DNA of 64,000 bases from the NCBI RefSeq assembly GCF_000784835.1, contig NZ_JSFH01000009.1:62001-126000 (forward strand), in the 5' to 3' direction. The notes under the pieces were generated by a model that had not been told where the DNA came from, made no database searches, and saw nothing but the letters and a program-made list of their open reading frames with translations. This DNA comes from Thermotoga sp. Mc24 (GTDB lineage: Bacteria > Thermotogota > Thermotogae > Thermotogales > Thermotogaceae). Below, piece after piece: positions 1 through 64,000 of this stretch. Numbering within the stretch: position 1 is the stretch's first letter; the number at the start of each line of letters is the position of its first letter. A program made the translations under genes and the position numbers.

Positions 1-1683
1 GGGGGCTCCCGTCAAGAGGCACACACCGTTTCCTGTTTTTGGAAACGCTATCACTTCTCTTATAGAACTCTCACCGGCTATGATGCTCACCAATCGATCC
101 AGTCCGAAAGCTATCCCGCCGTGCGGCGGAACGCCGTACCTGAACGCTTCGAGGAAGAAGCCGAATTTTTTCTGTGCTTCCTCTTCACTCAACCCAAGAA
201 GTTCAAAGATTTTCTCCTGAATATCTCTTCTGTGAATCCTGATGCTTCCTCCACCGACTTCGTAACCGTTGATGACGAGATCGTAGGCTTTCGCCCGGAC
301 CTTTGTGTAATCATCACCTAAGGTTTCCAGAACGGGCATTGTGAAGGGGTGGTGCCGCGCCACAAATCTTTCTTCTTCCTCGCTCCACTCGAAGTATGGA
401 AAGTCGACTACCCAGAGTACATCGAATCCTTTTGCAAGGTGTGAGAAGTGCTCTTTTCCGATTTCCAGCCTCAGCGTTCCAAGGGCTTCGTTGAGGAGGT
501 TTCTATCAGTGTGGGCCGCTATGAGACAGACGTCTCCTTCGTTCATGTTTTCCGTTTCTGCGATCTTTCTGAATTCTTTTTCGAGGTGTTTCAGGTGTGG
601 TGACGTGATTCCACCGTCCAATTTGAACCAGATGAGACCGCCGAGACCGAGTTCTTTCATTCTTGCCATGAGTTCTTCGCCTTTCTTTCTGCTCATCTCC
701 GAAGCGAATCCGGGAACGATGAAACCCTTCACACTTCCTCCTTCATTGAGGACGTTCCTTATCACCTTGAACTCCGTGGTCTCAAAAGCGTATCCAAAAT
801 CTCGAAGTTCCATTCCGTATCTTCTGTCTGGCTTGTCTGTTCCATACTTTTCCATCGCATCGTCGTACGGAATTCTGTCGAAGGGAACCTTGAGATCGAT
901 GCCAGAAGATTCTTTGAACACTCTTGAAACCATTCCTTCGCTCACATTCAGTACATCTTCCACATCGACAAAGGACATCTCCACGTCAACCTGGGTGAAC
1001 TCCGGTTGCCTGTCTGCTCTGAGGTCTTCGTCCCTGAAGCATCTGACTATCTGGAAGTATCTGTCGAAGCCGGAGATCATCAGAATCTGCTTGAAGAGCT
1101 GAGGAGATTGAGGCAGCGCGTAGAACTTTCCGGGTCTGAGTCTCGAAGGTACGAGGAAATCCCTCGCCCCTTCCGGAGTGCTTCTTGTGAGAAAGGGAGT
1201 TTCTATTTCAAGGAAACCGAGTTCATCGAAGTAATCTCTGATGATTTTCGATATTCTGTATCTCAAAATGATATTTCTCTTCATTCTCTCGGAACGAAGA
1301 TCTATGTATCTGTACTTGAGTCTCATTTCTTCTTTAGGTGTTTCTCCAGGATAAAAAGGAAGCGGATCGGCAAGAGACAGGATCTCTATTCTTTCGGCGA
1401 CGACTTCTATTTCTCCTGTTTCGATGTTCGGATTTTCCGTCCCTTCTGGCCTTTTTCTCACGGTTCCCTCAACCAGAACGACGGATTCTCTTGTGAGTTC
1501 ATCTACAACACTGTAAGCCTCACTGTTCACATCGCACACGATTTGAGTCTCACCGTATCTGTCTCTCAAGTCGATGAATCTCACACCACCGAGATCTCTG
1601 ATCCTGTCCACCCATCCGCACAGCTTCACTTTTTTTCCCTCGTCTGTTGCTCTCAGCTCTCCACACGTGTGTGTTCTCAGCAT
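1..1683 (-). CDS. aspS: Aspartyl-tRNA synthetase (C-terminus cut off by window edge)
   Basis: Class II aminoacyl-tRNA synthetase that charges tRNA-Asp in the cytoplasm. The reading frame runs uninterrupted from an ATG at 1683 through the left edge, giving 561 codons without a stop, so perhaps 20 residues are missing. The N-terminus ([10 protein letters not shown]...VDRIRDLGG) is the OB-fold anticodon-binding domain. Class II motif 2 ([16 protein letters not shown]) lies near 1000-1045 and motif 3 ([10 protein letters not shown]) near 80-110. The last visible residues ([10 protein letters not shown]) match the usual end of bacterial-type AspRS. The start overlaps the end of the upstream eIF-2B-like gene by seven bases, which implies cotranscription. 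Confidence 0.95.
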
Positions 1684-2381
1684 AATGTCCCTCCCTCAGG
1701 GTCGGTTATTATCGCCGTTATCAACTCAGACGGTACCACTTCAAAAAGGTTTGTATCTTTCAGCTTCTTCGAACCGAATTTGAAGGGATCCGCCACAACG
1801 AAGAACGGTTTCCTCAACTCTCTGCTCAGAATAGCCAGGGTGGTGGTTCCCACTTTGTTTAAAACATTCCCCGATTCGTCCACGTAGTCGGCTCCCGTCA
1901 AACAGACGTCAACCATTCTGAGAATCCTGTAGGCCAGCAGATCTTCTACAGGTTCAGCGCGAAGGTGTATCTTCCTCAAAGATTCTACCAGTATTTTCCC
2001 TTCTCCGCCCGGGTGTGACTCGAGAACGAAAACCATAGGAGGTCTGGCTTTACGAAACACCTCCAGCAGTGTTTTGCTGTTGCTCAGCGTGAGAATTTTT
2101 TTATTTTTGAAAAAATTCGACGCGTAGTCTGTAGTTCGAGCGAAGGATTTCTCCACAGCTCTCTCGAATTTCTCCAGTTCTTTCAGGGAATGATTTTCCA
2201 GAAAAAAAGCCAGTTTTTCGAGAACGGCCATGGGTTTCTCTTCACAGAAAATGCCTATCTCTTTCGATACTTCCCCGGAGTCAAGCTTTTCAGAGTTCTC
2301 TTTGAGAAATTTTAACAACTTTTCCAGAACTTCCTGGGATCCCTCTGTGTTCAATTCTTTCAAAAAACTCAAAACTTCCAT
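1677..2381 (-). CDS. eIF-2B alpha/beta/delta family protein
   Basis: About 234 residues. The C-terminal half carries the family signature: ESHPGGEGK, then [17 protein letters not shown] and [10 protein letters not shown]. Bacterial and archaeal members include sugar-phosphate isomerases (methylthioribose-1-phosphate and ribose-1,5-bisphosphate isomerases), but which reaction this one catalyses cannot be read from the sequence. It is shorter than true MtnA (about 340 residues) because the N-terminal helical part is reduced. I place the start at the ATG at 2381, which has a strong GAGGTGGGG ribosome site; an in-frame ATG at 2420 has none. The gene runs into aspS with a 7-base overlap. Confidence 0.7.
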
Positions 2382-2517
2382 AACCCCACCTCTATAGTAT
2401 TCTACCCTAAACTCTTTCATTCTGGATTCGATAATTGTAATCGGTTGTTTTCAGCCATAAGACATGATTATCGAGAATTATCCGAAAATATCTCTTTGAA
2501 TCTCTGAAAATCTCATG

Positions 2518-2546
2518 TTTACAACACAATCCATCTGTGTTATAAT
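2518..2546 (+). promoter_or_regulatory. Sigma-70-type promoter of the DUF4912-amyC-rsmA-glpP operon
   Basis: A -35 box TTTACA (2518-2523) and a -10 box TATAAT (2541-2546) are separated by exactly 17 bases. Transcription would begin near 2553, leaving a leader of about 30 bases that contains GGGGGGCG just before the ATG at 2581. Confidence 0.75.
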
Positions 2547-2580
2547 TTTTTAAAACGAAGATTAACTGGGGGGCGAAATC

Positions 2581-3336
2581 ATGAAAGGAGAAGAGATACT
2601 GAAGTGGCTCGACTCAAATCCAAGTATTCAGGAGCTCAAAAAATTCGCCAAGAGCTTGGGTTTGAGAGTGAAAAAGGCCATGAAGAAGAAAGAAGTTATA
2701 AAACTCATCAAAGAGCATGTGGAATCCGCTTTTTCAACGACAGATTCTTCCTCGGGTGTTTCGACGACCGTTCAAAGGAGAGAAGAGAAAGATCTAAATC
2801 TTCCCAGAACTTACGATAAAAATAAGCTTGTTCTCATGCCGGTTAATCCCTACGTGGTTTTCGCTTACTGGGACTTCGATCAAAGAACAAGAGAGCTGAT
2901 GAAACAAAAAGCCAGAGAAGGAAAGGCAGTGATCAGACTCTACGATGTGACTTTCATCATGTTCAATGGAACCAACGCGCACAGAACGTTTGAACACAGA
3001 CTCGATGAACTCACGCTCGACGCAGGGAACTTCTACTTCAACGTTCCTATGCCGAGGGCAGATTATCTTTCGGAAATGGGCTACCTTGACGATGAGGGAA
3101 AGTTCGTTTCAGTGTTGAGGTCCAACGTCACCAGAACCCCTGCCGCTTCTCCTTCGGCCTCTTCCAGGGAAAGATGGTACGACTTGAAAAACAAAAAGCG
3201 AACAGTGGTACTGTCTGAGGGAAGTCTAATAAAGCCTGTTGAGAAAATAAGAGGTGTTACCTCACCCGGATTTCCTTCCGGACAGGGTATGATGGCCCAG
3301 GGAATAATGTGGGAAATTTTCAGGAGCGGGAGGTAA
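2581..3336 (+). CDS. DUF4912 protein with N-terminal SAP/Rho-N-like segment
   Basis: 251 residues. The first 50 residues form a lysine-rich helical segment (IQELKKFAKSLGLRVKK...KKEVIKLIKEHV) resembling the Rho N-terminal/SAP nucleic-acid-binding fold. Residues about 75-205 form the DUF4912 domain (KLVLMPVNPYVVFAYWDFD, then a beta-rich stretch). The C-terminal tail is basic and low in complexity (serine/alanine-rich around 3140-3170). The molecular role is unknown. The gene is separated by only four bases from amyC; from general knowledge, DUF4912 genes are often found next to GH57 glucan-active enzymes, so a glycogen- or envelope-related role is possible. The start is the ATG after GGGGGGCGAAATC. 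Confidence 0.7.
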   Translation: MKGEEILKWLDSNPSIQELKKFAKSLGLRVKKAMKKKEVIKLIKEHVESAFSTTDSSSGVSTTVQRREEKDLNLPRTYDKNKLVLMPVNPYVVFAYWDFDQRTRELMKQKAREGKAVIRLYDVTFIMFNGTNAHRTFEHRLDELTLDAGNFYFNVPMPRADYLSEMGYLDDEGKFVSVLRSNVTRTPAASPSASSRERWYDLKNKKRTVVLSEGSLIKPVEKIRGVTSPGFPSGQGMMAQGIMWEIFRSGR

Positions 3337-3340
3337 TCTC

Positions 3341-4927
3341 ATGAGAGGAAAAATACTGATATTTCTGCATGCGCATCTTCCATACGTTCACCATCCTGAA
3401 TACGATCATTTTTTGGAAGAAAGGTGGCTTTTTGAGGCCATAACAGAAACTTACATACCGCTTTTAATGATGTTCGATGAAATAGAAGATTTCAGGTTGA
3501 CCATGTCGATCACTCCTCCGCTGATGGAGATGCTCTCCTCCAGAGACCTTCAGGAGAAGTACGAAAGACACATGGAAAAACTGATCGAACTCGCAAACAA
3601 GGAAGTGGAGAGAACTAAAAAGGAGCACCCGCTGAAGCATAAGATGGCTAAATTCTACCGTGAACATTTTGAAAAAATTCTGAACGTGTTTCGCTCTTAC
3701 GATGGAAACATCTTGGAGGGCTTCAAAAAATACCAGGAGACCGGAAAGCTGGAGATAGTGACCTGCAACGCCACACACGCGTTTTTGCCGCTCTATCAGA
3801 TGTACCCAGAGGTGGTGAACGCTCAGATCACAGTTGGCGTGAAGAACTACGAAAAGCACATGAAGAAACACCCAAGGGGTATTTGGCTTGCGGAATGCGG
3901 ATACTATCAGGGGCTGGATCTGTACCTTGCCCAGAACAACGTTGAGTATTTCTTTGTGGATTCTCATGCCTTCTGGTTCGCCGATGAACAACCCAGATAC
4001 GGTGTCTACAGACCCATCATGACGCCAAGTGGTGTTTTCGCCTTCGCACGAGATCCGGAGTCGAGCGAACAGGTCTGGAGTGCAGCCGTTGGGTATCCTG
4101 GTGATCCAAGGTACAGAGAATTCTACAGAGATATAGGTTTCGACAGAGAAATGGAGTACATAAAAGATTACATAGACCCTTCTGGAGTCAGGATAAACAC
4201 CGGAATAAAATACCACAGGATAACTTCGAAAAGCTTGGATGCTTCGCAGAAAGAATATTACGACATAGATCTGGCCATGGAAGCTGTGGAAGAACACGCG
4301 AGGGACTTCCTTCACAAAAAGGAAAGTCAGGCAAGAAGATTGATGGATATAATGGGTGTCGAACCGGTCATCGTTGCTCCCTTCGACGCTGAGCTCTTCG
4401 GTCACTGGTGGTTCGAGGGTGTGTTCTTCTTGAAGAGGTTCTTTGAACTGGTGAATGAATCAAAAGACCTGAAGCTCGTCACCGCATCCGAAGTTATAGA
4501 CACTCTCGAAGAGGTTCAGATCGCCACACCCGCCGACTCGAGCTGGGGTGCCGGAGGATACTACGAAACGTGGCTCAACGGAACGAACGACTGGATCTAC
4601 AGGCATCTCCACGAGATGATCGAAAGAATGATAGATCTTTCGAAAAAGTACTACAACAGTTCCGATCCACTCGTGGAAAGGGTTTTGAATCAGATGCTGA
4701 GAGAACTATTTCTCGCACAATCGAGCGACTGGGCTTTCATCATGACTACAAGAACGAGTGTTCAATACGCGGAAAACAGAACGAAGCTTCACATAAAGAG
4801 GTTTCTGAACCTCTACGATCAACTCGTTTCTGGAAGAATAGACGAAGAGATGCTAAGATACTACGAGTGGACGGATGCCATCTTTCCAGAGATAAACTTC
4901 AGGGTGATGGCGAGGGATGTGATTTGA
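3341..4927 (+). CDS. amyC: GH57 alpha-amylase / glucan branching-type enzyme AmyC
   Basis: 528 residues, the full length of Thermotoga AmyC. The GH57 catalytic residues are present: Glu185 ([12 protein letters not shown]) as nucleophile and Asp349 ([16 protein letters not shown]) as acid. The N-terminal [11 protein letters not shown] motif and the C-terminal helical DUF1957 part are also typical. There is no signal peptide, so the enzyme acts in the cytoplasm on alpha-1,4-glucans, either as amylase or as a branching enzyme; the family contains both activities and sequence alone does not decide. The ATG follows GGGAGGTAATCTC. The TGA stop overlaps the TTG start of rsmA. Confidence 0.9.
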
Positions 4928-5706
4928 AGACGTCTGATTATCTGAAAAAGTACGGTGTAAGATTGAAAAAACACCTGGGACAGGTCTTTCTTTCAGACGA
5001 TAGAATAGCGAAGCGCATCGTGAAAGCGGCTGAACTGACTCCAGAGGATGTGGTGGTGGAGATAGGAGCCGGAGCTGGAACTCTCACGGAAGAACTCGCT
5101 AAGACTGGTGCGAGGGTCATCGCCTACGAAATCGATGAAAGTCTTGCTCCGATTCTTCAAGAAAGACTTTCGAAGTATCCCAATGTGGAATTGAGATTCG
5201 AAGATTTCCTGAAAGCGAAAAACGTTCCTGAAGGCGCAATTTGTGTGTCCAACATCCCCTACAACATAACAGGTCCCCTCATGGAAAAGATCATAGAATG
5301 GAAATTCAAAAGAGCCATCGTCATGATTCAGAAAGAGGTTGGTGAAAGGATCCTGGCGAAACCCGGAAAGAAAACGTACGGATACCTTTCGGTTGTGGTT
5401 CAGACGTTCTACGAGGTGAAAAAGCTCTTCGATGTTTCAAGATCCTGTTTTGTACCGAACCCTGAGGTTGATTCCACAGTTGTAGATTTGAAGAGAAAAC
5501 CTGTGGATTTGGATTTCGAAAAATTCAAAAAATTCGTCTCGATGATATTCGCAAAAAAAAGAAAAACGCTCAAAAATAATCTGAGACCGTTTCTTTCTAT
5601 CTTCGAGGGAGTAGATTTGTCAAGAAGAGCGGAACAGCTCACCGTTGAGGAGATCGTGGAACTCTATGAAAAATGGAGGAGAGCACTCGAATGTTCAAGG
5701 GGATAA
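4924..5706 (+). CDS. rsmA: 16S rRNA adenine-N6,N6-dimethyltransferase RsmA/KsgA
   Basis: 260 residues. It dimethylates two adjacent adenines in the 3' terminal hairpin of 16S rRNA during 30S maturation. SAM-binding motif I ([16 protein letters not shown]) and the catalytic NIPYNI motif are intact, followed by [12 protein letters not shown]. The frame stays open upstream inside amyC, but similarity begins at [20 protein letters not shown], so I choose the TTG at 4924. It overlaps the amyC stop and is preceded by GAGGG. The 3' end overlaps the start of glpP. Confidence 0.9.
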
Positions 5707-6221
5707 TAGCTGCGCTGTGGGATATGGATTCCATAGGAGAAATAGAACCCGATGTGGTCTTCCTTTTGAAGAGCGACATTTTGAATCTGAAGTTTCATCT
5801 GAAGATTCTCAAAGACAGGGGAAAAACCGTTTTTGTTGATATGGATTTTGTGAACGGACTAGGAGAGGGAGAAGAAGCGATTCTTTTTGTGAAAAAGGCC
5901 GGTGCCGATGGTATCATCACGATAAAGCCAAAAAATTACGTCGTTGCAAAGAAGAACGGAATTCCCGCTGTCCTCAGATTCTTTGCTCTCGACTCGAAAG
6001 CGGTCGAAAGAGGTATCGAACAGATAGAAACGCTCGGGGTAGATGTGGTGGAAGTCCTTCCAGGTGCGGTGGCTCCGAAAGTGGCCAGAAAAATACCCGG
6101 CAGGACAGTGATCGCCGCCGGGCTCGTTGAAACAGAGGAAGAAGCTCGCGAAATCCTCAAACACGTTTCAGCGATCTCTACAAGTTCAAGAATCCTCTGG
6201 AAGATGAAGTTTCTACCATGA
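5691..6221 (+). CDS. glpP: Glycerol-3-phosphate-responsive antiterminator GlpP (copy 1)
   Basis: About 176 residues of TIM-barrel-like GlpP family: [33 protein letters not shown], then EVLPGAVAP and the C-terminal [14 protein letters not shown] with ISTSS. In Bacillus, GlpP with bound glycerol-3-phosphate allows readthrough of leader terminators ahead of glp genes. The ATG at 5691 has a GAGGAGAG site; an in-frame ATG 18 bases upstream has none. It ends the amyC/rsmA operon and overlaps the convergent CoA-binding gene by 44 bases. A paralog lies at 9670-10215. Confidence 0.85.
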
Positions 6222-6573
6222 TACACTTTTCAGCGGAATATTCCACGTCTTTCAAAGAATCGAGGAATCTTTTGATCTCTTCTGAGAACGCTCCCGGTTG
6301 ATACCAGAATCTTCTGAAACCCGCGTCGTACGCCTTCTTTGTTTCTTCAAGTGCGACTTCAGGTGGTACAACGAAGACTATCACATCGATGTTTTCAGGA
6401 AGTTCCTCCACGCTTTTGTAAACCCTGAAACCTTCTATCTCGTCGTACTTGGGATTCACCGGTAAAACCTCGAATCCCTTGGAAACCAGATCTTTAAGTA
6501 TCACGTTTCCGTACTTTCTTGGATTAACCGTCGCTCCAACCAGTGCTATCTTTTTGAATTTCTTTGGATCCAT
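6178..6573 (-). CDS. CoA-binding domain protein (YccU-like)
   Basis: 131 residues that form a single Rossmann-type CoA-binding domain: KKIALVGATVNPRKYGNVI with later FVVPPEVALEE and RRFWYQPGAFSEE. Proteins of this size resemble the stand-alone YccU/YneT family, whose exact role is unresolved. An ATG after GAGGAGG sets the start. It is the last gene of the minus-strand G3P-oxidoreductase operon, overlapping DUF1667 by 50 bases and running convergently into glpP. Confidence 0.75.
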   Translation of the reverse strand: MDPKKFKKIALVGATVNPRKYGNVILKDLVSKGFEVLPVNPKYDEIEGFRVYKSVEELPENIDVIVFVVPPEVALEETKKAYDAGFRRFWYQPGAFSEEIKRFLDSLKDVEYSAEKCIMVETSSSRGFLNL

Positions 6574-6940
6574 TTTCTAACCTCCTCACCGTTCTTGTTA
6601 CAACAAGATTCGCTCCTGTTCCAAAGAGATCTCTTAGAACAACATCACCGGCCTTCACGGGGGCTTCCACTTTGATTTCTCTAACTATCTTCATGAGTTC
6701 CGGTATGAATCTCTTCGGAATCGGTTTGTCTGTCTTGACGGATGCGAGTGGAAGCTCTCCGTTCAATACTCTGATGCTCGTTGGAACGACTCTTTTTGGA
6801 TCTTTTATCTCATCCTTTGCGTATTCAACACCTCGTGGGCACCTGTTTCCTGTTATGGATTTTATGTGGCCGTCTTCAGTTAGCTCCACCTTAATTTTAC
6901 ACCCGATCGGGCACTGAACGCAAACGACATTTTTGAACAT
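6524..6940 (-). CDS. DUF1667 cysteine-motif protein
   Basis: 138 residues. The N-terminus has CVQCPIGCKI and a further cysteine in GNRCPRGVEYA, so it has four cysteines fit to bind a metal or FeS cluster; the C-terminal half (VKAGDVVLRDLFGTGANLVVTRTV) is the conserved remainder of DUF1667. In other bacteria this family sits beside an FAD/NAD oxidoreductase and a G3P-oxidase-like flavoprotein, exactly as here. The GGAGGTGAATTGAA site precedes the ATG; the gene starts two bases from the upstream stop. It is probably an electron-transfer or assembly subunit of the neighbouring flavoenzymes (inference). Confidence 0.75.
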   Translation of the reverse strand: MFKNVVCVQCPIGCKIKVELTEDGHIKSITGNRCPRGVEYAKDEIKDPKRVVPTSIRVLNGELPLASVKTDKPIPKRFIPELMKIVREIKVEAPVKAGDVVLRDLFGTGANLVVTRTVRRLENGSKEIQKDSTGWSDG

Positions 6941-6941
6941 T

Positions 6942-8153
6942 TCAATTCACCTCCTCGACGGACACCACGATTTCATCGAGTCCTTCGAGATCCCTGTCGG
7001 AAATTTTCACCCTCAGCATCTCACTCGGCACGAGATCTTCGAATTCCCTTGCGAACCTTCCAACTACGAGTCTTCCTTTCTCCATGGGTTTCTTCACTCT
7101 CAGGTAGAGAGTGAGAGGTTCTGCAGGGGTGTACCAGATCGGATGAACCACCATCACGTTTTTTCCGGGTCTCACGGGAATCTTTTCTCGCGGGATCTCG
7201 CCTTTCACGAACTTTGCGGCGTACCGTCCCGCCGTCTCACCCTCGTAGCTCACGTAATCCACCAGATCGAAGATCACTGTGCAGTTTCCAGCGGAAAAGA
7301 TCCAGTCTCTGGAGGTCTGGCCTATATTTGAAACTCCCACACCTCTGGAGGTCGGATTTTTCACCACCAGGTTTTCTATCAATTCCACCTGAGGAATGAG
7401 TCCAACGGACAAAACCAGCGTGTCCACTTTGAACACCCTCTCCGTTCTCGGAATGGGTCTGAACTGTTCATCCACTTTTGCGACCACGACTTCTTCCAAT
7501 CTTTCTCTTCCTCTCACCTCAACGACTGTGCTGGAGAGGTACAAAGGTATGTTGTAGTCCTCAAGACACTGTATCACGTTCCTGAGGAGGCCTCCCGCGT
7601 ACGGTAGACGCTCCACAACACCGACGACTTCCATTCCCTCGAGGGTGAGCCTTCTTGCCATGATGAGACCTATATCTCCGGAGCCCAGTATGAGAGCACG
7701 TTTTCCGGGGAGCCTGTTTTCTATGTTGATGAGTCTCTGGGCAACACCGGCTGTGAAGATACCGGAGGGCCTGTCTCCTGGGATCATGAGACTACCAAAA
7801 GGTCTTTCCCTGGCACCTGTCGCGTAGACGAGCGCTCCCACTTCTACTTCCTCTATGCCTTGTTCGGTGACGAGGATCACCCTTCTGTCCTCAACACGTT
7901 TCACATAAGCATTCGTCAGCGCTCTTATTCCCATCTTTTCCATCTTTTCCTGGAATCTTTCAGCGTACTCCGGTCCGGTGAGTTCCTGCCTGAAATAGTG
8001 AAGACCAAAACCGTTGTGTATACACTGGTTCAATATTCCTCCGGTTCTTTCGTCTCTCTCGACGAGAAGAACTTCCGCCCCTTCTTCTTTTGCTTTCAAC
8101 GCCGCCGCCATTCCGGCAGCTCCGGCTCCTATCACCATCACGTCGACCCTCAT
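6942..8153 (-). CDS. FAD-dependent pyridine nucleotide-disulfide-type oxidoreductase
   Basis: 403 residues. An FAD-binding GAGAAGMAAALKAKEEGAEV motif is at the N-terminus, an NAD(P)-binding ALILGSGDIGLIMARRLTLEG in the middle, and ATGARERPFG in between. The enzyme should move electrons between NAD(P)H and its partner; it has no redox-active CxxxxC disulfide. The frame is open upstream, but homology starts at MRVDVMVIGAGA. This ATG at 8153 forms an ATGA overlap with the upstream G3P-oxidase-like gene and has a GGAAGGTGA site. With its two neighbours it probably forms one complex that oxidises glycerol-3-phosphate. Confidence 0.85.
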   Translation of the reverse strand: MRVDVMVIGAGAAGMAAALKAKEEGAEVLLVERDERTGGILNQCIHNGFGLHYFRQELTGPEYAERFQEKMEKMGIRALTNAYVKRVEDRRVILVTEQGIEEVEVGALVYATGARERPFGSLMIPGDRPSGIFTAGVAQRLINIENRLPGKRALILGSGDIGLIMARRLTLEGMEVVGVVERLPYAGGLLRNVIQCLEDYNIPLYLSSTVVEVRGRERLEEVVVAKVDEQFRPIPRTERVFKVDTLVLSVGLIPQVELIENLVVKNPTSRGVGVSNIGQTSRDWIFSAGNCTVIFDLVDYVSYEGETAGRYAAKFVKGEIPREKIPVRPGKNVMVVHPIWYTPAEPLTLYLRVKKPMEKGRLVVGRFAREFEDLVPSEMLRVKISDRDLEGLDEIVVSVEEVN

Positions 8154-9589
8154 TCTCTCACCTTCCCGTTCACAACCCAGCTGTTCTCCGATTTCATCTT
8201 TATTTCCGACATATCCACACCGAGTTCTCTCTCCAGAATCTTGAGAATTCGAGCCATGCAGAAGCCCCCCTGGCATCTCCCGAACATCGCTCTTGTTCTG
8301 AACTTCACACCGTCGAGTGTCCTTGCTCCTCTTCTGATAGCTTCTACTATTTCTTTCTCTGTCACTTCGTTGCAGAAGCAAACGAGTCTTCCCGCACGTG
8401 GATCTCTTTCTATTTCCCTTCTCCACTCTTCGAGTGGAAGTTCCGAATAGTGAACGATTCTCTTTCTTTCCGGTTTGAAGTCTTTTTTCTTCTCAAGAGG
8501 AATTCTCATTTTTTCCTGGATCAACTCTTCAACAACGTACTTTGCCACCGCCGGCGCTGCTGTGAGACCAGGAGATCTTGTTGCCATAACGTTCACGAAG
8601 TTCTTCACCGTCTCGCTCACTTTTATGAAGAAGTCTTTTTGTGGACTTTCCGGTCTCAGCCCTGAGAAGGTTTTCACCACGAGGGAGAAATCGAGGGAAG
8701 GTACAAGCCTTCTTGTGAATTCTCGAACTTTTTCGAGACCTTCTCTGGTGGTTATGGGTCTGTCTTTCATCTCTTCGGGAAGGTCTTCGGCAGTTGGTCC
8801 CAGAAGGATTCCACCATCGACTGTGGGAAGAACGAGTATCCCTTTCGAGATCTTAGTGGGTGTGGGGAATATGACCCTTTTGACCAGACCCTGAAGTTTC
8901 TTATCAAGGAGAATGTATTCGCCTTTTCTCGGATGCAGGGGAACGTACTCTGCACCGGCCAACTTTGCTATCTCGTCTGCGTGGAGCCCAGCGCAGTTTA
9001 TCACGATATCCGCTTCGTATTCACCTCTGCTGGTGTGAACTTTCCTCACTCGACCGTTGACTTTCTCAAAGCCAACGACGCTTTCTCCAAGAACGAGTTT
9101 CAATCCGTTCTGGACGGCGTTTTCCACGGCTGCTATGGCAACCATCCATGGTTCTGTGATGCCAGCAGTGGGAGCGTAGAGGGCATATTTGACCTCTGGG
9201 TTCAGATTCGGCTCCATGGAAAGAACTTCGTCTCTTTCCAGGATGGTCAAACCTGGGACACCGTTTTCTTCGCCTTGTTTTAGGAGACGTTCGAGTTCTT
9301 TCAATTCCTCATCGTTGAACGCCACTACGAAAGATCCAATTCTTTTGAAATCAAAATCCAGCTCTTTCGAGAGATCTTCGTACATTGCATTGCCTGACGC
9401 GCAAAACTGTGCACGAACGCTTTCAGGTGGATCGTCGTAACCAGCGTGAACGACAGCGGAATTCGCCTTTGTCACACCCCAGCCCACGTCCAGATTTTTC
9501 TCTATGAGGGTCACTTCTAGGTCGTACTTAGTTAACTCTCGCGCTATCAGAGAACCAAACACTCCGCCACCTATGACGACAGCCTTCAT
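8150..9589 (-). CDS. glpA: Glycerol-3-phosphate dehydrogenase/oxidase-like FAD protein with C-terminal BFD [2Fe-2S] domain
   Basis: 479 residues. The DAO-fold FAD domain begins at once (MKAVVIGGGVFGSLIARELTKYDLEVTLIEK) and carries NSAVVHAGYD and LHPRKGEYILLD as in GlpA/LhgO enzymes. The last 90 residues form a BFD-like iron-sulfur domain with CFCN and CQGGFC. This GlpA-like architecture fits oxidation of glycerol-3-phosphate to dihydroxyacetone phosphate. The ATG at 9589 has a perfect AAGGAGGTG site; the frame open upstream of it has no support. The gene begins 25 bases after a strong terminator hairpin (9614-9645), which suggests conditional readthrough. The symbol is by similarity; substrate is inferred from the glp context. 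Confidence 0.75.
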   Translation of the reverse strand: MKAVVIGGGVFGSLIARELTKYDLEVTLIEKNLDVGWGVTKANSAVVHAGYDDPPESVRAQFCASGNAMYEDLSKELDFDFKRIGSFVVAFNDEELKELERLLKQGEENGVPGLTILERDEVLSMEPNLNPEVKYALYAPTAGITEPWMVAIAAVENAVQNGLKLVLGESVVGFEKVNGRVRKVHTSRGEYEADIVINCAGLHADEIAKLAGAEYVPLHPRKGEYILLDKKLQGLVKRVIFPTPTKISKGILVLPTVDGGILLGPTAEDLPEEMKDRPITTREGLEKVREFTRRLVPSLDFSLVVKTFSGLRPESPQKDFFIKVSETVKNFVNVMATRSPGLTAAPAVAKYVVEELIQEKMRIPLEKKKDFKPERKRIVHYSELPLEEWRREIERDPRAGRLVCFCNEVTEKEIVEAIRRGARTLDGVKFRTRAMFGRCQGGFCMARILKILERELGVDMSEIKMKSENSWVVNGKVRE

Positions 9590-9600
9590 CGTTTGCACCT

Positions 9601-9645
9601 CCTTAAACAAAAAGAGCCATACCCCACTCTTGTGGGATATGGCTC
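9601..9645 (-). terminator. Leader/intercistronic terminator before glpA-like operon (candidate GlpP target)
   Basis: On the minus strand, a 14-base-pair stem GAGCCATATCCCAC / GTGGGGTATGGCTC (one G-T pair) with a four-base loop is followed directly by TTTTTGTTT. The ribosome site of the next gene begins right after the T-run. It lies between glpP copy 2 and glpA, so it either ends the glpFKP transcript or is bypassed under GlpP control. Confidence 0.8.
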
Positions 9646-9669
9646 TCTCTTTTCTCTCTCCTTCAAGAA

Positions 9670-12434
<2,765 letters not shown>

Positions 12435-12454
12435 TTTCCAAACCTCTCTTATGT

Positions 12455-12505
12455 AAAATATTTAACCCCCCAGCAGTATCCATGAGTGGATACATACTGG
12501 GGGGT
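12455..12505 (-). terminator. Leader hairpin ahead of glpF (candidate GlpP-controlled terminator)
   Basis: In the roughly 115-base leader of glpF, ACCCCCCAG pairs with CTGGGGGGT, and inside it GTATCCA pairs with TGGATAC across a small loop. On the minus strand it is followed by an AT-rich TTAAATATTTT rather than a pure T-run. This is the classic place for GlpP antitermination. Confidence 0.6.
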
Positions 12506-12557
12506 CTCTTTTTCTCTAAACCCCAATTATTTACTTTTTTGTTATGCTCTGTGGTGA

Positions 12558-12586
12558 ATTATAACAAACCCTTTGTTTTGTGTCAA
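12558..12586 (-). promoter_or_regulatory. Consensus promoter of glpF operon
   Basis: On the minus strand, TTGACA (12586-12581) and TATAAT (12563-12558) are both perfect and 17 bases apart. The predicted start near 12551 leaves a leader of about 115 bases that holds the hairpin at 12465-12505. Confidence 0.85.
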
Positions 12587-12627
12587 TATAGTTACAAAAA
12601 TCACGATGTAGTTTCACCCTGCCTGTG

Positions 12628-14340
12628 TTATTTATTTTCTGTAATTTTAAATCTTTTCACATCCTCTTTCAATTCATCAGAGAGTTTCTTTAGTTCTGTC
12701 CCAACATCTGCTATTCTCTTAGCAGCCTTTTCTTGTTCTGTGATGTTAGTGGACACCTCTTCTACCTCGTCTGCAACCGTTGTGGTTGTCTTAGCAACTG
12801 CATCGAGTGCACTGCTCATTTCTTCAGAGGCAGCACTGAGTTCCTGAGCACTTGCAGCAATTCCTTCGATTCTTGCAGCGAGGTCTTCTATTTTGGATAC
12901 GATCTGGCTGAAGTTTTCGTAGGACTCTTCTACCAGTTTTCTTGCATCTTTTGTGATTTCAACGTTTTCCTTTGACATCTCGTTCGTTCTTTCCACACCT
13001 TCTCTGATGTTCTCAAGGATCTGACTGATCTCCTCCGTTGCTCTTTGACTCTCTTCTGCAAGTTTTCTTATCTCATCGGCAACCACAGCAAATCCTCTTC
13101 CTGCTTCTCCAGCCCTTGCTGCCTCTATGGCTGCGTTGAGGGCAAGAAGGTTCGTCTGTTCTGCTATGCCCTGTATCGTCCTCACAATCTCTTCTATGCT
13201 TCTTGCACTTTCTGTTACCTTGAGGACAACCTCGGCAGTCGTTCTGGAGTTTTCCGAAACGTCTTCCACTTTTCTAACGGCTTCTTCAAGGACTTTCTGA
13301 CCGTTCTTTGCGAAATTTGAAATGTTTTCTGCGTTTTCTGAGATCTCTTGGATGAGTTTGGAGATGTTCTGGGAGTTGGCGGCGACCTCTTCGGATCCAG
13401 ATGTAACTTCCTCTATAGATGCGGAAGCGTTCTGAACTTCCCTGCTGATCGTCTCGGACGCCCTTGCAATCTCCTCGAGGGCACTTCGAAGTTGCTGTGA
13501 GAGGGCAAAGAGTTCTTCGGAGATCCTTTCCACTTCGTCCTGGGATTTATCGATTTCCCGCACCATATCCTTAAGATTTTCAACGGTTTCGTTCAATTTT
13601 TGTGCTATGAAACCGAATTCGTCTTTCGATTTTATATCAACAGAGATGGATAGATCTCCATTCGATACCTTCTCAAGGGCAGTCAAAACAGCTTTTGTCT
13701 TTCCCGAAAGCACTCTTCCGAAGAAGAGAACTAACAATATCACCGTGATTCCTATTACCAAAATTATTATTATATCTTCGAATATGAGTTCTCCAACTAT
13801 TGATTTCACGTCGCTCACGTATATTCCAGTTCCAACGATCCATCCCCAAGGCTCGAAGAGTTTCACGTAAGAGATCTTGGGTTCTGGTTTGTCACTTCCT
13901 GCCTTGGGCCACGAATAAAAAACGAATCCTTCTCCCTTTTCTTTCACTACTTTCACCATTTCGTTGAACAGATACACACCGTTCGGGTCTTTGTAGTCGC
14001 TCAGGTCCTGACCGTTCAGTTCTGGTTTGATGGGATGAAACACCATCCTGGGATATGTGTCATTGATCCAAAAGTAGTTGTTGTCGTCATACCTGATCTT
14101 TCCTATGAGGGACTTTGCCAGATTCTGTGCCTGCTCTCTTGTGAGTTCTCCTTTCTGTTCCATTTCGTAGGCTCTCTCCAGGATGCCATAGACCGTTTCA
14201 ACCAGGTGTTTTGCTTCATCCTTTTTCTTCTTCATGATAGCGTTGTAAACGGTTGTGTTCACGAGGATGTACTGTGTTACAAAGAAAGCCAGCACAACAC
14301 CCACACCGATTACCAAGAATTTAGAGGCGATACTTCTCAT
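12628..14340 (-). CDS. Methyl-accepting chemotaxis protein with extracytoplasmic Cache domain
   Basis: 570 residues. A first membrane helix (about 8-28) and a second (about 188-208) enclose a single Cache-type sensor with the typical [19 protein letters not shown] and [10 protein letters not shown] segments. A HAMP linker follows, then the cytoplasmic signalling coiled coil with the conserved tip [19 protein letters not shown] and [18 protein letters not shown] that contacts CheA/CheW. The ligand is unknown; this Cache class often senses small organic acids. It lies between the glycerol genes and rex but has its own promoter. Confidence 0.92.
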
Positions 14341-14390
14341 ATCTGAAACCTCCCTGTTGAAATGTTTTTGAGGATTAACTTAGCACTGGA

Positions 14391-14399
14391 ATTATACCA
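14391..14399 (-). promoter_or_regulatory. Extended -10 promoter of the chemoreceptor gene
   Basis: On the minus strand the sequence TGGTATAAT is an extended -10 element about 50 bases ahead of the start codon. No good -35 box is visible, as expected for extended -10 promoters. Confidence 0.55.
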
Positions 14400-14411
14400 T
14401 GATAATGTAAA

Positions 14412-14432
14412 GAAGGGGCTGAACGCCCCTTT
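14412..14432 (-). terminator. Terminator of the hydrogenase-rex operon
   Basis: GGGGC and GCCCC pair around a GTTCA loop, followed on the minus strand by TTCTTT. It sits about 20 bases after the rex stop codon. The other strand shows a TTTTT tail as well, so it may work in both directions. Confidence 0.65.
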
Positions 14433-14452
14433 TTATCTTTTCAAGATGTTTT

Positions 14453-19381
<4,929 letters not shown>

Positions 19382-20521
19382 CTAACAGTATTGAACGTTC
19401 ACTATTTTTCCCCTTTCTCGAAGGATCTGAGCGATATCCTTGACCAGTCTGAACTTCAAAGAGATATCGTGGCTGAACAGAGGATTCTGATGAGCCGGGT
19501 TTATTGCCCTTCCAACGAAGAAGTTGATTTCATCGGCCTCCAGAAGACTTTTGACGATGAATTTTGCACCGTACCCCAGTTCGTCCGATTGCCCTTCGAG
19601 GTACCTGAACACCTGAGTCAGGGTGACGATTCCTTCCGTCATGAGATCGATTCCTTCCATGTATCCAACAGGCGGAGAGTTTTCCGAGAGGGTGTACAGA
19701 TCGATCTCAACTTTCTTTCCTGTAACCCTTTCAAAGATCTGACCTGTTGTTCCTCCGCAAACGATCTTTTTTCCAGGAAGGCTGAGAAACGTTCTCACGT
19801 ACTCTTCGTCTTTTTTTCTGTCCTCAGGTGGTCCGACGAACAGATTCAGAATGCGCTTTTCTCGGAAATTCAAGCAAGCAACGAGTGTATCATCCCCTCT
19901 CACTTCTTGGTCCAGTTTTTCTGCGAGCTTTACAAAGTGCCTGACGATGTTTTCGGGAGAAACGTGGTTTTTCAGAAGATGCTTCATCTCTTTTTCTATG
20001 TTTTCCACACCGAAACCCAGTGGAAAAAGATCCGTTCCCATTCCCGCCTGAGAGAGTCCATCCGTTGCCAGAAAGAGTAGAGTTCCAGCTTCAGATCGAA
20101 ACTGCCACACGAAGACCTTTTTTCCCTCTATCTCGAGTCCCTGTTTCTCAGGAAAGACCCTTCTTTCTCCTTTGAACAGCATCACAACCGGAAACTCGTA
20201 TTCGACGACGGTGCAGGTATTGTTTTTGAAGTCGCACACCACGGAGCACAAATTGGAGTAGCTGATTTTTCTTACTCTGCAAATGGGGAGTGTCGCGAGG
20301 ATCGTTCTGAACACATCTGCTACAGGAAGACCTTTTATCAGCATCGTGGAGGCTATGGTTGATGTGAGAGTTGAGAGAATACTCGCTTTTATCCCGCTTC
20401 CCAGTCCGTCGGAAACGCTGACCACTATTTTTTCACTCTCTCTCTTGACCTTTATCGAGTCTCCACACACCTCTTCGCCTTTTTTGTTCTTCGAGGCAAA
20501 AAAGACATCACAGGTCAGCAT
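19382..20521 (-). CDS. SpoIIE-like PP2C phosphatase linked to hydrogenase
   Basis: 379 residues. The N-terminal half is a PP2C-type serine phosphatase: VSDGLGSGIKA, LFLATDGLSQAG and GDDTLVACL carry the metal-binding aspartates. The C-terminal 160 residues (EYVRTFLSLPGKKIVCGGTTGQ and onward) are less familiar and are shared by SpoIIE-like proteins encoded in hydrogenase clusters of thermophilic Firmicutes and Thermotogae. Its target is unknown. It overlaps the HydS-like sensor gene by 14 bases, so the two were probably selected to be made together. GGAGGGAG precedes the ATG. Confidence 0.82.
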   Translation of the reverse strand: MLTCDVFFASKNKKGEEVCGDSIKVKRESEKIVVSVSDGLGSGIKASILSTLTSTIASTMLIKGLPVADVFRTILATLPICRVRKISYSNLCSVVCDFKNNTCTVVEYEFPVVMLFKGERRVFPEKQGLEIEGKKVFVWQFRSEAGTLLFLATDGLSQAGMGTDLFPLGFGVENIEKEMKHLLKNHVSPENIVRHFVKLAEKLDQEVRGDDTLVACLNFREKRILNLFVGPPEDRKKDEEYVRTFLSLPGKKIVCGGTTGQIFERVTGKKVEIDLYTLSENSPPVGYMEGIDLMTEGIVTLTQVFRYLEGQSDELGYGAKFIVKSLLEADEINFFVGRAINPAHQNPLFSHDISLKFRLVKDIAQILRERGKIVNVQYC

Positions 20522-22073
20522 TTTCTCCCTCCATGAACCTCTTCAGCTCCATGAAACTGCTCTTGGTTTCCGCGATGGATTCACCGAGTATCCCAGCAAT
20601 TTCTTGAGCGATTCTCATTTGTTTGTTCAGCATTTCTTCGACCTTTCTGAGTGTTTCCTTTTTTACCTTGTCGAGCTCTTCGTCTTTCAGTTTTTCCTGC
20701 GTAATATCCACTAGCATGATGACTTCTTCTCCATCCTCGAGAGAAAATTCCTTCACAAAGAAGAATCTCTTCCCTTCGATGTTGAGAGTTTCTCCCACAG
20801 AGCCCTTCGCACATTCCAGGATCCCAGGATCCTTCTGGATCAGTTCCCCAGCTACCCTGTTTCTGTAGATCACTTTTTCGTCTTTCAAAACGAATACAGC
20901 GTTTGGAGATTCTTCAACGACTCTGTAACTGGAAGATTTGACCAGATCAAGCAGGTACACAAAGCACATCTCCTTTTCCGCTTTTCCAAGGACCACGGCC
21001 CTGGCTTTTTCACGGCACGAATCGTATCCACACGCACCGCAGTTCAACTCTTTGGACGGATCGTCTTTTCCTATGGACACGAGAACCTTTTTTATTTCCT
21101 CTTCTGGAACTTCCACGTTCCTGGACTTGTTTCTGTAGCTCCTGAAGGTATCGATCTTGAGGTGATTCACCTTCGGTTCTTTTGGGAGTTTCTTCTGCCA
21201 TTCAAGAAGCCTTTCTTTTCCGTTGCTTTTTTTCTTCATCACAGGTCCGTTCAAACAGCTGCCGTAGCATGCGGAAGCCTCTATGAAAACACTTTTGTAT
21301 TCATCTATCCTGGAAAAGACTCTCATCAGGTTTTCGATACCTTCAACCACGAGCTTTTTTTCCCATGGGACAGAAACGGTGTAGCCTATACCGTCCGTTG
21401 TCGGATAAAACCGAGCCCTGTCTGGATACGGACCGTCCGGAAGAGCTTCTTTTCCTTCTCTTTCTTCGAGGATCTCCTCGAGTTCTTCGAAGGTGAGTGC
21501 AACGTCAACGAGGTCGCTTTCGGATTTCTTTGCTATGCATGGTCCAACAAACACAATTGGGAAGTCACCGTATCGTGTCTTCAAAAACTTCGCGTGCGCC
21601 ATCAGAGGAGAATCAACAGGTGCAAAATATTTCAAAACATTAGGAAAATGTTTCTCAGCGAGATTAACAACCACGGGACAGGCAGTTGTTATGAGGGGAC
21701 CAGGGTGTTTTTCAAAGACCTCTTCGTACCTTCTGGAAACGATCTCCGCACCCACGGCTGTTTCCTGAACAACCACAGCACCCATCTCTTTCAAAATACC
21801 GATAACTCTCAGAGGATTTTCAAAGTAAGCGAAAAACGACGGTGCTATGGAAACAAGAAACGGTCTGGACAAACTCAGAAATCTTCCAACGTCTTTCCGA
21901 TAGCTTCTTGCATTCTGAGGACAGATATCTAAACATAACCCGCAAAAAACACATTCTTCTTCTAAAACTGTTGATTTTCCCGATTTGAAAGATATGGCTT
22001 TAACAGGACAGTTTCTCAAGCACTTGTAGCAGTATCTGCAATCCGTTTCTCTCGAGAATATGAGTTCAGCCAT
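20508..22073 (-). CDS. Sensory [FeFe]-hydrogenase-like protein (HydS type) with PAS domain
   Basis: 521 residues. Two ferredoxin clusters begin the protein (CRYCYKCLRNCP, CVFCGLCLDICP). A reduced H-cluster domain follows with altered motifs: TTACPVVV instead of TSCCPxW, GPCIAKKSE, and ASACYGSCLNGP. Next come an extra FeS motif (CGACGYDSCREKA), a PAS-like domain (SPNAVFVLKDEKVIYRN) and a C-terminal coiled coil. This is the layout of putative H2-sensing hydrogenases. Loss of the first H-cluster cysteine pair argues for sensing or no catalysis. It probably signals through the SpoIIE-like phosphatase next door. Confidence 0.85.
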   Translation of the reverse strand: MAELIFSRETDCRYCYKCLRNCPVKAISFKSGKSTVLEEECVFCGLCLDICPQNARSYRKDVGRFLSLSRPFLVSIAPSFFAYFENPLRVIGILKEMGAVVVQETAVGAEIVSRRYEEVFEKHPGPLITTACPVVVNLAEKHFPNVLKYFAPVDSPLMAHAKFLKTRYGDFPIVFVGPCIAKKSESDLVDVALTFEELEEILEEREGKEALPDGPYPDRARFYPTTDGIGYTVSVPWEKKLVVEGIENLMRVFSRIDEYKSVFIEASACYGSCLNGPVMKKKSNGKERLLEWQKKLPKEPKVNHLKIDTFRSYRNKSRNVEVPEEEIKKVLVSIGKDDPSKELNCGACGYDSCREKARAVVLGKAEKEMCFVYLLDLVKSSSYRVVEESPNAVFVLKDEKVIYRNRVAGELIQKDPGILECAKGSVGETLNIEGKRFFFVKEFSLEDGEEVIMLVDITQEKLKDEELDKVKKETLRKVEEMLNKQMRIAQEIAGILGESIAETKSSFMELKRFMEGENADL

Positions 22074-22293
22074 TTTGAAGCACCCTCTTTAGAATTTCCT
22101 CAGCATTTTCAGGAGTTACTCTGCTGAACAGTTGTCCATCGATTTCAACGCAGACTCCCTGAGAGCAGTTTCCGAAACACAATGAACCGTACAGCTTGAA
22201 GTTGTATTTCTTTTGAAGCTCTTGAAATCTCCTGACAACCTCGTAAGATCCCTTCAAATGACAAGAACTCCCCATACATACTCTCACAATCAT
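22066..22293 (-). CDS. Thioredoxin-like [2Fe-2S] ferredoxin
   Basis: About 75 residues. The ligands are CMGSSCH near the N-terminus and CFGNCSQG later, as in the NuoE and HydA C-terminal domains. It may pass electrons to or from the sensor or the hydrogenase. Among possible starts I prefer the ATG at 22293 (MIVRVCMGSSC), nine bases from an AAAGGA site; an ATG two codons earlier is also possible. First gene of the hydrogenase operon; it overlaps the sensor gene by eight bases. Confidence 0.8.
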   Translation of the reverse strand: MIVRVCMGSSCHLKGSYEVVRRFQELQKKYNFKLYGSLCFGNCSQGVCVEIDGQLFSRVTPENAEEILKRVLQNG

Positions 22294-22376
22294 GTCCATC
22301 GTTCCTTTCAAATCGTGAACCTTTTCACGTTATATTTTTCACTATTTTTCAGGAGAAGTCAAGGGAGTGATATATG

Positions 22377-22394
22377 TTGTTACCTACTTCACAA
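22377..22394. promoter_or_regulatory. Rex-like operator upstream of hydrogenase operon
   Basis: The 18-base site TTGTTAC-CTAC-TTCACAA matches the Rex palindrome TTGTTAA-N4-TTMACAA with one mismatch in the left half. It lies in the 240-base divergent region between the ferredoxin gene and inositol-phosphate synthase, about 85 bases from the former, with a candidate minus-strand -35 box (TTGACT, 22362-22357) just inside it. Confidence 0.5.
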
Positions 22395-22467
22395 GTTTTG
22401 TAAACAAACTGATTCACTAAAAAGAAAACTATTGGTAAAGCACTTGAAATATATGACTGTAAAAACG

Positions 22468-22476
22468 TGATATAAT
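22468..22476 (+). promoter_or_regulatory. Extended -10 promoter of the DIP-synthesis operon
   Basis: TGATATAAT is a perfect extended -10 element. Transcription would start near 22483 and give a leader of about 78 bases before the ATG at 22561. I see no riboswitch-like pairing in that leader. Confidence 0.6.
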
Positions 22477-22560
22477 AGACTTGGCTTTTAATCTAATCCC
22501 TCCATACAATGTTTTTCTTCCAGATAAAATCCGCGAATAAAAGTTAAGGAGGTGAAACGC

Positions 22561-23709
22561 ATGGTCAAGGTCCTGATCCTCGGACAGGGCTACGTTGCCA
22601 GTACATTCGTTGCCGGACTTGAAAAGCTCAGGAAAGGGGAAATAGAACCTTACGGAGTGCCCCTTGCAAGGGAACTTCCCATCGACTTTAAAGACATCAA
22701 GATTGTGGGAAGCTACGACGTGGACAGAGCGAAGATTGGAAAGAAACTGAGCGAAGTGGTGAAGCAGTACTGGAACGATGTTGACTCGCTGACGAGTGAT
22801 CCTGAGATTCGCAAAGGAGTACACCTTGGAAGCGTGAGGAACCTCCCCATCGAAGCTGAAGGTCTCGAAGACAGCATGACTCTGAAGGAAGCGGTTGACA
22901 CTCTTGTCAAGGAATGGACAGAACTCGATCCCGATGTGATCGTGAACACCTGTACCACGGAGGCTTTCATACCCTTCGGGAACAAAGAAGATCTTCTGAA
23001 AGCTATCGAAAACAACGACAAAGAGAGACTCACTGCAACTCAGGTGTACGCTTACGCGGCGGCTCTGTACGCGAACAAGCGTGGAGGGGCGGCTTTTGTG
23101 AACGTTATTCCGACCTTCATAGCGAACGACCCGGCTTTCGTTGAGCTCGCGAAAGAGAACAACCTCGTCGTTTTCGGAGACGACGGTGCTACCGGTGCCA
23201 CACCGTTCACAGCGGACGTTCTCAGCCATCTTGCCCAGAGAAACAGGTACGTCAAAGATGTTGCGCAGTTCAACATAGGAGGAAACATGGACTTTCTAGC
23301 GCTCACAGACGATGGAAAGAACAAGAGTAAAGAATTCACCAAGTCCAGTATAGTGAAGGACATTCTCGGTTACGATGCACCGCATTACATAAAACCTACA
23401 GGGTATCTTGAACCACTTGGAGATAAAAAGTTCATAGCCATTCACATCGAGTACGTGAGTTTCAACGGTGCTACAGATGAGCTCATGATAAACGGAAGAA
23501 TAAACGACAGCCCGGCTCTTGGAGGTCTCCTTGTTGACCTTGTGAGACTCGGAAAGATCGCACTCGACAGGAAGGAGTTCGGAACGGTCTACCCAGTGAA
23601 CGCCTTCTACATGAAAAACCCGGGACCGGCGGAAGAAAAGAACATCCCAAGAATCATCGCTTACGAGAAGATGAGAATCTGGGCGGGATTGAAACCGAAG
23701 TGGCTGTGA
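22561..23709 (+). CDS. Myo-inositol-1-phosphate synthase
   Basis: 382 residues. It turns glucose-6-phosphate into inositol-1-phosphate using internally recycled NAD+, the first step to di-myo-inositol phosphate. The Rossmann start is MVKVLILGQGYVASTFVAGL; the conserved NVIPTFIANDPAF and GDDGATGATPFTADVL segments and the GGNMDF motif are typical of archaeal-type synthases. The ATG at 22561 follows AAGGAGGTGAAACGC. A hairpin terminator overlaps its stop codon, so genes downstream may be expressed at a lower level. Confidence 0.92.
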   Translation: MVKVLILGQGYVASTFVAGLEKLRKGEIEPYGVPLARELPIDFKDIKIVGSYDVDRAKIGKKLSEVVKQYWNDVDSLTSDPEIRKGVHLGSVRNLPIEAEGLEDSMTLKEAVDTLVKEWTELDPDVIVNTCTTEAFIPFGNKEDLLKAIENNDKERLTATQVYAYAAALYANKRGGAAFVNVIPTFIANDPAFVELAKENNLVVFGDDGATGATPFTADVLSHLAQRNRYVKDVAQFNIGGNMDFLALTDDGKNKSKEFTKSSIVKDILGYDAPHYIKPTGYLEPLGDKKFIAIHIEYVSFNGATDELMINGRINDSPALGGLLVDLVRLGKIALDRKEFGTVYPVNAFYMKNPGPAEEKNIPRIIAYEKMRIWAGLKPKWL

Positions 23710-23734
23710 GGGGCTTGAGCCCCTCATTTCTTTT
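23708..23734 (+). terminator. Hairpin after inositol-phosphate synthase
   Basis: GAGGGGCT and AGCCCCTC form a perfect 8-bp stem with a two-base loop, followed by ATTTCTTTT. It begins inside the stop codon and may attenuate transcription into the next genes. Confidence 0.65.
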
Positions 23735-23749
23735 CGTGGGGGTGATTCT

Positions 23750-24475
23750 GTGAGAGAGGCCGTTGTGCTGGCTTCCGGAGTTGGAAAAAGACTCAGATCG
23801 GTTACCGGAGACGTTCCGAAGGTCTTTTACAGGTTCGACAGTTGTGAACTCGTGAAGTATCCAATGATCTCCCTGATGAAAAACGGTGTTGAAAGATTCG
23901 TTCTTGTCGTCTCAGAGGGCTACAGAGATCTTGGAGAGAAGGTTCTGAATGATCTGAGTGTTGAGGGAGTTGTCGTTGAGAACAAAAAGGTGGAACTCGG
24001 CAACGCGTATTCTTTCTTCCTGAGTGAACCTTACGTGGAGAGCGAGAAATTCTTTCTCTCGTGTGGCGATTCTCTCTTTCCACCTGAGGCACTGAAAAGT
24101 GCTTTCAGTGAGGATGAATTCCATATAAAACTCGGTGTGAGTAAGAGAAGTGACCTGATAGATCCTGAAGAGGCGAGTAAAGTTCTGGTAAATGAAGATC
24201 GGATCGTTAAAATCGGAAAGAGAATCAATGAGTACAACTATTTCGATACAGGTGTTTTTGTGATGACGAAAGAGGTGTACAGGCTCAAGGAGAGTTTTTC
24301 GTGGACTGAGGAAATTTCTCTGTACCATGTGCTGCAGAAGGCAGTTGACACGGGAATGATCGTTAAGGTGTTCGATTTTGGAAATGCTCTGTGGACAGAA
24401 ATAGATTCTTCCGATGATCTTAACGAGAAAGTCTACGAGTTGATGAAAAAAATAAAGGAGGGAGTGGCATGCTGA
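23750..24475 (+). CDS. CTP:inositol-1-phosphate cytidylyltransferase
   Basis: 241 residues of the nucleotidyltransferase fold. The N-terminal nucleotide loop is VLASGVGKRLRSVTGDVPK, followed by the SCGDSLFP metal site. Activated CDP-inositol is the donor for DIP synthesis. In many archaea this domain is fused to the phosphotransferase; here it is a separate gene that overlaps the transferase by seven bases. The GTG start follows GGGGGTGA. Function rests on context plus family, since the fold alone also fits other nucleotidylyltransferases. Confidence 0.82.
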   Translation: MREAVVLASGVGKRLRSVTGDVPKVFYRFDSCELVKYPMISLMKNGVERFVLVVSEGYRDLGEKVLNDLSVEGVVVENKKVELGNAYSFFLSEPYVESEKFFLSCGDSLFPPEALKSAFSEDEFHIKLGVSKRSDLIDPEEASKVLVNEDRIVKIGKRINEYNYFDTGVFVMTKEVYRLKESFSWTEEISLYHVLQKAVDTGMIVKVFDFGNALWTEIDSSDDLNEKVYELMKKIKEGVAC

Positions 24476-25086
24476 GAAAATCCACCGATGGGTGGATTTC
24501 TTCTCTGATAAACAGGAGATTTTCCTCAAGGATCACAAATCTCATTCTCGAAAAAAACTGGCAGATAACACCCAACCAGATGTCTTTCATCAGCTTTCTT
24601 GTTGGTGTTCTCGCGTTTCCGTTTTATCTTCTCAAGCTTCCGTGGATCGCAGGAATTCTTGTTCAGGTCTCTTCTGTTCTGGACGGAGTGGATGGAGAGC
24701 TCGCACGCGCAAGAAACATGTCTTCAAACTGGGGGGCTTTTTTCGATACGATGTTGGACAGGTTCGTGGATATACTGGCCGTTCTTGGGCTGTCTCTTTA
24801 CGGTTGCTTGAAAGATGGTCCCTCTCTTTCCTTACTCCTCTGGTCAGTTCTTGCCGTCAGCGGTTCTCTCATGGTGAGTTACCTTCACAGTGTTGGGAAG
24901 GTGTTTGGTACCCACCCGGCTCTCGTCGGAAAGCTATCCGGTTTTGCCTCCAGGGATGTTAGGTTGTTCGTTGTATTCGTTTTTTCTCTCTTTGGAATGC
25001 ATCTTCCTGCTCTTGTAGTTATCTCGATCCTGTCGTATGTTTACACTACTGGGAAATTCGTGGAACTTCTGGTGCTCAACAGGTGA
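24469..25086 (+). CDS. CDP-alcohol phosphotransferase (di-myo-inositol-phosphate-phosphate synthase)
   Basis: 205 residues and about five to six membrane helices. The CDP-alcohol motif is complete: DGVDGELARARN followed by GAFFDTMLDRFVD, giving the DxxDGxxARx8GxxxDxxxD pattern. It joins CDP-inositol to inositol-1-phosphate to make phosphorylated DIP, a thermoprotective solute. It acts in the cytoplasmic membrane. Coupling to the cytidylyltransferase (7-base overlap) supports this specific reaction over phospholipid synthesis. Confidence 0.82.
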   Translation: MLRKSTDGWISSLINRRFSSRITNLILEKNWQITPNQMSFISFLVGVLAFPFYLLKLPWIAGILVQVSSVLDGVDGELARARNMSSNWGAFFDTMLDRFVDILAVLGLSLYGCLKDGPSLSLLLWSVLAVSGSLMVSYLHSVGKVFGTHPALVGKLSGFASRDVRLFVVFVFSLFGMHLPALVVISILSYVYTTGKFVELLVLNR

Positions 25087-25118
25087 TTTCGTGTTAGACT
25101 CAATTTGAGGTGATGAAT

Positions 25119-25850
25119 GTGCTGGAGCTCATCGATGTGTGGTATGAGGTAGAGGGAAAGGCTATTTTGAAGGGAATAAACGCTCGCTTCGAAAAACAAA
25201 GGGTTTACTCCATACTGGGAACCAACGGTGCAGGGAAAAGCACTCTCGCCTATTTGATCATGGGGCTTGAGGGCTACAGACCCACCAGGGGAAAGATACT
25301 CCTCGACGGTGAGGACATCACCGATCTTTCCGTAACAGAGAGAGCCAAAAGAGGGATCACCCTCATGTGGCAGGAGCCCGCTCGATTCACAGGAATCAAG
25401 ATCAGAGACTATTTGACTCTCGGCGGAAGAAGAAAAGTATCGAAAGAGGAGCTCGAAAGGGTCTTAGAACTCGTTGGTTTGAATCCGGCACTCTACTTGG
25501 AAAGAAACGTCGATGAAAAGCTGAGCGGTGGAGAGAGAAAGAGGGTAGAACTGGCGAGTATTCTTCTTATGAAACCTAGATACACCATCCTCGATGAGCC
25601 AGACTCCGGGATAGATATTATGAGTCTTGAGATGATAGAGAAGGTTCTCTCGGAACTCGTGAGTGCGGGTGGCTCTGTGATCTTAGTCACTCACAGGGAA
25701 GAAATCGCACTGGAGAGCGACTACGCCTTTCTCATCTGTCACGGCTCCATCTTGAAAGAAGGAAACCCGTCTGAAATCGTGCAGTTCTACAAAAACAGCT
25801 GTGACAGATGTGATCATCCGAATGAACCATCAGGGGAGATGATCGTATGA
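25119..25850 (+). CDS. sufC: SufC-like ABC ATPase (minimal SUF pair)
   Basis: 243 residues. Walker A is GTNGAGKST, the signature is LSGGERKRVELA and Walker B is YTILDEPDSGID; the -LVTHREEIA- H-loop follows. SufC drives shape changes in the SufB/D scaffold during FeS-cluster assembly. Start choice: a GTG at 25119 lies five bases after GAGGTGA; an ATG at 25113 is in the same frame but almost inside the site. The last four bases overlap the next gene, the usual sufC-sufB coupling. Together the two genes look like the reduced SufBC (Sms-type) system without SufS/SufU. Confidence 0.82.
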   Translation: MLELIDVWYEVEGKAILKGINARFEKQRVYSILGTNGAGKSTLAYLIMGLEGYRPTRGKILLDGEDITDLSVTERAKRGITLMWQEPARFTGIKIRDYLTLGGRRKVSKEELERVLELVGLNPALYLERNVDEKLSGGERKRVELASILLMKPRYTILDEPDSGIDIMSLEMIEKVLSELVSAGGSVILVTHREEIALESDYAFLICHGSILKEGNPSEIVQFYKNSCDRCDHPNEPSGEMIV

Positions 25851-26803
25851 TCGTAAAAGACTACAGAAGAGAATTCGAAGCACTGGCAAAGGCCTACGAA
25901 AAGGCAGGGGGAGACGTTTCGAAGTTCCTCGACAGGAGGATAGCCTCCATCATAATAAGCGGTGACAAGGTCATAGGACTCAACGGTGTGGAGGGAGTAG
26001 AACTCACTCCCTACAGGATAGAGAACGGTGTTCAGGTGGACATGAGGATAAAAGAAGGTGTGGTGGTGGAGTATCCCGTCCACGTGTGTACGGGGTACTT
26101 AGAAAAGAAAGGACTGCAACGTGTTGTGTTCAATATAAGGCTCGAGAAAAACGCGAAAGCGATCTTTGTGGCACACTGTGTTTTTCCGTGGACCGAAGAT
26201 TTCACACACGACGCCTTGATGAACGTGGAACTGGAAGAAGGAGCGTGGATGGAGTACCACGACGAGCACACGCACAGTGAAACGGGTTCTATAAATCTGA
26301 TCACCAGATCGATAGCAAGAGTTGGAGAAAGAGCGGTTTACCGAAACACCTTCACTCTCGTGAAAACAAGAATAGGAACGCTGAGGGTCTTCATGGATGC
26401 TTCACTTGAGAAAGATGCCGTTGGAGAACTCTACACGAAAGTAAAGGCCGTTGAAGACGACGATGTGGAAGTGAAGGAGATCCTGAGACTGAACGGAATG
26501 GGAGCGAGGGGACTCGCCAAAACGAACGCAGTTGCAATCGACAGAGCGAAAGTTTCTGTGGTGAACGAGGTTTACGGGAACGCGCCGCACACGAGAGGCC
26601 ACGTGGAATGTCTTGAGATCGCAAAGGGAGATGGAGTGGACGTGAGAGCTCTTCCTGTGCTGGTTGTGAAGAACGATTCTTCTGAGCTAACCCACGAGGC
26701 TTCCATAGGAAGGGTGAACGCGAAACAGCTTGAAACACTCATGGCCAAAGGCCTTACAGAAGAGGAAGCGACCGAAATGATCATAAAGGGTATTTTGACA
26801 TGA
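25847..26803 (+). CDS. sufB: SufB/SufD-family scaffold protein (SmsB-like)
   Basis: 318 residues, shorter than SufB (about 470), lacking most of the N-terminal helical part. The beta-helix core is followed by the typical C-terminal interface: AKTNAVAIDRAKVSVVNEV, the histidine/acid segment ELTHEASIGRVNAKQLETLMAKGLTEEEA. It should bind SufC and hold a nascent cluster. The ATG overlaps sufC by four bases. A promoter for the following tRNA overlaps its end. Distinguishing SufB from SufD in such short forms is not possible by eye. Confidence 0.8.
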   Translation: MIVKDYRREFEALAKAYEKAGGDVSKFLDRRIASIIISGDKVIGLNGVEGVELTPYRIENGVQVDMRIKEGVVVEYPVHVCTGYLEKKGLQRVVFNIRLEKNAKAIFVAHCVFPWTEDFTHDALMNVELEEGAWMEYHDEHTHSETGSINLITRSIARVGERAVYRNTFTLVKTRIGTLRVFMDASLEKDAVGELYTKVKAVEDDDVEVKEILRLNGMGARGLAKTNAVAIDRAKVSVVNEVYGNAPHTRGHVECLEIAKGDGVDVRALPVLVVKNDSSELTHEASIGRVNAKQLETLMAKGLTEEEATEMIIKGILT

Positions 26804-26823
26804 TGGAGATTTTGTTGTAAAAT
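26795..26823 (+). promoter_or_regulatory. Promoter of tRNA-Val(CAC)
   Basis: TTGACA (26795-26800) and TAAAAT (26818-26823) are 17 bases apart, straddling the stop codon of the SufB-like gene. The predicted start is about six bases ahead of the mature tRNA. Confidence 0.75.
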
Positions 26824-26835
26824 CCATAAACGGAT

Positions 26836-26910
26836 GGGTGCGTAGCTCAGGGGGAGAGCGCTTCCCTCACGAGGAAGAGGTCGCAGGTTCGAATCCTGCC
26901 GCACCCACCA
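26836..26910 (+). tRNA. tRNA-Val (anticodon CAC)
   Basis: 75 bases, with encoded CCA. The acceptor stem GGGTGCG/CGCACCC, D-arm, anticodon stem CTTCC/GGAAG with loop CTCACGA (anticodon CAC) and T-arm GCAGG/CCTGC with TTCGAAT are all intact. It reads GUG codons. Nearly identical to the gene at 59116-59190 apart from the anticodon loop and T-loop. Confidence 0.95.
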
Positions 26911-26913
26911 GCA

Positions 26914-26943
26914 GGCTCCCTCAGGGGAGCCGTTAATTTTTTT
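26914..26943 (+). terminator. Terminator after tRNA-Val(CAC)
   Basis: GGCTCCC and GGGAGCC pair around a four-base loop and are followed by GTTAATTTTTTT, a good intrinsic terminator four bases after the tRNA CCA end. Confidence 0.8.
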
Positions 26944-26959
26944 AGAGGGAGGGATCGAA

Positions 26960-29263
<2,304 letters not shown>

Positions 29264-29599
29264 TCGATGACATGTAAGTGCTTTGAATTCAGGAAGTTAA
29301 CAGTTAATTTCTAACACATTGAGGAATACCTTCTTTCATCTATTTGTGAAACATAGAACTAATCGATTTTTACCAGAAACACCCCAAAATGCCCCGACGT
29401 AGGTTGATATAATTTATTTTCTGTTTTTTGCTTGTGTTCTTTCGTTGTTGGACTATGCAATTATTCCATTTTTCCAAACAGTACTTGAAGGTGCTCTGTT
29501 GTGTGTTAGAATGGTTTATGGAAAAAGAGAATATGGAAGTTCAAAAAACATCTTGCTTTCAGAGTGTGTTTGTGGTATAATTTCTCTCGAACTCAACGG
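29264..29599 (+). promoter_or_regulatory. CRISPR leader with pre-crRNA promoter
   Basis: AT-rich stretch of about 335 bases without a gene. Near its end an extended -10 (TGGTATAAT, TATAAT at 29576-29581) follows a -35-like TTGCTT (29553-29558) with a 17-base spacer. Transcription would start about 12 bases before the first repeat, which fits a leader at the left end of the array. Repeats are perfect at this side and decayed at the other. Confidence 0.7.
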
Positions 29600-30826
29600 G
29601 TTTCAATACTTCCTTAGAGGTATGGAAACCTGCGATTTTCACGTCGGGAAACTTCGTAGCGCTCTGTTTCAATACTTCCTTAGAGGTATGGAAACGAAGG
29701 CTTGTCCTTTCAGCTGATAAAGTCATTATTCATGGGTTTCAATACTTCCTTAGAGGTATGGAAACACGTTGATTGATATAGTTTTTACAAGTTTAGATAA
29801 GGTTTCAATACTTCCTTAGAGGTATGGAAACGTTCCTGTAGTTCTTGCTTTGCCTCTTCGGGTGTTTGTTTCAATACTTCCTTAGAGGTATGGAAACGGA
29901 TCTTCCCTTCTTTGTGCTCGAATACCCATTCGCGTTTCAATACTTCCTTAGAGGTATGGAAACAGGATACTGGAAAAATCCAGAAGCAAACTGCCAAAAC
30001 GTTTCAATACTTCCTTAGAGGTATGGAAACCCGCCTTGTGCATCCCCATCCCCCCTCTACAGAATCGTTTCAATACTTCCTTAGAGGTATGGAAACACAA
30101 ATCCCGCGGAGACTACATTAAAGCAGAACATGGTTTCAATACTTCCTTAGAGGTATGGAAACGTGGCTGATTGCAGCAAACGCCCAAACTGGCAACCTTG
30201 TTTCAATACTTCCTTAGAGGTATGGAAACATCTTCATCAAAAAGGCCCTCGAGGAGTTCGGTTTGTTTCAATACTTCCTTAGAGGTATGGAAACGCTACT
30301 AGCCATTCTGTGCATCGTCAACTGTGGCAAGTTTCAATACTTCCTTAGAGGTATGGAAACCTGCTCGGGTCAGTTTCAAAATCGTACAATCTATCGTTTC
30401 AATACTTCCTTAGAGGTATGGAAACAACAGCCGGACAGCTTCGGTGCCTTCGAGATATTCGTTTCAATACTTCCTTAGAGGTATGGAAACACCGGGATAC
30501 CAAGCATTCTTTCGAGCACCCTGCAGGTTTCAATAGTTCCTTAGAGGTATGGAAACCAGGGAACAGTACCCTCCCTATGAAACTTCGTGTTGTGTTTCAA
30601 TAATTCCTTAGAGGTATGGAAACGGAACAGGTGCTACAAGAGCACCACGAATGATCTCGGCGGGTTTCAATAATTCCTTAGAGGTATGGAAACTGCCAGG
30701 GAGTCACATAGTTTGATTCCTCAACCTCGAGTTTCAATAATTCCTTAGAGGTATGGAATCGCGGCCAGTCTGCACATTATCTCGCCTCCCTTTTGAGTTT
30801 CAATACATCCTTAGAACTATGGAGAC
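29600..30826 (+). CRISPR. CRISPR array, 19 repeats / 18 spacers
   Basis: A 30-base repeat beginning GTTTCAATACTTCC and ending GAGGTATGGAAAC recurs about every 66 bases, first at 29600 and last at 30797. Spacers are mostly 35-38 bases, with two of 40. The first fourteen repeats are identical. Repeats at 30527, 30594, 30664 and 30731 have a change at position 10 (G or A for C), the one at 30731 also ends GGAATC, and the repeat at 30797 is badly decayed. This polarity puts the leader on the left. No cas gene lies in the window, so the array relies on proteins encoded elsewhere. The GTTTC/GAAAC form is common in Thermotoga arrays. Confidence 0.97.
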
Positions 30827-30862
30827 ATTTCAATTTTGATGCCCGTGTTTGTTTTCGCTTCT

Positions 30863-30892
30863 GTTTCAACATTCCTTATTTTTTGTAGATAA
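30863..30892 (+). repeat. Decayed extra CRISPR repeat
   Basis: Exactly one spacer length (36 bases) beyond the last readable repeat, GTTTCAACATTCCTTA matches the left half of the repeat with one base lost; the right half is gone. It marks the ancient end of the array. Confidence 0.5.
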
Positions 30893-31031
30893 TATTTTTT
30901 GGATCAAGTTAGTCTAGTTTTGTCTTCTGTGGGAAAACAAAAGTTAACTTGATGCTAATCTATATTTTTCAAAAAAGTGATTCAATAAATTTTTGAATTG
31001 TAGAAACAAATGGGCAATAAAGTTTAGAAAA

Positions 31032-32381
31032 ATGGCGGGGAAATTCTTTAAGCTTAAATTCTTCAGGGAAACGTTTCTAGGAAACTTTTTGACCTTCTCT
31101 ATTTCTGCTTTTGAAAGCAATCTGTTGTGGTTATTTCCGTTCTTTTTTTTCTCATTTATCTTTAGAAAGACACTATTGTTTGAGGCTTTGTTTGGAGTCA
31201 TAACGTATTCCTTTATCTTTTCTACAATCGTTTTAGGGGGATTAGCATTTGCTATAGTCAGGATAATATCAGACTTCATATACCTGAATCAACCTCGAAA
31301 AATCTACGAGAACTATTCAGGAGCAGTTTTTTTGGTATTTTTTGTTTCTCTCGCTTCAGGGTACATTTTTTTTCATGATTATCATTACAGAGAAATCGCT
31401 ATGTTTCTTTTCATGGGTTTATCAGTATTACAAGTGAACAGTTTATTCGTTGGAGCTATTGAAAAGACATATTTAACGCTTTTTTCGGTAGGTGCTAGTT
31501 TTTCTTTGGTCGCGCTTTTTTTCAACTTTTTTAAAAACAATATCAACGAGAAAATGGGGATTATGGCCTTTGCTATGTCAATTAGTTTGTCTGTTTTTAT
31601 ATTAAATGTTGTCATTACTAAATATTTGAAAAGTACCACACAAATAAGATTTGATTTTTTGAAGCTTATAGGAAAAAATCCGGAGTTGTTGTTAATAGGT
31701 TATCTCTATTATCTTTCATATTGGATCGACAATATTGTTTTGTGGATACAAAGAGGGATAGAAGTTGCTCCTGGTATTGTTATATATCCTGATTATGATT
31801 TTCCTCTTTTTATAACAAGCGTTTCTTTTATACCTAGCATCGTTTTGATCAATTTGAACATTGAAACTATCTTTTTGGAAAAATACTTAGCATTCTTTTC
31901 TTCTATAAAGAGTAATAAACCTTTGAATCAAATAGAAGAAAATTTGAGAAAACTCAAACTTTCGATAAAGCACATCCTTTTCAAAGTGATATTAGTAGGC
32001 ATTACAACATTAATCTTAAATTTTTCAATTGCTCCTTTTTTTAAGGAATGGGGGATTCTCAACGAGAATTCAATACTTGCCTTTACAGTATCATCTCTTG
32101 GTCATTTTTTTAATGCAGTGTTCGTCTTCCTTATGATCATGTGCCTTTATTTTGGATACTATGCAGAGGCTTTAAAAGGAAATCTAATAGCTTTCGTGGT
32201 GAATTTTGTAGTGTCTTGGTTTTTCGGAAAAACAATTCTTGGGATAGGTTTTCTGGTATCGTTCTTGAGTGGTTCAGTGTTTCTTCTCCACAAATTTGAT
32301 CTTAAGGATCTAATATTCAAAATTTATTCATCCCAACCTCATGGCCTGGAAAAAGTTAAAAGAATATCTTGGAAGCCATAG
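31032..32381 (+). CDS. pelG: PelG-like polytopic membrane protein (module 1)
   Basis: 449 residues, about twelve membrane helices. It belongs to the PelG/MATE-like polysaccharide transporter group: an aromatic N-terminal cytoplasmic start, a conserved GYLYYLSYWIDNIVLW segment in the middle and PHGLEKVKRISWKP at the end, all shared with the copy at 38810. PelG and PelF with PelD/PelE form the synthase that polymerises and exports Pel. I place the start at ATG 31032 (MAGKFF), matching MAGKSF of module 2; there is no good ribosome site. The coding sequence is strikingly AT-rich. It begins 140 bases after the decayed end of the CRISPR array. Confidence 0.78.
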   Translation: MAGKFFKLKFFRETFLGNFLTFSISAFESNLLWLFPFFFFSFIFRKTLLFEALFGVITYSFIFSTIVLGGLAFAIVRIISDFIYLNQPRKIYENYSGAVFLVFFVSLASGYIFFHDYHYREIAMFLFMGLSVLQVNSLFVGAIEKTYLTLFSVGASFSLVALFFNFFKNNINEKMGIMAFAMSISLSVFILNVVITKYLKSTTQIRFDFLKLIGKNPELLLIGYLYYLSYWIDNIVLWIQRGIEVAPGIVIYPDYDFPLFITSVSFIPSIVLINLNIETIFLEKYLAFFSSIKSNKPLNQIEENLRKLKLSIKHILFKVILVGITTLILNFSIAPFFKEWGILNENSILAFTVSSLGHFFNAVFVFLMIMCLYFGYYAEALKGNLIAFVVNFVVSWFFGKTILGIGFLVSFLSGSVFLLHKFDLKDLIFKIYSSQPHGLEKVKRISWKP

Positions 32382-33540
32382 CAGTTATGGAAAATTGTAT
32401 CCTTTTCTTGAAACAATAGGCATTTATTTTGCCTTATATTTATTGCTGATCCTCTTCCAAAATGATTTTATTGAAAAACTCTACATAGTACCCCTGATGG
32501 TTTTGGGAGCAAGGTATGGTTCTACAGTTCAAACAGTTAATGTACTCATGTATTATCTTTTCGTGTTGCTTCTTTCTGAGAACAAAAACCAATTTGAAGA
32601 TGTTTTCTTACACTATGTTTTGATCGTGTCGTCAATAATAGTTTCTTTGATAAATCATAATCATACTCTAAAAATTGTCTTTTTAGAAAAGGATTTAAAG
32701 GAGTCAAGAAATGATCTTGAGAATATAAGAAAATACGTTGATTACCTCGAAGATGTTATTGATAAATTGAAAACAAAACTAATATACGAAAGTGAAGGGA
32801 TAAGTTCCCTGTTAATTGAGTTATCTAATGCTTCTCCTGTAGACTTGAAAGAATTTGCGTATTATTTTCTGGAAAAGATAAGTTCTTTTTTTGAAATAAA
32901 GAGATCTAGCTTTTATTTGTACAAAGCGGGATTCATGAGATTGATAGCGAGCATAGGCCGTCCCTTACTTGGTTTTTCCGCGTCGGTACATCAATCACTT
33001 GTAGTAAAAAAAGCTATAAAAGAAGGAAGCTGTTCAATATTCGATGTTTTAAATCAGGAGGTTCAGCTTAATAAAGAACCTTTGTTAGCTGTTAGGGTTG
33101 GTGAAAAGGATATTTTAGGGGTTATAACTGTAGAAGAAGTGGAAAACCCTGTTCATTTGAACAGCATAGAAAAGAACTTGAGAGCTCTTACAGTGTGGTT
33201 TATAACGAGGTTAGAAAAAGTAGAAGAAGAAATTCAAAAGCATAAATTACCTGACGGAACATATACTGTTGATTTTTACAACTATACAAAGCAGAGATTG
33301 GAGGAACTCTTAACAAGATACAATCTTCCATTTTCGGAAATTTGTATATCAATCTCCGAGGATGAAATAGAAAAAATCATAAAAACTATTAGATCGGATG
33401 ACGTCGTAACAAGAATCAAAACCAGTGATCATAAGATTTTTTTGAAAATACTTCTTCCCTTCTGTGACGAAATAGGGCAAATTGCAGTTATGGAGAGACT
33501 AAAATATGTTGCAAAAACGATTGAATTTTCAAGTTGTTAA
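32341..33540 (+). CDS. pelD: PelD-like cyclic-di-GMP receptor (module 1)
   Basis: 399 residues. About three to four N-terminal membrane helices (to residue 105), a coiled coil (115-150), a GAF domain (about 155-290) and a degenerate GGDEF domain (300-395). An RSDD sequence at 351-354 stands where the RxxD inhibitory c-di-GMP site precedes GGDEF in PelD, while the GGDEF itself is lost (KTSDH). In Pseudomonas, c-di-GMP binding here activates Pel synthesis. The ATG start overlaps pelG by 41 bases; a TTG at 32395, closer to the start of the homolog, is an alternative. Confidence 0.75.
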   Translation: MAWKKLKEYLGSHSSYGKLYPFLETIGIYFALYLLLILFQNDFIEKLYIVPLMVLGARYGSTVQTVNVLMYYLFVLLLSENKNQFEDVFLHYVLIVSSIIVSLINHNHTLKIVFLEKDLKESRNDLENIRKYVDYLEDVIDKLKTKLIYESEGISSLLIELSNASPVDLKEFAYYFLEKISSFFEIKRSSFYLYKAGFMRLIASIGRPLLGFSASVHQSLVVKKAIKEGSCSIFDVLNQEVQLNKEPLLAVRVGEKDILGVITVEEVENPVHLNSIEKNLRALTVWFITRLEKVEEEIQKHKLPDGTYTVDFYNYTKQRLEELLTRYNLPFSEICISISEDEIEKIIKTIRSDDVVTRIKTSDHKIFLKILLPFCDEIGQIAVMERLKYVAKTIEFSSC

Positions 33541-34372
33541 TTTGATAAACTTTTCGATAGCTTTTCTTAATGTGCTAATGTGGATAAATGGAGAAAGTGA
33601 TATGTTTGAATTAGTTTTCATGATCAATCTTATTATTCATTTCTCTTTGAATAAAGACTTATCACAAACCTTGATTTCTATAGTTACATACCCTTTTGGT
33701 TTATTGGTATTCACAAAAAGAAGAAAAATTGATCTACTGATGTATTCCGATGATTATCCCGAAGAGTTCTCTTTTACCTTCAAGGAGAAAAACCTTGAGA
33801 TATTTCCCCTAAAAGGAACATTTCTGTTTGGGACACCGTCTGAAAAGAAAAAATTAATACTCCAGATTGTTAACGATGTTGAGAGTAAAAAAATACCTGT
33901 AAAAACAGCCGTTTCTATCCTTCAGAAAATGGTACTGGATCCTCATCCAGATGTTGGATTATATGCGTCTGAAGCGATAGGGAAAATAGAAAGTCATTTT
34001 AGCGCAGTTGAAAAATCTTTTCAAGAGATTATCGAGAATTTGAATGAAAATAATTATGAAGTTGCTTTGGATTACATAAGGTCAGGGTTTTTAGAGGGAA
34101 AAGTGGGTAGTTTTTATAAAAATCTCTTACTTGAGAAGTTGAAAAATCCGCCAGATGAAAGTCCAGGGTTTTTTATTCTCCACTATGAAGTAAGAGGAGA
34201 TGTATCCATACTCATAGAAGGTTTTTTGAGAACAAAATCACAGGAGATTTATAGGCTTTTGTTGAAGGAATTATTGAGGTTGGGCGATTATAAAAGACTC
34301 AATTTCTTGTTGAGAAAATCTTTTGAGACGAGTAAAGATGAAGATAGAGATTCTTATATCTTTCTATCATGA
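33506..34372 (+). CDS. pelE: PelE-like membrane/scaffold protein (module 1)
   Basis: 288 residues. Two N-terminal membrane helices (LINFSIAFLNVLMWINGE and FMINLIIHFSLNKDL) precede a helical-repeat cytoplasmic part rich in KAI/LE pairs, in place of the TPR repeats of Pseudomonas PelE. It probably joins PelD to the PelF glycosyltransferase. It overlaps pelD by 35 bases, exactly as in module 2, and its 3' end overlaps the convergent pelF by 74 bases. Assignment rests on position, membrane pattern and its similarity to the module 2 copy. Confidence 0.6.
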   Translation: MLQKRLNFQVVNLINFSIAFLNVLMWINGESDMFELVFMINLIIHFSLNKDLSQTLISIVTYPFGLLVFTKRRKIDLLMYSDDYPEEFSFTFKEKNLEIFPLKGTFLFGTPSEKKKLILQIVNDVESKKIPVKTAVSILQKMVLDPHPDVGLYASEAIGKIESHFSAVEKSFQEIIENLNENNYEVALDYIRSGFLEGKVGSFYKNLLLEKLKNPPDESPGFFILHYEVRGDVSILIEGFLRTKSQEIYRLLLKELLRLGDYKRLNFLLRKSFETSKDEDRDSYIFLS

Positions 34373-35720
34373 GATCGAGTCTGTATTTCTTACGGACAAC
34401 TTTTTTCGCATTTTTAGAAAATGTATCTCTCATCTCCTTATCCTCAATCAATTTTAAAATAGCTTTTGCCATCATAAGGTGATTCTTGGGAGGAACAATA
34501 ATGCCACATTGCCCATTTTCATCGTAGATAATTTCCCTACAAGCTCCTACATCAGTAGCAACGACAGGAACTCCCGCTGCCATTGCTTCCAATATTACAA
34601 GTGGTTGTCCCTCCGAGACGCTGCTTAAAAGAAGAAGATCTAGTTTGGGATAATATTCTCGCACGTTTTGACGTCCCAAAAATTCCACAACATCGTCTAG
34701 GAAAAGATTTTTTGTTAGCGCCTTACACTCCTCATAGTAATCCTCTTCTTCATCGGTAGGACCAATTATCAAGAATTTTATTTTTTCGTCTTTTAGAACA
34801 TCTTTGACAATCCTTATTGATCTTATTGCTGTTTTAACATCTTTTATCCTTGTTACTCTCCCCACAAAGCCAATAACAAATCCTTCGTGTTTTTCTTTCG
34901 GCAGATCAAAACTGTCTACGTCGATTCCATTAGGAATTATTATCATTTTTTCTGGATTTGCACCGAGTTCTAACTGGAACATCTGGTTTTTTTGGAAAAG
35001 TGTTGTTAGTGCATCACAAAAATCATAGGCAAGCATACTTATTGCTTTGAATAAGTTTATCCACATGGGTTTATAGTCTTCATGAAGCCATTTAGAAATA
35101 ATTATCTCTCTTTCCCTTTCTCTGTGATAAATACCATGCTCAGTTATTATCAAAGGGGAATTGTGAACAAGTTTTCCTACAATTCCAACGAGGGAGGCAT
35201 ATCCTGTGCTTGGAACATGGAATACATCGCATTTTTCTGGAACAAACTGCAAAGAATTCACCACAGGAAGGATTAGATTCCTAATTATCCAATAGTATTC
35301 GGTAAATCCTCTATGTTTAAAAAATTCGTTGTAGGTTTCAACTACAAGGTTCCAAAATTCTTTACTATAAAATATTTTTGAAAAATATTTTCCGACGTTT
35401 TTTCTTATGAAATCTTTCAGTTTTTCGACCAGAACATCTAAATTTTGTTTTTGAACAATAGCCTTTGTTATTTCGGTAAGTGCCGAAAGGTTAGCTTCTT
35501 CAGGTATTTCAGGGTCAAAATCTCCAAAGATATTCACTTCATGTATACGAACAACGTTTTTTGGTATTTTGTATCTAACCTCTCGTTTCTTCGAATCGGG
35601 GCGGAGGTGATAAATTTCAAATTCAAACTCAGGAAGATTAGAAATAAGAGTTTGAATCCAGCTCGATACTCCCCCTGTAATATAAGGATAGGTACCCTCA
35701 GCGATAAGTCCTACTCTCAT
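34299..35720 (-). CDS. pelF: PelF-like GT4 glycosyltransferase (module 1)
   Basis: 473 residues, a soluble two-domain GT-B enzyme. The N-terminal EGTYPYITGGVSSWI loop, HVPSTGYASL and ITEHGIYH are typical of PelF; the C-terminal domain has GFVGRVTRIKDVKTAI and the nucleotide-sugar motif SEGQPLVILEAMAAGVPVVATD. In Pseudomonas, PelF uses UDP-GlcNAc/GalNAc-type donors. It is transcribed after the GH114 lipoprotein gene, overlapping it by 23 bases, and faces pelE. The whole length aligns with the copy at 42114. Confidence 0.85.
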   Translation of the reverse strand: MRVGLIAEGTYPYITGGVSSWIQTLISNLPEFEFEIYHLRPDSKKREVRYKIPKNVVRIHEVNIFGDFDPEIPEEANLSALTEITKAIVQKQNLDVLVEKLKDFIRKNVGKYFSKIFYSKEFWNLVVETYNEFFKHRGFTEYYWIIRNLILPVVNSLQFVPEKCDVFHVPSTGYASLVGIVGKLVHNSPLIITEHGIYHREREREIIISKWLHEDYKPMWINLFKAISMLAYDFCDALTTLFQKNQMFQLELGANPEKMIIIPNGIDVDSFDLPKEKHEGFVIGFVGRVTRIKDVKTAIRSIRIVKDVLKDEKIKFLIIGPTDEEEDYYEECKALTKNLFLDDVVEFLGRQNVREYYPKLDLLLLSSVSEGQPLVILEAMAAGVPVVATDVGACREIIYDENGQCGIIVPPKNHLMMAKAILKLIEDKEMRDTFSKNAKKVVRKKYRLDLMIERYKNLYLHLYSSQKIFSTRN

Positions 35721-36669
35721 AATCTTTCAATGCCTCTGGCGGTTGTATTCCCTCTATCACATTCATTTCGTCGAGTTCCAAGTCGGATCGAGCAGCGTAC
35801 GGTATACATCCATTTCTTTTGGCCTTCTCGTAGTAATCCAGAATCCGGCTTATGTTTTCAAAAGAATCAGAACCGTCATCGACGTAATCAACAGAGAGAA
35901 TGAATTTTCCCTTTCGATTCAATCTAATGAGGTATTCCAATCTACTCTTTGTCTCGTTTTCTTCAAGAGGGATTGTTTTCAAATAAAACAGGTTCTCAAC
36001 AGCCCATCCCGAAACAGTCGAGGCAAGCTGGCCATCATCGAAATCGAGAATGTTCTCACCGTTTTGAGGTATTATCAGCATGTCTGGTTTTCTCTCTCTG
36101 ACGTATTCAGCAATTTCCAGCACGAAATTTATCATTTTTCTGGCAGCACTTCGTCTTGAAATAACACCTTCTTGAGCCCAGTATTCAAAAGAATCGATCC
36201 TATCTAAGTAGATTCCCTTGAATCCCTGATCGATGACTCTATCGAGGTATGAAAACACGATTTCTTTCCATTCATTGTACCAGTATTTGACAAAATAGTT
36301 CCCTGGCCAAGCAGGATCTTCTTCACCTAACCACTCAGGAGTGTTCGTGTACCAACTTTCTTTCCAGTAAAAGCGATAGTCCTCCGCCTGACCAATGTTG
36401 ACGTAAGCAACAGGAACAACTCCCGCATCTACCATGATTTTAATCTCTTCAGGTGAATATTCTCCACTTTCACTTCCGTCTTTTGAGTAATCTATAACGG
36501 CAATTTCAAAGCCGGATGAAGATATCTCCACGGGATCAGCGTTCTGGAGTTGATAAAGCCAATTGTCAAAAGGCATGAACCATCCCTCTGTTGACATAAC
36601 CGTTGAGCAGGAGGAAATGAAAAACAATGATACTATAATAATGAACAGAATGTTTTTGAGGTGAGACAT
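35698..36669 (-). CDS. GH114-type PelA hydrolase lipoprotein (TM1410 family)
   Basis: 323 residues. The signal sequence ends FFISSCS, a lipobox, so the mature protein is anchored outside the membrane. The TIM-barrel GH114 motifs are present: FEIAVIDYSKDG, PVAYVNIGQAEDYRFYW and KGIYLDRIDSFEYW with the acidic residues. Related domains cleave alpha-1,4-linked galactosamine/GalNAc polymers, and this is the N-terminal half of proteobacterial PelA. Its ATG abuts, base to base, the ATG of the deacetylase gene on the other strand. Confidence 0.85.
   Translation of the reverse strand: MSHLKNILFIIIVSLFFISSCSTVMSTEGWFMPFDNWLYQLQNADPVEISSSGFEIAVIDYSKDGSESGEYSPEEIKIMVDAGVVPVAYVNIGQAEDYRFYWKESWYTNTPEWLGEEDPAWPGNYFVKYWYNEWKEIVFSYLDRVIDQGFKGIYLDRIDSFEYWAQEGVISRRSAARKMINFVLEIAEYVRERKPDMLIIPQNGENILDFDDGQLASTVSGWAVENLFYLKTIPLEENETKSRLEYLIRLNRKGKFILSVDYVDDGSDSFENISRILDYYEKAKRNGCIPYAARSDLELDEMNVIEGIQPPEALKDYESRTYR
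36634..36639 (+). promoter_or_regulatory. Candidate -10 box for the deacetylase gene
   Basis: TATAAT lies 30 bases before the ATG at 36670, within the first codons of the opposite-strand hydrolase gene. No good -35 box is visible. Confidence 0.35.
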
Positions 36670-38820
36670 ATGAGAAAATTCCTCCTTTTGATTCTTGTTC
36701 TGCTTGCGTTCCCCTTCTTTTCTAAGACTCTCCTCCTCTACAAAGGTTCTGAAGGAGGCTATGGTTACAATATCCTTTCATGGTTAGCTCCGGAGCCGGA
36801 AGTTCTGGGGGAGGATTACGAGTTTGTAGACGTGGAAAAATCACTGCCCGATTTTGAGGACTACGATTTCGTCATTACCTGTTACTATTCTTCCTCGATG
36901 CCCGGTGCGAAGAAATATTTGAAAAAACTGGTTGATTTTCTTTTGAATGGAGGCAAGCTGTTCATCATAAACAATCTGGGGGCGTTCGAAGATTCTTCTG
37001 GGGACAATCCCTCTCTGAGCGATATAAACACTCTTCTGAACCTTTTGGGTGTGTCTTTCAGATACGGTTGGCGACAGGAGACGGTTTTTAGCTACGAGAT
37101 CGAAGATGGATATCTCATAAAACTTCCCTCATTTCCCGTTAAAAAAGCATTCGATGGTTTCGAAGTGTTTTCTTCGAATGTCAAAATAGTGTCGTACGCT
37201 GTTACGAAGAAAGGAAAGCATCCGGTAATCTTCTACGGACCTTTTGGCGGCATGGCGCTTTTCGATCACGCTTTCAATGAGAACGGTGAACCTGTTGTTG
37301 ATTTAAGAAAAATTGTCATGGATATTGTCGACGGTTATCGTGAAAACAAAGTGCTGATGCTCGATGAAAATCATCACATAAGGAAGATGTTTGAGTATGC
37401 CCTCTTTGAAGTTGATAGTTCTCGATCTGGTGTCCTTCAAAAATACAGAGCAATCGTGATTCCGGACGTATCCTTTTTGGAAGAAAAGGAAATAAAATCC
37501 TACTTAGAGAACGGCGGTGTTGTGATGCTGGTAGGAAGTGGAACGCATTACATTCAGGGAGAAGTTGTTCTGGAAAAAGAGAATCTGTACATTCCTCAAG
37601 ATATCACCGTTGGTGAGAGAGAAGTGGGCTACATCCCAGCACCCGAGAACGCGAAAGCATTCATAACAATTAGCGGGACACCTGTTTCTTGGATGGAGAA
37701 GAGGGAAAAGGGTGCTTTCGTCTTTTTCCCTGAGGATCTTTTGGAAAAGTGGTCGAGAGGCATTCTATTCAACGAGTTTCTCAAAGCGTCCGATTTTGTG
37801 ATATCTCCTATGGTAAACGCTTTTTCCGTCTTTCTTGACGATTTTCCACTTCCTGCATATGGTATCGAATACGATATTTTAGATACAACCGATGAAATCT
37901 TCTATTATAAAATCTGGTGGCGTGATATGAAAGAACTTTGTGAGGATTTTTCTATAAAACCCATCACCGCTCTTGTAACGAGTTACGAGCAGAAGACAGA
38001 TTACAACGGCTTTTTTGAGTTCCTTGAAAAGGATAGTTCCCTTAAGGTTTTGAAGAACCTCATCGAAGACGAAGGGGTGGATACAGGAATTCATGGTTAC
38101 AATCATGTGCCACCGAAATCAGAGAATTGGGATTTAGAAGAACTTGGAAAAGCATATAAGTCTTTGAGAATTTTTCTTAGTCAGTTGTCATCAAGTTATG
38201 AACCTGTAGCTTTTGTGGCTCCAAACAACGAAATAGATCAGGCGGGGATAGAAGTTCTCAAAAGTGTATTTCCAACGATAAAGGTGATAGGTACGGCGTA
38301 TTCACTAAAAGACAGTACAGGAGAGTTCACCTTGCTGGATGATGCGTTGATACTCCCAAGAACAACGAGCGGTTGCTACCCTCTTCAGAGACTTCTCATG
38401 GAAACGGTGTCCACCCTTTTGAATCTTGGAACCTATCATCACTTTTCTCATCCAGACGATGTCATAAGTCTTGACAGAAATCCAGAAAGGTACAGTTGGA
38501 ATGAAATGTTTGATCAACTCAGGTCTTTCTTCCGAATCATGAAGGAAAATTATCCCTGGCTTAGAAATATGGATTCAAAGGAACTATACAACACTTTCAA
38601 AGATTATTTTGAAAACAAGCCAAGAATTTTGTATCATGACAAAAAAATAGTGATTGTTCTTCCGAGAACAGCTGAACTTCCCCGGTATTTCTTTTTGAAA
38701 GCTAAAGGCGATGTGAACGTACATGGTGGGGTGATCCTGTTCAGAGATAAAGATCTTTGCGTGGTGGAGATAAGGGAATACAAAATGGAGATCTCGGAGG
38801 TAATAGAGGATGGCAGGTAA
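36670..38820 (+). CDS. pelA: PelA-like polysaccharide deacetylase with N-terminal DUF2194 region
   Basis: 716 residues, exported through an N-terminal signal segment (LLLILVLLAFPFFSKTLL). A long beta-alpha region with a Rossmann-like stretch (FLLNGGKLFIINNLGAFED, residues about 80-100) is followed by a NodB-like deacetylase with HGYNH (IDTGIHGYNHVPP), FVAPNNEIDQAG and HHFSHPDDV. It should partly deacetylate the exported polymer. The hydrolase half of a standard PelA is a separate gene here, as in pel clusters of Gram-positive bacteria. The ATG at 36670 is preceded by GAGGTGAG. It overlaps pelG of module 2 by 11 bases, so module 2 is its partner. Confidence 0.75.
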   Translation: MRKFLLLILVLLAFPFFSKTLLLYKGSEGGYGYNILSWLAPEPEVLGEDYEFVDVEKSLPDFEDYDFVITCYYSSSMPGAKKYLKKLVDFLLNGGKLFIINNLGAFEDSSGDNPSLSDINTLLNLLGVSFRYGWRQETVFSYEIEDGYLIKLPSFPVKKAFDGFEVFSSNVKIVSYAVTKKGKHPVIFYGPFGGMALFDHAFNENGEPVVDLRKIVMDIVDGYRENKVLMLDENHHIRKMFEYALFEVDSSRSGVLQKYRAIVIPDVSFLEEKEIKSYLENGGVVMLVGSGTHYIQGEVVLEKENLYIPQDITVGEREVGYIPAPENAKAFITISGTPVSWMEKREKGAFVFFPEDLLEKWSRGILFNEFLKASDFVISPMVNAFSVFLDDFPLPAYGIEYDILDTTDEIFYYKIWWRDMKELCEDFSIKPITALVTSYEQKTDYNGFFEFLEKDSSLKVLKNLIEDEGVDTGIHGYNHVPPKSENWDLEELGKAYKSLRIFLSQLSSSYEPVAFVAPNNEIDQAGIEVLKSVFPTIKVIGTAYSLKDSTGEFTLLDDALILPRTTSGCYPLQRLLMETVSTLLNLGTYHHFSHPDDVISLDRNPERYSWNEMFDQLRSFFRIMKENYPWLRNMDSKELYNTFKDYFENKPRILYHDKKIVIVLPRTAELPRYFFLKAKGDVNVHGGVILFRDKDLCVVEIREYKMEISEVIEDGR

Positions 38821-40186
38821 GAGCTTTGACCTTCTGTTTTCAAGAAACAACCTTTTTTCGGATGTGCTCGCATTTTTCTATTCGACGTTTGTATACTTTG
38901 CACCGTGGTTGGTGGTTTTATTTTACATCATATGGTCGTCCAGGTGGTTCTCACCTTCTCCCTTCTTTCTCAGTGTGTTGAGTTATTCTCTCATCTTTTC
39001 AATGATAATCTCTGGTGGTATGTCTTTTCTCATTTCCAGATTTCTAGCAAATTGTATCTATTCAAGGGATCAGAGAAAGATCTATGAGAGCTATATAGGT
39101 GCTGTATTACTGGTTTTTTCTGTTTCGCTTGTGATCGGATTGATATTTTTTGCCGTGAACAATCAATATTTTCTGGTTCAAAAGATCCTTGCCTGTTACA
39201 CTTTTGTTGGCTTTTCGCTTGTCTGGATTTTGATGCAGTTTGCTTCTGTAACGGAGAAAGAATCGCTTGCAGTTTTGGCTTTTGCAGGTGGCATCGTGGT
39301 TTCTGTTCTCCTTGCGCGTTTCTGGGACATTTCAATGGAAGAGAAGCTTCTTTTGACACTGGACATTGGAATAGGTCTGATAATCTTCATGCTGAATTTT
39401 CTCATTCTTAGCTATTTGAGAAGCTCGATCCGAATAGGATTTGATTTTCTTCTGCTAACAAGAAAACATCCTCAGCTCCTTTTTATCGGATACTTTTATT
39501 ATCTTTCGATCTGGATCGACAACTTTATTGCCTGGAAAGTAAAAGGGATTGAAATCGCACCTGGATTTTTCATGTCTCCAGAATACGACATACCGAAGTT
39601 CATGGCGAGTCTGTTTTTCATACCGAGTCTGGTGGTGTTCAATCTAAGTATGGAAACTGTCTTTCAAAGAAATTACAAAGGTCTCATGCAATCAATAGTG
39701 AGCGATAAACCGATGCGCGTTATAAGTGAGAATCTGAAAAAGCTTTCACTTTCATTGCGACACGCTTTTTCCAATATGTTTGCGCTGAACATGGTAGCGA
39801 TGATTTCCTGTTTCCTTCTCAGAGATTCTCTCAGATTGTGGTTCAACCTTTCTGAAAGTTTCAACAGAATTTTCGTCTGGGATGTTGTTGGAGTTAGTAT
39901 GAACATAGCCTTTATGTCCCTGCTTGTTGCGTCGCTTCATTTTGAGTATTACGGTATTGCCCTGGAGGGAACTGCTCTTGTTTTGACTTCTAACATGATC
40001 CTGTCTGTTTTTTTCATAGAAAATATACCGGGTCTTAGTTTCGCTGTGGCTTTTTCTGGAGGTTTTCTCTACCTTCTTTTGAGGTTCAAGTCGAAAGATT
40101 TTCTCTACGAGGTTTACACAAAGCAACCACTCGGCCTGGAAAAAGTAAAGAAAACTTCCTGGAAACCAAAGGAGATGATTCGATGA
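38810..40186 (+). CDS. pelG: PelG-like polytopic membrane protein (module 2)
   Basis: 458 residues, about twelve membrane helices, homologous throughout to the copy at 31032, including the conserved GYFYYLSIWIDNFIAW and QPLGLEKVKKTSWKP segments. Unlike module 1 it has a clear GGAGGT ribosome site and codon use like the rest of the chromosome. It overlaps pelA at one end and pelD by four bases at the other. It is the transporter/polymerase partner of PelF. Confidence 0.82.
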   Translation: MAGKSFDLLFSRNNLFSDVLAFFYSTFVYFAPWLVVLFYIIWSSRWFSPSPFFLSVLSYSLIFSMIISGGMSFLISRFLANCIYSRDQRKIYESYIGAVLLVFSVSLVIGLIFFAVNNQYFLVQKILACYTFVGFSLVWILMQFASVTEKESLAVLAFAGGIVVSVLLARFWDISMEEKLLLTLDIGIGLIIFMLNFLILSYLRSSIRIGFDFLLLTRKHPQLLFIGYFYYLSIWIDNFIAWKVKGIEIAPGFFMSPEYDIPKFMASLFFIPSLVVFNLSMETVFQRNYKGLMQSIVSDKPMRVISENLKKLSLSLRHAFSNMFALNMVAMISCFLLRDSLRLWFNLSESFNRIFVWDVVGVSMNIAFMSLLVASLHFEYYGIALEGTALVLTSNMILSVFFIENIPGLSFAVAFSGGFLYLLLRFKSKDFLYEVYTKQPLGLEKVKKTSWKPKEMIR

Positions 40187-41379
40187 AACCGAGAAAGAAG
40201 AGCTGGTTCGTTGAGGTTCTAATTTCCTATGGTATTGTTTTTCTGTTCGATTATTTATACAAAACCGACGTTTTCAAAGAGGCTTTTTTGAATTTTTACT
40301 GGATTCCTCTTCTCATTTTCTGTGTCAGGTACGATCTAGTCGTTCATGTGTTCAGTTCAATTCTTTTCTTCACTTTCATAGTGGTTTCAAAATTTTTGAG
40401 TGAGGAAGGTTTGAACTTCTCCAGTGATTTTGCACTTGCAAATTCCATTATGCTCGTTATTTCCACAGTGCTCTCACTGATAAACGAAGTTAGGGTAAAG
40501 AACATGGAACGATTATCCCTTGAACTTGCTTACAGAAATGAGGATATCTCAAGACTGGAAGAAGAAGTTCGAAAACTTAAGAAGCAGATCAATTCGCTGG
40601 AACAAAAACTCTTCTACGAATCGACGGGAATCAGTTCCTTGTTGATAGAACTCAGGGAAATTTTTACCGAGGACTTCGAGAAGTTCGCACAGAGGTTTGT
40701 GGAAATAGTCTCGGAATACTTCGATGTAAAGAGAATGTATGTGTACAGATACAAGGACGGTTTTTTACGGTTGGCGGCGGGAATTGGAAGACCTGAACTG
40801 GGTTTTTCTCTCAAAAAAGGTGTCTCTCTGGTAGTGGATAAAGCGCTACAGGAGGAAGTGGGCAGAATACTGGATGTTGTAGATCAGGTGAAGTCATCGA
40901 ATGAACCTTGGCTGGCGGTTAGGATAGGTGACGAAGAAAACATCCTCGGGGTAATAACTGTGGAGGAGACCGCAACAGATAACCTAGAGCTCGTGGAAGA
41001 ATATCTCACGGCGCTTGCCGCATGGATCCACATCGTCATGAGAAAACTCGAGTTCGAAAAGTACGAGAAATACAGATTGAAAGATGGAACGTTTCCTGCA
41101 GACTTTTACGAAACAGAGAAAAATCGCTTGAAAGTTTTAGAAGCTCAACATGGGATACCATTCATTGAAGTTTGCGTTCGTATAAAAAGGGAGGAGTTGG
41201 GAAAACTTCTGAAGATCTTGAGGAGAAACGACCTGGCAACGAAGATGTCTGAAGACGGAGAGTATCTGCTTTTGAAGCTTCTCTTCCCCCTATGCGATGA
41301 GATAGGATTCAACATCATAAAAAAGCGCTTGGAGAGTGAGATAAGTGAAGTCGAAATTGTGGATTGTGAATCTCATTAA
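40183..41379 (+). CDS. pelD: PelD-like cyclic-di-GMP receptor (module 2)
   Basis: 398 residues. N-terminal membrane helices (to about 105), coiled coil (110-145), GAF domain (150-290) and degenerate GGDEF. An RRND sequence at residues 347-350 again fills the RxxD position, followed by LATKMSEDGE in place of the GGDEF core. This module therefore also keeps the binding-site signature. It is coupled by ATGA overlap to pelG and by 35 bases to pelE. Confidence 0.8.
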   Translation: MKPRKKSWFVEVLISYGIVFLFDYLYKTDVFKEAFLNFYWIPLLIFCVRYDLVVHVFSSILFFTFIVVSKFLSEEGLNFSSDFALANSIMLVISTVLSLINEVRVKNMERLSLELAYRNEDISRLEEEVRKLKKQINSLEQKLFYESTGISSLLIELREIFTEDFEKFAQRFVEIVSEYFDVKRMYVYRYKDGFLRLAAGIGRPELGFSLKKGVSLVVDKALQEEVGRILDVVDQVKSSNEPWLAVRIGDEENILGVITVEETATDNLELVEEYLTALAAWIHIVMRKLEFEKYEKYRLKDGTFPADFYETEKNRLKVLEAQHGIPFIEVCVRIKREELGKLLKILRRNDLATKMSEDGEYLLLKLLFPLCDEIGFNIIKKRLESEISEVEIVDCESH

Positions 41380-42181
41380 TTTCGCACTGGGAGTTTTAAA
41401 CATAGGACTTTTGCTTCAAGGGGAGAATCCATTTTTCATAATGATCCTCTGTTTGAATCTCGTGATAAGTTTCCTCGTGAATAGAGATGTGTCGCAGATA
41501 GTGATCGCCATCATGACGTATCCTCTCGGCCTCGTGGTACCTCTCAAAAAGAAAAAGCTCCGCTTCGAGGAGGTGGAAAAACCCCAAAAAGTCGAAAGAA
41601 TAAACTTGATGAAAAGATCGTTCAAAGAAGCTATTTTCTTCGGTCGGGATGAAGACAAGAAGAGATCGATTTTGAGACTATCTGAAGATGTTGAAAAAGG
41701 AAAGGTGCCTCCAGAAAGGTTGATTTCTGCCTCGAAAAGATTGATGAAAAACTCAGGTGTCGATGTTGGACTCTATACGACTGAAAGTATTGAGAGAGTG
41801 GAAAAATCTTTCGAAAAAGAGGAAGAGATTCTTTTAAATATCGAAAATCTCGATGGTAAAAGTGAGGAACTCTACGAGAGAGTATGGGATTATCTGGAAG
41901 CGGATTTTGTGTCGGGCAAATTGAAAGAATACTACAGATTTCTGCTGCTGGACCGCTTGAAGTTGCTGGGCAAGGACGAAAGATACTTCATCATGAAATA
42001 TAGAGTAGAACAGAACCTGGAAGTGCTTTGGGAAGGATTGAAACAAACGAGATCTCCACTGATTTACAGAACACTTCTATTCGAACTTCTAAAACGAAGA
42101 AATTACCCTGAGCTCAGACAGTTGAAACTGTTTTTTTCGAAGTCAGAGAAAGATAAAGATTCCGGTACTTCTCAATCATAG
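41345..42181 (+). CDS. pelE: PelE-like membrane/scaffold protein (module 2)
   Basis: 278 residues starting at a GTG behind GGAGAGTGAG. Two membrane helices (LINFALGVLNIGLLLQGEN and IMILCLNLVISFLVNRD) and a helical-repeat tail (VEKGKVPPERLISASKRLMK). It has the same overlaps with pelD (35 bases) and convergent pelF (68 bases) as module 1. Pairwise similarity to module 1 runs throughout (MKRS, DVEKGKVP, DVGLYTTESIE against DVGLYASEAIG). Confidence 0.62.
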   Translation: MKSKLWIVNLINFALGVLNIGLLLQGENPFFIMILCLNLVISFLVNRDVSQIVIAIMTYPLGLVVPLKKKKLRFEEVEKPQKVERINLMKRSFKEAIFFGRDEDKKRSILRLSEDVEKGKVPPERLISASKRLMKNSGVDVGLYTTESIERVEKSFEKEEEILLNIENLDGKSEELYERVWDYLEADFVSGKLKEYYRFLLLDRLKLLGKDERYFIMKYRVEQNLEVLWEGLKQTRSPLIYRTLLFELLKRRNYPELRQLKLFFSKSEKDKDSGTSQS

Positions 42182-43520
42182 TTTCCACTCTGTACTTCTG
42201 GACCACCTTTTTTGCATTTTTCGAGAAAGTATCTCTCAATTTTTTATCCTCATATAGTTTTATGATAGCCTTTGACATTGAAAGATGATCTTTTGGAGGG
42301 ACGACTATACCGCACTGTCCATCTTTGTCGTAGATTATGTCTCTGCATGCTCCCACATCAGTGGCAACGATGGGAACGCCTGCTGCCATCGCCTCGAGTA
42401 TCACAAGTGGTTGTCCTTCCGAAACACTGCTTAAAAGAAGAAGATCAAACTTGGGGTAGTACTCCTTCACGTTTTGAGGACCTAGAAACTCAACGGTGTC
42501 TTCTAGTCGAAGAACCCTGACAAGTCTTTTACATTCGGCAAGATAATCTTCCGCGTCGACCGGTCCTATTATCAAAAATTTCAGTTTTTCTCCAACCACT
42601 TCCTTGACAATACTGATAGCTCTTATGGCGGTTTTAAGATCTTTTATTCTGGCAACGCGTCCCACAAATCCCACCACGAATCCTTCGTGTTTCTCTGGAG
42701 GAAGATCGTATTCTTCCACGTTTATTCCGTTTGGTATGATGAACATTTTTTCCGGATCAGCACCGAGCTCGAGTTGATAAATCTGGTTTTTTCTGTAAAG
42801 AGTGGTGAGAGCGTCAGAAACTCTATAGGCGATCATGCTTATAATTCGAAAAAGTTCGATCCACATGGGTTTATAAGCATCTGGTACCCAGGTGGAGAGG
42901 ATTATCTCTCTTTCTCGCTCTTTGTGATAAATACCGTGCTCTGTTATCACAAGAGGAACGTCATGAACAAATTTTCCGTTCACACCTACCAAGGAAGCGT
43001 ATCCTGTGCTTGGAACGTGGAACAAATCACATCTGTTTGGTACAAACTGGAGAACATTAACCACAGGAAGGAAAAGGTTCATTATCATCCAATAGAATTC
43101 GGTAAGACCTCTTTCCGAGAAGAATTCTTCGTATATTTTCAACAAAATGTTCCAGAATCCCTTCGTTTTCAGCATTTTTCGAACGTTTTTCCCCGCGTTT
43201 TCCCTGATGAAGTCTGTTGCGAAAGAGACGATTGAACGTATATCTCTTTCAATAGAAAGTTGTGAAACTATTCTTTCAAGAGACTCTAAATTTGCTTTTT
43301 GAGAACTGTTAGATTCAAAATCACAAAATATATTCAGCTCGTGTACAGCTGTCACATTTTCTGGGATCTTGTACTTGATTGTCTGTGGTTCTGTGACAGC
43401 TTTCAGATGGTATATTTCAAACTCAAATTCTGGAAGATTTGTCAACAGCGTGTGAACCCAGTTTGAAACCCCGCCTGTTACGTAAGGATACGTTCCTTCC
43501 AGAATAAGTCCAATCTTCAT
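42114..43520 (-). CDS. pelF: PelF-like GT4 glycosyltransferase (module 2)
   Basis: 468 residues, GT-B fold. It has EGTYPYVTGGVSNWV, HVPSTGYASL, ITEHGIYHKE, GFVGRVARIKDLKTAI and SEGQPLVILEAMAAGVPIVATD. I start at the ATG at 43520 (MKIGLILEG) with GGGGTGG; a GTG nine bases earlier is weaker. It has its own extended -10 promoter. In module 2 it stands alone on the minus strand, since the hydrolase gene is adjacent to module 1 pelF instead. Confidence 0.87.
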   Translation of the reverse strand: MKIGLILEGTYPYVTGGVSNWVHTLLTNLPEFEFEIYHLKAVTEPQTIKYKIPENVTAVHELNIFCDFESNSSQKANLESLERIVSQLSIERDIRSIVSFATDFIRENAGKNVRKMLKTKGFWNILLKIYEEFFSERGLTEFYWMIMNLFLPVVNVLQFVPNRCDLFHVPSTGYASLVGVNGKFVHDVPLVITEHGIYHKEREREIILSTWVPDAYKPMWIELFRIISMIAYRVSDALTTLYRKNQIYQLELGADPEKMFIIPNGINVEEYDLPPEKHEGFVVGFVGRVARIKDLKTAIRAISIVKEVVGEKLKFLIIGPVDAEDYLAECKRLVRVLRLEDTVEFLGPQNVKEYYPKFDLLLLSSVSEGQPLVILEAMAAGVPIVATDVGACRDIIYDKDGQCGIVVPPKDHLSMSKAIIKLYEDKKLRDTFSKNAKKVVQKYRVETMIEKYRNLYLSLTSKKTVSTV

Positions 43521-43552
43521 AGGTGCCACCCCTTGATGAACTCATCGATTTC

Positions 43553-43561
43553 ATTATACCA
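43553..43561 (-). promoter_or_regulatory. Extended -10 promoter of pelF (module 2)
   Basis: On the minus strand TGGTATAAT is about 33 bases ahead of the pelF ATG. It follows directly on the terminator of the ABC exporter operon. Confidence 0.55.
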
Positions 43562-43563
43562 GC

Positions 43564-43590
43564 AAAAAGGCAGGGAAATCCCCTGCCTTT
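43564..43590 (-). terminator. Terminator of the ABC exporter operon
   Basis: AAAGGCAGGG and CCCTGCCTTT pair around a short loop. On the minus strand the stem is followed by TTTTT, and on the plus strand by GTTTT, so it may act in both directions. It separates the exporter from pelF. Confidence 0.75.
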
Positions 43591-43607
43591 GTTTTACTGT
43601 TGATATC

Positions 43608-44378
43608 TCAACTTATTCTTGCTCTTTCGAAGCTTTCCATCGCGAGGATGAGCCCCACCAGCATCAAGATCGAGAGAATTCCCCAGTCGAGGCCGAAAGA
43701 GAACTTCATCACTTTTTCTCCCACTAAGTACCCTCTCGAGGCGTCCACCGCGTAGGTGAGGGGATTTATGTAGGCAAGAGCCTTCATCCAGTTTGGCATG
43801 GAATCGATGGGATACATTGCACCGCTCAGAAAGACCAGAGGCATCATCAGAGTCATCATGATCATCTGGAATCCCTCAGTGCTTTCCATCTTCAAAGCAA
43901 GCGCAATACCAAAGCTTGCAATGGTAACTGACATGAGAAATCCAACGGCGAGAGCGGGAAGTAGCCCGGATATTTTCAAACTTTCTGCGAGGAAGTAGTT
44001 GAGGACGAGAATTATAAGTCCCTGTAAAACGGTAACGATCGCATCTCCAACGATTCTACCTGTGATGCTGAGTCTTCGTGAAGAGGGAGCCACCAGAACC
44101 TCTTTGAAGAAGCCAAACTGTTTGTCCCAGATCAAACTCACACCGCTGATGAAACTCATGTTGAAAACTGTCATAGCGAAGATACCAGGTGCGAGGTAAG
44201 TCAGGTAATCCACTCCACCAAACATCATTTTCGCCCAGGGATTATCGAAAACTTTGCTCCATCCCAGCCCGAAGAAGATGATCCATATCAGAGGGTTTAT
44301 TATCATTCCAATGACTCTCGAGCGTGATCTCAAGAATCTCATGAACTGCCTGTAGATCATCGTCACAAAGGCTGCCAT
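43608..44378 (-). CDS. ABC-2 type exporter permease
   Basis: 256 residues and six predicted helices. The pattern matches drug-exporter/NodJ-type permeases: RVIGMIINPLIWIIFFGLGW, then KEVLVAPSSRRLSITGRIVGD and MMPLVFLSGAMYPID with NPLTYAVDASR. It pairs with the ATPase four bases upstream. The exported molecule cannot be inferred. Confidence 0.85.
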   Translation of the reverse strand: MAAFVTMIYRQFMRFLRSRSRVIGMIINPLIWIIFFGLGWSKVFDNPWAKMMFGGVDYLTYLAPGIFAMTVFNMSFISGVSLIWDKQFGFFKEVLVAPSSRRLSITGRIVGDAIVTVLQGLIILVLNYFLAESLKISGLLPALAVGFLMSVTIASFGIALALKMESTEGFQMIMMTLMMPLVFLSGAMYPIDSMPNWMKALAYINPLTYAVDASRGYLVGEKVMKFSFGLDWGILSILMLVGLILAMESFERARIS

Positions 44379-44382
44379 GCTA

Positions 44383-45366
44383 TTACCTCCTCATCCTCAT
44401 TCTCATTCTTGCCATGGTTTTGAAAGAGTTCTCCGGTCCTTCCTCTCTGAGCTCCCTTCCTGTGAGATGGAGGAAAACATCGTTGAGCGTGGGTTTATGA
44501 TAGGTGATTTCTTCTATTTTCAAACCCTTCTGCTGTGCCAGTTCGAAAATCTTTGGTATCGCCCTTCCAGAATCTTCCACATTCAGTTCCAGCCTTCCAT
44601 CGGGGAGTTTTCTACACGACTCTATGAAGTCGCCTTCGAGACATTCAACGGCTTCAGAGAATCTCACGTAGATAATCTCTTTTCCGACCATTCTCTTCAA
44701 CTCGGTTGGAGTTCCGAGTGCTATGATTTTCCCGTGATCTATGATCGCCACTCTGTCAGCAAGCTGTTCTGCCTCGTCCATGTAATGGGTGGTGAGAAAG
44801 ATTGTCATGTTGTGTTCTTTTTTCATTTTCGAGATGTATTCCCACATATGCGCTCTTGTGTGTGGATCGAGACCAATAGTGGGTTCGTCGAGAAAGAGAA
44901 CTTCTGGTTCATGTATCAAGGAGCGAGCTATTTCGAGTCTTCTTGCCATGCCACCACTGAACGTTTTGACCGGTTTGTCTTTGAACTCCAGAAGTTCCAC
45001 GAACTCGAGAAGTTCAAGGATTCTCTTTTTGAGTTTTTCTCCACCGTAGCCGTATATTTTTCCGTGTATGTACATGTTTTCATACGCGGTGAGCTCTCTG
45101 TCCAGTGATTGATCCTGAAAGACTATACCGATTTTTCTTCTAACCTCTCGAGGTTCTTTCAGCACGTCATGACCGGCAACCCATGCCTTTCCACTCGTCG
45201 GTTTTAGAAGCGTGGTGAGCATGTGAATGGTGGTGGTTTTTCCCGCACCGTTTGGACCAAGAAAAGCGAAGATTTCTCCTTTCTTCACTGAGAAGCTGAC
45301 TCCTTTGACCGCTTCGAAATCTCCGAACTTTTTCACCAGATTTTCCACGACGATAATGTCTTCCAT
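44383..45366 (-). CDS. ABC exporter ATPase (DrrA/NodI type)
   Basis: 327 residues. Walker A is GPNGAGKTTT, the signature is FSGGMARRLEIARS, Walker B is VLFLDEPTIGLD and the H-loop THYMDEA. A C-terminal extension of about 80 residues (DUF4162-like) ends in an unusual arginine/methionine repeat, RMRMRMRR, whose DNA also provides the ribosome site for the permease. The ATG at 45366 follows GGAGGTG. A single promoter with a palindromic operator lies upstream, so the pair appears to be regulated. Confidence 0.87.
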   Translation of the reverse strand: MEDIIVVENLVKKFGDFEAVKGVSFSVKKGEIFAFLGPNGAGKTTTIHMLTTLLKPTSGKAWVAGHDVLKEPREVRRKIGIVFQDQSLDRELTAYENMYIHGKIYGYGGEKLKKRILELLEFVELLEFKDKPVKTFSGGMARRLEIARSLIHEPEVLFLDEPTIGLDPHTRAHMWEYISKMKKEHNMTIFLTTHYMDEAEQLADRVAIIDHGKIIALGTPTELKRMVGKEIIYVRFSEAVECLEGDFIESCRKLPDGRLELNVEDSGRAIPKIFELAQQKGLKIEEITYHKPTLNDVFLHLTGRELREEGPENSFKTMARMRMRMRR

Positions 45367-45391
45367 CTCTGACACCTCCATAGAGTCAAAA

Positions 45392-45411
45392 GATATATCG
45401 ATAGATATATC
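45392..45411. promoter_or_regulatory. Palindromic operator at the exporter promoter
   Basis: Two copies of GATATATC, each self-complementary, are separated by GATA. The site begins about eight bases past the -10 box on the minus strand, i.e. over the predicted transcription start, as for a repressor such as a TetR-, PadR- or MarR-type protein. No regulator gene is adjacent. Confidence 0.55.
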
Positions 45412-45418
45412 CTCTGGG

Positions 45419-45448
45419 ATTATAAAATAATATGCATGGATGTGTCAA
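45419..45448 (-). promoter_or_regulatory. Promoter of the ABC exporter operon
   Basis: On the minus strand, TTGACA (45448-45443) and TATAAT (45424-45419) are both perfect, with an 18-base spacer. Confidence 0.8.
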
Positions 45449-45501
45449 TCAGTTTGAACTTGAAGACAGAGAAAAGGATCTATTAATTTGGAGGGGAAAA
45501 C

Positions 45502-45654
45502 ATGGAGAGAGTACGGGATTTTTTCGTTCTTCTCTTTTGCGTTTTACTTTTTATTTACGAATTCCTTGCTTTGAACGTGAGAATAATGTTCAGATCGATA
45601 AAGAAGAAAAGAAGCCGGGAGACAACCCCCGGCTTCAAATTCCCAGTTCTTTGA
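45502..45654 (+). CDS. Candidate small membrane protein of 50 residues
   Basis: ATG behind GGAGGGGAAAAC opens 50 codons: MERVRD, then a hydrophobic helix (FFVLLFCVLLFIYEFLAL) and a basic tail (RSIKKKRSRE), a clear positive-inside single-pass layout. The last third lies opposite the terminator and the end of serA. The good ribosome site and clean membrane helix argue for a gene; the overlap with a terminator argues against it. Confidence 0.4.
   Translation: MERVRDFFVLLFCVLLFIYEFLALNVRIMFRSIKKKRSRETTPGFKFPVL
45611..45636 (-). terminator. Terminator of the serA operon
   Basis: GAAGCCGGG and CCCGGCTTC pair perfectly and, on the minus strand, are followed by TTTTCTTCTTT. The stem overlaps the serA stop codon. 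Confidence 0.8.
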
Positions 45655-46555
45655 AAATCTTCTCCACGAGTTCTATTCCTACTCTTCTTTGAGCTTCTGC
45701 TGTGGAAGCACCTATGTGGGGAGTGGCGACAACGTTGTCCAAGCTCAAAAGTTTCCTTCTGATTTCATCTGTTGGTGGTTCCACTTCGAAGACGTCGAGC
45801 CCTGCAGCGTAGACTTTTCCACTCACAAGGGCTTCGTACAGGGCTTCTTCGTCGATTGTTCCTCCACGGGCCGTGTTTACTATGATGACACCGTCTTTCA
45901 TCTTCGCGATACTCTCTCTGTTTATGATATGCCTGGTTGATTCTGTGAGAGGCACATGCAGGGAAATGAAGTCGCTTTCTTTGAAAAGAGTGTCCAGATC
46001 CACGTATTCAACAGGTAGATCTGTTTCAGGTTTCGCGGGATCGTAAGCGATGATTTTCATTCCAAAGGCAAGGGCTCTTTTTGCCACTTCCTGTCCGATG
46101 TTTCCAAATCCGATGAGTCCCAGCGTTTTTCCAAGAAGTTCTTTGCCCTTGAGTGCTTTCTTTTCCCATTTTCCTTCTTTGAGAGATATGGTAGCTCTTG
46201 CTATGTGGCGAGCACAAGCAAGCATCAAACCCATCGCGAGTTCTGCCACGGATGGAGCGCTGGCACCTGGTGTGTTGAGCACTTTTATTCCTTTTTCCTT
46301 GGCTTTTTGAACGTCTATGTTGTCCAGCCCGATGCCTGCCCTGGCGATGATCTTCAGATTTTTCCCGGCCTCTATGATGTCGGCTGTGACTTTAGTGGCG
46401 CTTCTGACGACAAGAACATCGACTTCCGGTATGATCTTCATCAATTCGTCTTTTTCTAGGTGTTCCGATGTGACTTCGAGTTCCTCTTTGTTCATAAGAA
46501 GCTGTGTTGCCTCTTTATCGAGAGGATCGTTCACGTGCACTCTGTATCTCGTCAT
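45635..46555 (-). CDS. serA: D-3-phosphoglycerate dehydrogenase
   Basis: 306 residues, the short form without a regulatory ACT domain. The Rossmann NAD loop is GLIGFGNIGQEVAKRA; catalytic Arg (NTARGG), Glu (DVFEVEP) and His (ATPHIGASTAEA) are present. It starts serine synthesis from 3-phosphoglycerate. The ATG at 46555 stands eight bases from GGAG; two earlier in-frame starts are too close to that site. It follows the aminotransferase, with which it forms a two-step pathway. Confidence 0.9.
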   Translation of the reverse strand: MTRYRVHVNDPLDKEATQLLMNKEELEVTSEHLEKDELMKIIPEVDVLVVRSATKVTADIIEAGKNLKIIARAGIGLDNIDVQKAKEKGIKVLNTPGASAPSVAELAMGLMLACARHIARATISLKEGKWEKKALKGKELLGKTLGLIGFGNIGQEVAKRALAFGMKIIAYDPAKPETDLPVEYVDLDTLFKESDFISLHVPLTESTRHIINRESIAKMKDGVIIVNTARGGTIDEEALYEALVSGKVYAAGLDVFEVEPPTDEIRRKLLSLDNVVATPHIGASTAEAQRRVGIELVEKIFKELGI

Positions 46556-46560
46556 CTCCA

Positions 46561-47715
46561 TCACTCCCCAATGAATTCTTTAGCGAAGACAGCTTCGGCT
46601 GCCTTAACACCGACTCCGAGTTCGAACTCATAACCGAGTTCCTTCAAGGTTAATTCAAGAGCGGAAATGGCAGTTATGGTGTCGAAAGGTGACATGTATC
46701 CGAGGTGTGCTATCCTGAATATCTTTCCTTTGAGTTTAGCCTGTCCACCGGCGATGGTCACACCGTACTTGTCTCTCATGATCTTGGGAATCTGTTTTCC
46801 ATCGATGCCCTCAGGCACTTTCACGGCTGTTACAACGTTTCCCGGTCTTTTCGAGAGGAGTTCCAGTCCAAGTGCTTTCACCGCTGCTCTTGTTGCGTCT
46901 CCCAGTATTCTGTGCCTTTCCCATACGTTCTCTATGCCTTCCTCTTTTATCATCTGAAGAGCCTTTCTCAACATGTATATCATGTTTACTGCGGGAGTGT
47001 AAGGATTGTCGGGGTAAGATTTTCTGTAGGCCCTCAGATCAAAATAGTACCTTGGAGATCTGGATTTTTCCACGAGCTCCCACGCTTTGTCGTTGAGAGA
47101 GATGAGAGCCAATCCCGGAGGTAACATCAAACCCTTCTGAGAACCTGTGACAACGACATCCACACCCCATTCATCCATCTTCAGTGGTTCTGCTCCAAGA
47201 GCGCTGACAGCGTCTGTCACAAGAACAACGTCTTTTTCTTTCGTGACTCTGGCAATTCCTTCGAGGTCTATGACTGTACCCGTTGATGTTTCACTGTAGG
47301 TGGTGAAGACGACCTTCGCATCGGGGTTTTTGTTGAGAGCCTCTTCGATCTGTTCAGGTGTGACCGCGTCTCCCCATTCGAGGGCGATTTCTACGATATC
47401 AGCACCGTAAGCCTGACAGAGCTCTTTCCATCTTTCACCGAACTTTCCAGCCACAACCACGATCACTTTGTCTCCAGGGCTCACAAGATTCGCCACCGCC
47501 GCTTCCATAGCGCCAGTTCCTGTGGAAGCAAAGGCGTACACGTTGTTTTTTGTCTGAAAGATGTACTTTGCACTTTCGAGGGTCTCTTCCATTATGGAAA
47601 CAAACTGAGGTGTTCTGTGGTGTATTGTTTCCTTCGCTCCTTCTGTTAAAATATCGTTTGGGACTGGTGTTGGTCCAGGTGCCATTATGTAGTGTTTCTT
47701 AAGAAACTTTCCCAT
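46561..47715 (-). CDS. Class V aminotransferase (phosphoserine/serine-pyruvate/alanine-glyoxylate type)
   Basis: 384 residues. PLP lysine is in [14 protein letters not shown]; the substrate loop begins MAPGPTPVP and the [12 protein letters not shown] segment binds the cofactor phosphate. Proteins of this type supply serine, either as phosphoserine aminotransferase replacement or by serine-pyruvate transamination; being translated immediately ahead of serA supports a role in serine synthesis. The ATG follows GGGGGAG. A -10 box TATAAT (47768-47763) lies about 48 bases upstream. Confidence 0.85.
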
Positions 47716-47835
47716 GGAACTCCCCCTTTCCAGGATGGTGGTGCTTGTTATTTTTTTAACTAATTATACTACCAGAATTTTTACAGACGGATGAAGCATA
47801 TTTATCAAAAGGAACGAGAAAGCAAAAAATCTGTT

Positions 47836-47844
47836 TGCTATAAT
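47836..47844 (+). promoter_or_regulatory. Extended -10 promoter of frr operon
   Basis: TGCTATAAT is an extended -10 element ahead of a leader of roughly 70 bases with no other feature seen before frr. Confidence 0.5.
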
Positions 47845-47919
47845 CTTGAGAGGTGTTGGGAATATTATACAACGACCATTGATGGTGTAAACACAAATTT
47901 CAACAGGGAGGGGATAGGC

Positions 47920-48477
47920 ATGGTTAATCCGTTCATAAAAGAAGCGAAGGAAAAGATGAGGAGAACGCTGGAGAAAATCGAGGATGAACTGAGAAAAATG
48001 AGAACAGGGAAGCCCTCTCCAGCCATTCTTGAGGAGATCAAGGTAGATTACTATGGTGTTCCAACTCCTGTGAATCAGCTCGCCACGATCTCCATTTCTG
48101 AAGAAAGAACCCTTGTCATAAAACCCTGGGATAAAAGTGTTCTCTCCCTCATAGAAAAAGCGATAAACGCGTCCGATCTTGGTTTGAACCCCATAAACGA
48201 TGGAAACGTGATCAGGCTTGTCTTTCCTTCTCCAACCACTGAGCAGAGGGAAAAGTGGGTTAAAAAGGCGAAGGAGATCGTCGAAGAGGGGAAGATCGCC
48301 ATCAGAAACATCAGAAGAGAGATTTTGAAGAAGATAAAAGAAGATCAGAAAGAGGGTCTCATTCCAGAAGATGATGCCAAAAGGCTGGAAAACGAAATAC
48401 AGAAGCTAACAGACGAGTTCATCGAAAAGCTGGACGAGGTGTTCGAAATCAAAAAAGAGGAGATCATGGAATTTTGA
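47920..48477 (+). CDS. frr: Ribosome recycling factor
   Basis: 185 residues, the canonical length. With EF-G it splits the post-termination ribosome. The arm domain motif [40 protein letters not shown] and the coiled-coil C-terminus are intact. The ATG at 47920 follows GGGAGGGG; the frame open further upstream lacks coding features. It overlaps uppS by four bases, which begins a run of overlapping genes to alaS and beyond. Confidence 0.95.
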
Positions 48478-49175
48478 GGATACCACAGCACGTTGCGATC
48501 ATAATGGATGGAAACGGCAGATGGGCGAAAAAGCGAGGTCTTCCCAGAATAAAAGGGCACCAGCGAGGTGCAGAGGTGCTCCACAACACCGTGAAATGGT
48601 CTTTGGAACTGGGGATAAAGTATCTCACAGCTTTTTCCTTCTCCACAGAGAACTGGAAAAGACCGAAGGAAGAAGTGGAGTTTCTCATGGATCTTTTCGT
48701 TCAGATGATAGATCGTGAGATGGAGCTCCTCAGAAGAGAAAGAGTCAGAGTGAGAATTCTTGGAAGAAAAGAAGGTCTTCCGGAGAGGGTGCTTAAGAAG
48801 TGGCAGGAAGTGGAGGAAAAAACGAAAGAGTTCGACCGAATGACACTCATTATCGCGTTCAACTACGGAGGTAGAAGGGAGATCCTCGACGCGGTAGAAT
48901 TTATCTTAAAGGATGTATCTCATGGGAAGAAAATAGAACTCACTGAGGAGACCTTTCGTCAATATCTGTATCTACCGGATGTTCCGGATCCAGATTTGAT
49001 AATAAGGACCTCAGGTGAGATGAGACTCAGTAATTTCCTTCTCTGGCAGTCCGTGTATTCCGAGCTTTATTTCTTCAAAAAACTGTGGCCGGATTTCACG
49101 AAGAGGGATTTTCTGAGGGCTATAGAGAGTTATTCAAAAAGGGAAAGACGATTCGGGGGTTTGAGCAATGGATGA
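48474..49175 (+). CDS. uppS: Undecaprenyl (isoprenyl) diphosphate synthase
   Basis: 233 residues, cis-prenyltransferase. Catalytic region [21 protein letters not shown] carries the conserved Asp; FSTENWKRP and the C-terminal [13 protein letters not shown] follow. It makes the C55 carrier lipid for cell-wall and envelope polymers. The start is a TTG overlapping the frr stop. Codes next to cdsA, a common pairing of lipid genes. Confidence 0.93.
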
Positions 49176-49980
49176 TTTGAAAACCAGAGTCATAACCGCG
49201 AGTGTCGTAGCACCTTTCGTTGTTCTGTGTTTCGTGAGTTACGAGAGTTTGATAGGACTCGTTTCTGCAATCGTCATTCTGGCCGGCTACGAACTCATCA
49301 CACTTGAAATGAAAGAGCGTGATGCACGATTTTTCTATGTGATACTCCTCGCTTTGTATCCCGTCCTCTACGGTCTTGTTTTTGAGAAACCCGCGCAGCC
49401 GCTGTCGATCCTCTTCATAACTGGAGTGGTTTTCTCTCTGATAACAGACAAAGATCCTTCGCAGGTGTTCAAGACAGTCGCTGCCTTTTCGATCGCTCTC
49501 ATCTACGTTACTTTCTTCCTCAGTTTCTTTCTTCCGATTTATCGGGATTTTGGTGCCGCGAACGCTCTTCTCGTTCTCACCTCCACCTGGGTGTTTGATT
49601 CCTTTGCATACTTCACGGGTTTGAAATTTGGAAGAACGAGGATCTCTCCTCGATACAGTCCAAGAAAGAGCCTTGAGGGAGTGATAGGAGGATTCCTGGG
49701 TGTTGTCATCTACACCTTTTTGTATCGACTCGTTGTGAATGATCTGCTCTCTGTGAACGTGATAAGTTTCAGAACGTTCCTTCCTTTCGCCGCAACGGTC
49801 GCGATTATGGACACCTTTGGTGATATTTTTGAATCGGCTTTGAAAAGACACTACGGTGTCAAAGATTCTGGGAAAACCCTTCCGGGTCACGGAGGGATGC
49901 TCGACAGAATAGATGGACTGCTCTTTGTTGCTCCTGTCAGCTACATCGTGTTCAAAATCTTAGAAGGAGTGGTGCGATGA
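49168..49980 (+). CDS. cdsA: Phosphatidate cytidylyltransferase
   Basis: 270 residues and about eight membrane helices. The C-terminal family signature ([35 protein letters not shown], 20 bases of which are catalytic aspartates and lysine) is intact. It makes CDP-diacylglycerol from CTP and phosphatidic acid at the membrane, the substrate for phospholipid and possibly inositol-lipid synthesis. Overlaps uppS by eight bases and alaS by four. Confidence 0.93.
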
Positions 49981-52568
49981 GATACATGACTTCCGAAGAG
50001 ATCAGAGAAGCTTTTTTGAAATTCTTTGAGAAAAAGGGACACAAGATACTACCGAGCGCTTCTCTCATACCGGACGATCCTCAGCTTCTCTTCACCGTAG
50101 CCGGTATGGTTCCTTTCAAACCTATTTTCTGGGGCAAAGTCGAGCCTGTTTACACGAGGGTGGCTACCTGTCAGAAGTGTTTGAGAACCGTTGATATAGA
50201 GAACGTGGGAAAGACTCCAAGACATCATACGTTCTTTGAAATGCTTGGTAATTTCTCCTTTGGAGACTATTTCAAAGAAGAAGCCATAGAGTGGGCCTGG
50301 GAGTTTCTCACTCAGGTGCTTGGGGTTCCCGAGGAAAAACTGTGGGTCTCCGTTTACGAGGAAGACGAAGAGGCCTTCAGAATCTGGAACGAAAAGATAG
50401 GTCTTCCCGAGAAGAGAATTTTGAGAATGGGAAAAGAGGACAATTTCTGGGGGCCGGCTGGGCCAACAGGGCCGTGCGGTCCTGACACGGAGATCTTTTA
50501 CGATACAGGGTATTCAAAAGGCTGTCCTGAGGGTGAAGAATGTACTCCTGCCAATTCTGAGGGACGATTTGTGGAGATATGGAACCTCGTTTTCACCGAG
50601 TACTATCAGGATGAAGAAGGAAAGCTCCATCCGCTTCCACGAAAGAACATCGATACGGGAGCTGGTCTTGAAAGGTTCTGTGCGATGATGCAGGGAGTTT
50701 ACAGCAATTTCGACACAGATCTGTTCCAGCCGATAATAAACCGCATAGAGGAATTGACGGGGGTTGGCTACAAAACAGATGAAGAAAAAGACGTTTCCAT
50801 CAGGGTCATAGCCGATCATATGAGGGCCATCACCTTCCTGATCAGTGAAGGTGTTTTCCCTTCCAACGAGGGAAGAGGATACGTTCTCAGAAGGATCATA
50901 AGACGCGCGATGAGACACGGAATACTCCTTGGCATGAGTGAACCGTTCCTTTACAGAATCGTTGATGCTGTGGCGGAGAAGATGGGAAAGGTCTATCCGG
51001 AGATCGTTCGCGGTGAAAGTATGGTGAAAGAAGTTCTCTCTGCAGAAGAAAGCAGATTTCTAAAGACTCTCGAGCAGGGAATGAAGGTCTTCGACGAGAT
51101 CGTTGAGAAAGAGGGAAGGATAGATTCCGAAGACGCGTTCAAACTCTACGACACATACGGACTTCCACTGGAACTCACACTCGAAATCGCAAGGGAGAAG
51201 GGTGTGGAAGTCGATGTGAAAGAATTCAACAAATACATGGAAGAACAACAGCGAAAGTCAAGGGTTGCTCTGGGAGATGTGGAATTTGCCAGGAGGTACG
51301 AATACCTTGAAGAACTCCCCAAAGATTTCCGAACCGAATTCACTGGGTACGAAAAACTCGAGGATGAGGGTGAGGTCGTCCTCATAGCCAAGAACGAAAA
51401 AGCGGTGGAAGATGCAACAGAAGACGCGGTGGAAGTAGTGTTTTCAAAAACACCATTCTACGCTGAGAAGGGTGGTCAGGTATCCGACACGGGAACGGTG
51501 GAATGGGAAGATGGAAAAGCGCTTGTAGAATATGTTTTTGAAGCTTCAGAGGGTGTGATCGTCCACAGAATCAAGGTACTGGCCGGCACTCTGAGAAGAG
51601 GTCAGAAAGTGGTTCTCAGAGTGGATAAGAAGAGAAGAGAGGCCACAATGAGAAATCACACGGCGACGCATCTACTTCACGCGGCTTTGAAGAAGGTCCT
51701 GGGAGACCACGTGAGGCAGGCAGGATCCTTGGTTGCACCCGACAGGCTGAGATTTGATTTCACACATTTCAAGGGTCTTTCGATGGCAGAAATAGAACAG
51801 GTGGAGAATCTGGTGAACGAATGGATCATGGAAGCGATTCCGGTCGAGGTGAGGTACACAAGCTACGAAGAAGCGGTAAAGTCCGGAGTTGTTGCGCTTT
51901 TCACGGAAAAGTATGGAGATGTGGTCAGGGTCGTCGAGGTTCCTGGTGTGAGTAAAGAACTCTGTGGCGGAACGCATGTGAGCAACACAGGGCAGATAGG
52001 TCTGTTCAAGATCATCTCGGAGGAATCCGTTTCGTCAGGTGTGCGAAGAATCGAAGCGGTCACTGGCTTTAGTACCCTGGAACTCCTGAGAAACCAGAAA
52101 AAACTGATCGATCAGCTGAAAGAAATCCTCGGAGCAAGGGAAGACGAGCTCACGGACAGGGTTCTGGGTTTGAGAGAGAAAGTGAAGGAACTCGAAAAGA
52201 AACTCTCTCAGGGAAGGATTTCCGAAGAAAAGATAGCCATGAAACAGCTGGAAGATGGTGTAAAGGTATTCTACGCTGTTTTTGAAGATGTCGAAGCAAA
52301 ACACCTTGGAGGAATAGCGGACAACGTTTTGAAAAAGGAAAGGGAAGGCATTGTTATTCTCCTCAGTAAGTTCGAAGACAAGGTTTCCCTCGTTGTGAAG
52401 GTTTCTGAGAATCTCCTTGACAGATACGATGCCTCTTCCATAGCACGGAACATAGCGAAGGAACTCGGTGGAAGTGGAGGGGGCCGAAGGAATTTTGCCC
52501 AGGCGGGTGGAAGACATCCGGAAAAGATAAGAGGCGTTCTGGAACGTCTCGAAGAGTTTCTGAGGTGA
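49977..52568 (+). CDS. alaS: Alanyl-tRNA synthetase
   Basis: 863 residues, full length. The aminoacylation domain ([31 protein letters not shown]), the editing domain with its zinc/active-site histidines [12 protein letters not shown] and [13 protein letters not shown], and the C-terminal oligomerisation part ending in [15 protein letters not shown] are all present. It charges and proofreads tRNA-Ala. The ATG makes a four-base overlap with cdsA. Confidence 0.97.
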
Positions 52569-53582
52569 AACTCTGTGGAACTTGTCGTTGATGCTCATGA
52601 ACTCAAAGAGTGGGTCTATCTGCTCGATAAACTGGTTGGAACAACCGAACCCACTGCGAGATTTCTCAGTTTCTTTTACAGAGATGGGCTCTGGGTGAGT
52701 GCGAGCGACAACTGTGCTAAAGTGGAGATATTCCTGGGGGAGATACCCCGATTCGAAGGCAGCAGGATCGTTTCTCTAGATCTTGTGAAGTATTTTTTGA
52801 GTGATGTTAGAGTCAGTGATGTACAGATCACTGTCCTTCAGGAGCGGCTCGTTCTGAGAGCGGGGAATGAAGTTCTGGACGTTCGGTGCAAAACGGGAGA
52901 AATTCCTCCAGGAGATGGCGAAGAGGAATTTCTCTGCACACTCACGAAGCGTGAATTCGAAGGAGCGTTGAACTTTGCCAGTTCTAATCTCGACGAAGGG
53001 GAATTCCTGATTCTTCTTTTTGAGGAAAAAGATGTTTTGATGTTTGGATCATCAGCAGGCATTATGACCCTCGCACAGATCTCTACAATTCCGAAGAAGC
53101 CCTTTTCTACAAAAATTCCGTACGTCACGGTGAGGCACATTTTCAAAGCTTTTCAAAGACTGGATGTTCAGACTCTGGACTTCTATGAGAAATCTGGAAA
53201 ACTCGTGGTGAAGTATCCTCATTTTGTTATGGAAGTTTGTGGTGACGAAGTGAAAGAAGAAGAGATCAAAAAACTGAGGGCTTTGCTGGAAGAAAAGACC
53301 GTAGAACGGATAGAAGCGAAGAAGCAGGTCCTTGCAAAGCTCGTGAGAAAAGCCTCAGTGCTCTCAAGAGGAGATTACGCCACGATCTCAAGAAGAGGGG
53401 AAAGTCTGAAAGTTCAGGTAAAACGAAAGAATCTCAGTTACACTGCGGAACTTTTTGTGGAATCCGGAAGAGATTTTGTTGTGGTGTTTCCTTCAAAGAA
53501 ATTGAGAAGTGCCCTCGCACGGATGGACACCGAAAGGATATTTCTTGAGATCACAGAGAGGTTCTTGAAGATCTCCAATTTT

Positions 53583-55413
<1,831 letters not shown>

Positions 55414-55419
55414 GGATCA

Positions 55420-57795
55420 TCACCTCCTCTCTATCTTCAGACCGTATTCGTCCGCGTCGACCAGAACTCTGTCTCCCTCTTTTATCTCTCCTTCCAGGAT
55501 TTTATCTGCTATCATCGACTCGAGTTCGAGTTCTATGATTCTTCGAAGCGGTCTTGCACCGAGAGATGGCACATAACCCGCCTCTGCCAGGTACTCCTTC
55601 GCTCTTTCTGTGAGCTCGATGGAGATGTTCTTCTCTTTCAGCATCTCCTGGAGCTGCCTCACCATGATTTCCACTATCTTCTTCACTTCTTCCATCGTGA
55701 GCGGTTTGAAATAGACTATTGCGTCTATTCTGTTCAGAAACTCGGGTTTGAAGGTGTTTCGCAGTTCTCTTTCTATCTCGATTCTCACGCCATTTTCTGA
55801 CATTTCGATGATCTTCTCGCTTCCTATGTTGCTCGTCATGATGATGATGGTGTTTCTGAAATCCACAGTGTTTCCCTTCCCGTCGGTCAATCGCCCGTCT
55901 TCGAACACCTGAAGCAGGATGTTGAAAACGTCTGGGTGCGCTTTTTCTATCTCGTCGAGGAGAATCACACTGTAAGGTCTTTTTCTCACAGCCTCGGTGA
56001 GCTGTCCTCCCTCTTCGTAACCTACGTAACCCGGAGGTGCCCCTATGAGTCTGGCAACGGAGTGTTTCTCCATGTACTCGCTCATGTCGAGTCTAATCAT
56101 GGCGTCCTCGCTGCCGAAGAGCACGTCCGCGAGGGTTCTGGCGAGCTCTGTCTTTCCTACACCCGTTGGGCCGAGGAACAGAAAGACACCGATGGGCCTT
56201 CTCGGGTTCTTGATACCGACCCTCGCGCGTCTTATGGTCCGCGCCACTATCTTTACGGCTTCCTCCTGATTCACCAGGCGCTGGTGGATGAATTCTTCGA
56301 GTTTCAGTAGTTTCTCTCTTTCAGATTCCATGATTCGAGATACGGGAATGCCTGTCCACTGTTCCACGATCTTCGCCACGACGTTTTCATCGACATGGGG
56401 TTCCACCTTTTCTTCTTTTTTTCTCTTTTCTTCGTATTCTTTTTTCAATTTCTGGAGTTCGACCTTCAGTTTTGCCGCTTCTTCGTATTCTCCCTTCACA
56501 ACGGCGTCGTTTATTTTGTCTTCAAGGTTTTTGATCTCTTCTTCGAGTTTCAGGAGTTCTTCTGAAGGGTACGAGGATTCGAGGCGCACGTACGCAGCTG
56601 CTTCGTCTATCAGATCAACGGCCTTGTCCGGGAGGAATCTGTTGGTTATGTATCGCGCGGAGAGTTTCGCCGCAGCTTCCAGAGCGTCATCTGTTATTTT
56701 CACGTGATGATGCTCTTCAAAGACCTTTCTTAACCCTTTCAGTATTTCGATTGTCTGTTCGACCGTCGGCTCTTCCACCATGACCGGCTGGAATCTTCTC
56801 TCAAGTGCCCTGTCTTTCTCTATGTATTTTCTGTACTCTTCAACGGTGGTCGCTCCTATTATCTGAATCTCCCCCGTTGTGAGTTCTGGTTTCATTATGT
56901 TCGCAGCATCAAGAGCACCTTCAGCAGCTCCTGCTCCTACCACCGTGTGCACCTCGTCGATGAAGAGTATTACTTCTCCTTTTTTCCTCTTCAATTCATC
57001 GAGGAGACGTTTCAGTCTTTCTTCAAAATCTCCTCTGAAACGGGTCCCTGCTACCAGCCTCCCCATGTCAAGCTTCAAGACTCTGACGTTTCTCAAAAAC
57101 AGAGGGACTTTTCCTTCAACTATTCTTTGGGCGAGCCCTTCGACGACGGCAGTCTTTCCCACTCCCGGGTCTCCTACGAGAACCGGGTTGTTCTTCGTTC
57201 TCCTGGACAGTATCTGTATCACCCTTCTGATTTCCTTTTCACGATCCACTACGGGCATGAGCTTTTTTTCGCGGGCCAGCTGAGTGAGATCCACTGTGAA
57301 ACGAGCGAGCGCTTCCACGTTCTCTGCCTCATCTGTTTTACCCGTTGACCTGATCTTCCTTATGGCCTCATAGACTCTCTCAGGTGTTACACCGTATCTC
57401 GAGAGAATTCGAAATGCCGTGGAATCAGGTGACAGTACCATACCCAAAATAAGGTGCTCGGTTCCTATTTTTGAGTCTCCCATTCTTCTCGCTTCTTCTC
57501 TTGCTTTCTCAATGACATGCCTTGCGTCTGGGGTTATGAAAATCTGAGAGACAGATGAACCTTCAGGGACTCTAACTCCGTATTTCCCAATGAACACCTC
57601 CACTTCATCTCTGAGTCTGTTTATATCCACGTTCAACTCTTTCAGAAGTTCAACGCCAACGTTGTTTCCTTCTTCCAGTATCGCGAGCAGTATGTGTTCA
57701 CTGGAAAGCTGGTTTTGTCTGTATCGGGTCATTATATCCTGAATGCTCATCATTACCTTCTGAGCCTTTTCAGTGTACTCTTCCAGATTGAACAT
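55420..57795 (-). CDS. clpC: ClpC-type AAA+ chaperone/protease unfoldase
   Basis: 791 residues. Two N-terminal Clp_N repeats (SSEHILLAILEEG, GTEHLILGMVL), a first AAA+ domain (GDPGVGKTAVVEGLA, ILFIDEVHTVVG), a middle helical domain with a UVR-like stretch (NDAVVKGEYEEAAKLKVELQKLKKEY), and a second AAA+ domain (GPTGVGKTELART, VILLDEIEKAHP). It unfolds substrates for ClpP. The ATG follows GGGAGGTG. A 10-base direct repeat, CATGTGGTAT, covers the start region and recurs 31 bases upstream. Confidence 0.93.
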   Translation of the reverse strand: MFNLEEYTEKAQKVMMSIQDIMTRYRQNQLSSEHILLAILEEGNNVGVELLKELNVDINRLRDEVEVFIGKYGVRVPEGSSVSQIFITPDARHVIEKAREEARRMGDSKIGTEHLILGMVLSPDSTAFRILSRYGVTPERVYEAIRKIRSTGKTDEAENVEALARFTVDLTQLAREKKLMPVVDREKEIRRVIQILSRRTKNNPVLVGDPGVGKTAVVEGLAQRIVEGKVPLFLRNVRVLKLDMGRLVAGTRFRGDFEERLKRLLDELKRKKGEVILFIDEVHTVVGAGAAEGALDAANIMKPELTTGEIQIIGATTVEEYRKYIEKDRALERRFQPVMVEEPTVEQTIEILKGLRKVFEEHHHVKITDDALEAAAKLSARYITNRFLPDKAVDLIDEAAAYVRLESSYPSEELLKLEEEIKNLEDKINDAVVKGEYEEAAKLKVELQKLKKEYEEKRKKEEKVEPHVDENVVAKIVEQWTGIPVSRIMESEREKLLKLEEFIHQRLVNQEEAVKIVARTIRRARVGIKNPRRPIGVFLFLGPTGVGKTELARTLADVLFGSEDAMIRLDMSEYMEKHSVARLIGAPPGYVGYEEGGQLTEAVRKRPYSVILLDEIEKAHPDVFNILLQVFEDGRLTDGKGNTVDFRNTIIIMTSNIGSEKIIEMSENGVRIEIERELRNTFKPEFLNRIDAIVYFKPLTMEEVKKIVEIMVRQLQEMLKEKNISIELTERAKEYLAEAGYVPSLGARPLRRIIELELESMIADKILEGEIKEGDRVLVDADEYGLKIERR

Positions 57796-57833
57796 GTGGT
57801 ATCACCTCCCAGAAAAATCTTACCATGTGGTAT
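57793..57833. repeat. Direct repeat at the clpC start
   Basis: CATGTGGTAT occurs at 57793-57802, overlapping the clpC start, and again at 57824-57833. The spacing is 31 bases, about three helical turns, which would suit a regulator binding both. Confidence 0.35.
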
Positions 57834-57871
57834 GTTAATATTTCTAATAAAGACACTGGAAGGAGAGAGCT

Positions 57872-58879
57872 ATGAAGAAGAAGTTATTCTCAGCTCTGAT
57901 CATAGGCCTTGGAGCCACGATTCTCATGTTCTCTATTCTGGGCAGCGGTGACGCATGGAAGGAGTTAAAGAGCGTAGATCCTTTCTTCTTGATGGTTCTT
58001 TCACTGAACTTTCTTGGTATCGTTTTAGCGGACGCTCTTAGAACCAAAATACTCCTGAAAGATATTCCCTTCAGGACCTGTGTGGCCAATTCCCTTTGGG
58101 GATTCTATGTGGGGGCAATAACACCTTTCACTGCAGGAGGACAACCCTTCCAGATCTATCACCTCACGAGGGCTGGAATTCCCTTTGAAAAATCGGCATC
58201 TGCGATAGCGGTGAGGTTTTTCTCTTCTTTTTCATTTTCCGTCATCTCCGGTTTTGTCTTCTTCTTGGTTTATCTTGATACCTTCGAAAAACTCGGTATC
58301 CTCGGCGACTTTTTCTTCGCAGGAATCGTTTTGGCTTTGCTCTTCTATGTTTTCATAATCCTTCTGTCCTTCAGTAAGGGTTTTCTGCGAAGATTTTTCA
58401 TGTCACGGCCTGTTTTGAAGATCTTCATGTTTTTCTCCAGAAAATCGGAGGACGATTTAAAAAGACTCGTGGAGGAAAAAGTACTTGGATACGTTTCGGC
58501 CACCAGGGAATTCTGGAGAACTTCCAGGCTGAAGTTTTTAGCGGTGGCGATTCTATCAGGTTTGATGGTCGTGCTGATACACTCAAGTACTTATTTTGCG
58601 ATGAAAGCCGTCAATCGTAATGTGAATGTGTCACTTTTCCAAGTGGTCAGTATCCAGCTTGCCCTCAGCCTTATCGTGTATTTTTTCCCTACACCCGGTG
58701 CCAGTGGTGCAACGGAATTGGTTTATTACGTTGTGTACTCGAACATAATTGAAAAGACTGACGCGATGGTATCCTTGCTCGTCTGGAGGTTCTTCAATTA
58801 CTATCTGTTCATAATTCTGGGGATTCTTCTTGGGCTTGGAGGGATAACAAACAAACCGGAGGAAATATCCTCCGGCTGA
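57872..58879 (+). CDS. Flippase-like membrane protein (lysylphosphatidylglycerol synthase TM family)
   Basis: 335 residues with about eight membrane helices. Family signatures: SLWGFYVGAITPFTAGGQPFQIYHL and the C-terminal FFPTPGASGATELVYY. It lacks a catalytic transferase domain, so it corresponds to the membrane part of MprF, or to the wider COG0392 group. Substrate unknown, but the PTPG...G motif is the group hallmark. Its 3' end contains the terminator of the tRNA-Leu gene on the other strand. Confidence 0.8.
   Translation: MKKKLFSALIIGLGATILMFSILGSGDAWKELKSVDPFFLMVLSLNFLGIVLADALRTKILLKDIPFRTCVANSLWGFYVGAITPFTAGGQPFQIYHLTRAGIPFEKSASAIAVRFFSSFSFSVISGFVFFLVYLDTFEKLGILGDFFFAGIVLALLFYVFIILLSFSKGFLRRFFMSRPVLKIFMFFSRKSEDDLKRLVEEKVLGYVSATREFWRTSRLKFLAVAILSGLMVVLIHSSTYFAMKAVNRNVNVSLFQVVSIQLALSLIVYFFPTPGASGATELVYYVVYSNIIEKTDAMVSLLVWRFFNYYLFIILGILLGLGGITNKPEEISSG
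58856..58875 (-). terminator. Terminator of tRNA-Leu within flippase 3' end
   Basis: CCGGAGGA and TCCTCCGG form a perfect 8-bp stem. On the minus strand it is followed by TTTGTTTGTT. It lies just past the tRNA CCA end and covers the last codons of the flippase gene. Confidence 0.65.
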
Positions 58880-58883
58880 CTTC

Positions 58884-58970
58884 TGGTGCCGAGGGCGGGA
58901 CTTGAACCCGCACGGGCCGAAGCCCACATGGCCCTCAACCATGCGTGTCTGCCAGTTCCACCACCTCGGC
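58884..58970 (-). tRNA. tRNA-Leu (anticodon GAG)
   Basis: 87 bases with encoded CCA and the long variable arm of class II tRNAs (TGGGCTTCGGCCC). Acceptor GCCGAGG/CCTCGGC; anticodon loop TTGAGGG gives GAG, reading CUU/CUC codons. Confidence 0.93.
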
Positions 58971-58983
58971 AACTCCGACATAT

Positions 58984-59012
58984 ATAATAGCACAGGTTTT
59001 CACCCTTTTCAA
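58984..59012 (-). promoter_or_regulatory. Promoter of tRNA-Leu
   Basis: On the minus strand, TTGAAA (59012-59007) and TATTAT (58989-58984) are 17 bases apart; the predicted start is a few bases ahead of the tRNA. Confidence 0.7.
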
Positions 59013-59073
59013 GTACTTTCATCGGGAATTTTCTGGTAAGTGTTGAACAGTATAGGGAAATTGGGCCGAACGG

Positions 59074-59102
59074 TTGACATACTCGAGTGCTTGTAGTATC
59101 AT
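59074..59102 (+). promoter_or_regulatory. Promoter of tRNA-Val(GAC)
   Basis: TTGACA (59074-59079) and TATCAT (59097-59102) are 17 bases apart, ending 13 bases before the tRNA. Confidence 0.75.
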
Positions 59103-59115
59103 AATTAAACGGAAT

Positions 59116-59190
59116 GGGTGCGTAGCTCAGTGGGAGAGCGCTTCCTTGACGAGGAAGAGGTCGCAGGTTCAATCCCTGCCGCACCCACCA
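59116..59190 (+). tRNA. tRNA-Val (anticodon GAC)
   Basis: 75 bases with encoded CCA. Same acceptor, D-arm and T-stem as the gene at 26836; anticodon loop TTGACGA gives GAC, reading GUU/GUC codons. T-loop is TTCAATC. Confidence 0.95.
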
Positions 59191-59192
59191 CC

Positions 59193-59220
59193 GAGGAGCC
59201 TTCAGGCTCCTCTTTTCTTT
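59193..59220 (+). terminator. Terminator of tRNA-Val(GAC)
   Basis: GAGGAGCC and GGCTCCTC pair around a four-base loop and are followed by TTTTCTTTTT. The stop codon of the methyltransferase on the other strand lies inside the loop. Confidence 0.8.
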
Positions 59221-59941
59221 TTCAAAACGAAGAATATATGATCGGCTTTCCAGATGATGCTTCTGTCCTTTGAAAGCTCCCGCTCCAGCTGGAAGATGAT
59301 TTCTTCTCTTTCACTGATCTGTTTGTCCGAGTACTCCATCACACCGATTCCACGGATATCTACCGTTTCGAATCCTTCCAGAGTAAGATCCTCTGGTTTG
59401 AAGGTATAGGAATTGAAAGAAAAGAGTGCGTTTCCCACATCTGTGGTTTGTGTTTTCAAAAAGCGCGGGATTTGATCCCACGCGTCCTTTTCGATCATCT
59501 GCTGAAGAAAAGTGTAAAAGTTGTCCACGGTCGCTATCAACAATCCATCGGAGACAAGTACTCTTTTTATTTCTGAAAATGCTTTATCTTTGTTTTCAAC
59601 GTAACTCAGAACGTCACCGAGAGCGAGAACTGCTTTGAAAGTACCTGAAGGAAAGGGGAGATTTTCCGCCCTGGCTTCAACAACGTTTTTAACACCCTTT
59701 TCCCTTGCTATCTCCAGCATCTCTCTTGACGGATCAACGAGAACCACTTCGAAGCTTCTCTCTTGTAAAAACAGGCTCCACTTTCCGGTTCCTCCACCGA
59801 GATCGAGAACTCTGCAGGGGTTTTTCAGATACTCCTCTAAAAAAGATTCAATCAGCCTATGATAGAGTTTCCACTTTGGTGTTTCGTACATACTATCGTA
59901 CACTCTCGCTATTCTATCGTAGAATTCCCAGGGCCTCAGCT

Positions 59942-59945
<4 letters not shown>
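59202..59945 (-). CDS. SAM-dependent methyltransferase (class I)
   Basis: 247 residues. The SAM-binding motif I VLDLGGGTGKWSLFL, acidic [18 protein letters not shown] and ALGDVLSYVENKDKAFSEIKRVL are typical of Methyltransf_11-type enzymes. Its substrate is unknown; the RIARVYDSMYETPKWKLYHRL start resembles quinone or small-molecule methyltransferases. It overlaps rsmD by four bases (ATGA). Confidence 0.8.
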
Positions 59946-61213
<1,268 letters not shown>

Positions 61214-61217
<4 letters not shown>

Positions 61218-62560
61218 TCTATGATCACCTTCTTCGACTTTTCCTTTATTTCGTAAGTGTGACCTTCTCTTCCCATGAGAGCAAACGTGATCTTCTTTCC
61301 GAGCTCCACACCGGGCTGATCGAACGGGTTGATCTCAAGAAGATAACCCATGAAGGCAGTGGCAGCCTCGTAGTAAGCAAAGAACTGACCTATGTTGTAC
61401 GGTGTGAGTCTGTCGAACGTCACTCTCATGTTCGGTCTATTGTTTTCTCGCAGCGCTTCTTCTGTTCCTGTCTGCTCTGCGAGGAGAAGCTCGGAGAGTT
61501 TCTTCCTTGCAAGATAACTGAGTTCAGTTCTTCCGGTTTCCGGGATCACTATTTCTCTATCGAAGTTTTCAACCCTCAGGAATGTTATTACCTTGTCGTT
61601 CGGTCCTTCGTTGTAGAGCTGTATCTGTGAGTGCTGATCGGTCGCTCCCAATGCTTTCACTGGAGTTTGACCGGTGAAAACTTCTTCTCCCCTGAGGTTG
61701 TACCTTTTTCCAAGACTCTCCGCCCAGAGCTGTCTGTACCAGTCCACAAGATAGATCATCCTGTTCGAATACGCCATCATCACTGAAATGGACTTTCCTT
61801 TCTTCAAGTAAAGGTAGTGTGTGAGTGCTATCATTGCCGCTGGATTTTCAAAGATATTCTCTTTCATGCTCTTTTCGAAAGCGTTTTTTGCACCTTCGTA
61901 CAGTTCATCTATGTCGATGCCTTCCGCCATGGCCGAGAGGAGTCCAACAGGTGTGAGAACGCTGAACCTTCCTCCCACTCCAGGAGGCACTTCGAGACTT
62001 CTGAAACCTTCTTCCTTCACAAGTTTTCTCAAAAAGCCCTTCTCCGGATCTGTTGTGATGAGCATGTGTTCTCTTGGATCGAGCCCATAAGCCTCGAGGA
62101 TTCCGCGCGCTATCGAATAGGTTGCCATTACTTCGGCAGTGGAACCGGATTTCGAAATCACGTTGAAAAGAGTTGTTTTGGGATCAATTCTATCCAGAAC
62201 AGAGCTCATGAGATCTGGATCCACATTGTCCACCACGAACACTCTGGCGTACCCATTTCTTTCCTCTCTGGTCATCTCGTTCCAGTTCAAAGGCCTGAGG
62301 GAGTAGTGGAGAGCTAGGTTCCCGAGTCCAGAACCACCGATTCCCAGCACAACGACCGTATCGAAGTTTATTATCCAGTCTTCGAGAGATTTAACAGAAT
62401 CGATCCAACTTCTGTCCAGCTTTGCAAAATCGGGAGTGTTTTCTACAAAGTTTCGAACCGCACTTGTAACTCTCTCCTCTACGCTTTTTACGTCCTCATC
62501 TGTCAAACCACCGGAGATGTTCGGTTCGAAGAGGTTGGAAAAGTCGAATTTCAAACTCAT
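61214..62560 (-). CDS. pgi: Glucose-6-phosphate isomerase
   Basis: 448 residues. Glycolytic interconversion of glucose-6-phosphate and fructose-6-phosphate. Conserved [12 protein letters not shown], sugar-phosphate site [14 protein letters not shown], and [13 protein letters not shown]; the C-terminal catalytic lysine/histidine region ([14 protein letters not shown]) is present. It ends the apt-pgi stretch with an 11-base spacer to apt. Confidence 0.95.
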
Positions 62561-62571
62561 ACTTTCACCTC

Positions 62572-63084
62572 TCAGTAGACTATCAGAGTTTTAACATCGT
62601 AACCTTCCAGTCTTTTCCTTGGTTCTAGGTATGAGAGCTCAACGAGGAAAGCAAGAGAAACCACTTCTCCACCGAGTTTTTTAACCAGTCTTATGAGCGC
62701 CTCCGCTGTTCCCCCCGTTGCGAGCACATCATCCACTATGATCACTTTCTGACCTTTTTCTATGGCATCCTCGTGGATATGGAGCTGTTCAGTGCCGTAC
62801 TCCAGCTGATATTCCTCGTGCACAGTTTTGTAGGGGAGTTTTCCAGGTTTTCTCACTGGAACGAAGCCCTTTCCCAGTTTGTACGCCATGGCAGCTCCGA
62901 GGATGAAACCCCTCGCTTCGGGAGCCACCACGAGATCGAACTCCCTGTCAGAAACGAGTTCGCACATTCCGTCGATCGCTTCTTTGAAAGCCTCCTGATT
63001 TCTCAAAAGGGGAGTTATGTCGCGAAATACGATGCCTTTCTGTGGGAAATCCGGTATATCTCTTATGAAACGTTTGAGATCCAA
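62572..63084 (-). CDS. apt: Adenine phosphoribosyltransferase
   Basis: 170 residues. The PRPP-binding signature [18 protein letters not shown] is intact, with [17 protein letters not shown] at the N-terminus and [13 protein letters not shown]. It salvages adenine to AMP. I choose the TTG at 63084, which lies one base past the ispE stop, is preceded by GGGAGGTG and gives the family length; earlier in-frame ATGs lie inside ispE. Confidence 0.93.
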
Positions 63085-63085
63085 C

Positions 63086-63901
63086 TTAAACACCTCCCAC
63101 AAACGAGTAATTTCCTTTGTCCAGAGGATAGAGAGCGAAGAAAGCACTCCCGCTTCCCGTCATCATTTTCACAATGGAACCGTCGCCAAAGTTCCTCAGT
63201 TCATTCATTACCTCCGGGTGTTTTTCTAAGAACACCTTCTCGAACACGTTGTAAGAGAGCTCCTTTATCTTTTCGTAATCTCTTTCGAGATAAGCCCTGT
63301 GCAGTTCCTCTACTTTGCCAGGTCCTTTCCTGTACATTTCTGGTGTGAGAGACCTGTACATCTCTTTCGTTGAAGAGTGGATGCCCAGGAAGAACAAATC
63401 GACAGAGTATCCTTCGATATCCTCGAGTTTCTCTACGATTTCTCCTCTTCCCCTCACAAGGGCGGTTCCTCCGTAAAGGAAAAAAGGCACATCGCTTCCC
63501 ACTTGAGACGCTATATTCAGAAGGTCCTCAAGAGGTGTTTTGAAAACTTCACCAAGGTACCTGAGAATCGCTGCAGCATTAGAACTTCCCCCGCCGAGGC
63601 CAGAACCCAGCGGGATCTTCTTTTTCAACGTGACTTTGAGGCCGAATTCTTCTCCTGTATTTTTCCTGAAGATGTCCCAGGTTCTCTTTATCGTGTTGTC
63701 CGGGGGTAGAGCTACGTTGCTTTCCAAGTGGAAATCTCTATCACAGATTTCTACAATGAGTGTGTCGTGAAGAGAAATCGTCTGAAACAATCCCACTATC
63801 TCGTGGTATCCGTCTGATCTTTTCCCAAGTACATCCAGGTAGAGATTCAGTTTTGCGTACGAAACAAGTTCAACAGAACCGTTGCCGATATTTTTGACCA
63901 A
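63086..63901 (-). CDS. ispE: 4-diphosphocytidyl-2-C-methyl-D-erythritol kinase
   Basis: 271 residues of the GHMP kinase family. [20 protein letters not shown] at the start, ATP-binding [15 protein letters not shown] and [13 protein letters not shown] near the end. It phosphorylates CDP-ME in the MEP isoprenoid pathway. Start choice: TTG at 63901 behind a GGAGTGATGGAAGG stretch gives the family length; an ATG at 63955 lies in the preceding gene. Confidence 0.93.
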
Positions 63902-64000
63902 CCTTCCATCACTCCTGAGAAATTCTCCAGTTCTTCGAGTTTTATGAGCTTCCATTCGAACAGATCTTTTTCTTTTACAGAAAAAAACCTTCCCCTGCCA
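63847..64000 (-). CDS. C-terminal end of an upstream gene (possibly Nudix hydrolase)
   Basis: A 50-residue frame enters from the right edge and stops at 63847-63849, overlapping the ispE start by 55 bases. It reads [20 protein letters not shown] and continues [14 protein letters not shown]. The FEW..I.LEEL pattern resembles the end of Nudix proteins, but too little is visible to be sure. Confidence 0.45.

Follow-up and report, generated by a model that had tools for sequence, protein, structure and literature searches.

Our analysis of the window (the whole 64-kb stretch of DNA) identifies a Pel locus whose half for synthesis and export was, we consider it likely, duplicated in tandem before the radiation of Thermotoga, with both copies working and sharing a single finishing pair of enzymes. 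Pel is a sticky biofilm sugar, and the bacterium that carries the locus is a heat-lover. PelG, PelD and PelE with a convergent PelF are present twice, in a left module (31032–35720) and a right module (38810–43529), both intact and 3 kb apart, with one GH191 hydrolase and one DUF2194 deacetylase between them. A preliminary description of this DNA had claimed two full but unequal Pel-type modules, homologous along the length of all four proteins, around one hydrolase/deacetylase pair, and our coordinates and alignments bear this out. The genes, together with the neighbouring CRISPR array, are as follows.

29600–30826, forward strand: CRISPR array of 19 repeats of 30 bp, neighbour of the left module and outside the pel system.
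31032–32381, forward strand: pelG_L, membrane exporter subunit, left (PF16933, 199 bits, cut-off 29).
32341–33540, forward strand: pelD_L, predicted c-di-GMP receptor, left (38% identity to pelD_R; RxxD at 351–354, R386; AF2/Foldseek).
33506–34372, forward strand: pelE_L, putative membrane anchor with helical repeats, left (37% identity to pelE_R; AF2 model).
34299–35720, reverse strand: pelF_L, GT4 glycosyltransferase, left (NF038011, 352 bits, cut-off 100; EX7E motif SEGQPLVILE).
35698–36669, reverse strand: GH191 hydrolase, TM1410 orthologue (TIGR01370, 517 bits; PDB 9eux/2aam/9euz).
36661–38820, forward strand: DUF2194 protein, PelADA/CE26-type deacetylase (PF09960, 614 bits; match to 9zau; DDFP, HGYNH, HPDD).
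38810–40186, forward strand: pelG_R, membrane exporter subunit, right (PF16933, 349 bits).
40183–41379, forward strand: pelD_R, predicted c-di-GMP receptor, right (alignment to pelD_L; RxxD at 347–350).
41345–42181, forward strand: pelE_R, putative, right (alignment to pelE_L).
42114–43529, reverse strand: pelF_R, GT4 glycosyltransferase, right (NF038011, 325 bits).

Aligned end to end, the left and right copies are 39% identical in PelG, 38% in PelD, 37% in PelE and 66% in PelF. A longer TTG reading frame for pelG_L opens at 30993; the start at 31032 is the correct one, its MAGKFF... aligning with MAGKSF... of pelG_R. The true start of the DUF2194 gene may be the ATG at 36670. The tails of pelF_L and pelF_R overlap pelE_L and pelE_R by 74 and 68 bp respectively, the GH191 gene reads into pelF_L, and the DUF2194 gene is coupled to pelG_R. 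Neither pelB nor pelC, the Gram-negative outer-membrane export genes, is found at this locus. An Rfam scan of 26000–46000 returned a tRNA and nothing else, so riboswitch control is rejected, and promoter and terminator scans gave signals not above those of shuffled sequences. An assembly artefact is an unlikely source of the twin layout, since the single-contig genome G092 has the same one.

Every component except PelE has a family or structure match. PelG matches PF16933 with E = 1e-58 (left) and 7e-104 (right), and PelF matches NF038011 with E = 7e-105 for the left copy and 8e-97 for the right; each of these matches clears its curated cut-off by a wide margin. The active-site motifs of PelF are kept, TEHGIYH-K/R-ER and SEGQPLVILE being common to both copies. 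A PelD is expected to combine membrane helices, a GAF domain and a degenerate GGDEF domain bearing the RxxD site. A PelD sequence profile run against the PDB did not reach PelD, and a fold search was used in its place: the top 7 Foldseek matches of the AF2 model of PelD_L are P. aeruginosa PelD (best E 1.8e-4), and against 4dn0 the model, whose GAF part is poorly modelled, gives Z 9.9 and 2.8 Å over 95 residues. The c-di-GMP site, R351xxD354...R386, is invariant across 11 Thermotogaceae PelDs, and RxxD occurs in 22 of 22 Thermotogota PelDs; the equivalent residues of B. cereus PelD (R363, D366 and R395) are required for c-di-GMP binding (PMC7112168). Going by these residues, both PelDs retain the predicted site, and the genome holds ten GGDEF-domain matches. 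Membrane helices and TPR-type repeats are the marks of a PelE; family models gave no match to either copy. The AF2 model of PelE_L has hydrophobic helices at the N-terminus followed by an alpha-solenoid, and PDB searches with it matched common, generic helical repeats only; we assign PelE provisionally, from its position and this predicted helical architecture.

The hydrolase, earlier placed in GH114, belongs to GH191: its counterpart in G091, the MSB8-like genome, is identical over the full length, and the protein is TM1410, or TmGH191 (PMC12054363). The catalytic Asp and Glu at TmGH191 D156 and E225 are kept (YLDRID 154–159, GWAVE 221–225), and PelA 5tsy is matched weakly at the sequence level (E 8e-4). 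Env-GH191, a relative of TmGH191, cut Pel, and activity of TmGH191 on galactosaminogalactan oligomers is unconfirmed (PMC12054363). The DUF2194 protein matches B. cereus PelADA 9zau with E 1e-27, DDFP, HGYNH and HPDD being aligned.

The same ten-gene layout is found in this genome (G000), in G092 and in G094, a recurrence in independently sequenced genomes that is more than chance. Together with their relatives these genomes form a series: both modules in these three, the right only in G091 (a match to T. maritima MSB8), the left only in G095, and none in G093 (a match to T. petrophila RKU-1) and G096. In G091 a remnant of the left module survives as 89 pelF codons fused to a fragment of a helicase gene, and in G095 the right module is absent from exactly the spot between two genes that border it in G092. 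The recurrent event is loss, of the left module in G091, of the right in G095 and of both in G093 and G096. Wherever a module is present, one GH191–DUF2194 pair is retained, G091 and G095 having exactly one each, so that, judging from gene content, each module is apparently able to use the single pair. In other Thermotogaceae DUF2194 lies directly upstream of a single G-D-E; G089 and G099 have a convergent F after it, and in G088 GH191 is divergent.

How old is the duplication? Trees for each gene and for the four genes concatenated indicate that it predates the Thermotoga radiation: left and right are sister clades within Thermotoga, with the other Thermotogaceae outside both. In the concatenated tree the left clade, including G095, has support of 100/99 and the right clade 100/100; in the PelE tree support is weaker (83/65). 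The preliminary description had regarded the left module as acquired and had named trees showing a recent tandem duplication, with no difference in composition, as an outcome that would count against its reading. The trees reject a recent or lineage-specific duplication (AU test, p = 2e-5) and favour an old one before the genus radiated, and recent acquisition in this genome fails as well, because orthologues stand at the same place, and equally AT-rich, in G092 and G094 and because left and right are sister clades. Nor does G095 represent a pre-duplication state, given both an AU test (p = 1e-5) and the exact gap described above. Gene conversion is not supported as the source of the 66% identity in PelF: F_L clusters with its orthologues (82%) and F_R with its own (71%), and the figure arises because PelF is a slow gene. 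Sequence comparison of G092 with G094 points to purifying selection on all ten genes, with dN/dS of 0.06–0.20, a rough estimate as dS is near saturation.

Simple duplication does not account for the AT-richness of the left module. Its GC3 is 0.30–0.33, against 0.51 ± 0.05 in the 43 other ORFs of the window, which served as the baseline for codon use. The right module had been thought normal, and here the earlier contrast gives way, since with a mean GC3 of 0.45 it is mildly AT-rich too. Weak ribosome sites, also ascribed to the left module, are seen in D_L and F_L, which have no clear site, but not in E_L, which has GGAG; F_R, too, has a poor site at its annotated start. The CRISPR array does decay toward its pel end, as described (14 perfect repeats, then 1, 1, 1, 2 and 4 mismatches). 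No CRISPR lies between bfrA and pelG_L in G092 and G094, the other two-module species, and the CRISPR neighbourhood is therefore uninformative on the origin of the left module. Across the three two-module species left-module GC3 is 0.28–0.31, whereas the module of G095 has 0.42, its background level. The AT-richness of the left module was already present in the ancestor that the three share.

Could the left module then be a xenologue, gained or replaced by transfer from a closely related AT-rich donor once G095 had branched away but before the T. maritima-type and T. neapolitana-type species parted? The difference in GC3 from G095 would fit, as would the long branch to the three left copies (0.41 changes per column). 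However, the left copies always stand between bfrA and GH191 and, inside Thermotoga, group in a single clade with the G095 module, and a scan of limited sensitivity found neither a donor nor a closer relative of the left module outside Thermotogaceae. Against a transfer, too, any foreign composition could be expected to have faded in the time it took the orthologues to drop to 49–82% identity. We regard such a transfer as distinctly unlikely.

How would two modules operate with one finishing pair? After the old tandem duplication that we favour, the GH191 and CE26-type deacetylase pair would have ended up between the two copies. Binding of c-di-GMP to the I-site of PelD would let PelD and PelE keep PelF at the membrane next to PelG; PelF would polymerise an amino sugar, by analogy UDP-GalNAc, and PelG would export the chain. 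The deacetylase would strip acetyl groups from the emerging chain, and the predicted extracellular GH191 endo-galactosaminidase would trim it. Both modules would run these steps and share the single pair. The product of a Pel system would be an alpha-1,4 GalN/GalNAc polymer. PelG, PelD and PelE are the most diverged, and for that reason any difference between the modules probably lies in how they are regulated, how sensitive they are to c-di-GMP or which partners they contact, and not in the choice of sugar.

We think it rather unlikely that the locus holds two long-separate Pel synthases which, with one shared deacetylase and hydrolase and separate c-di-GMP thresholds, make mixed polymers or polymers distinct in function or chemistry. 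Quite improbable, too, is a purely chemical division, in which the modules make different polymers or PelF_L and PelF_R form one mixed synthase with a mixed product: the export and regulatory subunits are just 37–39% identical and both modules are retained in three species, but the two motifs common to both PelFs argue for the same donor sugar, and each module also occurs alone. That the left module is redundant, dispensable and on its way out, with no product of its own, is very unlikely, for although it is AT-rich, is lost in G091 and has PelG_L and PelD_L evolving at roughly double the rate of the right copies (dN between G092 and G094 of 0.15 and 0.18 versus 0.07 and 0.10), its four frames are intact in three species with dN/dS of 0.07–0.19, its motifs are kept, G095 has retained this type and no other, and the right copy has also been lost in other lineages.

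Among the closest known systems, pelDEADAFG of B. cereus ATCC 10987 (PMC7112168; PelADA, PMC13254593) likewise has the PelD RxxD site, PelE (putative in Thermotoga), a separate PelADA-type deacetylase, PelF, PelG and a separately encoded hydrolase, and its locus lacks PelB and PelC. Thermotoga differs in its gene order, G-D-E with a convergent PelF, in having GH191 rather than PelAH/GH166, in its doubled synthesis and export half, and in its outer sheath, the toga. P. aeruginosa pelABCDEFG has homologous PelF, PelG and PelD and hydrolase and deacetylase functions that are predicted for Thermotoga too, but there PelA is a single fusion (GH166 with a CE21-type deacetylase), whereas the Thermotoga locus is without PelB and PelC and has two modules. 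Nitrosospira and Leptospirillum also carry two Pel systems per genome as duplicated operons; whole-operon duplications in that survey are all at least 10 kb apart (PMC7112194), whereas the Thermotoga modules are close together, without modification genes of their own and with one common pair. The paper on TM1410/TmGH191 (PDB 9eux, 2aam; PMC12054363) treats the isolated enzyme, and its text does not mention an operon.

A survey of 2020 had already described Pel operons from Thermotogae (PMC7112194), and the novelty earlier seen in this locus narrows accordingly: what is new is the linked, ancient and unequal twin modules, together with natural single-module strains. Within one genus these form a natural series in which the contribution of each synthase, and the sharing of the pair, can be addressed without engineering. 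Moreover, the locus provides a genomic context for TM1410, whose structure goes back to the structural-genomics era, and for the DUF2194 family, which still carries the label 'unknown function'.

Our analysis indicates that two Pel modules of unequal sequence, old rather than recently duplicated, flank a single hydrolase-deacetylase pair. The preliminary description had placed pelG-pelD-pelE with a convergent pelF twice in the window, all four proteins homologous end to end, and this holds: full-length alignments of left against right give identities of 39% (PelG), 38% (PelD), 37% (PelE) and 66% (PelF), PelG and PelF of both modules score well over the curated family-model cut-offs, and all reading frames of the locus are intact. 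The count and place of the pair were also right, but the hydrolase, described as GH114, belongs to GH191 (TM1410).

Features of the pel locus in the window
31032-35720, pelG_L-pelD_L-pelE_L on the + strand, convergent pelF_L on the - strand: left module, four genes
34299-34372, convergent: pelE/pelF tail overlap, left
35698-36669, - strand: GH191 hydrolase, between the modules
36661-38820, + strand: DUF2194 deacetylase, between the modules
38810-43529, pelG_R-pelD_R-pelE_R on the + strand, convergent pelF_R on the - strand: right module, four genes
42114-42181, convergent: pelE/pelF tail overlap, right

In every module where pelE and pelF are adjacent, outgroups G089 and G099 included, the 3' ends of the two overlap by 22-74 bp, and thus the synthase gene runs opposite to the genes for its partner subunits, whereas the pel operons of Pseudomonas and Bacillus are co-directional. 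Antisense transcription across this conserved overlap could couple expression of the two genes. The window's pelF_L continues from GH191 with ~20 bp of overlap, as pelG_R does from DUF2194 with ~10 bp. GH191 and DUF2194 themselves lie head to head, their 5' ends overlapping or abutting at 36661-36690, so that either gene's promoter may be located inside or next to the other gene; the strong GH191 ribosome site, AAAAGGAGG, is antisense, within the signal-peptide codons of DUF2194.

How old is the duplication? A search for pel genes across the Thermotogota found PelG in 42 of 103 species genomes and two full-length copies in only three, all of genus Thermotoga: the window's own (G000), G092 and G094; other double matches were fragments or below threshold. 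(We take G091 to be T. maritima MSB8, G092 T. neapolitana and G093 T. petrophila RKU-1.) The three share a ten-gene order and, to its left, bfrA (left-flank DNA identity 78%). Trees of PelG, PelD, PelE (weaker, 83/65) and PelF, separate and concatenated, agree that all Thermotoga copies form one clade, within which the left copies and the single module of G095 (100/99) stand apart from the right copies (100/100). The AU test rejects a duplication private to the window's lineage (p 2e-5), a grouping of G095 with the right clade (p 2e-4) and a G095 that predates the duplication (p 1e-5). A scan of named genome contigs with two peptide patterns, blind to distant forms, found no closer PelG_L relative outside the Thermotogaceae. 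Other Thermotogaceae carry what we regard, from its occurrence there, as the ancestral unit, DUF2194-G-D-E, to which a convergent F is added in G089 and G099 and a divergent GH191 in G088; the present layout would follow from tandem duplication of this unit if the leftmost GH191-DUF2194 was lost. Purifying selection acts on all ten genes (dN/dS 0.06-0.20, G092 vs G094), and in the same comparison the rates of PelG_L and PelD_L are about double those of their right-hand counterparts.

The left module had been called AT-rich, and hence acquired, and the right one normal. The left is indeed AT-rich, with a GC3 of 0.31, 0.30 and 0.28 in the three two-module species, where the local background is 0.51, 0.53 and 0.50; the right (0.45, 0.46 and 0.41) also lies, in the window, below background. 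Since GC3 of the left-type module is ordinary in G095 (0.42, background 0.43), the simplest account is a single shift, later than the split of G095 and earlier than that of the other three species, kept ever since. Such a shift, old and persistent across three species, is not the mark of recent entry. It may stem either from drift under weaker codon selection or from a replacement, made at that point, by DNA of an AT-rich relative.

Relatives have lost one module or both. All that remains of the left module in G091 is a stretch of pelF_L, its first 89 codons, which match the window's at 100% and continue in frame into a helicase's C-terminal 156 codons (L002:10298-11035); the helicase gene is duplicated, its intact copy lying elsewhere in the genome beside a CRISPR array. 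The junction falls on a shared TTGTTC, a 6-bp microhomology, and beyond it the similarity runs out in CRISPR repeats, suggestive of an exchange between arrays; the chimera looks like a CRISPR-linked rearrangement that took out the left module. In G093 the whole pel locus is gone, with bfrA, a short CRISPR and an ABC permease ~0.8 kb apart. In G095, GH191-DUF2194 is followed directly by the HD-GYP gene that follows pelF_R in G092, hence the right module's absence maps to precisely this point; the left-type module lies beyond an inverted block. G096 has no PelG, DUF2194 or PelF over cut-off. Separately, ~235 bp at 29064-29300, ending in the region before the window's CRISPR array, occur in eight copies in G093, as a CRISPR leader would; an overlapping 80-aa ORF (29021-29263) is probably not a gene.

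DUF2194 occurs exactly once in every Thermotoga genome that carries one module or both. The strongest sign that the pair can serve either module is that each is found retained alone together with it. The window's hydrolase is the TM1410 protein (TIGR01370, 517 bits; full-length matches to PDB 9eux, 2aam and 9euz), identical in translation to that of G091. TM1410 founded GH191, an environmental member of which cuts Pel, while the T. maritima enzyme itself is without a confirmed substrate (PMC12054363). DUF2194 is matched to B. cereus PelADA (9zau, E 1e-27), and their DDFP, HGYNH and HPDD motifs for metal binding and catalysis line up; PelADA is a deacetylase needed for Pel in that species, the CE26 founder, and docks on PelG in a model (PMC13254593). 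The DUF2194 family was also matched in the control genome of Methanocaldococcus jannaschii, and the hydrolase family is named MJ1477/TM1410, so this archaeon, able to share Thermotoga habitats, may have a pair of this type.

The residues of the c-di-GMP site are retained in PelD. All 11 Thermotogaceae PelDs compared have R351, D354 and R386 (left numbering) unchanged, and RxxD occurs in 22/22 Thermotogota PelDs examined; the B. cereus equivalents, R363, D366 and R395, are required for c-di-GMP binding (PMC7112168). The PelD_L model (mean pLDDT 64) is poor in the GAF region; its best seven Foldseek matches are all P. aeruginosa PelD (best E 1.8e-4), and the C-terminal domain aligns with c-di-GMP-bound PelD with a Z of 9.9. 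The modelled PelE_L, N-terminal hydrophobic helices followed by helical repeats, is consistent with PelE without being diagnostic. The window's genome has ten GGDEF-domain matches. In G092 and G095 (L083:213-5669, L082:11026-16336) the pel locus is followed by two HD-GYP-type proteins, probable c-di-GMP phosphodiesterases, along with an MBL-fold and a YdcF/DUF218 protein, a block that does not adjoin it in the window.

Two unequal modules with one modification pair in Thermotoga had been thought new. Pel in Thermotogae was already listed in 2020, in a survey whose whole-operon duplications all lie at least 10 kb apart (PMC7112194); of a linked, old, unequal pair with one modification set and natural single-module relatives we found no report, in a search that covered subscription journals thinly.

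What the sequences show is homology, retained motifs, the age of the duplication and the pattern of loss; enzyme activity, the sugar used, joint use of the pair within one cell and a split of roles between the modules are our inference. In the likeliest mechanism, c-di-GMP bound to PelD would activate a PelD-PelE-PelF-PelG complex, whose polymer would be deacetylated while leaving and then trimmed by GH191. Two such complexes would most likely share one GH191-DUF2194 pair in Thermotoga, differing mainly in their control.
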